32,968 nucleotides of DNA, from assembly GCA_018700525.1 (NCBI GenBank), contig JABITN010000226.1, positions 1 through 32,968 on the forward strand, read 5' to 3'. Under the pieces are notes generated by a model, which saw nothing but the letters and a program-made list of their open reading frames with translations, ran no database searches and was not told where the DNA came from. Both the position numbers and the translations under genes were made by a program. The stretch comes from Opitutales bacterium. Lineage in GTDB: Bacteria; Verrucomicrobiota; Verrucomicrobiia; Opitutales; Opitutaceae. This document shows, one piece after another, positions 1 to 32,968 of the stretch (positions are counted from its first letter, which is position 1; the number at the start of each line of letters is the position of its first letter).

Positions 1-2
1 AA

Positions 3-512
3 GAGGGAATCCGACTCATGCCACTTTCAATATTCTACGAACGTCATACGAGGATATGTAGACCAGTTGGACTTTCGAAAAAAAGTATCGACGAACTCGT
101 AAACTACGCGATTGCCAGAGAAGGCGATCGATACGATCTCAAAAATATTTTCGACCTAGCTCGGTACCTAATACAACGCCCACTCGTGCCCAGTAATTGG
201 AGACGACGTCTCCTTTCTATCGGTAGCGGCGAGCCTACCCGAGCAATTTGCTCGTCTCTTGTCGCACAGGCATTCCACTCGGTCGCCTACCCGATTCTTC
301 CTGAATTCTCGCCAGACGAAACAAACCCATCAACGCAAAATAGCATTCAAAAAGAGTATGCTCACATTCGACATCATAGTCTTTTCGCCCCTGGCGACTT
401 CGACCTCTCGCCCTATTTCGACATCATAAAACCCACCATCGAACGCGGCTTCAAACCAGACAAATTCGAATGGAAAGATCCCGATGCGGTGAAAGCCGAC
501 GCAGAGGAATAA
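3..512 (+). CDS. YiiX/lipo-like permuted papain-like (NlpC/P60-type) amidase, 5'-truncated by window edge
   Basis: The reading frame is open to the left edge, so the N-terminal part, including the expected catalytic His region, lies outside the window. The visible 164+ residues carry the block CRPVGL, then GDRYDLKNIFDLARYL, then RAICSSLVAQAF, in which the Cys (about residue 78 after the first visible Met) is the likely nucleophile of the permuted papain-like fold. The tail RHHSLFAPGDFDLSPYF is typical of proteins annotated as lipo-like or YiiX-type peptidases. Such enzymes are thought to hydrolyse amide or ester bonds in the cell envelope, but the substrate is unknown. The ATG at 18 is internal to the conserved block, so it is not the true start. 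Recognition is from motif memory only. The family is common in Proteobacteria. Confidence 0.75.
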   Translation, partial: EGIRLMPLSIFYERHTRICRPVGLSKKSIDELVNYAIAREGDRYDLKNIFDLARYLIQRPLVPSNWRRRLLSIGSGEPTRAICSSLVAQAFHSVAYPILPEFSPDETNPSTQNSIQKEYAHIRHHSLFAPGDFDLSPYFDIIKPTIERGFKPDKFEWKDPDAVKADAEE

Positions 513-513
513 G

Positions 514-675
514 TTGGCCAAAGCGTTGGATACATTTCGAGAAAACTTCGGCCGATCGCCCGCATCCCCGTTGATAACAATCAAGGGTTTTAGCAATCGC
601 CTCGCCGACGGACCAATCGAGAACGACAACATCAACCCTTTATTTAAACAGGCGGATTATCATGCACGATCTTAA
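514..675 (+). other. Short open frame (TTG start, 53 codons), possible decayed coding remnant
   Basis: The frame starts one base after the stop of the preceding amidase and has no ATG. It encodes a plausible soluble peptide containing NRLADGPIEND. That string faintly recalls the C-terminal region of ISL3-like transposases (NG-P-IEG/N followed by a basic stretch), but the basic stretch is absent. It could equally be a tiny translationally coupled gene or noise. The rest of the 513-724 gap shows nothing else I can support. Confidence 0.18.
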
Positions 676-724
676 ATCGGCAATCCACAATCCCCTGGAA
701 AGCAAAACTTGGTAGCCAAACACC

Positions 725-1537
725 TCAGTGCGTCATCGCATAAGTAATGATGTTAATACCCATCGGATAGGAACTCCTTTCCGAAAATTGACGAAAGAAT
801 CCCTCGTCATCATCCTCGCGTTCCCACCCATCTACCAAATCGTTATTATGGCAAAGCAAAGCCATCATACGTCCTCGATCGTCGAAAATTCCGTAGAAAT
901 GGGGATCGGGATCGTTTTCGATGCCCGGCACCGGATGATAGGTGTACCCCTGTCTCCAAAAGTGAATCGCTACGACTTGGGGTTTTTCCTGAAAATCGTA
1001 GACATTATGAAAAATCTCATGATCGAGCGACAGCTCTCTAGGTTCCCTATTAGGAAAAACGCGTTTGATTTGCCGATAAAAATGGTCCCACTGCTCCTTC
1101 CCCCAAAATTCGTCCACCATTAGAAAACCGCCATTCAATAAATGATTCCGCAAAGCCTCAGCTTCTGCGTCCGAAAAAATGACCGAACGCGGAGCGATGA
1201 TGAAAATAAACGGATAATCGGTTAGTTTCGGATCCGTCAGCTCTAACACCACCGGATACGGATTTACCTTCATCGATGTGAGCTGCTGCAACCGATAGGA
1301 AATATTCCAATCGGCCTCCGGATAATCCCCATCCCAACCGCGGAAATAGTGCGGCTCATACTTGATCCGAGCAAAAGTGAACACATCGCGCTCGAAGCCA
1401 TCCTCGTTTTCCCACATCGGAAACTCGCTACGATCCGGGTAAACTCGTTGCCGTCCGCGTCCATATTGCTGCCCGAAGACCGAATCAACAATGAGTACAA
1501 TAAAAAGCAAACCAACGCTAATAAATCTCCAATGCAT
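725..1537 (-). CDS. DUF4159 domain protein, secreted
   Basis: 270 residues. An N-terminal hydrophobic signal (about residues 3-22, ending near VFGQQ) is followed by FTFARIKY, a DUF4159-like opening. The remaining blocks fit the family: WNISYRLQQLTSMKV, YPFIFIIAPRSV, LLNGGFLMVDEFWG, and a C-terminal MGINIITYAMTH. Members have a GATase/ThuA-like flavodoxin-type fold in which a fixed string leads into 'GGFLxxDD'; the biochemical role is unknown. The start ATG at 1535-1537 is preceded by an AT-rich leader with no Shine-Dalgarno. In PVC genomes DUF4159 proteins often occur with MoxR/DUF58 gene sets, but here the gene stands alone, facing the left edge, with a perfect palindrome 51 bp upstream. Confidence 0.8.
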   Translation of the reverse strand: MHWRFISVGLLFIVLIVDSVFGQQYGRGRQRVYPDRSEFPMWENEDGFERDVFTFARIKYEPHYFRGWDGDYPEADWNISYRLQQLTSMKVNPYPVVLELTDPKLTDYPFIFIIAPRSVIFSDAEAEALRNHLLNGGFLMVDEFWGKEQWDHFYRQIKRVFPNREPRELSLDHEIFHNVYDFQEKPQVVAIHFWRQGYTYHPVPGIENDPDPHFYGIFDDRGRMMALLCHNNDLVDGWEREDDDEGFFRQFSERSSYPMGINIITYAMTH

Positions 1538-1587
1538 AATTTGTTTTCGATTTAGACGCCAAGGTCAACGAAAGCCAAGCCTAGTCG

Positions 1588-1610
1588 ATTGTGGCAATTC
1601 AATTGCCACA
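1588..1610. promoter_or_regulatory. Perfect 23-bp palindrome, candidate operator
   Basis: Arms TTGTGGCAATT and AATTGCCACAA are separated by a single C, giving an 11-bp perfect inverted repeat. It lies 51 bp upstream of the DUF4159 start (minus strand) and about 230 bp before the CMD-family gene (plus strand). No T-run follows either side, so an operator for a dimeric helix-turn-helix regulator is more likely than a terminator. The rest of the 1538-1838 gap is AT-rich with no convincing gene; an open plus-strand frame across it has low-complexity, unconserved-looking composition. Confidence 0.5.
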
Positions 1611-1838
1611 ACTAACCAGAACGCACACATTCATAATCTTACGGCTGCCGAACGCCCGAGTTCGCCCAATCAACAAAACCGAGCTCTAATGCTTGGGCCA
1701 GGCGTTTCAATAAACTTTATTGCACCCAACCTTATAGCACCTACTCGACATAACCCTTCAACAATCGCTGAACACGCTGGAAACGTTTTGCAAACAAACG
1801 ATCGCTCCCTAAAAAAGACCCGAAAGCACCCTTAGAGC

Positions 1839-2402
1839 ATGGGTCAAATGAAAGACCTACCCAGCGATGCCAATCTCGGACACGTATTCCAACGTTTTCC
1901 CAAAGGGGTCGATCACCTCCTTAAATATCACGATGCCGTCCTACGCGGACCATCCGAGTTTACAATCGGCGAACGCGAACTAATCGCTGCCTATGTTTCG
2001 TCGCTAAACAGCTGCTACTATTGCGCCGGAGTCCATAGTGTAATCGCCGAGACTTTCGGGATCGAAGTCGAAACGTTCCAAATGCTTATCGAAAATCCGG
2101 ATACAGATACATTCAGCTCAAAGCTAAGCCCCATTCTCAATTACCTACGGAAGCTCACTCTAAACCCAAGCAAGATGCTCCACGAAGACGCAGAAGCGGT
2201 ACGAACTGTCGGTTGGTCGGAAGACGCCCTCTTCGAGGCCATCAGCGTCTGCGCCCTATTTAGCTTCATGCACCGTATAGTCGAAGGCTCTGGATTAAAC
2301 ACGAGCACGGAAGCGCGAACCGCAACTCGAGAACGCCACCGCAACGGCAAAAGCGATACCCCTTACACGGACTTCGGGAAACGCTTGGGAATTATTGGCT
2401 AA
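1839..2402 (+). CDS. Carboxymuconolactone decarboxylase / AhpD-like peroxidase-related protein
   Basis: 187 residues. The core reads GERELIAAYVSSLNSCYYCAGVHS, so the CxxC pair (about C59 and C62) and the His four residues later (H66) match the AhpD/CMD active-site pattern ExxxxCxxCxxxH. The later block EDALFEAISVCALFSFMHRIVEGSGL matches the second helical part of the 'uncharacterised peroxidase-related' subgroup. Members act as thiol-disulfide/peroxide reductases in the cytoplasm; the substrate here is unknown. No signal peptide is present. ATG at 1839 is chosen, but an ATG at 1848 is equally possible because neither has a clear ribosome-binding site. The gene is transcribed towards the ThuA gene and converges with it. 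Confidence 0.85.
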   Translation: MGQMKDLPSDANLGHVFQRFPKGVDHLLKYHDAVLRGPSEFTIGERELIAAYVSSLNSCYYCAGVHSVIAETFGIEVETFQMLIENPDTDTFSSKLSPILNYLRKLTLNPSKMLHEDAEAVRTVGWSEDALFEAISVCALFSFMHRIVEGSGLNTSTEARTATRERHRNGKSDTPYTDFGKRLGIIG

Positions 2403-2442
2403 AGAGCGAAACGAAACCGATCGCCTCTTGAATCGACTGCTA

Positions 2443-3330
2443 TTACTTACGCTTTTCCTTCACATCCAGATTCTGAAGCATCTCTTCGTCGGTTGGCGTT
2501 GGCGAATTGAGTCCGTTTTTCGGAACGTCGACTTGAGCTGTCCACAGAATAGCGTTAAGAACTACTTTGCGAAATTCATCGTTCTGCCAACTTTTGTGGT
2601 AGTGCCCTCCGGTAAAACCAAACCCGCGTCCTCCTCCCTGACGTTGATATGCCCACCCTACGGTTTGCTTTTCCCCAGCGGCAACTGATGCTCGCACGTG
2701 TGGATTGCCCCATCGTTCGCCGTCGGGACGGGAAAGCGATTCCGGAGGTGGTAAATCGGCTAGAATCGAAGTCACCCCCTTCATGCCGTCTATGAATCGC
2801 ATGTGATAATACCATTCATCATACAATGAAAACGGTTTTACGCCATTAGCGATCGGGTGATCGGGGAAATCGGAGAAATGCGGAGTCCAGTGTGGATTGA
2901 CTGACCAATCAAGATCGCAAAATCCGCCCATCCAACTGAGGAACTTCTCTCCCGCTTCACCTTTCATAGCCTCGGTCGCCCAATGGATCATAACCACGCC
3001 AACACCCTTGTCCATTAAGGCATCGAATGTCTCCAAATGTGGATTCAAAAGGTGTCCTTTGTGTCCTGTGCAAAACAATACAACCGTCGCTGCATCATCT
3101 AAGACACCTACATTGCTTGGGTACCCAACATCCTCTAATACAATCCCTTCGACATCCAAGCCCGACTCGTTCAGACCCTTCGCCAGGATAATATTCCCCG
3201 CACGATGCTCGTGCATCTTCGGGCCATGACTAGGCTTTCCCGATATAAAAACGACTTTAGCCGGTTTCGCGATTAAACTCGGAACTAGCGACGCTAGAAA
3301 GATCAATAGTGATAGGTGTAGTGTTTTCAT
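2443..3330 (-). CDS. ThuA-like domain protein, secreted
   Basis: 295 residues with a clear signal peptide (about 1-21, ending SLIAKPAK). The mature part opens with VVFISGKPSHGPKMHEHRAG and continues with VLFCTGHKGHL, GVGVVMIHWATEA and HWTPHF...HPIANGVKPF. It ends in GRGFGFTGGHYHKSW followed by VLNAILWTA. This is the layout of the ThuA/GATase1-like family named after a trehalose-utilisation gene; in PVC bacteria these are linked to sugar oxidation or turnover, but the reaction is unproven. It is the last gene of the first minus-strand sulfatase run, 107 bp after the preceding sulfatase stop. That gap contains a hairpin repeat. It probably acts in the periplasm with the sulfatases. Confidence 0.85.
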   Translation of the reverse strand: MKTLHLSLLIFLASLVPSLIAKPAKVVFISGKPSHGPKMHEHRAGNIILAKGLNESGLDVEGIVLEDVGYPSNVGVLDDAATVVLFCTGHKGHLLNPHLETFDALMDKGVGVVMIHWATEAMKGEAGEKFLSWMGGFCDLDWSVNPHWTPHFSDFPDHPIANGVKPFSLYDEWYYHMRFIDGMKGVTSILADLPPPESLSRPDGERWGNPHVRASVAAGEKQTVGWAYQRQGGGRGFGFTGGHYHKSWQNDEFRKVVLNAILWTAQVDVPKNGLNSPTPTDEEMLQNLDVKEKRK

Positions 3331-3350
3331 AATTACTCAAGTCTTAATTG

Positions 3351-3427
3351 CCCACGAAGCTCACAGAGGAACACGTAAACATTCCAATATTAATAAAACC
3401 CTTAGTGAATTTCGTATCCTTCGTGGG
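3351..3427. repeat. Intergenic inverted repeat, CCCACGAAG type
   Basis: Outer arms CCCACGAAG (3351-3359) and CTTCGTGGG (3419-3427) are perfect over 9 bp. Inside, CTCACAGAGG on the left loosely mirrors the GGATACGAAATTCACTAAGG read on the opposite strand, so the whole unit can fold imperfectly. It fills most of the gap between a sulfatase stop and the ThuA start. Its phrase structure (CCACGAAG-nnCACGAAG) is of a kind I associate with intergenic repeats of PVC and Bacteroidota genomes. Confidence 0.6.
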
Positions 3428-3437
3428 AACATACAAT

Positions 3438-4928
3438 TCAAAACCGTTCCCATTCTCTCTTATTGACGACCTCATTTCTATCCGGATAGACACGATCGAA
3501 CTCTTCTTCGACGACTTCAGCGTCATGCCGATTACGATACGCATTCAAAAGCGGATCTCCGTTTCGCTCCATCGCATCTTCCATTTCTCCACGCATGGAA
3601 TCGATAATGCTTCGATACTCGGGCGACTCGGCAAGATTCGCTAAACACCCTGGATCGTTCTCCAGATCGTAGAGCTCCTCTAGACTTCGGTAGCGATATT
3701 GCATGATTCGAGCCATGATCGCTGGATTATCCTCAGCTGCTTCTTCCATCGCTCGCATCACGTCTACCTCATTATTATTACGATAATAGTAGTCATCTCG
3801 GTGCCACATATTGTAGATATAACCGAATTTTTTGTTTTGCACGCAACGCATGGGTATGGCCGCACCATCCACCTTAGAATCCACTTGGGTAAAGACAAGC
3901 GCCTCGCCAGAACCCTTATTCGGATTCTTGAATAGCGATACGAGCGATCGGCCGTCTGTACGGGGTAACGCGGGCAAACCTATAGCATCCAATATGGTCG
4001 GGGCAAAATCGACGGAAGCGATCAAGCTATCATTTACGGCTCCGCTTTCAACTACACCCGGCCATTGAACGAGAAACGGCGTCCGGGTACTAGCCAAGTA
4101 TGTATTGCATTTCGAAAAAGGCGTCGCGATCCCGTTGTCCGAAAGAAAAACGATTAGCGTATTCTCCCGCATTCCAGACTCATCCAAGGCCTGCATTACT
4201 TTGCCGAATGTATCGTCCATTCGCTTGGTCGAGTTATAGTAATTCGCTAACGCGCTTCGAACACCTGGGATATCCGGCAAGTGAGCCGGTACGGGAAATT
4301 CATCAGGTGCATACAATCGAGATGGCGCCTCTGCGCCGCGTACGGGTCCAATCTCCGGATCATACCAGGGCAAATGCGGATCTTCGGAATTCGCCATAAA
4401 ATAGAAGGGCTTCCCCGCTTCCTTGCACATTTCAAAGAAGGCCCGGCTTCGCTCATAATAGACCGTAGGATTGCGGCCATCCCCCATTTCCTTGCGACCG
4501 AAGGCGTAGTCCCAATTATAGGACACCTTTGGCGTCGAATGCCTTAGTTTCCCAATCACGCCCGTCAAATAACCCGCCTCGCCCAAGGCTTCGTGTATCG
4601 TCGGTACGTCCTCACGAACGTTCATGAAACCCATCGATCCACTATTGAATCCATACAAGCCGCTCGCGAGAATCTTACGGCTCGGCTCGCAAATAGCTGT
4701 GTTCACATGAGCATTATCGAAACGCATTCCTTCTTCAGCGAAGCGATCCAAATTCGGTGTAATAGCTTCGACCGGCGATCCATAACAACCCAGCGAATCC
4801 CGATGCAAGTCGTCCGCAGTGAAAAGGAGAATATTGAGGGATGCCGATTCGCCTAGGCAGGCCGCCCCAGAAAATGAAACTACCAATATTGCTATCCGGA
4901 TATTAGTAAGATGATTTTCGAATTTCAT
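3438..4928 (-). CDS. Formylglycine sulfatase (S1 family, CEPSR type), secreted
   Basis: 496 residues from the ATG at 4926-4928; a TTG 27 bp upstream is in frame but would precede the signal peptide and lies in a hairpin repeat. Signal peptide about residues 8-28. The metal pair is in LLFTADDLHRDSLG (D39, D40), and the formylglycine precursor is Cys80 in CEPSRKILASGLYG. GKLRH (K127, H130) replaces the usual GKWHLG, and FLSDNG followed by FSK supplies the C-terminal metal and sulfate-binding residues. It shares YGSP, HLPWYD/HLPFY and the 'RTPFLVQWPG' layout with the sulfatase at 8787-10277, so the two are paralogues, perhaps SulfAtlas S1_8. It would hydrolyse sulfate esters or sulfamates of a glycan in the periplasm. 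It has an acidic/Arg-rich C-terminal tail of about 35 residues. Confidence 0.92.
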   Translation of the reverse strand: MKFENHLTNIRIAILVVSFSGAACLGESASLNILLFTADDLHRDSLGCYGSPVEAITPNLDRFAEEGMRFDNAHVNTAICEPSRKILASGLYGFNSGSMGFMNVREDVPTIHEALGEAGYLTGVIGKLRHSTPKVSYNWDYAFGRKEMGDGRNPTVYYERSRAFFEMCKEAGKPFYFMANSEDPHLPWYDPEIGPVRGAEAPSRLYAPDEFPVPAHLPDIPGVRSALANYYNSTKRMDDTFGKVMQALDESGMRENTLIVFLSDNGIATPFSKCNTYLASTRTPFLVQWPGVVESGAVNDSLIASVDFAPTILDAIGLPALPRTDGRSLVSLFKNPNKGSGEALVFTQVDSKVDGAAIPMRCVQNKKFGYIYNMWHRDDYYYRNNNEVDVMRAMEEAAEDNPAIMARIMQYRYRSLEELYDLENDPGCLANLAESPEYRSIIDSMRGEMEDAMERNGDPLLNAYRNRHDAEVVEEEFDRVYPDRNEVVNKREWERF

Positions 4929-4954
4929 TTTAAAGGTATTAGGGGAAGATTTCA

Positions 4955-5015
4955 AACCACTGAGAACACTGATATTGGGGTTTCGAATTAAAAACCATCA
5001 GTGTACTCAGTGGTT
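4955..5015. repeat. Intergenic hairpin repeat, AACCACTGAG type
   Basis: Left arm AACCACTGAGAACACTGAT (4955-4973) pairs with the right arm at 4997-5015, whose reverse complement differs at one of 19 positions. The loop is 23 nt. It sits between the stop of the sulfatase at 5024 and the start of the next at 4928, so in mRNA it forms a stem just before the downstream start. A run of A follows on the plus strand at 5016-5020. It could attenuate or stabilise the transcript, or be a mobile repeat remnant. Confidence 0.75.
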
Positions 5016-5023
5016 AAAAAATA

Positions 5024-6841
5024 TTATTTCTTATTCACGTAAACGTAATAGGCTCCAGTAATCCCAACACGAGCTCTCTTCTCGAACCACGTATAAAGAC
5101 GCGTCGGTCCCGCCTCTAACTCGTAAGTAAACGTAACCGATTTATCCTTTGGCTTTACCTGCTTGCTCTGCGATTCCCTACCGATCTGAATCCGAGCAGA
5201 CTTGATGGGCAGGACTGCTCCAGGACCGCGATCTCCCGCCGTCAACTGAATCGCCGGCAAGCCTGCTCCGATCGCAGTATCCGTTTCTCGGGGCCAACGT
5301 CTAAGCTCGAACTCGTAGGTTCCAGCTTCGGCTACCTCCAATTCCCACCAACCATTTTTCTCCACGCCACGACGAATTTGACCCTGTTGATCCACGAACA
5401 CATCCAACCATTCACATGCAGTCAGCATGGAAGGATTCTCGGCTTCATTACCGATAATCGTCAGCTGCGGTTCGTTCGCAATATCTCCCACTTCATCCCA
5501 CCAATCATCGAGGAACGCGCTCATTTTCGCGGCCACCTCGGGATACCTCTTTATCACGTCTTTTTTCTGCCCAGGATCGTTCTCCAGATTATAAAGCTCC
5601 TTATCCTCCAGCAGACGCCAAGGCCCCCACATTACGCCCGCACCCTCTCGATACATAACCGATGGAGAATCGGGTCCCGCAAACTCAAACCCAAACGGCA
5701 TACGACTGTAGTTGATCACAACCATACGATCTTCCGGTGCCGTATCCGATTTTTCCCTAAAAAACGGAGCGAGACTAATTCCGTCAAATTTAGGAGCTTC
5801 GGAAGGAACCAACCCACAAAGATCCATCAAGGTCGGCAACACATCCTGAACCTGAGTCACTCCATCAATATCGCGGGGCTTGCCAAGATCGCCGCCTGGC
5901 CACCTCAAAAAAAACGGCACTCGATGACCGCCCTCCCATAGCTGAGTTTTGCGACCCCGCATACCCGCATTGAAGTAGCGCTCTCCGAACGTACTGCCAT
6001 TGTCGGTTTGATAGATAAGGATCGTGCCATCGGCAAGATCTTCCTTTTCCAGGAACTCCATCAAGCGGCCCATATTATTGTCTACATTCAGGATCATCCC
6101 CAAATAGCCAGCAAAGGACTCGCGACCCGCTTCGCCAATTTGCGGCAACGCATGCCCTTCCATCGCTTTCCTAGCCTGATTCAACTCCATCTCAGGCGAC
6201 CAGTGTGGTCCGTGCGGCGCATTTGTGGGAATGTATGTGAAAAACGATTCCCCGGAATCGGATTTCTCCTTCATCCACTTCATCGCTTCTTCGAAATACA
6301 CGTCGGTACAATACCCAGGCATAACCTTCCGCTTTCCGTTCACCATAAACGTGTCGTCGAAATAATCATTATTCCAATAATCGGGTACGGAGTTGATATG
6401 AGACGATGGAAACCAAAGCGTTTCTTCAAATCCACGATCTTGCGGACGAAAAGGATAATTATCACCCAGGTGCCACTTTCCGAAAATGCCAGTTCGGTAA
6501 CCATTGCTCTTAAAAAAGTCCGCCATCGTCGGGAGACTCGCCCGCAGCATAGTACGTCCAGCGCTAACGTTTATCGCCGCGTTCCGCGCTGCATCCACTC
6601 CCGTCAGTAATTGACCGCGAGTCGGAGTACACATCGGAGCAACATGGAAATCCGTTAGTCGAACGCTCTGACTGTGAAGTCGGTCTAAATGAGGCGTCTT
6701 CAATATCGGATTACCGTGAACGGATAATTCACCGTATCCTTGATCATCGGTCATGACGACGATGACATTCGGCTGTTCTGCAGAGACAGTAACGGTCACG
6801 AACGCAGCCATAAAAAGCAGAGGTAGTTTAAGGTATTTCAT
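5024..6841 (-). CDS. Arylsulfatase-like sulfatase (CTPTR type) with C-terminal beta domain
   Basis: 605 residues with signal peptide 1-21. Metal-binding TDDQGYGELS is followed by Cys71 in CTPTRGQLLTG, the formylglycine site, with Thr in place of the usual Ser. GIFGKWHLGDNYPF, NAPHGPHW, YQTDNGSTFG and RGRKTQLWEGGHRVP complete the alkaline-phosphatase-fold active site. About 140 residues after the catalytic domain (from LTIIGNEAENPS) form an added beta-rich region with WELEVAEAGTYEFELRRWPRE. It is closely similar throughout to the sulfatase at 30116-31954. The substrate is unknown; a sulfated monosaccharide or oligosaccharide is likely. The leader has AGAAGG three bases before ATG, the best ribosome-binding site in the window. 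It is cotranscribed with its neighbours, 56 bp downstream of the sulfatase ending at 6898. Confidence 0.93.
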   Translation of the reverse strand: MKYLKLPLLFMAAFVTVTVSAEQPNVIVVMTDDQGYGELSVHGNPILKTPHLDRLHSQSVRLTDFHVAPMCTPTRGQLLTGVDAARNAAINVSAGRTMLRASLPTMADFFKSNGYRTGIFGKWHLGDNYPFRPQDRGFEETLWFPSSHINSVPDYWNNDYFDDTFMVNGKRKVMPGYCTDVYFEEAMKWMKEKSDSGESFFTYIPTNAPHGPHWSPEMELNQARKAMEGHALPQIGEAGRESFAGYLGMILNVDNNMGRLMEFLEKEDLADGTILIYQTDNGSTFGERYFNAGMRGRKTQLWEGGHRVPFFLRWPGGDLGKPRDIDGVTQVQDVLPTLMDLCGLVPSEAPKFDGISLAPFFREKSDTAPEDRMVVINYSRMPFGFEFAGPDSPSVMYREGAGVMWGPWRLLEDKELYNLENDPGQKKDVIKRYPEVAAKMSAFLDDWWDEVGDIANEPQLTIIGNEAENPSMLTACEWLDVFVDQQGQIRRGVEKNGWWELEVAEAGTYEFELRRWPRETDTAIGAGLPAIQLTAGDRGPGAVLPIKSARIQIGRESQSKQVKPKDKSVTFTYELEAGPTRLYTWFEKRARVGITGAYYVYVNKK

Positions 6842-6858
6842 ATCCTTCTCAGGGTCGC

Positions 6859-6877
6859 GGCCGATCTTCGACCGGCC
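6859..6877. repeat. GGCC-rich inverted repeat, copy 1
   Basis: The sequence GGCCGATCTTCGACCGGCC can pair GGCCG with CGGCC. It is followed by ATAATATTTTCAAA. The same layout recurs at 8498-8516 with the same flanks (a leading GC, and CATA..TTCAAA after), so the two form a repeat family placed in the gaps on both sides of the sulfatase gene 6898-8484. Confidence 0.6.
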
Positions 6878-6897
6878 ATAATATTTTCAAACCAAAA

Positions 6898-8484
6898 TCA
6901 TAACGGCTTTGTACGCTTTTCATACGGCCAGCTTGCCTGCTTATTCATATTTCGCAGCGTCATGTGCGGCGGACAGTGGTAATAATTCCTCAAGTGCACC
7001 AATTCCCGCTTCAGCTCCATTATAGTCGTCTCGTTTTCTGGAATGTAATACTGGCTGATCATCTCGCTTGGATCCTTCTTAAGGTCAAAGAACTCCCACT
7101 CATTATGTGCGGGATAATAAATCAGCTTATTACGTCCGTCTGTAACCCCGTAGTGCGGCTGCACGCGGTGGTTTGCCAGTTCGTGGTACGTATAGAGAAA
7201 CGTCTTTCTCCAGTCATCTGGAGTTTTCCCATTTAATACAGGGACCAAACTTCTTCCCTGCATCTCTTTCGGTACATCTACACCAGCTAGCTCCAGAAAG
7301 GTCTCGGCGATGTCGATATTGGATACAATATCAACATCGTTGACGACGCCCTCCTCGACCATTCCCGGCCAGTGAACAATAAAAGCAGTTCTCAAGGATT
7401 CTTCGTACATGAACCGCTTATCGAAAAACCCATGTTCTCCCAAAAAGAACCCATGATCGGCCATGTAGATAACAATGGTATTATCGGCTATGTTATTTTT
7501 TTCTAGAAACGCACGGATTCTCCCTACATTTTTGTCAATGCCAGCCCCTGAGGCTAGGAAGTTCTTCAAGAGCATCTGATATTTGAAGCGGGAGAGTTCC
7601 CGACTAGGGTTATTCCACCCCAAGTTCATTGCTTCGAATTTTTCTACATCCGGGGCGCGGTATGCATCCCATGCCTTTCGCTGCTCCTTATTCAGTTCGC
7701 CGAGCTCACCGGGGTCACCGATCATCATATTGTAAGGCAAGTCTTCGTAAAGCGTTAAGGTCTGTTCGCGTATCGCAGTACCCCGGTATGAAAAATCATC
7801 AAAGAGGTTATCCGGCTCGGGAATATGCACATCGTCATACAAATCATATTCCTCTGGACCAGGACACCAACCGTGGTGAGTCGCCTTAAACTGGGACATC
7901 AGAACAAACGGCTTACTTTTATCCCGCCCATTCTTCAACCACTCGATCGTGAGGTCTCCTACGATATCGGAATTGTAGCCCGTCACAACACGCTGCTCTT
8001 TCAGCCCATCCGCATCGCCCGTCAACAAAAGCGGATTATAATATCTCCCTTGCCCTTGCATGACATCAAAGTAATCAAAACCAGTCGGGGTCGACTTCAG
8101 ATGCCACTTTCCAATGATAGCCGTCTGGTAACCACTCTGCCGCAGGATTTTCGGAAAAGTCTGCTGGGAGCCGTCGAAATTGGCGCTTCTATTCCAGGTC
8201 ACACCATTTCTGTGCCCATATTTTCCAGTAAGAATAGCCGCTCTGCTTGGCCCGCATAGCGCATTGGCCACATAGCATTTCCTGAACAGCATTCCCTCGC
8301 TCGCAAGTTTATCAATATTTGGCGTATTCGCTACATCCTTTAGCCTGCCTCCATAAGCACCAATCGACTGCCATGCGTGATCGTCGCTGAAAAGAAAGAG
8401 TATATTCGGTCTGTCCGCGTTAGCGATTGCCATCGCAAAGGACGATACAATCAGGAATAAAAGAGATATTTTCAAGGTATTCAT
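6898..8484 (-). CDS. Sulfatase (CGPSR type, N-acetylglucosamine-6-sulfatase-like)
   Basis: 528 residues, signal peptide 1-23 (ending ANADRP). LFLFSDDHAWQSIGAYGG carries the metal pair, Cys77 sits in CGPSRAAILTGKYGHRNG, IIGKWHLKSTPTGFDYF gives Lys/His, and YMADHGFFLGEHGFFDKRFMYEES gives the last metal residues and the Lys. The MSQFKATHHGW block and the tail MELKRELVHLRNYY are shared with the edge-cut sulfatase ending at 31983. The pattern fits the glucosamine-6-sulfatase branch (SulfAtlas S1_11-like), active in the periplasm on 6-O-sulfated or related sugars; specificity is inferred only. It is the upstream member of a two-gene module with the CTPTR sulfatase, and the same pair recurs at 30116-32968. 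Confidence 0.92.
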   Translation of the reverse strand: MNTLKISLLFLIVSSFAMAIANADRPNILFLFSDDHAWQSIGAYGGRLKDVANTPNIDKLASEGMLFRKCYVANALCGPSRAAILTGKYGHRNGVTWNRSANFDGSQQTFPKILRQSGYQTAIIGKWHLKSTPTGFDYFDVMQGQGRYYNPLLLTGDADGLKEQRVVTGYNSDIVGDLTIEWLKNGRDKSKPFVLMSQFKATHHGWCPGPEEYDLYDDVHIPEPDNLFDDFSYRGTAIREQTLTLYEDLPYNMMIGDPGELGELNKEQRKAWDAYRAPDVEKFEAMNLGWNNPSRELSRFKYQMLLKNFLASGAGIDKNVGRIRAFLEKNNIADNTIVIYMADHGFFLGEHGFFDKRFMYEESLRTAFIVHWPGMVEEGVVNDVDIVSNIDIAETFLELAGVDVPKEMQGRSLVPVLNGKTPDDWRKTFLYTYHELANHRVQPHYGVTDGRNKLIYYPAHNEWEFFDLKKDPSEMISQYYIPENETTIMELKRELVHLRNYYHCPPHMTLRNMNKQASWPYEKRTKPL

Positions 8485-8497
8485 ATTATCAGGTAGC

Positions 8498-8516
8498 GGC
8501 CGATCTCTTAGCGGCC
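8498..8516. repeat. GGCC-rich inverted repeat, copy 2
   Basis: GGCCGATCTCTTAGCGGCC, with pairing arms GGCCG/CGGCC, lies 13 bp upstream of the sulfatase start at 8484 on the minus strand. It matches the copy at 6859-6877 in 14 of 19 positions by eye, and its flanks are also shared. Confidence 0.55.
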
Positions 8517-8536
8517 ATATTCAAAAGTATCCAAAG

Positions 8537-8557
8537 CTGAACGATTCCATCGTTCAG
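8537..8557. promoter_or_regulatory. Perfect short-loop hairpin / operator-like palindrome
   Basis: CTGAACGAT and ATCGTTCAG are perfect 9-bp arms around TCC. The element lies 53 bp upstream of the sulfatase start at 8484. No T-run follows on either strand, so it is either an operator or an RNA processing/attenuation stem rather than a classical terminator. Confidence 0.45.
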
Positions 8558-8638
8558 TTAACGCTCGGAGATCGTCATTTCAAAACCCCTATTATTAACT
8601 ATTTCAAGCCTGATCTGATTGTATTAATTAGACAGCTT

Positions 8639-8740
8639 TTAGTATTTTTTCGTCATAATATAGACGATATTAGGACGATCCAGAGCAACCGCCACGTTAA
8701 CAATGAAACAAGCAAACAGAATATAGGAACGCGATCTCAT
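8639..8740 (-). pseudogene. Sulfatase remnant: signal peptide and first beta strand only
   Basis: A 33-codon minus-strand frame opens with ATG (8738-8740), encodes a typical signal peptide (MRSRSYILFACFIVNVAVA), then LDRPNIVYIMT, and stops after KKY. In intact sulfatases of this window the equivalent stretch is RPNIL/IFL..DD or QPNVIVVMTDDQGYG, so the frame ends exactly where the metal-binding Asp pair should be. Nothing recognisable follows in the 150 bp before the next sulfatase. I read it as the 5' end of a deleted sulfatase gene. The rest of the 8485-8786 gap holds one GGCC repeat and one palindrome, listed separately. Confidence 0.7.
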
Positions 8741-8786
8741 TGGGGCACGATTATACGCAGTGAATCGATAGTTAATCCGGATTCGG

Positions 8787-10277
8787 TCATTTTAGATTTC
8801 GTTCTCTTTCCACGTCACGTCGCCGAAATGCCTGCGCCTGTTGGGCTTCGACAAAGCCATCGAGATAACGAAGGTCCTCTCGATTCTGAAAGGCGGTGTG
8901 GACGGGATCCTTCGTCTTTTCCATCCATTGATCGAGGATCGCACGATGATTGGCAATCTCATCCTGGAACTTGGGATCATCAATCAGATTATTCAAGTTG
9001 TCCGGATCGCTCTCAATATCGAAAAACTCTTCGACTACTCGGTAGTCGTATTGCTTGAGAAGCTTGGACGTACGGGGATCCATCTCCGCCTTAGCAATCA
9101 TTTCCTGATAAGTGAGAGTCCCTTGACCGGCCGCCTGAAATTTTCGTCCTCCAGCTGCCCAGGGATTGAAAATGTAATTGAATTGCTTGGACTGAACCGC
9201 TCGCATCGGATGGCGACGCCGACCCGAACTCTCGTTGTATTCCTTGATTACGTGATCTAACTCGGGCTGTTTCTTCCCTTTAAGGACCCGATAAAACGAA
9301 TGCCCTTCAAGTCCATTCGGATGTTCAATTTCCGCAACATCGAGTAGGGTCGGCAAGAGGTCGAGAGCCGAGATCATGTGTTCAGTATCATGGATTCCGG
9401 GCTTTATCTGTCCTGGCCAACGAACCATCCAAGGCGTGCGCGTGCTGTGGTGATACAGACAGGTCTTGGCTAGGGGAAAAGGCATCCCGTGATCGGAAAG
9501 AAAAACGACCACCGTATCATCTGCTTGTCCCGATTCAGTCAAGGCCCGTAAGGTTTCTCCGAGACAATCATCCGCTCGGCTAACGGACATGTAGTAATGA
9601 GCCAGTTCTTTCCGCACTTTGGGCGTGTCAGGCAGATAACCCGGGACCGGTATTTTTTCCGGCGTGTAGAGCTGGCTGGGTATGTACGGATCTTCCATTT
9701 CCTTCCGACGACTCCATCGGTAGAACGGCAAGTGAGGATCCGAAATGTTGATCAGCAGACAGAAGGGTTTATCCGCCTCTTCAGATGCTGCGATCCCTTT
9801 AGCAGTCATTCGATAGTAAGATCCCGCATCCTTAATATGATTCTCCTTCTTTGCGCCCTCACCCATCTCGAGATCCCAGGGATAAGGGTAGTAAGGGGTC
9901 GTATGAGACTCTTTTCCAAAAATACCCGTAAAATACCCACCTTCTTTCATCAAATCGACGAGGTGCGGGTAGTGCGGTTGGCGAATCGCATAAAAACCTT
10001 CCACCAGGTTGCTGTGGGAAGAACGTCCCGAGAACATAACATTTCGCCCCGGATAGCAGTTTCCAACCATTACATGGGCATATTCGAACCGCATTCCTTC
10101 CGACGCCAACTGGTCCATGTGCGGAGTTATATCCTTAAGAGGGCTTCCGTAGACGCCGACTGAGTCGCAGTTCATGTCATCGACTGAGATGAAAAGAATG
10201 TTCGGCTTGCCCTGAGCGGCTGATACGACCGGGATAAACACGGCTAAAAACAAAAGGCTAAAAATATGTTGAATCAT
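8787..10277 (-). CDS. Sulfatase with CYPGR active-site signature, secreted
   Basis: 496 residues, signal peptide 1-21. FISVDDMNCDSVGVYGSP carries the metal pair. The formylglycine precursor is Cys74 in NCYPGRNVMFSGRSSHSN, where Gly replaces the canonical Ser/Thr of CxPSR; the minimal CxPxR recognised by maturation enzymes is kept. GKESHTTP stands at the GKWHLG position, and VFLSDHGMPFPLAK is the C-terminal metal/Lys segment. It is a paralogue of the CEPSR enzyme at 3438-4928 (shared YGSP, HLPFY, TRTPWMVRWPG layout), possibly S1_8. It heads the first minus-strand sulfatase run; about 340 bp upstream separate it from the plus-strand peroxiredoxin gene, so its promoter should lie in 10278-10420. 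No Shine-Dalgarno is visible. Confidence 0.9.
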   Translation of the reverse strand: MIQHIFSLLFLAVFIPVVSAAQGKPNILFISVDDMNCDSVGVYGSPLKDITPHMDQLASEGMRFEYAHVMVGNCYPGRNVMFSGRSSHSNLVEGFYAIRQPHYPHLVDLMKEGGYFTGIFGKESHTTPYYPYPWDLEMGEGAKKENHIKDAGSYYRMTAKGIAASEEADKPFCLLINISDPHLPFYRWSRRKEMEDPYIPSQLYTPEKIPVPGYLPDTPKVRKELAHYYMSVSRADDCLGETLRALTESGQADDTVVVFLSDHGMPFPLAKTCLYHHSTRTPWMVRWPGQIKPGIHDTEHMISALDLLPTLLDVAEIEHPNGLEGHSFYRVLKGKKQPELDHVIKEYNESSGRRRHPMRAVQSKQFNYIFNPWAAGGRKFQAAGQGTLTYQEMIAKAEMDPRTSKLLKQYDYRVVEEFFDIESDPDNLNNLIDDPKFQDEIANHRAILDQWMEKTKDPVHTAFQNREDLRYLDGFVEAQQAQAFRRRDVERERNLK

Positions 10278-10419
10278 CGGAGTATAGTTATCTTTAAGTT
10301 TAATGTTCTTTTGGCTCTGTTACCAAATCTAATTTGAAATGACAAAGTGATAGACAACCTCCTCAATCCACAAATACCTCTCGATTATTTGTTGAGGTAG
10401 AAAAACGTCTAGCGAATAA

Positions 10420-10656
10420 TCCTACTATTGGCACCATCCCCGGGCAACGCTGCTCGTATTCTTCAACCAAGTTTGGGGCTACCCAGAACGGATATTAGCC
10501 TGGAGGGCGGGACTCAGAGCTTCCTCTACCGCACTGGTTGACACCGCCGGCTCCATTCGCTGGCTTATGTTGGGTGCCCTAATCTCGGTTGACTCGGTAG
10601 CCCCAATAATTAAACAATGGCTCGAAGAGCTTTCAACAGACGAAGAACCCAAATGA
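10420..10656 (+). pseudogene. Unrecognised 3' coding remnant overlapping the peroxiredoxin start (ATGA)
   Basis: A plus-strand frame with protein-like composition runs from an in-frame stop at 10417-10419 to TGA at 10654-10656 without a plausible start. It includes LLVFFNQVWGYPERILAW and, near the end, SIRWLMLGALISVDSVAP and a Glu-rich tail. Its stop overlaps the next gene's ATG as ATGA, which is typical of coupled operon genes. An upstream stretch in another frame (10342-10444: FVEVEKRLANNPTIGTIPG) also looks coding, so a frameshifted or truncated gene is likely. I do not recognise the family. Confidence 0.4.
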
Positions 10657-11567
10657 ATATGACCAGAACGCTCTCAAGTAGCCTCAGTAGAATTTTAATG
10701 GGTACCGTGTTCGTTACGGCGGCGTTCGGATTGCCAGCACCACGGTCGCAGGCTCAGGACACAATCCCGGAAGAAAGAGCAAAAGTGAGTGAGCGGGCTG
10801 AACCTCCTCCGCGGGGCGAACGTGGAGACCGACCCCAACGCGCTGGGAGAACTCGTGGCCCCAGAAGGGCTCCACCACCACAGGCAAACGACGGATCCCG
10901 TCGAGCCGGTACGCCCATGTATACCGAGGCTCCGGATGGCATCGGTGTAACCCTGCGCCAAGGCGCATCACCACTTCCCTACACCAAAGGCACCGTAACC
11001 TACGTACCCTGGGAAGAAGGCTCCAAAATGGATCCGCTTAAGGTGGGCAGTAAACTTCCAAAAAATTCGGTAGCCTGGACAAAGACAGGCTCTGAGTTTA
11101 ATCTCAACAAAGCAGTGAAGGAAAAACCCACGGTCCTTATCTACTACCGAGGCGGTTGGTGCCCGTTTTGCAACGTACATTTGAACGAGCTGCAGACGAG
11201 CATCCCTGCACTTGAAAAACTGGGATACCAGTTACTCGCGGTAAGCACTGATACGGTAGAAGCACTGAAAGCCTATGACGACTCCGAGCTCAAATACCCG
11301 TTGCTGGCTGACCCTGATCTCAAGTTGGCAACGAACCTGGGCATCAAGTACAAGGTGGTAAAAGAATACATCCAGCACGTTAAAGAAATCCCGGATGGGC
11401 GCGCATTCGATATGGAGAAACGCAATGGCGGATTCCTGGTGACGCCCTCAGCCTTTATTCTAGATACAACCGGTACCATACGTTTCGCGTATGCGAACGA
11501 TAACTACACAGTTAGAGCCAGCCAGGATGCGCTACTGAAAGCGGCTAAAGAGGCGTTGGCCAAGTAA
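10653..11567 (+). CDS. Peroxiredoxin-like (AhpC/TSA) protein, secreted
   Basis: 304 residues from ATG 10653 (the ATGA overlap with the upstream remnant decides the start; an ATG 36 bp earlier would add an Arg-rich prefix before the signal peptide). Signal peptide about 1-35, then a Pro/Arg-rich linker (about 45-85), then a thioredoxin-fold domain. IYYRGGWCPFCNVHLNELQ contains the peroxidatic/redox CxxC pair, and YQLLAVSTDTVE, YPLLADPDLKLA and TPSAFILDTTGTIRFAY follow in family order. It probably reduces peroxides or thiols in the periplasm. It opens the non-sulfatase block; codon choice is more CTG/GGC-rich than in the sulfatases. A 385-bp gap follows before the dioxygenase gene. Confidence 0.87.
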   Translation: MNMTRTLSSSLSRILMGTVFVTAAFGLPAPRSQAQDTIPEERAKVSERAEPPPRGERGDRPQRAGRTRGPRRAPPPQANDGSRRAGTPMYTEAPDGIGVTLRQGASPLPYTKGTVTYVPWEEGSKMDPLKVGSKLPKNSVAWTKTGSEFNLNKAVKEKPTVLIYYRGGWCPFCNVHLNELQTSIPALEKLGYQLLAVSTDTVEALKAYDDSELKYPLLADPDLKLATNLGIKYKVVKEYIQHVKEIPDGRAFDMEKRNGGFLVTPSAFILDTTGTIRFAYANDNYTVRASQDALLKAAKEALAK

Positions 11568-11952
11568 TACCGAATTACTCAACCGCGGAGTTCGGGAGGA
11601 TTCAGTTGGACTTTTATTAACCACGGATTTAGAAAGTAAATGAGGAGCTCAGTGCTTCAGCCTGAGTTGCCGTAGGCCAGAGCTCGTCTCGAGATCATGA
11701 GCTTGTAGAATGGCGCTGCCGCGCTTATACCAACAACAAGAGGTCAATAATAACCCCGAAACCTATTTGGCATCGCCAGCCCATTACCGATTCGGCGGGA
11801 CTAGCCACTGCGTCCTCCTTGGTTCGAAGAAGAAACAATGAAGTTAAAAAAAAAGAAGAAGGCATGACACCGATCTCACCAAAACAACAGGTCGACTTTT
11901 AGCGTTTGGTCCGTTTTATACCCAAAAACGTACAATCGATTATCTGTAACCT
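11568..11952. other. 385-bp intergenic region with small inverted repeats
   Basis: No supported gene. TTAACCACGGATTT at 11617-11630 matches the ACCAC-type phrase found in other gaps of the window. Around 11641-11715 the sequence is rich in GAGCTC/TCTCGAGA self-complementary words that could fold. A poly-A tract lies near 11846-11855. No clear promoter could be assigned for the downstream dioxygenase gene. Confidence 0.3.
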
Positions 11953-12864
11953 ATGATCGAACATCCCTCAGCCTGGGACGGAAACGAATTAGCGGGTAAC
12001 CCCTCCTGGATAACTAACTTCGAAAACCTCGATACCCCTGCTATCCATGATCAATTAGAAAACGGACCCGGAGTGGTCTTGCTGCGAGGATTTCCAATCG
12101 CAGGTCATAGTAAGGACAGTGCCCGCGAAACCTTCAGGCAGTGGTCTTCAGGGCTGGGCAGATTGCTTTCGCAAAATGAGAAAGGCGACACCCTCTTCGA
12201 CGTAAGTGATGCGGGATTCGGCAAAGACGACCCACGTACCCGAGGACCCAATACGAATAAAAAACTATCTTTTCATACAGATCGCTGCGACGTGATTGGT
12301 TTTCTTTGCTGGAGGCAGGCATTGTCGGGTGGTGAAAATGAGCTGATCAGTTCGATGCGGCTCTATAACGAAATCGCGGATCGTCGCCCGGACGTGTTGG
12401 AGACGCTCATGCAGTCCTTTGTCTACAAACGTCACACAGTGGATTTAGGCAACGAGCTTCCTTATGTGGAGCAACCGATCTTCTCCTTTCAAAATGAGCA
12501 CTTTGCTTGTAGCTTTTTGCGTGTTTTGATCAGCCGTGCTCATGCCGATCCAGATTTGCCCAACCTGACTCCAAAACAGGTCGAAGCCATGGATTTTCTC
12601 GAGGCGGTAACCGAAGAAGAGCAATTGAGCTATCGATTTCGCCAGGAGCCCGGCGATGTGCTTCTGCTGAACAACTGGGTGACCCTGCATCGACGTTCCG
12701 CCTTTGTAGATCGTGAGGATTCAGAGGAAAAACGCTGCCTCTTCCGGACCTGGCTAAGTGTCCCGAATAGCCGACCGCTCGATCCACGCTTCAAGGCCAA
12801 TTTTGGTGCTGTAGGAGCAGGAGAAGTGCGAGGTGGGTTTAATACCGTTTCCCCAGAAGAATGA
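11953..12864 (+). CDS. TauD/TfdA-like Fe(II)/2-oxoglutarate dioxygenase
   Basis: 303 residues, no signal peptide, so cytoplasmic. GVVLLRGFPI near residue 40 opens the fold. LSFHTDRCDVIGFLC gives the first iron ligands His108 and Asp110, and LLNNWVTLHRRSAF gives the distal His246. Arg265 in CLFRTWLSV is the expected 2-oxoglutarate carboxylate anchor. All three facial-triad residues are intact, so the enzyme should be active. Known members hydroxylate taurine, alkyl sulfates, aryloxyacids or amino-acid derivatives; sulfonate or alkyl-sulfate use would suit the setting, but the subgroup is not identifiable by eye. The gene converges with the cytochrome gene downstream. Confidence 0.88.
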   Translation: MIEHPSAWDGNELAGNPSWITNFENLDTPAIHDQLENGPGVVLLRGFPIAGHSKDSARETFRQWSSGLGRLLSQNEKGDTLFDVSDAGFGKDDPRTRGPNTNKKLSFHTDRCDVIGFLCWRQALSGGENELISSMRLYNEIADRRPDVLETLMQSFVYKRHTVDLGNELPYVEQPIFSFQNEHFACSFLRVLISRAHADPDLPNLTPKQVEAMDFLEAVTEEEQLSYRFRQEPGDVLLLNNWVTLHRRSAFVDREDSEEKRCLFRTWLSVPNSRPLDPRFKANFGAVGAGEVRGGFNTVSPEE

Positions 12865-12867
12865 GTA

Positions 12868-12898
12868 AAGGGTGCTGGCTCAGACCCTAGCTACCCTT
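12868..12898. terminator. Possible bidirectional terminator between convergent genes
   Basis: AAGGGTGCT (12868-12876) can pair with AGCTACCCTT (12889-12898) with one bulged base. It lies directly after the dioxygenase stop and 49 bp beyond the convergent cytochrome stop. No strong T-run follows, so intrinsic termination is only a modest call. Confidence 0.35.
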
Positions 12899-12946
12899 GA
12901 GCTTCTCAGGCTTTGGGATAACCAAATGAAGAAGGTAAACGTTGAT

Positions 12947-13837
12947 CTATTCAATTGCCTGGGGAGGTATAGATCGCAGGTAGGTGATCACCGCTTCTAA
13001 GTCCTCGTCAGAAATTTTCTTATAGAAATAAAAGGGCATTGCGGGCTGGAGCGGTCGACCATCGCGACTGGTCGCTTCAGTGATAGCCCTTTTTATCTCT
13101 TCGTCCGTCCATCTGCCGATTCCTTGCTCGGGATGGGGTGAGATGTTAGCCGCCACGGCGACCAATTCCATACCATGTGGCTTCACAAACACATTTCCAC
13201 CCGCACCGATTCGGCTTAAATCGGGAGTGCCTTTGACCAGCGGAGTATGACACTCCATACAATGACCCAAAGCGTTGGCCACATAAGCGCCGTAGGCAAG
13301 GGTGTCGTCTGGAGAAATGTCAGGGACGGTATCCACCGGCGGGCCATAAGATTCGGGTAGAGGGATGTTGTACACAGAACGTGGCAGGCTATTTTTCACC
13401 GGAACGACTGTTCTCAGATACGCTACGATCGATCGAACATCGGTGTCTGACATCTCGCGATAGACGCGTGTCGGCATGGGTGGGCCGATGATCGTACCAT
13501 CAGGCCGCACGCCTTCACGGATGACCCGTATAATTTCTTCATCACTCCAGGTACCAATCCCAGTTTCGGGGTCTGGCGTGATATTCGGCGCGTAGGCCGT
13601 GAACTCTGCCCTGTCGACCTGAAATGCACCCGCCAAATGCATTTCGCTGATCGGCTTATGGTCGGTGCCTCTCGGCGTATGGCAATTACCGCAGGCCACA
13701 ATACTATTGACGAGGTAGTCGCCTCGGGCGACTAGCGCCTCCTGTTCCGATGCTTCCGAGCGAGCAAACAAGAAACCGACTACTAAAATAAACGCTTTGA
13801 GATTCGCCGCCGCTTCCGTTGTTGATAGGAAATTCAA
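12947..13837 (-). CDS. Secreted di-haem cytochrome c
   Basis: 296 residues. After a signal segment (about 12-30) come two class-I cytochrome c domains. The first has VACGNCHTPRG (C49, C52, H53) with Met in PPMPTRVY (about M121), and the second has GHCMECHTPLV (C193, C196, H197) with Met in PAMPFYFY (about M267). Each domain ends in a helix of the IVAYLRT / VITYLRS type. The pattern resembles the cytochrome subunits of membrane-bound sugar or alcohol dehydrogenases and thiosulfate-type electron carriers. No dehydrogenase subunit is adjacent, so the partner is unknown. The start is a TTG (13835-13837) because no in-frame ATG precedes the signal sequence; it may be misplaced by a few codons. Its 5' end faces the broken MBL gene. 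Confidence 0.88.
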   Translation of the reverse strand: MNFLSTTEAAANLKAFILVVGFLFARSEASEQEALVARGDYLVNSIVACGNCHTPRGTDHKPISEMHLAGAFQVDRAEFTAYAPNITPDPETGIGTWSDEEIIRVIREGVRPDGTIIGPPMPTRVYREMSDTDVRSIVAYLRTVVPVKNSLPRSVYNIPLPESYGPPVDTVPDISPDDTLAYGAYVANALGHCMECHTPLVKGTPDLSRIGAGGNVFVKPHGMELVAVAANISPHPEQGIGRWTDEEIKRAITEATSRDGRPLQPAMPFYFYKKISDEDLEAVITYLRSIPPQAIE

Positions 13838-13852
13838 TTTTTCTGACTTCGC

Positions 13853-14892
13853 TTGGTGGTGAGTAAAGAAGTTGAGTTGGGGGAGCCTACATTTACTGAA
13901 AGCATAGACTATTCTTATGCCAATAAAACCATAAAACGGCTCGGCGCGAGCATTACTCTCCTCGCAGCCCTCCTAGCAGCCTATTTTGACGCACAAACCA
14001 GTCAAGAAGCAGACTATGAAGTCATTATGATGGGTCTAGGATCACCGCCACAGTTCATGAGCCGTTTTGGCGCCGAAACGCTCATCAAAGCCGGTGACAA
14101 ATACTTGCTAGTAGATTCCGGCAGCGACGTGACTCAACGCTTGTGGCAATTGAAAATCCCTTTGGGTTGCGGTGATGGCATTTTTGTTACGCATTTACAA
14201 TCAGACCCCGGCGGCGGCATTCCAGACTTTTTACTGAAAGGTTGGTTAAGCTCTCTGTTTGGTGGACGGAAAGGAAAATTTAACATCTAGGGCCCTGAAG
14301 GTATAAAGTTCATGATGCATCATATTCGGCTGGCCCGTCAGGTGAGGTTAACATCCGAGTCGAGAACCAGGGGATCAGTTTAGAGGAAGTGACACCCAAT
14401 ACAGTCGAAATTAAAGCCGTTCTCATTTATGATCAATCGGCCGTCAAGGTCACCGCGATAGAGATTAACCATGGCGAACTTATCAAGCCTGCATCTGGCT
14501 ATCGAGTGGATTACGATGGCAGGTCCGCTGTTATATCCACGGATAGCAAATACCATCCACTCTTGGCAGAGCCGGCCATAGGATCTGACCTGTTTATCCA
14601 TGCCTTCGGTGCCGCAAAATCCGAACTGCAGGCATCGAGAATTTCTTGGAGGACTATTCTAAACAATCATACAGAGCCGGAAGGTGTAGTTAGTATCTTT
14701 GGATACGCTCAGCCAAAAGTGGAAGCGCTCTACCACTTTGTGACGCTAACGAACAGGCAGATCAAACCACCGATCTTGGATAAAACTTCGACCCGCTTGA
14801 AGACGACTTACAGTTGTCCAGTGACCATCGGCGAGGATTTGACCCGCTTCGTTTTTGGGAAAGACGAGGTAACTGTAATACCACCAGAGTAA
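13853..14892 (+). pseudogene. MBL-fold (RNase Z-like) hydrolase pseudogene
   Basis: Two frames together cover one MBL-fold protein. Frame one (13853-14290) has a hydrophobic N-terminal segment, VIMMGLGSPP, KYLLVDSGSDVTQRL and THLQSDPGGGIPDFLLKGWL, then hits TAG at 14288-14290. The text after the stop still reads GPEGIKFMMHHI in the same frame, as in the family. The reading then shifts near 14335-14345, and frame two continues VKVTAIEINHGELIKP, GYRVDYDGRSAVIS, LNNHTEPE and VTIGEDLTRFVFG to 14892. The metal site is also damaged: the family's HLHSDH reads HLQSDP here. A stop, a frameshift and lost ligands all point to a dead gene. An intact relative would be a secreted hydrolase of this common Proteobacterial group. 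Confidence 0.82.
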
Positions 14893-15267
14893 GCGACTGG
14901 CGGTAAAACAGTGTTCTTAGAAAGTGCCAAAAACGTCAGTACTACAATATTGCTTATGCCGGGTCTTCGCTCTTAATTCTCCGAAATTCCATCCTTATAG
15001 GACTAAGACAGTTGCAAAGCTTATTAACCAAATTGGATTCGCTTCACTTAAGCCCGCCGAATTCATCACTCTCAAATTCTCCCCAAAGACGGCTTCCCAA
15101 CTCGCGAAACCTCCTGAACTTACGTTGCCAAACCTCGAGGCCGTCAGAACTTATATCTCCGCCCGCTGTCTCCGAATTTCGCCTCATTCGAATCAACTCG
15201 CTATATCTTTTTTTCTTTAAAACAATCGGCACGCTTTTTCAATCGTTCTGCTGAGTAGCCAATCCTT
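14893..15267. other. 375-bp intergenic region, nothing recognised
   Basis: No frame on either strand gives a recognisable protein. A pyrimidine-rich tract with TTTTTTTCTTT lies around 15204-15222, about 45 bp before the propeller gene. No hairpin terminator for the MBL pseudogene was found. Confidence 0.3.
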
Positions 15268-16560
15268 ATGAAAATTCTACCCTCCCTAGCAATCGGTGGC
15301 CTCATAGTCGCGAACCTGTTGTCCTCGAAAGCCCACGCTTCGGAAAACGCGACCCAGTTCGACTGGCCAGCATGGCGCGGACCAGACCAAAATAATATCT
15401 CACCGGACACCGGTCTCCTCAAGTCGTGGCCGAAAAATGGCCCGGAGCTCCTCTGGACTTACGAAAACGCGGGGAGCGGCTACTCCAGCACGGCCATCGT
15501 CGACGGAAAGCTCTACACGCTCGGCTCGCGCGACCGCCGAGAGCTGGTTATCTGTCTGGACGCGAATACGGGCGAGGAACTTTGGACTGCCGAGTTCGAG
15601 ACTGACCCGGAAGAGGGATACCGCACCCAATGGGGTGCCGGGCCACGCTCGACGCCCACCGTGAGCGATGGGCATGTTTATGCGCTCGGAGTGGCGGGCG
15701 ATATCGTGTGCTTGACGTCCGACAAGGGGAAACGGATCTGGAGCAAGAACCTAGTAAAGAACTTTGGCGGCGCGGTGTCCAAGTGGGGGTATTCCGAGTC
15801 TCCCACCGTGGATGGCGACAAGGTGCTGGTGACCCCGGGCGGGAGCAAAGGGGCGATTGTGGCACTTAACAAGAAAACCGGTGCAAAGCTATGGCAGTCG
15901 AAAAAATTGAAGGACGCGGCCGAATATTCAGCCGTGGTTGTTGCCGATAACGCTGGCCACCGCCAGTATATACAACTCTTTATGAATACACTCGCCGGTG
16001 TGGATGCCGCGACCGGAAACTTGCTGTGGAAATCCGATTGGCCCCAGGGTAGAACGGCGGTGATTCCCACGCCGATCTACCGAGACGGTCACGTATTCAT
16101 GACTTCAGGATATCGTGCGGGATCCAAGCTCGTAAAAGTGGACGGCAAAAAGACCGAGGTAGTCTGGGAGAATCAAGAGATGATCAACCACCACGGCGGA
16201 GTGGTGCTCATTGGAGATCACGTTTATGGTTTTTCTGATCAGAAAAAGGGAAACCTGATGTGCCTTGAATTCATGACCGGCAAAGTCGCCTGGATGGAAC
16301 GCGTGGAGCGCGAATTGCACAAGGGCGCGGTGCATGCGGCGGACGGAATGCTCTACTGCCTCAACGAGAATGAAGGCTGGGTCTACTTAGTAGAAGCGAA
16401 CCCGCTCGGTTTCAGGGAGAAAGGTAAGTTCCAGCTTCCCAAGGAGACCACTTTGCGAGATGAAAACAATGGCAAGGTCTGGTCTCACCCAGTCGTCATC
16501 AATGGGAAGCTCTACCTGCGCGACCAGGACCTAATCTTCTGCTACAACGTAAAGGGGTAG
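15268..16560 (+). CDS. Secreted PQQ-like beta-propeller repeat protein
   Basis: 430 residues, signal peptide 1-24. FDWPAWRGPDQNNISPDTGLL is the opening seen in PVC 'PQQ-binding-like beta-propeller' proteins. Repeats follow with the tryptophan-docking pattern: LDANTGEELWTAEF, LTSDKGKRIWSKNL, LNKKTGAKLWQSKKL, VDAATGNLLWKSDW and LEFMTGKVAWMERV, and the last blade closes with GKLYLRDQDLIFCYN. No catalytic or cofactor residues of true PQQ dehydrogenases can be assigned, so a binding or assembly role (BamB-like fold) is as likely as an enzyme. The gene is visibly GC-richer than the sulfatases: bases 15481-15540 have 40 G+C of 60. It converges with the DUF6152-like gene. Confidence 0.87.
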   Translation: MKILPSLAIGGLIVANLLSSKAHASENATQFDWPAWRGPDQNNISPDTGLLKSWPKNGPELLWTYENAGSGYSSTAIVDGKLYTLGSRDRRELVICLDANTGEELWTAEFETDPEEGYRTQWGAGPRSTPTVSDGHVYALGVAGDIVCLTSDKGKRIWSKNLVKNFGGAVSKWGYSESPTVDGDKVLVTPGGSKGAIVALNKKTGAKLWQSKKLKDAAEYSAVVVADNAGHRQYIQLFMNTLAGVDAATGNLLWKSDWPQGRTAVIPTPIYRDGHVFMTSGYRAGSKLVKVDGKKTEVVWENQEMINHHGGVVLIGDHVYGFSDQKKGNLMCLEFMTGKVAWMERVERELHKGAVHAADGMLYCLNENEGWVYLVEANPLGFREKGKFQLPKETTLRDENNGKVWSHPVVINGKLYLRDQDLIFCYNVKG

Positions 16561-16607
16561 AGCGTAATCGAGCTTGATCATTCCCCGCTGTTTGCAAAGG
16601 GTTTCGT

Positions 16608-17777
16608 TTACTGCTGACTATCGTCCTTGAGCTCTTCGCACTCGTACGGGAAGAATTTGGATGTTGAATACAAAGACGAGTTGGAGTGCGAGTACGGTTC
16701 GGCCAGATAATGGGGATCTACAATCGTGTATTCACGGGTCAATTCAGTGCCATCCTTACTCATCGTGAACCGTTCGGTGATTTCCATCTGGTCGCTGTGC
16801 CGGACGGATTCTGTAGCGCGCCCACCAATAGCTCTAAGGAAGCCAGGCTTGAAGCCTTTGGTATGGACGACTAGCGTGTCACCCTCCCAATCGCCAACAG
16901 AATAGCCAGTGACGCTCGGTTCGATTTCATCCGGATAGCCTCCGACTAAATGGATGACTCGAACCATGTCCATAAACCCGTAAGTGATGACAATGGCGGA
17001 TCCTGTTTGCTCGATCTTATTCATCATCTGATCAAAGGCATAATCGAAGATGATGTTCGTGGGCTCGCACTGAAAACGAGGGTTTTGATCCGCGGTAAAG
17101 TCGTCTGCTTCTTCACGAGCAAGATCCGTTAGCACGTAGGGCGGTGGCCGGGTTTGCGTCCCCGGTTCGTTCCCCCACCCCACAGGCTGAGGCGCTGCGA
17201 CTTTTTGCGGCGAACCGTCCCTGCTGAAATCGTTTCCAACAGGCGGCCCCTCCGATCTTGGACTGGGACCCCACGGATTAGGAGCATTCTTTATGGGCTC
17301 AGTCCAGTTTCCAGCCAAATTGGGGGCTCCATCTTCCCGGACGAATTCACGCTCTCCAACGACGATATTGCCAGTCGTGTCCAGTGTGTCGTACCGAGCG
17401 ACGACCCTACCATCTTCGAAGGTAATCGTTTCGGTGTAGCAGGTTTTCGGATCTCGACGATCAGGCGAGCCAAACACAGTAATTTGAGTGCCGATCTCGA
17501 ACATTTTTTCCGTCCAACCCTTGCGCTTCAGCAAGCTACCTGATCGCAATTCGCAACGCCATTGTTCCTCTTCGCCTGCATCGTTCTTGACCTTGAAATA
17601 AACGTATGAGTGCGGGTTGACAAACCGAACGCGGTTCACGACGCCCGATACCGTCAAGACCTGCTCCAAATCAAATTGCCCCGTAACGCCGTGGTGGGCT
17701 ACAGTGGACGAAGGCAACAGTATAATGCCGCATAAGCATGCCAATGCGAGCGACGTCTTCGACTGCTTGAACATCAT
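16608..17777 (-). CDS. DUF6152-like secreted protein
   Basis: 389 residues from the paired ATGs at 17772-17777; an in-frame TTG at 17813 is less likely since it would precede the signal peptide. Signal peptide about 1-27 ends at TVAHHG. HHGVTGQFD, VLTVSGVVNRVRFVNPHSYVYF and LKRKGWTEKMFEIGTQITVFGSP match the DUF6152 N-terminal domain. The second half carries CEPTNIIFDYAFDQMM, MVRVIHLVGGYP, GDWEGDTLVVHTKGF and VDPHYLAEPY, the conserved partner region in long members. The HH pair near residue 28 suggests metal binding at the mature N-terminus, but no function is known. Such proteins are mostly Proteobacterial or Acidobacterial. It lies directly after a truncated sulfatase. Confidence 0.78.
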   Translation of the reverse strand: MMFKQSKTSLALACLCGIILLPSSTVAHHGVTGQFDLEQVLTVSGVVNRVRFVNPHSYVYFKVKNDAGEEEQWRCELRSGSLLKRKGWTEKMFEIGTQITVFGSPDRRDPKTCYTETITFEDGRVVARYDTLDTTGNIVVGEREFVREDGAPNLAGNWTEPIKNAPNPWGPSPRSEGPPVGNDFSRDGSPQKVAAPQPVGWGNEPGTQTRPPPYVLTDLAREEADDFTADQNPRFQCEPTNIIFDYAFDQMMNKIEQTGSAIVITYGFMDMVRVIHLVGGYPDEIEPSVTGYSVGDWEGDTLVVHTKGFKPGFLRAIGGRATESVRHSDQMEITERFTMSKDGTELTREYTIVDPHYLAEPYSHSNSSLYSTSKFFPYECEELKDDSQQ

Positions 17778-17822
17778 GGGCACTACGCTTGGGAGGGCAA
17801 TCAAACTACGCAATATCTAATC

Positions 17823-17941
17823 TCACAGACGAGAGTCGCTGTTCATGGCATCGACTAAAATGAAAAGATATTCGGCCGTTCCGCGGATGCGATCGGGATA
17901 ATTACGACGAGCTGAAGGAGAAAGAGGATTAGGAAGCGCAT
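17823..17941 (-). pseudogene. Second sulfatase remnant: signal peptide and broken start of catalytic domain
   Basis: ATG at 17939-17941 opens 28 codons: a signal peptide (MRFLILFLLQLVVIIPIASA), then ERPNIFSF and TAG at 17855-17857. In the next frame the sequence continues ILVDAMNSDSRL to a stop at 17823-17825, which resembles the sulfatase block ILVDDMNSD. The remnant therefore has a frameshift, a D-to-A change at the metal pair, and no body. It lies 26 bp downstream of an intact sulfatase and 45 bp upstream of the DUF6152-like gene. Confidence 0.68.
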
Positions 17942-17967
17942 AGCGTTAAGGTATGATTTATAGTTTA

Positions 17968-19491
17968 TCATTTGTCCTTGCTACTCTCGTTCCAAATTTT
18001 GAAATCGCGGATCCCGCCGGAAAACACATCGGGACTGGGGTCATGATTCGGATCGGGCAAAGCGAGTTGAGCGCCGACATCCGCCAAGTAGCCATCTAGG
18101 CTATTGATCAAGGATTCCGTTTTTTCAGGATTCTTCGTAGAAAGATCATTCTTCTCCATGGGATCATCCTTGAGATTGTACACTTCTGTTTTTCCGTCGT
18201 CCGCATACCGCACGACTTTCCAGCCATCAACAATCGCTGAGCTGTACGGTGTCGTCTCGTCGTAATGCGGATAATGCCAATAAAGCGGTCGATCATCGAT
18301 TGAACCAGTACCGGTAAACAGCGGCAAAACGTTAACCCCATCCATATGCTCCTCTGGCTTCAAAGGAGCATCGATATATGAAAGTATTGTTGGATACAAA
18401 TCCATCCCAATCGTCGGGACTTCGCTAACGCCATTCGGTATTCGCGGACCAGTGACAATCAAAGGCACACGAGTGCCACCCTCGTAAGCCGTACCCTTGT
18501 TCCCACGGTAGTTAACCACAAACTCATCGCCCTGACTACCATTGTCACCTGTGAATATAACCAGCGTATTGTCGAGCTGGCCAATATCCTTTAACTTCGC
18601 CATCACTCGACCCACGCTTTCATCCAAGCTCTGAATCATAGCTGCCTTATTGGGATTGTTCATGTAGTACCCCGCATCCGGATTATCAGCCAATTTCTGG
18701 CGGTATTTCTCAACGTATTCAGGCTTTCCTGTAATAGGGCCATGAACCGTGTAATACGAAAAATAGAGAAAAAATGGCTCTTCTTTTTTTCGTTCCAAAA
18801 AATCGATTGCGCAATCGGTGAGCACATCCGTAAGGCATTCTTTTTCACTGCCCTTTCCTTCAAGCCCGGGGAACTTATGGTAATTGGGATAAAAAAAGCT
18901 CCTTCCCTGGTTTGCCGATTGATCACCTCCGTAGTTTTCATCGAAACCATGTTTCTCAGGCATGTGCTCATCATGCATAGCAGCGATCTCTGCGAGTTTC
19001 TTATCATCACCTAAATCAAGTGGCCTTGGTCTCGGGATCAAGTGCCACTTACCGAAAAACCCAGTAGCATAGCCTTGCTCCTTCATGGCTTCGGGCAAGG
19101 TGATGCGCTCATGATCCATATGCGTCTGCCAATCTGGAGTGAGCGTCTTGCGATTGATTTGCTTCTGTCCAGGGATCCAATCCGTCAAATGCAACCGTGC
19201 CGGCGAAAGCCCCGTCAGAAGTGCCGCCCGGCTAGGAGAGCAAAGCGTGGCACCCGAATAAGCGAGGGTAAACCGCATCCCTGATGCCGCCAAAGCGTCA
19301 ATGTTTGGCGTCTCATGGAATTTACTGGCATAGCATTCGAGTTCGCCAGAACCGAGATCATCTACGAGGAAGACGACGATGTTGGGTTTGCCTTCTGCGG
19401 CCCAGACCGAGAATGAGAACCAAACACTCAGAATAACACTAATGACCTTAACAATGCATACACGCGGAGAGACAAAAGACTGACTGGACAT
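17968..19491 (-). CDS. Sulfatase (CSPSR type, S1_16-like), secreted
   Basis: 507 residues. The N-terminal signal is unusually long (hydrophobic stretch about 13-31, ending VWAAEG). FLVDDLGSGELECYASKF carries the metal pair, and Cys84 in LCSPSRAALLTGLSPARLHLTDW is the formylglycine site. FFGKWHL, YTVHGPITGKPEYVEKY and FTGDNGSQGDEF with YRGNKGTAYEGGTRVP complete the site. The LTDWIPG stretch after the signature and the HGPI/EYVEKY block are shared with the sulfatase at 26931-28583, so the two are paralogues. Relatives act on sulfated galactose or uronic/deoxy sugars; specificity is not readable here. It is the last intact gene of the second sulfatase run, 20 bp after the DUF6807-dehydrogenase gene. 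Confidence 0.92.
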   Translation of the reverse strand: MSSQSFVSPRVCIVKVISVILSVWFSFSVWAAEGKPNIVVFLVDDLGSGELECYASKFHETPNIDALAASGMRFTLAYSGATLCSPSRAALLTGLSPARLHLTDWIPGQKQINRKTLTPDWQTHMDHERITLPEAMKEQGYATGFFGKWHLIPRPRPLDLGDDKKLAEIAAMHDEHMPEKHGFDENYGGDQSANQGRSFFYPNYHKFPGLEGKGSEKECLTDVLTDCAIDFLERKKEEPFFLYFSYYTVHGPITGKPEYVEKYRQKLADNPDAGYYMNNPNKAAMIQSLDESVGRVMAKLKDIGQLDNTLVIFTGDNGSQGDEFVVNYRGNKGTAYEGGTRVPLIVTGPRIPNGVSEVPTIGMDLYPTILSYIDAPLKPEEHMDGVNVLPLFTGTGSIDDRPLYWHYPHYDETTPYSSAIVDGWKVVRYADDGKTEVYNLKDDPMEKNDLSTKNPEKTESLINSLDGYLADVGAQLALPDPNHDPSPDVFSGGIRDFKIWNESSKDK

Positions 19492-19511
19492 AATTATATT
19501 GGTATAAAAAA

Positions 19512-22500
19512 CTACTCGATTGGGTGATCCGTCCGCAAATAGGCGATCAAATCACGAACCTGCCCGTCATCCAAAGCAGCAAGCAAGCCTTCCGGCATCA
19601 TGGATACTGGTAATGTTTCCCGGGAGAGGATATCGGACTTTGAGACAATCACGTCCTGGCCGATCATGCGAAGGGTTACTTGATTGTCGTCCTCATTAGC
19701 GACATTGCCCGCGAACGTGCGTCCATCTTGGGTGTTGATAGTCACAAGCTGGTATCCCTCGGGAATCTCGCTGCTGGGATCGAGCATGTTGGTGAGGATG
19801 TAATCGAGATCAGCCCGATTCGAGCCGGTTATGTCCGGACCAATTTCGCCGCCTTCGCCATAGAGTTTGTGACAGGACGCGCAGCTTTGTTCGAACAAGG
19901 CCTTGCCCGCCATGAGATCGGCGTCGGAGAGATAATCGTCCGTGAGCAGAATTTGATACCGGTCCATGACAATTCTCTTGTCCTTGGCAAGCGGGTTAGC
20001 CTCGATCGCTCCTCCCCAATAGTCGACGAAGCTCGGACCGATTACGCGGCTCATTTGACGTGCAGATACGGCGGATATATCATTCTTAGGCACGTCTCCG
20101 GCCCTTAACGAATCCATCAGTATTCGGGCGGTTTCTCGACGCGCAGCCAAGGTTTGAATCGCGACCGACTTTTCCGCCGCATTAAATCGACTATACCGAT
20201 TCAGGATTTCGCGTGGAACGCTATCCCGATCATAAGCCCCCAAAGCCCGCAATGCCGACTCCCGTAGGTCCGCATCATCGAGAAAACCGACAATGGACGG
20301 AAACGCAGGGCCATAGATTTCACGACCGAAGCTTGTGAGAATTTCTTTTCGTTGTTCCAAGTCTGTATCCGGATCTTGGAGCTGAGCCAATCGGGCTTTG
20401 CCCGCTTCGGCACTCCCAAACAAATGCCCGAGGTTCAGGGCGAGATTCCGCTCTTGGTCAGTCCCGGACGCCAGCAAACGCCCTTCCAATGCGGACCATC
20501 CTCGCGGAGCCTGTAAGTAGCGCTGCCCGGCAAGACCGTCACGCATTCCTTCCAACAGGGTGACGCGCATAGTCGACGAATCCGTTTTACTAATCACGGC
20601 AACAAGAGCGTCGAGCTTCTCGGCCGCCACTGCCCGTCGGGCGATGTGGTTTGAAATCATGGGAATCTCGCTCTCGAGAGCTTGGTTCAGGGCCACTTTC
20701 GTAGAGCCCGCCACGTAGGGCTCCACGCCGAACCAAATCATGTTGGGCAAATTGTGGTCATCCGCGTCGCCCGCGTGACCAACCAGTCCCTCAGCCACTT
20801 GCCATACATTCGTTTCTGGAATGCGTTGCAGAGCGGAAGCGAGATATAGGCGGGTCACCGGAGACGGATCATTAGCCGCCATTTCCTTGAACTTGCTTAG
20901 CGCCTTTCGTCCCGGATCCATGTCCTCGCAGAGAAGCTGGATCGCCCACGCTCGAATATGGGCATCGGAATGCTCCAGCAGATTTGTCAATTGACCTTGG
21001 CTCGCGCCGCCGGTCACATGCAAGGCCCACAGGGAGCGCAACCTGCGACCGGTGTCTGAACCCGATTGGAATTGTTCCCAGAGCGCGGCGTGAACGTTAC
21101 TTGACAGAATTTCCTCTTCAGCGCGTTGCTGCAATAATACGCGGGCTCTGCGTACGTACCAATCGTTTCGATGGTGTTGCAAATCCACGAGCTCTTCATC
21201 CGATAGCTTCGCTAAATTGAGTCCTGCCTTCCCTGAATGGCCCGGGGGAGCGACTCGGTAGATGCGTCCGGTATCCTTTTCGAATACGTCGATGCCACAA
21301 ATATCCGGATCGTGCCAGTCGAGGATATAAACCGCCCCATCGGGACCAATCTCGATACTAAATCCGATCCATTGGCCATCGTTGGCCAGCACCGCGTCAT
21401 CTCCATGGTGACCGACAAATCCTGAACCCTTGGGTTCTAGGATATCCGTCAAAAGGGCGTGCTCATGGATGTTGGCCATGAAGATGCGGTTGTGATAGCG
21501 TTCCGGTAAGGCATCAGCCAGGTAGATCCGAGCTCCGCCGTGAGCGGATCGGTGCCGATGATTCGTGATTGTCTGGATATCCGAATACACGTAGGGATTG
21601 ACATGGCTCCCTCCTTGGCGGTGGTAGATTCCACCAGGAACGACGTGCCAAAGGTGCGGAATGACACAGGCGGAGATGAAAATCTGCCCATTGTCATCGA
21701 AGTCCATTCCCCAGGGATTGCTAAATCCATGGGCGACTACTTCGAACCGATCCTTAATCGGGTGATAACGAAAAATGCCGCCATCGATATACTGGGGATC
21801 TTCCACTTCCTGGTTCTCAGGAAAGGCTTCGCCATGGCGATAGATGCGCCCTTCGCCAATGGGCTTGCCTACAACCGACGGCGTAGCAAAGCCCTGACAA
21901 CCATACAACCAGCCATCGGGACCCCAAATAAAACTATTGAGTACTTCGTGCCGGTCGCGAATGCCCCAGCCCGTCAGACGAATTTCTATGTCGTCCACGT
22001 CGGCCTTGTCGTCACCATCCCGATCGGGAACGAAAAGCAGATTGGGCGGGGCTCCAAGCCACAATCCATCAAATCCCCATGCGAGGGCCGACGGAAAAGG
22101 TATTCCGTCCATGAATACCTTTCGAGTATCCATTTCTCCGTCGCCATCCACATCTTCAAGGATTAGAATGCGGCTATTCCCGTCCGCGGAGAAACCCGTT
22201 CGTCGCGTTTCGTAGTCCCGGTTTTCGGCTACCCAAAGCCGTCCTCGATCGTCCCAGCAAAAAGCCATCGGCTGGGTGATTGCCGGTTCGGATGCATAAA
22301 GATTCACTTCCAATCCATCCGCCACAGTCATTGCTTCGACCGCTTCCTCGCCCGTGAGAAAGGCTGCTTGCCGCGACTCGTTTCTCGCCGCAACCCACTC
22401 CGCACTATTGTATCTTTGCTCACCGTACGCTAGCCACTTTTCATTCAATTCGACATCGTTCAATTCACCTGTGTAAACGACGAATTGATGTTTGAAGGTT

Positions 22501-23294
22501 TCGATCGATCCTGCAGGAATCTTCCAGTCGCCCAGTTGAGACCGGGCCGGGCCCACACCCATCTTGCGATCAACTCGCCAAGGCATAGGAAACGTCGTAT
22601 TCTCCGGATGATCGAATATAGCAATATGTCCCCAATCGTCGCGACCCTCTATCTCCATGCCTACGTCTACCCACGTAGCACGTTGTTCATTGGCTCTACT
22701 GTTCACCTGTCGCGAACTATTCACCACTTTGCCGTCAATCTCCTCGCTCCATGGCATACGGAGGAACAATCCTCCGTAATCGTATTCGGAAATCGTTACT
22801 TCAGTATGCGCCTTTCCGCTCCAAACGAGGTCTAGAAAATACCTTTCCCCCGTATCGCGCATGGACCAAACCTGCGACTCTTCCATCAAAGCCGTTCCCT
22901 CTTCATCCAATAAATGATAGACAGTTTCCCATTGCACGACCTCACCGGTCGCTGCGAGTATATTGGATTCAACGAGCTGCCAGTATCCATCTGATGGATT
23001 ATGAAAGTAATCGCGTCCATTGAGGTGCGTAAATCCCCAATACAAGCCCGTTTGATGCACATGGTGGCCCGGACTATATTCAGTAAGAATGCCATTTCCG
23101 TCAGGTGATACGATGGGATGCAGATACGGACGGTGATCGGCACGCGCATTTTGCACGAGAATCGCATCCGAGCTATCATCCCGAAATACGGATATCGTTT
23201 CATCATCCTCGTTTTCGACCAGCCGCAGCGGATCTGCAAAAAGCAACCCACAACTAGTCAAAGCGTATCCAAAAAATGCAGCGTATTTTTTCAT
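19512..23294 (-). CDS. DUF6807 (PmoA-like) + PVC-type dehydrogenase propeller + HEAT + cytochrome c fusion
   Basis: 1260 residues from ATG 23292-23294; an in-frame TTG 57 bp upstream overlaps a repeat and would precede the signal peptide. Order: signal peptide (1-20); DUF6807 (about 30-290) with YLHPIVSPDG, GHHVHQTGLYWGF and GHIAIFDHPEN; dehydrogenase-type propeller (about 310-690) with QPMAFCWDDRGRLWVAEN, DGDGEMD, RHEVLNSFIWGPDGWLYG, FSNPWGMDFDDNGQIFIS and SAHGGARIYL; HEAT-like helices (about 700-1095); cytochrome c with CASCHKLYGEGGEIGPD (haem Cys about 1138 and 1141) and a C-terminal VSMMPEGLLAAL Met-ligand region. It probably binds or oxidises a sugar in the periplasm and passes electrons to haem. 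It sits between the split paralogue and a sulfatase in one operon. Confidence 0.87.
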   Translation of the reverse strand: MKKYAAFFGYALTSCGLLFADPLRLVENEDDETISVFRDDSSDAILVQNARADHRPYLHPIVSPDGNGILTEYSPGHHVHQTGLYWGFTHLNGRDYFHNPSDGYWQLVESNILAATGEVVQWETVYHLLDEEGTALMEESQVWSMRDTGERYFLDLVWSGKAHTEVTISEYDYGGLFLRMPWSEEIDGKVVNSSRQVNSRANEQRATWVDVGMEIEGRDDWGHIAIFDHPENTTFPMPWRVDRKMGVGPARSQLGDWKIPAGSIETFKHQFVVYTGELNDVELNEKWLAYGEQRYNSAEWVAARNESRQAAFLTGEEAVEAMTVADGLEVNLYASEPAITQPMAFCWDDRGRLWVAENRDYETRRTGFSADGNSRILILEDVDGDGEMDTRKVFMDGIPFPSALAWGFDGLWLGAPPNLLFVPDRDGDDKADVDDIEIRLTGWGIRDRHEVLNSFIWGPDGWLYGCQGFATPSVVGKPIGEGRIYRHGEAFPENQEVEDPQYIDGGIFRYHPIKDRFEVVAHGFSNPWGMDFDDNGQIFISACVIPHLWHVVPGGIYHRQGGSHVNPYVYSDIQTITNHRHRSAHGGARIYLADALPERYHNRIFMANIHEHALLTDILEPKGSGFVGHHGDDAVLANDGQWIGFSIEIGPDGAVYILDWHDPDICGIDVFEKDTGRIYRVAPPGHSGKAGLNLAKLSDEELVDLQHHRNDWYVRRARVLLQQRAEEEILSSNVHAALWEQFQSGSDTGRRLRSLWALHVTGGASQGQLTNLLEHSDAHIRAWAIQLLCEDMDPGRKALSKFKEMAANDPSPVTRLYLASALQRIPETNVWQVAEGLVGHAGDADDHNLPNMIWFGVEPYVAGSTKVALNQALESEIPMISNHIARRAVAAEKLDALVAVISKTDSSTMRVTLLEGMRDGLAGQRYLQAPRGWSALEGRLLASGTDQERNLALNLGHLFGSAEAGKARLAQLQDPDTDLEQRKEILTSFGREIYGPAFPSIVGFLDDADLRESALRALGAYDRDSVPREILNRYSRFNAAEKSVAIQTLAARRETARILMDSLRAGDVPKNDISAVSARQMSRVIGPSFVDYWGGAIEANPLAKDKRIVMDRYQILLTDDYLSDADLMAGKALFEQSCASCHKLYGEGGEIGPDITGSNRADLDYILTNMLDPSSEIPEGYQLVTINTQDGRTFAGNVANEDDNQVTLRMIGQDVIVSKSDILSRETLPVSMMPEGLLAALDDGQVRDLIAYLRTDHPIE

Positions 23295-23330
23295 TAATCT
23301 ATAGTTTAGCAAAAAACATCTACGTCTGAC

Positions 23331-23345
23331 TGTGAAATCCGTGGG
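23331..23345. repeat. Partial CCCACGGATTTCACA-type repeat
   Basis: Read on the minus strand the 15 bases are CCCACGGATTTCACA, the phrase found (as ACCACGGATTT) at 11619-11630 and related to the hairpin repeats in other gaps. It lies across the 3' end of the preceding dehydrogenase gene's short spacer, just before the DUF6807-fusion start. No second arm is visible, so this is a half-element. Confidence 0.4.
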
Positions 23346-23356
23346 CCACACCTCGC

Positions 23357-25702
23357 CTACTCGCTCACCAATTCAACTTTACTCCAATACCCAGATGCAT
23401 CATCCGAGTCATTGGCCCTATGCTCGAGTACAATCTCGACCATCGTACCCGCAAACTCAGTCAAATCGACCTCACTATCCAGCCACTCGTCCTGAATCGT
23501 CTCATGGCTAACCTCCTGCTCCAATAGAGCCTTTCGTCCCACCACAACGCGCAGCTTCCAATCCCCGTGAGGATGATAGCTCGTTCGAAGTTTGAGCGTT
23601 GTCGTCTTTTCTTTCGGAATCGAAACATTGCGAGACAACCGGGCTCTACCGAATCTACCAGTAGGCTGGGTTCTCAGCGCGACTTCGTTGCGAAAGCTAT
23701 CCAGTATTTCCACGGGTGCTCTGTCACTATAACGAAAGCCTGGGGCTACCTTGCTAACCAACGCATTAAAATCCGGTCCCGATTTCTCCTCCGTTTCGAG
23801 CATTCGTCTTGGAACAAACTCTTGAAGATTGGGTGCTCCGGAATTGATGGCCAATGCAAGAGCTCGGTCGGCGTTACCCGGAACCATAGGTTCCAGCGCG
23901 AACCATAACATTCTAGGAATGTTCGCATCCTCCCGATCCTCTTCACGACTCGCTAATGTTTCCAGAATCGGCCAACGATCCTCGAATTCCATTCGCTGCA
24001 AGGCCGATGCCAAATAGAGGCGCACCACTGGCGATGAATCATTTTTCGCCATCTGTTTAAATCGCGATAATGTATTCGCAGAAAAATCACGATCTTCCCC
24101 AAGTAATTGAATCGCCCAAGCCCGGCAATACTCGTCTTCATGATCGAGCAGGTAGTTAAACCGATTCTCTCCTTCGCTTCCTCCAAAATAACCCGTCACC
24201 CAAGCCGCCCAAATCATCCGCAGGCGTTTCCCCGAGTTCGGAGCATCGAAGAATTGTTCAACGAGTTTTTCATGAACCGAATATTTATCCAATTCTCCAG
24301 ACGCCGCTCTCTCTTGCAAGATAGTCCGAGCATGCCGTACATACCAATCATTCGAATGCTTTTGCATTTCTACAAGTTCAAGATCCGAAAGCTCTCGCAA
24401 ATTGGGTTGAGCGATTTTCGGAGCATCCTCCGGTAGGATCCGATAGATCCGTCCGCTATTGGGAAAGTTGATCGCATTTCCGCAAATATCCGTGTCGTGC
24501 CAATCAAGGATGTACACTCCCCCTTCTGGGCCGATTTCCACGCTAAACCCAACCCAAGCCAGATCGTTGATTGGCAGGAAGTCATCGCCATGACTCCCGA
24601 TATATCCTGAACCCGATCGCGTCATAACATCGGTCAACACTTCATGCTGGTGAATATTGCACATGAAAAGCCGGTCTCGATATTCCGCCGGAAATGTATC
24701 CGCTAAATAAAAACGCGCTCCACCATGAGCTGACTTATGCGTGTGATCGCGAATCGTCTTGATATCGTCATAGATAAATGGATTCACATGAGCACGGCTC
24801 TGCTTGTGGTAGACTCCCCCCTGAGAAACATGAAAGAGATGCGGAATCACGCAACAGGTCGCGAAGCCCTGCCCCTGATCATTAAAATCGAATCCCCAAG
24901 GGTTGGATAAGCCTCGAGCGAATATCTCAAATTCGTGTTTCGTGGGATGGTAGCGCCAGATGCCAGCATCTATAAACTGGCGATCCGCGTCGCTTGTGCC
25001 GGGCTTTCCGACATTTGAATGAGTGAATACACCATGACATCCATACAACCAGCCATCCGGCCCCCAAATGAAACTATTTAAGGTTTCATGCCTGTCGTTG
25101 ATTCCCCAGCCATCCAACAGTACCTGAGCAGGCCCATCCGGCACATCGTCTCCATCCGCGTCTGGAATGAAACTCAAGTTAGGGGGCGACCCTAAGTAGA
25201 CACCTCCGAATCCCACAGCGATTCCCGAGCTGAATGTAATATCATCCATAAAAATCTTCTTCTTGTCGAAGACGCCATCTCCATCCGTATCCTCCAAAAT
25301 CTTGATACGGCTAATTTTCTCTGTGGTATGTGTTCGCCTGTTTACATAGTTGATATTTTCAACTACCCAAATTCGTCCGCGGTCATCGAAGCAAAACGCA
25401 ATAGGCTCCGCGATATCCGGCTCCGCCGCGAAGATGGAAACATCAAAGCCATCGGGGATATCCATTTTCGCAACCGCCTCTGTCGGCGTGAGAAACGGCG
25501 CGTTGCTCGTTTTTGGTTCCTGGGCGAATGAAGAAACCGTTAGCAGAAGCCCACACACAGCTGCCACCCCAATGTCGCTACGTCGCAGCGCGGCGAGGAC
25601 AATATTCAATCGGAACCCACGAGAGTCCCTCGCGTAGCTACGTCGCGAATGCGGCGTGGATCTTTCATTCGTACTCAAAAATCGTTTTACTACATTCATC
25701 AT
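23357..25702 (-). CDS. PVC-type dehydrogenase propeller + HEAT protein lacking the cytochrome c domain
   Basis: 781 residues. The propeller (about 85-450) has EPIAFCFDDRGRIWVVEN, DTDGDGVFDKKKIF, RHETLNSFIWGPDGWLYG, LSNPWGFDFNDQGQGF and SAHGGARFYL. HEAT-like helices (about 460-670) align with the fusion paralogue at 19512-23294 up to LDALVAVISK / FNALVSKVAP. Where the paralogue continues into more HEAT and cytochrome c, this protein instead has about 120 residues of predicted beta structure (TTTLKLRTSYHPHGDWKLRV ... YWSKVELVSE), possibly a carbohydrate-binding-like sandwich. No CxxCH is present. The missing half is the adjacent upstream gene, whose stop overlaps this ATG as ATGA. The N-terminal 45 residues before the hydrophobic signal are encoded partly by a repeat element, so the true start could be internal. 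Confidence 0.85.
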   Translation of the reverse strand: MMNVVKRFLSTNERSTPHSRRSYARDSRGFRLNIVLAALRRSDIGVAAVCGLLLTVSSFAQEPKTSNAPFLTPTEAVAKMDIPDGFDVSIFAAEPDIAEPIAFCFDDRGRIWVVENINYVNRRTHTTEKISRIKILEDTDGDGVFDKKKIFMDDITFSSGIAVGFGGVYLGSPPNLSFIPDADGDDVPDGPAQVLLDGWGINDRHETLNSFIWGPDGWLYGCHGVFTHSNVGKPGTSDADRQFIDAGIWRYHPTKHEFEIFARGLSNPWGFDFNDQGQGFATCCVIPHLFHVSQGGVYHKQSRAHVNPFIYDDIKTIRDHTHKSAHGGARFYLADTFPAEYRDRLFMCNIHQHEVLTDVMTRSGSGYIGSHGDDFLPINDLAWVGFSVEIGPEGGVYILDWHDTDICGNAINFPNSGRIYRILPEDAPKIAQPNLRELSDLELVEMQKHSNDWYVRHARTILQERAASGELDKYSVHEKLVEQFFDAPNSGKRLRMIWAAWVTGYFGGSEGENRFNYLLDHEDEYCRAWAIQLLGEDRDFSANTLSRFKQMAKNDSSPVVRLYLASALQRMEFEDRWPILETLASREEDREDANIPRMLWFALEPMVPGNADRALALAINSGAPNLQEFVPRRMLETEEKSGPDFNALVSKVAPGFRYSDRAPVEILDSFRNEVALRTQPTGRFGRARLSRNVSIPKEKTTTLKLRTSYHPHGDWKLRVVVGRKALLEQEVSHETIQDEWLDSEVDLTEFAGTMVEIVLEHRANDSDDASGYWSKVELVSE
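25577..25656. repeat. REP-like repeat inside the signal-peptide region of the 781-residue gene
   Basis: GCTACGTCGCAGCGCGGCG (25577-25595) recurs as GCTACGTCGCGAATGCGGCG (25637-25656), with a 10-bp palindrome CGTAGCTACG across 25633-25642 and CTCTCG/CGAGAG-type words between. On the coding strand it is translated in frame into SRRSYARDSRGF and ALRRSDIG just before the hydrophobic core. The base composition differs from the rest of the gene. Confidence 0.5.
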
Positions 25703-26889
25703 TTCGCTATTTTTAAAGGTTCTTCTGTTCTTAAATACTGTATCAAGTTTGCCACTTCATTGTCTTTTAAAGTCATCAATAGTCCTTCTGGCATCATCGA
25801 AATGTCCGAAACGACCCGCGACTGAATGTCCGCTTTCGCTACAATTTGCTTTTGCCCTACCGCATTAAGGACAATGCGACGACCGTCTTCCTCCGAAACC
25901 GCTCCCACAAGTGTTTGTCCGTCGTGGGTCGTGACCGTCACCATTTTGTAGCTGTCCGGAATATCGTCGCTCGGGTCTAGAATATTCAATAGTATGTAGT
26001 CGAGATTCGCTCGATTCGAACCGGTAAGATCGGGGCCAATTACACCTCCTGTTCCATACATTATGTGGCACGCCAAACAGGTTCGGTCGAAAATCGCTTT
26101 TCCTAGAACCGCGTCCGCAGTCGCCATCGTCTCGGGAGTTAATAAATTCCGATACTTCTCGAACAATGCGCTCTTATCACTTGAGAGGGCCGCTACGTCT
26201 CCATAGACCTCTGAAAATTCCGAGCCGAGCATCGACTCCAACGTTCGAGCCGCGTAACTGGGGATCTCGTTCTTCTCAATCACTCCGTTTCGCAAGGCGT
26301 CAAGCAGTTCCTCTGCATACTCACTACGCGTTACTAGAGTTTCCACAACCACTCGCCGGTCGGACGCGCCAAACGTTTTGTATCTACTGAGCAGCAATTG
26401 AGCCGCTCCCGGCTGAGGCATCACTCCGAATGCTCGAATCGCCGATGTTCTCAAATGACGATCATCGAGAAACGCTTCTAGTTCCGTCGCCAAATCCGTA
26501 TTTCGCTGCGTCAACAAGGACCTCAATGCACTCTCGCGTTCGTCTACCCCCGCTAATGTATTCCGCACTGTATTCAATGCTTCAAGGGCAGCGTTTTCAT
26601 CCCCAAAAATCTGGGAAAGCTCCTGTAGCAATCGTTTGGCCTCGGTATCCTCGCTCGCTGACAATCGCTCACGCACGTCCCCCCAAGAAGCCGGAGCATC
26701 GACATTCCTACGTCCTTCCAAGCTTTTAAGCATACCTCGCATTAGCGAGACCTGAACCTTTTCATTATTCGAGCTCGCTATCGTGTTCGCCAACATCTGC
26801 AAAGTGCTGGACTCGCTTGCTTCGCCCATAAACGAGCAACATAAAAAGAACCCCAAAAGGGCTAAGCCTATTTTTCGATACTTTCGCAT
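25699..26889 (-). CDS. HEAT + cytochrome c protein: detached C-terminal half of a PVC-type dehydrogenase
   Basis: 396 residues, signal peptide 1-23. From residue 29 it aligns with the DUF6807-fusion paralogue's C-terminal third: ASSNNEKVQVSLMRGML corresponds to KTDSSTMRVTLLEGMR. It then gives helical repeats, FLDDRHLRTSAIRAFG, and the haem domain RTCLACHIMYGTGGVIGPDLTGSNRANLDYILLN (C271, C274, H275). SDISMMPEGLLMTLKDNEVANLIQYLRT closes the domain, with the Met ligand. In this family the cytochrome normally lies at the C-terminus of the dehydrogenase; here it is a separate secreted protein encoded upstream and coupled by a 4-bp ATGA overlap. The two products presumably form a complex in the periplasm. 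Confidence 0.87.
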   Translation of the reverse strand: MRKYRKIGLALLGFFLCCSFMGEASESSTLQMLANTIASSNNEKVQVSLMRGMLKSLEGRRNVDAPASWGDVRERLSASEDTEAKRLLQELSQIFGDENAALEALNTVRNTLAGVDERESALRSLLTQRNTDLATELEAFLDDRHLRTSAIRAFGVMPQPGAAQLLLSRYKTFGASDRRVVVETLVTRSEYAEELLDALRNGVIEKNEIPSYAARTLESMLGSEFSEVYGDVAALSSDKSALFEKYRNLLTPETMATADAVLGKAIFDRTCLACHIMYGTGGVIGPDLTGSNRANLDYILLNILDPSDDIPDSYKMVTVTTHDGQTLVGAVSEEDGRRIVLNAVGQKQIVAKADIQSRVVSDISMMPEGLLMTLKDNEVANLIQYLRTEEPLKIAK

Positions 26890-26930
26890 TCGTACTTATC
26901 AGTATAAAAATCTATTCTCTAATATTGATT

Positions 26931-28583
26931 TCAGCGACGCTGACCATTCCCTTGATTGAGATTAGCTTCACGAGACCATTTATGAGGATCAACTTCAACG
27001 TAGTCCGGATTCAACGACGGCATTTGCGCGTCTAGTGAGTCGCGCCAAGCATGTAACATAGCGGTTAGTTCTTTCGTTTTGGCCGGATTGGATTTCGAAA
27101 GATCGTTTTGTTCACCGATATCTTCATTTAAATTGAATAACTGAACTGTGTTGTTCTCGTAGTACTCGAGCAATTTGTATTCTCCCGCTCGAATAGCCCC
27201 TGCCGGCGGCTGCATCCCATGATTGCTGTAATGCGGGAAATGCCAGTAAATGGCGTCGCGATCCAAAGTCTTCGCTCCCTTTAGAATTGGGGCAATACTC
27301 ACACCATCCGCGTGCTGCGACTCCACAAGAGGAAGTCCCGCCATTTCTAGAATCGAAGGATAAAAATCGTTACTGATAATAGGTTCATCCGATACCGTCC
27401 CTGCCTGTCCTTGTCCCGGCCATTTCACAATACACGGGACCCGAATTCCTCCTTCGTAAAGCCAGCCTTTCGCTCCACGCAGCGGCAAGACTGACGTTGA
27501 GAACGCTCTATCGAGCTCATCTGCAGTCACGGTCCGCGTCGGAAAATGAATATTCATTCCCGCCATGCCTCCATTGTCGGCAAAAAAAATGACGATCGTA
27601 TTATCGTCGATGCCCAGTTCCTCAAGGCGTTCGACTATTCGGCCAAAACTCTGATCAACGGCTTCGACCATACCTGCAAATTGCGTATTATCCTGAAACT
27701 GCTTTATCTTTACCGTATGTTGGGGCAGGACGCCATACTCCGCAAACGCGGGATCCGATAGCGCCTCGTCCAAGTACTCGCGAGAAAGAGGCTCAGCCAA
27801 GTCAGGATTTCCTTCCAATGCATAGGGAACGTTTCCTTTCGGCGGGTTTGCTTTCAGTTTGGCCTCGTACTTTTCCACTAAATCCGGACGACCATGAATG
27901 GGGTCGTGCACCGCAAAATGAGCCATATAAAGAAAGAAGGGACTGTCTTTGTTATCCTCAATAAACCCGATCGCCTCGTCCGTGAGCCGATCAGTCAAAT
28001 ACTCCCCTTCCGGAGCGTCTTCCAGTCCTTCTAAATTATAGGGAGCGTAGAAAGTTCGATTCGGAGCGCCGCGCGACCAATTCCTTGGAATGTGCCAATC
28101 AAACCCATGCTTGTCAGGCGTATGCGGCGTACTGCCCAGGTGCCACTTGCCTACCGCAGCCGACTTATAACCGTGACCTCGCAAGGTTTCCGCAATTGTC
28201 TCCTCCTTGTAAGGAAGTTCCTGGCCTGTTCGTACATTGAGATATTTTTGAAACGGATAATCCAAACGTCCAGAAATCCAGTCCGTCATGCGGTTGCGAG
28301 CTGGATACTTTCCTGTCAGAATGCTAGATCGTGTCGGCGAGCACACATGACAAGCTGCATAAGCGCTGGTAAACTTAACGCCTTTAGTCGCGAACTGATC
28401 GATATGCGGCGTTTCGTAAAAGCTGCTACCGAAGGATCCCACATCAGTCCAACCCAGATCATCAACGAGGAAGAAAACGACGTTGGGAGGCCTATCCGAA
28501 TTGCCCTCATCTGCTGATAGGGAACACCCAACCAATAGCCATATCGGAATCAAACGAATACAATAGTATAATTTTAGCCTCAT
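26931..28583 (-). CDS. Sulfatase lipoprotein (CSPTR type, S1_16-like)
   Basis: 550 residues. Residues 12-20 read PIWLLVGCS; LVGC is a good lipobox with Cys20, so this sulfatase is probably lipid-anchored, unlike the others here, which carry plain signal peptides. FLVDDLGWTDVGSFGSSFYETP holds the metal pair and Cys81 in VCSPTRSSILTGKYPARNRMTDW is the formylglycine site. VGKWHLG, FAVHDPIHGRPDLVEKY and FFADNGGMAGM with LRGAKGWLYEGGIRVP finish the active site. It is a paralogue of 17968-19491 and carries an insertion of about 45 residues before FFADNG. It lies 41 bp upstream of the cytochrome gene in the same operon. A polar tail rich in Asn/Gln follows the catalytic domain. Confidence 0.92.
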   Translation of the reverse strand: MRLKLYYCIRLIPIWLLVGCSLSADEGNSDRPPNVVFFLVDDLGWTDVGSFGSSFYETPHIDQFATKGVKFTSAYAACHVCSPTRSSILTGKYPARNRMTDWISGRLDYPFQKYLNVRTGQELPYKEETIAETLRGHGYKSAAVGKWHLGSTPHTPDKHGFDWHIPRNWSRGAPNRTFYAPYNLEGLEDAPEGEYLTDRLTDEAIGFIEDNKDSPFFLYMAHFAVHDPIHGRPDLVEKYEAKLKANPPKGNVPYALEGNPDLAEPLSREYLDEALSDPAFAEYGVLPQHTVKIKQFQDNTQFAGMVEAVDQSFGRIVERLEELGIDDNTIVIFFADNGGMAGMNIHFPTRTVTADELDRAFSTSVLPLRGAKGWLYEGGIRVPCIVKWPGQGQAGTVSDEPIISNDFYPSILEMAGLPLVESQHADGVSIAPILKGAKTLDRDAIYWHFPHYSNHGMQPPAGAIRAGEYKLLEYYENNTVQLFNLNEDIGEQNDLSKSNPAKTKELTAMLHAWRDSLDAQMPSLNPDYVEVDPHKWSREANLNQGNGQRR

Positions 28584-28625
28584 AGAAATTTCAGCATATT
28601 CAAATTCGAGCCAATAGGTTTTTCA

Positions 28626-30008
28626 TTACTTAACGTTTTCTTTTGGTAGTGATTGTTTCAGTTTTGAGATCACCCTGGAAAACTCAGGATTCGCTGCCAA
28701 ATTTTTCCATTCGTTGGGATCTGAATCGTGATCGTACAATTCTTCGCCTCCGTCGTTGTATCTTATATAGCGCCAGCGATCTGTGCGTATTGCGTGATTT
28801 TGGTATCCGAAAGTAGTTAACACAGGACGCTCCCATTTCTTGTTCGGGTTATTCAACAAAGGCACCAAACTCTGTCCATCCAAACTGTCGCTAAGTGGCA
28901 ATCCGCACATGTCTAAGAGAGTCGGATACAAATCCACCAAACTCACGGGACGGTCGCACAATTCATTCTGTGCCACGCCTTCGGGTCCCGCGATTACTAA
29001 AGTGGTTCGCGTGGTTACTTCCCAAAGAGCGTGCTTCCGCCAATGCTGTTTTTCACCTAAATGCCAACCATGGTCGCCCCATAGTACGATAATCGTGTTG
29101 TCCGCGTGTTCACTCGCTTCCAAAGCATCCAGGAGACGGCCCACATGAGCATCGACATAACTGATAGTAGCCAAATAGCTCTGCACGGCCCGCTTCCATT
29201 GTTTGTGTTTCAACACCATATCGTGGTCTTCGCCGTGCCTAGCGAAATTTCGGGCGCCGGAAACATCATGGACTTCTACAGCAAACCGCTTGCCCCAATC
29301 CGGAAGATCATCTCGGTCACTATCCAGTGTATCCGGAAGGATAATATCCTCAATCGGATGCAAGTCGAAGTACTTTCGTGGAGCAAACCATGGCATGTGC
29401 GGCTTGGTAAAACCGCAGGCTATAAAAAACGGCGTGTCGTGCGATTTGCCCAGTTCGGCGATTGCCCAATCGACATTCTTCACATCGAACAACTCGGACT
29501 CTTCTACGTCTAGTGGACCCCAAGGAGCCCAGGCCTCTTTCGGCAGGTACGCATCTCGTTCGCCCGCGTGTCGATCGCGCTGGGGCTGATTGTAATAGTC
29601 CCACGATTCCGGATCGTAGGGGGAACTGCCGTGAAAGGTTTTGCCACCCCCTTGAACCGTATAACCCCCTTTGCTGCGCAGGTATTGCATCAACGTAACG
29701 GCATCGGGAACCTTGGTTCGCATCATTTCGCCATTTCCGTAAACCCCAGTATTCGAAGGTAAAAGACCTGTGAACAAACTGACCCGCGAGGGATTGCAAA
29801 GCGGCGCATTGCAATAGGCTTTGGTAAAGGAAACGCCACGCTTGGCGAGCCGGTCGATGTTTGGGGTCTTGGCTTGCGGATGCCCGCCTAAGTGCCCTAC
29901 CCAGCTGTTCAAGTCATCGATGGGAATGAAGAGTACATTGGGCTTTTCCGTTCCCAGAAATGGGACAAGGGAAAGCCAAAGAGCTATGAATAAAAATAAC
30001 GTCTTCAT
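28626..30008 (-). CDS. Iduronate-2-sulfatase-like sulfatase, secreted
   Basis: 460 residues, signal peptide 1-20. IPIDDLNSWVGHLGGHPQAKTPNIDRLAKRG is the opening typical of the iduronate-2-sulfatase branch (SulfAtlas S1_7-like). Cys71 in LCNPSRVSLFTGLLPSNTGVYGNG is the formylglycine site. GGGKTFHG provides the Lys/His at the GKWHLG position, CGFTKPHMPWFAP is the family block, and LWGDHGWHLGEKQHWRKHALWE carries the last metal ligands. No paralogue lies in the window. It would remove 2-O-sulfate from a uronic acid or similar sugar; the substrate is inferred by family only. It lies between two other sulfatases, with 42 bp to the next gene and a hairpin repeat upstream. Confidence 0.92.
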   Translation of the reverse strand: MKTLFLFIALWLSLVPFLGTEKPNVLFIPIDDLNSWVGHLGGHPQAKTPNIDRLAKRGVSFTKAYCNAPLCNPSRVSLFTGLLPSNTGVYGNGEMMRTKVPDAVTLMQYLRSKGGYTVQGGGKTFHGSSPYDPESWDYYNQPQRDRHAGERDAYLPKEAWAPWGPLDVEESELFDVKNVDWAIAELGKSHDTPFFIACGFTKPHMPWFAPRKYFDLHPIEDIILPDTLDSDRDDLPDWGKRFAVEVHDVSGARNFARHGEDHDMVLKHKQWKRAVQSYLATISYVDAHVGRLLDALEASEHADNTIIVLWGDHGWHLGEKQHWRKHALWEVTTRTTLVIAGPEGVAQNELCDRPVSLVDLYPTLLDMCGLPLSDSLDGQSLVPLLNNPNKKWERPVLTTFGYQNHAIRTDRWRYIRYNDGGEELYDHDSDPNEWKNLAANPEFSRVISKLKQSLPKENVK

Positions 30009-30030
30009 TATATTGATACAAAATAATCTT

Positions 30031-30090
30031 CCACAGATTCTTCAGATGACACAGATTTAATAAATCCAATAAAAACCTGAGTGATCTGTC
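30031..30090. repeat. Intergenic inverted repeat, CCACAGATT type
   Basis: ACAGATTCTTCAG (30033-30045) faces CTGAGTGATCTGT (30077-30089), whose reverse complement is ACAGATCACTCAG, matching 10 of 13 positions. A second ACACAGATTT word follows at 30050-30058. It fills the gap between the sulfatase stop at 30116 and the next start at 30008, the same kind of position as the repeats at 3351 and 4955. Confidence 0.55.
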
Positions 30091-30115
30091 AGCAAAGGGT
30101 CATTACTCCTAACAT

Positions 30116-31954
30116 TCATTTCTTCGTCACATACACGTAGTACGCGCTCAGAATTGTACTTAAGTTTCCGCCTCCTCTATGGCCAGCACCTCCCCGAAAC
30201 CAAGTATGCAATGCGATGGGGCCCTTTTCCAACTGGGCAGTGAACGTAACTGAAGTGTCGTTCGGTCCGATCTGTTTCGTCTCTCCCTCGAATCCATAAG
30301 CGGTCTTTTCGCTAATACTTAAGTGATGGTAGTTACTCAGATAAAAGCTCGCTTGAGTAATCGGGATTGCACCTTGGCCATCCTCCGATGGAGCTACCAG
30401 AGGACGATCGATTTCCTTCGGCCAACGACGAAGCTCGAAATCATATTCCCCGGGCTCAGCTACCTCCAACATCCAGTAGCCTGTTTTGTGCTGTCCAACA
30501 CGAATCTGCCTTTGCTGATCAATAAATACGTCCAGCCACTCGCAGCCTGTTAAGCGCGACGGATTTTCGTGCTCGCTGCCGATAATCACCCGCTGAACGT
30601 CATTGGCATTTGGCCCTACGTCGGCCCACCAATCATCCAGCTTGCCTCGCATCTTAGACAGGACCTTCGGATACTTATCGATCACGTTGTTTTGCTGCAG
30701 CGGATCGGTCTCAAGATTGTAGAGCTCGCGATCTTCAAGCAATCGCCAGCGCTTCCAGAGTACCTCACCCATATTCCGCTGCATGAGCGTCTGAGCGAAC
30801 GGGGTTGGGTAATTAACGAAACTGGGCATGCGGCTGTAGTTGATCACCAGCATCCGATCTTTAGGAACGACCGCTTTTCCTTTCAAAATAGAGGCCAGGC
30901 TCATTCCGTCGAACTTGGCGTCGTTGGGAATGCTGCAGAGATCAAGTAGCGTTGGCAGCATATCCTGAACTTGCGTGAGCCCTTGGATATCCTGCGGCTC
31001 CAACAAACCGCCGTTCGGCCAACTGATGAAGCAAGGAACGCGATGGCCTCCTTCCCACAATTCCGTTTTCCCACCCCGCATTCCAGCGTTGTAGTAACGT
31101 GGGCCGTGAGTGCTGCCATTGTCGGTCTGAAAAATTACAATTGTGTCATCTTTAATACCTTCGTCGGCAAGAAACTTCATCATCGCCCCCATGTTCTCAT
31201 CGATGTTCAAGATCATGCCCAAGTAGTCGGCCAGACGGACCTTCATCGCGGGATCGATGTCATCGAACTCCGGTTGATCGAGGATCTTCTTGATTGCAGC
31301 CTCATCCTTGTCCTTCGCAACCAAGGGACCGTGTGGCGTATTGGGCATGATGATGGATAGGAACGGTTTTCCCTGTCGGGCAGCCTGCTTCATGAATGAC
31401 ATGCTCTCCTCAAAGAAAACATCGGTGCAGTAGCCCTTGTACTTCTTCCACTTCCCATTGTTCACGTAGGTGTCGTCAAAGTAATCATTACCCCAAAAAT
31501 CCGGAACGGATCCAATGTGGGAGGAAGGAAACCAGCAGGTCTCATCAAATCCTCGATCTTCGGGACGAAAAGGATAGTTGGAACCCAAATGCCACTTGCC
31601 AAATAGGCCGGTCTCATATCCGGCGTCCCCAAAGAAGTTTGCCATAATCGGCACCTCCGGTCGCAACAGTCCGCGCCCGCTGCTTACATTGATGCACCCG
31701 TTCCGGGCCGCATCCAAGCCCGTCATCAGCTGACCGCGCGTGGGCGCGCACATGGGAGACACGTGGTAGTCTTCCAAGCGCAGACTCTCGCTGTGCAGGT
31801 CATCGAGGTGCGGCGTCTTTAGGATCGGATTTCCGTTAACCGACAACTCCGGGTAGCCCTGGTCATCGGTCATGACGATGATGATGTTGGGCTGCTTAGC
31901 CAGCGCCGCTGTAGCGATGAGGCTTACGATTATGAGGGGAACGAGTGATTTCAT
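30116..31954 (-). CDS. Arylsulfatase-like sulfatase (CAPTR type), paralogue of 5024-6841
   Basis: 612 residues, signal peptide 1-19. Metal-binding TDDQGYPELSVNGNPILKTPHL is nearly identical to the 5024-6841 enzyme. Cys69 in MCAPTRGQLMTGLDAARN is the formylglycine site; LFGKWHLGSNYPFRPEDRGFDE, NTPHGPL, FQTDNGSTHG and RGGKTELWEGGHRVP follow. The same C-terminal beta-rich region is kept (GSEHENPSRLTGCEWLDVFID, MLEVAEPGEYDFELRRWPKE), with a short Gly-rich loop (RGGAGHRGGGN) not present in the paralogue. High similarity over the full length suggests duplication with the upstream neighbour, since both pairs have the same order. It starts 28 bp after the stop of the edge-cut sulfatase. Confidence 0.93.
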   Translation of the reverse strand: MKSLVPLIIVSLIATAALAKQPNIIIVMTDDQGYPELSVNGNPILKTPHLDDLHSESLRLEDYHVSPMCAPTRGQLMTGLDAARNGCINVSSGRGLLRPEVPIMANFFGDAGYETGLFGKWHLGSNYPFRPEDRGFDETCWFPSSHIGSVPDFWGNDYFDDTYVNNGKWKKYKGYCTDVFFEESMSFMKQAARQGKPFLSIIMPNTPHGPLVAKDKDEAAIKKILDQPEFDDIDPAMKVRLADYLGMILNIDENMGAMMKFLADEGIKDDTIVIFQTDNGSTHGPRYYNAGMRGGKTELWEGGHRVPCFISWPNGGLLEPQDIQGLTQVQDMLPTLLDLCSIPNDAKFDGMSLASILKGKAVVPKDRMLVINYSRMPSFVNYPTPFAQTLMQRNMGEVLWKRWRLLEDRELYNLETDPLQQNNVIDKYPKVLSKMRGKLDDWWADVGPNANDVQRVIIGSEHENPSRLTGCEWLDVFIDQQRQIRVGQHKTGYWMLEVAEPGEYDFELRRWPKEIDRPLVAPSEDGQGAIPITQASFYLSNYHHLSISEKTAYGFEGETKQIGPNDTSVTFTAQLEKGPIALHTWFRGGAGHRGGGNLSTILSAYYVYVTKK

Positions 31955-31982
31955 ATTGGGTCGAAGGTTTCGGGGTTAGGCA

Positions 31983-32968
31983 CTAATTGACACGGTACTG
32001 AGTCTTTAGTTGCTCGAGTTCCGTTTTCAGCCGAGCGATAGTCTCAGCGTATTCAGGATTTCCATATTCGCTTTTCATTTCACTTGGATCACGCTGGTGA
32101 TCGAATAATTCCCACTCATCCACATCGTCGTGTTTGAAGTTAATCAGCTTATACCGTTTGTCGGCCACGCCTTCGTGGGGTGGGACGCCGTGGTTATAGT
32201 ATCCTTCGCTCACACTTCCTCCACGCCGCTCGCCGTAGTATTTGTAATAAAAGCTCTTTCGCCAGTTTTGGGGAGCGGCACCCTTGAGCAAAGGAACCAG
32301 ACTGCGGCCTTGGATCTCGCTCGGAATCGACGCTCCTGCCATTTCAAGAAACATGGGCGCGAAATCCAGATTAGAAACAATATCGCTGCTGACTCGACCT
32401 TCCTGAGTGACACCGGGCCACCGAACCAAAAGCGGCGTCTTCAAGCACTCCTCATACATCCACCGCTTGTCATACCAACCATGCTCCCCAAGAAAAAAGC
32501 CCTGATCCGCCGCATAGATCACGATTGTATTTTCCGCCAAACCACTCTCATCAAGATAGTCCAGTAAGCGACCCACATTTTCATCGATGCCTTTACTCGT
32601 CAGGAGGAAATTCTTGATAAAGCGCTGGTATCGCCACTTTGCCCGTTCGTCGCCTTGAAGATTCGCCTTTTCGAAGGCCTCGTTAGCTTCATCGAAATGG
32701 CTACGGTACTGAGCAAGCTGCTCGCCCTGTATCCGATAGTCAATACTGAGATTGCTAAGCGGCATCACGTTTGCGATACTGGTATTGTGATTCCCAGGAG
32801 CGCGGCTACGACCAGTATAGTCGTCAAAAAAGTTGTCCGGCAGGGGGACAGTGACGTCATCGAGCTCACCGAGATGGCGAAGGGCCGGTTGAAACGGGCC
32901 ATGAGTCGCCTTGAATTGGCTCATCAGCATGAAGGGTTTGTCTGAATCCCGGCTCTTTAGCCAATCCA
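31983..32968 (-). CDS. Sulfatase (glucosamine-6-sulfatase-like), 5' part beyond the right edge
   Basis: The frame is open to the right edge (DWLKSRDSDKPFMLMSQFKATHGPF), so the signal peptide, first metal pair and formylglycine Cys lie outside; the ATG at 32928-32930 is internal. About 328 residues are visible. YAADQGFFLGEHGWYDKRWMYEECLKTPLLVRWPG gives the distal metal site, with Gln where the paralogue at 6898-8484 has His (ADHG). IPSEIQGRSLVPLL and the tail ARLKTELEQLKTQYRVN match that paralogue. Within the window it is the most upstream gene of the second run and forms a module with the CAPTR sulfatase. Confidence 0.9.
   Translation of the reverse strand, partial: DWLKSRDSDKPFMLMSQFKATHGPFQPALRHLGELDDVTVPLPDNFFDDYTGRSRAPGNHNTSIANVMPLSNLSIDYRIQGEQLAQYRSHFDEANEAFEKANLQGDERAKWRYQRFIKNFLLTSKGIDENVGRLLDYLDESGLAENTIVIYAADQGFFLGEHGWYDKRWMYEECLKTPLLVRWPGVTQEGRVSSDIVSNLDFAPMFLEMAGASIPSEIQGRSLVPLLKGAAPQNWRKSFYYKYYGERRGGSVSEGYYNHGVPPHEGVADKRYKLINFKHDDVDEWELFDHQRDPSEMKSEYGNPEYAETIARLKTELEQLKTQYRVN

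Follow-up and report, generated by a model that had tools for sequence, protein, structure and literature searches.

Two overlapping genes in the window (the whole 32,968-nucleotide stretch of Opitutales DNA analysed here) encode proteins with the domains of a secreted bacterial enzyme whose usual form is one long chain, a sugar-oxidizing propeller joined to an electron-carrying cytochrome. The cytochrome gene lies upstream of the propeller gene, and a fused paralogue follows directly, which is the layout that the original prediction had described (Table 1).

Table 1 Features of the split gene pair and its neighbours in the window
Feature	Position	Strand	Content	Basis
Sulfatase directly upstream of pair	26931..28583	-		Pfam Sulfatase 199.4 bits
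Upstream gene of pair	25699..26889	-	396 aa; signal-peptide-like N-terminus (by eye), CHEAT, cytochrome c domain	ORF
CHEAT	26140..26814	-	C-terminal half of HEAT solenoid; residues 26-250 of 396-aa protein	Profile map
Cytochrome c domain	25714..26121	-	TIGR02603; residues 257-392 of 396-aa protein	NCBIfam, profile map
Haem-binding motif	26065..26079	-	CLACH, 396-aa protein	Motif check across loci
Likely distal Met haem ligand	25786..25800	-	SMMPE	Homology to Kustd1711 His/Met cytochrome domain
Stop/start overlap	25699..25702	-	ATGA, coupling both genes	ORF boundaries
Downstream gene of pair	23357..25702	-	781 aa; propeller, N-terminal HEAT half, beta module	ORF
Propeller	24413..25504	-	DUF7133/TIGR02604; residues 67-430 of 781-aa protein	Pfam, NCBIfam, profile map
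NHEAT	23768..24412	-	N-terminal HEAT half; residues 431-645 of 781-aa protein	Profile map; helices in structure model
Beta module	23360..23761	-	Residues 648-781 of 781-aa protein	Aligned modules; strands in model; Foldseek
Fused paralogue	19512..23294	-	1260 aa; DUF6807-propeller-HEAT-cytochrome c	ORF from ATG 23294; Pfam/NCBIfam
Seam position in fused gene	20616..20624	-	Loop residues 891-893	AlphaFold2 model

The 781-aa protein belongs to TIGR02604 (327.5 bits, curated NCBIfam cut-off 122.2) and matches Pfam family PF23500 (DUF7133; 207.2 bits, cut-off 27). The 396-aa protein belongs to TIGR02603 (120.3 bits, curated NCBIfam cut-off 68.15) and has a CxxCH motif (CLACH); its N-terminus is hydrophobic and, judged by eye, resembles a signal peptide. 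The paralogue had been read as propeller, HEAT, and cytochrome c in one chain. Both NCBIfam families (TIGR02604 and TIGR02603) are indeed present in that chain, together with an N-terminal DUF6807 domain (Pfam) that the prediction left unmentioned.

The two proteins are complementary halves of the fused form, without overlap. In the comparison of all three proteins that had been proposed, each matches its own part of the fused paralogue, the 781-aa protein only the first half (residues 302-922; 50% identity, 315/633) and the 396-aa protein only the second (residues 888-1260; 38% identity, 143/373). Pairwise comparison of the two halves gave no mutual match (best 19 bits, E 0.38). The break points, however, lie elsewhere than was predicted: LDALVAVISK is a stretch of the fused protein whose counterpart in the alignment, LQMLANTIAS, stands at the beginning of the cytochrome half, and FNALVSKVAP is part of the beta module. 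The actual cut corresponds to residues 891-893 of the fused paralogue, a loop that separates HEAT helices 878-890 and 894-903 in its AlphaFold2 model (pLDDT blocks of 90-93 at the seam; whole-model pTM 0.75). Conserved hydrophobic positions in the two seam helices mostly stay hydrophobic, as expected were they still buried; the retained fractions, from eight positions, are 0.88 and 0.90, among the lowest of the solenoid (0.90-1.00 in the other 20 helices), and fall most relative to the fused rows (0.97 to 0.88). Overlapping HEAT halves are ruled out by the alignments to the fused paralogue and by this analysis of the seam helices.

The beta module at the end of the propeller chain gave no Pfam match at E 0.1 (residues 648-781), and all 17 modules that were aligned begin with an invariant block, A-P-x-F. 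Foldseek searches with the whole split model returned carbohydrate-binding modules, including CBM61 (2xom; E 8.7e-5, TMt 0.62), a porphyran-binding CBM (8xmz; E 1.1e-4), CBM6, and CBM4, which length and strands place on residues 648-781, consistent with the jelly-roll fold of CBMs. The first row was a Bt crystal toxin, presumably matched via the toxin's own jelly-roll domain. The module had been taken for a novelty that replaced the lost cytochrome. Fused proteins also carry it, after the cytochrome (L115/L211, L213), and so do sulfatases, at their end (L216, L217). This rules out that it is unique to the split form and suggests that the split propeller chain may have retained rather than acquired it. 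Within a set of 57 relatives of the genome that contains the window, it is found almost only on split propellers (six genomes, plus one short match in G010). The module is mobile, and its predicted jelly roll is sugar-binding-like.

The split is not confined to the window. A survey, also suggested by the original prediction, recovered the same swapped arrangement in 32 loci from Verrucomicrobiota, Planctomycetota, and one Lentisphaerales bin. The relatives' genomes were scanned with two peptide patterns (best 80 of 85 relatives), and the phylum surveys, centre genomes included, applied strict E-values and a limit of four scored candidates per genome; one of them also gave a match of 248 aa in G256. 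The cytochrome gene precedes the propeller gene in all 32 loci, with both on one strand at a spacing of -13 to +33 bp, and the predicted ATGA coupling recurs as an exact -4 spacing in 18. CxxCH is kept in 32/32 and the strict SMMPE-type Met-ligand pattern in 23/32. These loci were selected for holding both genes, so that lone halves are under-sampled, and they do not represent 32 independent cases, since L093/L096 and L078/L084 are near copies; in four (L079, L082, L086, L092) the propeller gene is cut by a contig end. Fusions join the cytochrome half to ThuA in L084, L085, L087, L094, and L263 and to DUF6807 in L083, showing that it can be re-tethered, and it stands isolated in L251. Since relatives in other phyla share the arrangement, the cut is old and probably functional. 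Searches of the open-access PMC literature found no text on the split form.

To place the split, we constructed phylogenetic trees of each half, leaving out 35 loci (duplicates from one genome, truncated or divergent rows). The swapped rows form one clade in both the cytochrome-half tree (25 rows; 100/99) and the propeller-half tree (24 rows; 100/100), in each case sister to nine fused rows (union 100/100 in both). This sister group is the fused DUF6807 form and includes the window's own fused paralogue. Fused rows lie on both sides of it, and fused acidobacterial rows are the most distant in both trees. Complementary halves with a matching position next to fused forms in both trees point to fission, bearing out the prediction of a natural split with swapped order; the direction, like the nesting within fused forms, assumes a root outside the split clade, the roots being midpoints for drawing. 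In a tree of DUF6807 (15 rows, bootstrap not settled), from which no ordering of events is possible, the copies next to or within split loci (L064, L083, L093/L096) group with those of fused proteins. In an ancestor of the swapped clade, with the root placed as above, a fused propeller-HEAT-cytochrome c protein was broken at the loop between two HEAT helices, and its halves are now two coupled genes in reverse order. The swap would be explained most simply by tandem duplication of the fused gene, with each copy then losing the half that the other kept; no tandem duplicate of the fused gene was seen as an intermediate.

In seven other loci (L102, L249, L252-L255, L257) the split falls at the same seam but the natural gene order is kept; they probably represent two or more further cuts. 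The tree that includes them comprised 77 rows, or 63 after removal of 14 duplicate or near-copy loci. On this quick tree, with long branches and uncorrected for several tests, a single event for all splits was rejected (p-AU 0.0003), and so, less strongly, was a single event for the seven natural-order splits (p 0.018, or 0.027 when the long-branched L257 was omitted); change counts on it do not distinguish a new split from re-fusion. One enzyme has apparently been cut at one seam more than once, a natural experiment in protein splitting that offers evolution-tested break points for building two-part redox enzymes. In one lineage the gene order was reversed and then retained across phyla. A broader reading, which we put forward tentatively, is that the HEAT seam loop is a natural disconnect point used repeatedly by several PVC lineages. 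The cytochrome half of the swapped lineage would then be a plug-in redox subunit, docking without a covalent link on the open end of the solenoid and re-tethered to varying partners (none, DUF6807, or ThuA), perhaps serving more than one propeller.

The natural-order loci also lend some weight to another route, in which fission in natural order came first and the gene order was exchanged later. However, no natural-order split branches beside the swapped clade, whose sister is fused, and the rejection of a single clade for all splits argues against it as well; we regard this route as possible but doubtful, a judgement that is separate from those on function. That separate genes are ancestral and the fused proteins came from later fusion is very improbable: gene fusion is frequent in bacteria and the tree roots were not inferred, but the fused rows flank the sister group and extend to the most distant branches, and the natural-order splits are scattered among them. 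An assembly error or pseudogene is refuted for the clade, since, despite an in-frame stop in the G003 cytochrome gene (contig coverage 4) and a broken cytochrome gene in L113, the genes have open reading frames in 32 loci, among them two genomes of the same genus assembled as single contigs (G007, G010) and the complete chromosome of K23_9; the same layout in 32 loci likewise rules out chance and read-through.

The propeller folds nearest to that of the pair are those of PQQ sugar dehydrogenases and AA12 enzymes. For the split protein this is a small lead (VIA Z 18.5 with 6h7t and 18.4 with 3a9g, against other propellers near 16-17, best 16.8) obtained with a weak model (mean pLDDT 70, pTM 0.62, propeller parts under 50). 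The fused fragment gave Z 28.2 with 3a9g (rmsd 3.0 over 288 residues), against other propellers near 23. A PDB sequence search with the split propeller returned nothing at E 0.01, and a propeller profile matched 2g8s weakly (E 0.01). Foldseek on the whole fused model yielded mostly HEAT or armadillo proteins, plus 7zs0-7zs2 and a few propellers. No pqqE above the cut-off was present in 12 genomes, but none was in 14 controls either; pqqC was likewise found in 0/12 genomes and scored in no control. Use of PQQ by the propeller is unsupported, although such an enzyme does not strictly need a cell that makes its own PQQ.

Several known systems share parts of this architecture. PVC-type heme-binding CxxCH proteins such as Lac161_ORF7, described as a fused three-domain TIGR02604, HEAT, and TIGR02603 protein (PMC5342196), have the same domains, with families over the curated cut-offs. 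In contrast to these, the pair consists of two chains in reversed gene order and carries the beta module on the propeller chain. The PQQ-dependent soluble glucose/aldose sugar dehydrogenases (PDB 3a9g, 2ism, 2g8s) have the propeller in common, a likeness of fold, whereas the pair adds HEAT, cytochrome c, and the beta module. The same design of propeller, cytochrome, and carbohydrate-binding module is found in the AA12 quinohaemoprotein pyranose dehydrogenase of Coprinopsis cinerea (propeller fold match 6jt5), but that enzyme is fungal, has haem b rather than c in one chain, and is described in the abstract without naming HEAT (PMC4332668). The cytochrome domain is homologous to the C-terminal domain of Kustd1711 (PDB 7zs0; E 6.4e-14), which has His/Met haem ligation (PMC11791136); unlike the pair, Kustd1711 is a 316-residue diheme cytochrome c that lacks a propeller. 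The gene groups of planctomycete-specific cytochrome c (PSCyt) likewise place cytochrome genes of PVC bacteria close to sulfatases, and carbohydrate-binding modules occur in some of them; the available account describes other domain sets and does not mention the swapped split pair (PMC5615132).

On balance we favour, with moderate confidence, a reading of the pair as the two subunits of a periplasmic dehydrogenase for a sugar or glycoside, re-formed across the broken HEAT solenoid; the proposal covers re-association as well as substrate and cofactor. The pair is often found in sulfatase clusters. Both halves would be exported and dock end to end again through the cut solenoid to give one periplasmic dehydrogenase. 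The propeller may oxidize a sugar or glycoside that has been freed from sulfated polysaccharide, with the beta module helping to hold the carbohydrate, and the electrons would reach the respiratory chain via the haem c of the small subunit. The pair offers a way into a large and little-studied family of PVC oxidoreductases, which here lies among sulfatase genes and may contribute to the breakdown of sulfated sugars.

It is less probable, and in our view rather unlikely, that the halves no longer cooperate, the cytochrome half being a free or shared carrier for several dehydrogenase paralogues and the propeller working without haem (with another acceptor or by non-redox glycoside cleavage). The fusions of the cytochrome half to ThuA or DUF6807 and its isolation in L251 fit this alternative, as do the 43 TIGR02604 matches in the source genome, several of which may belong to a single gene, and the hydrolytic activity of the one assayed relative, which was reported as a beta-galactosidase, not a dehydrogenase (PMC5342196). 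Against it, the genes are adjacent and ordered in every one of the 32 loci (chosen for both genes), with the 4-bp overlap in 18, and the seam helices remain mostly hydrophobic. Consistent with the two-subunit dehydrogenase, a fused member of the family acts on lactose (PMC5342196), and sulfatase-like genes lie near the pair in 18/32 loci; none is found at the other 14, several of which are short contigs. Other neighbours or fusion partners in some loci are SMP-30 lactonase, mandelate-racemase-type enolase, GFO/IDH/MocA, ThuA, and DUF6807.

As the original prediction held, a gene of the fused type is split here into two coupled genes whose order is swapped. The first gene encodes a cytochrome c domain (TIGR02603) with a weak HEAT match and the second a propeller (DUF7133, TIGR02604) followed by HEAT, while the fused paralogue carries DUF6807, TIGR02604, HEAT, and TIGR02603 in one chain (Pfam, NCBIfam). 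Alignment of all three proteins, together with the shared ATGA, bears out the split. The 396-aa protein covers residues 888-1260 of the fused paralogue (38%) and the 781-aa protein residues 302-922 (50%), and direct comparison of the two halves with each other gave no alignment.

Features of the window and of related loci (L, locus; G, genome)
Feature	Location	Strand	Remark
Cytochrome half, 396 aa	window 25699-26889	-	first gene of pair
Propeller half, 781 aa	window 23357-25702	-	second gene; ATGA common to both genes
Fused paralogue	window, ATG at 23294	-	downstream of pair
296-aa protein	window 12947-13837	-	two cytochrome c stretches (Pfam)
ThuA-family gene	window 2443-3330	-	
Eight sulfatase genes	window 3438-10277 and 17968-31954	-	surround pair (Pfam)
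Cytochrome gene, L063 (G003)	3147-4334		in-frame stop; low-coverage contig
DUF6807 gene, L064 (G010)	10915-11799		free-standing, 294 aa
Fusion in L083	6993-9074		DUF6807 joined straight to HEAT-cytochrome half
Tandem frames in L253	4261-10213	-	two propeller-HEAT frames before single HEAT-cytochrome gene, natural order
Fusion in L090	3228-6599		ThuA-DUF7133, plastocyanin-like copper-binding domain at end

In an AlphaFold2 model of fused residues 300-1260 (19 sequences, mean pLDDT 81.9, pTM 0.75), a series of helices runs across the cut site in blocks of pLDDT 90-93. The cut corresponds to loop 891-893, which separates helix 878-890 from helix 894-903 and by helix pairing would be a boundary between two repeats. 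Hydrophobic conservation at the two seam helices is 0.88 and 0.90, versus 0.90-1.00 in the remaining solenoid helices; these mostly kept residues are consistent with, but do not prove, re-association of the halves. The pairing of FNALVSKVAP with LDALVAVISK as matching break points was not upheld: the latter, in the fused paralogue, opens the cytochrome half as its first helix, and the former begins the beta module, in which a block, A-P-x-F, is invariant in 17/17 aligned modules, including one behind a cytochrome (L115). Nor is this module (residues 648-781, nine strands in the structure model) peculiar to the downstream half, whose clade may have kept it or gained it. Its profile also matches behind the cytochrome of fused relatives L211 (=L115) and L213 and of the frame-broken L212, as well as at the ends of sulfatases L216 and L217, so that the module is a mobile one. 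The Foldseek matches whose size fits it (CBM61, a porphyran binder, CBM6, and CBM4; E about 1e-4 to 1e-3) are carbohydrate-binding modules. In the fused sister clade, the five complete members that were mapped (window, L061, L070, L071, and L097) stop shortly after the cytochrome.

A survey of PVC genomes recovered the same split elsewhere. The genome collection was scanned with the cytochrome half by means of two peptide patterns (best 80 of 85 relatives), and domain maps placed swapped order in 24 loci (L073-L096), some cut by contig ends and one (L075) with a broken cytochrome gene; in L113 the propeller gene is likewise preceded by a broken cytochrome gene. A beta-module profile search of 16 genomes already holding some loci added six planctomycete pairs (L205-L210), and the Verrucomicrobiota survey one more (L263). 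Counting each genome once, 32 swapped loci have unbroken genes, including G010 (L064) and the window. All 32 have both genes on the same strand with the cytochrome half leading, and all have CxxCH; spacing ranges from -13 to +33 bp and is exactly -4 in 18. By record title they span Opitutales/Opitutia, Verrucomicrobiales (including Rubritalea profundi and Akkermansiaceae bins), planctomycetes, and one Lentisphaerales bin. The arrangement is rare among sampled genomes, occurring in at least 3/387 Verrucomicrobiota (the window's own genome, G010, and G244) and at least 1/392 Planctomycetota (G423, chosen centre), lower bounds given that both surveys scored at most four candidates per genome at strict E-values. 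The in-frame stop in L063 may be a sequencing error.

We constructed trees of both halves, with midpoint roots for drawing only. In the cytochrome-half tree (51 rows), 25 swapped rows form one clade (100/99) whose sister is nine fused rows (100/99; union 100/100); the other rows are fused except L102, a natural-order split with the propeller gene first, and L098, which is truncated where its contig ends. The propeller-half tree (47 rows) gives the same picture (swapped clade of 24 rows, nine fused rows, and their union each 100/100). The matching trees and fused sister suggest that both halves most likely descend from one fused ancestor through a single event, and the fused acidobacterial rows, most distant in the cytochrome-half tree, favor such an ancestor. 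Tandem duplication of a fused gene followed by complementary loss would be the simplest route to the swap, although no tandem of two fused genes turned up. Within this genus, the fused sister gene follows immediately after the pair in the window, in L061, and in G003 (L063 and L218, on two contigs), and G010 has only the DUF6807 gene in place of the fused paralogue. In L083, where the propeller half adjoins the fusion, the layout looks as though the fused protein's middle were removed. Both domain families and the fused form are already known. The family names led to a single open-access paper, and the open-access literature searched contained no mention of a split or swapped form. The split pair is real, old, and tidy.

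The same seam, between the N-terminal (NHEAT) and C-terminal (CHEAT) halves of the solenoid, is cut in other lineages. In the planctomycete survey, 77/392 genomes yielded a match with an E-value of 1e-60 or lower. Among the matches listed, 12 had open frames <700 aa, which on inspection were one swapped (G423), six natural-order splits (L249, L252, L253, L254, L255, and L257; seven with L102), one isolated (L251), three cut by contig ends (L250, L256, and L259), and one of ambiguous layout close to where its contig begins (L261). By eye, in loci without an added domain, natural-order propeller genes end a few residues past the last NHEAT helix and cytochrome genes begin with a hydrophobic leader and the first CHEAT helix. 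L249 has a LamG-like stretch after NHEAT, and L252, whose contig stops short of the propeller and whose NHEAT tail was recognized by eye, a similar one at its end. A single clade of all splits was rejected (p-AU 0.0003), and one of natural splits more weakly (0.018; 0.027 without L257). As a 63-row quick tree recovers the swapped form as one clade (99) and needs six changes for the natural splits, at least two forced by starred branches, at least two additional cuts probably took place, barring re-fusion in some of the fused forms. Cuts leaving the cytochrome domain alone would have escaped the search, so any preference for the seam is relative to the positions that it covered.

The pair probably oxidizes sugars, often from sulfated polysaccharides, judging from fold, homology, and gene neighborhood. 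In fold, the fused-form propeller most resembles PQQ-dependent sugar dehydrogenases (Z 28.2 and rmsd 3.0 over 288 residues for 3a9g) and AA12 (Z 28.1 for 6h7t), with other propellers at about Z 23; the weaker split-propeller model gives a narrow lead (Z 18.5 versus 16.8), and the propeller profile matches E. coli aldose sugar dehydrogenase marginally (E 0.01). The cytochrome domain is homologous to the His/Met diheme protein Kustd1711 (PMC11791136). Pfam neighbors or fusion partners in some loci include ThuA, DUF6807, SMP-30 lactonase, mandelate racemase-type enolase, and GFO/IDH/MocA, with 3-keto-disaccharide hydrolase in a fused relative, and a sulfatase-like gene is present in 18/32 swapped loci (raw count). 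Against a simple PQQ story, pqqE exceeded the cut-off in 0/12 genomes, but likewise in 0/14 controls, and pqqC was found in 0/12, with no control positive either; in addition, the one assayed relative hydrolyzed lactose (Km 1.8 mM; PMC5342196). The 296-aa protein is a possible partner accepting electrons from the pair. The family of the window's ThuA gene also occurs in fusions, with the cytochrome half in L084, L085, L087, L094, and L263 and with the propeller half in L088 and L090, the latter ending in the copper-binding domain.
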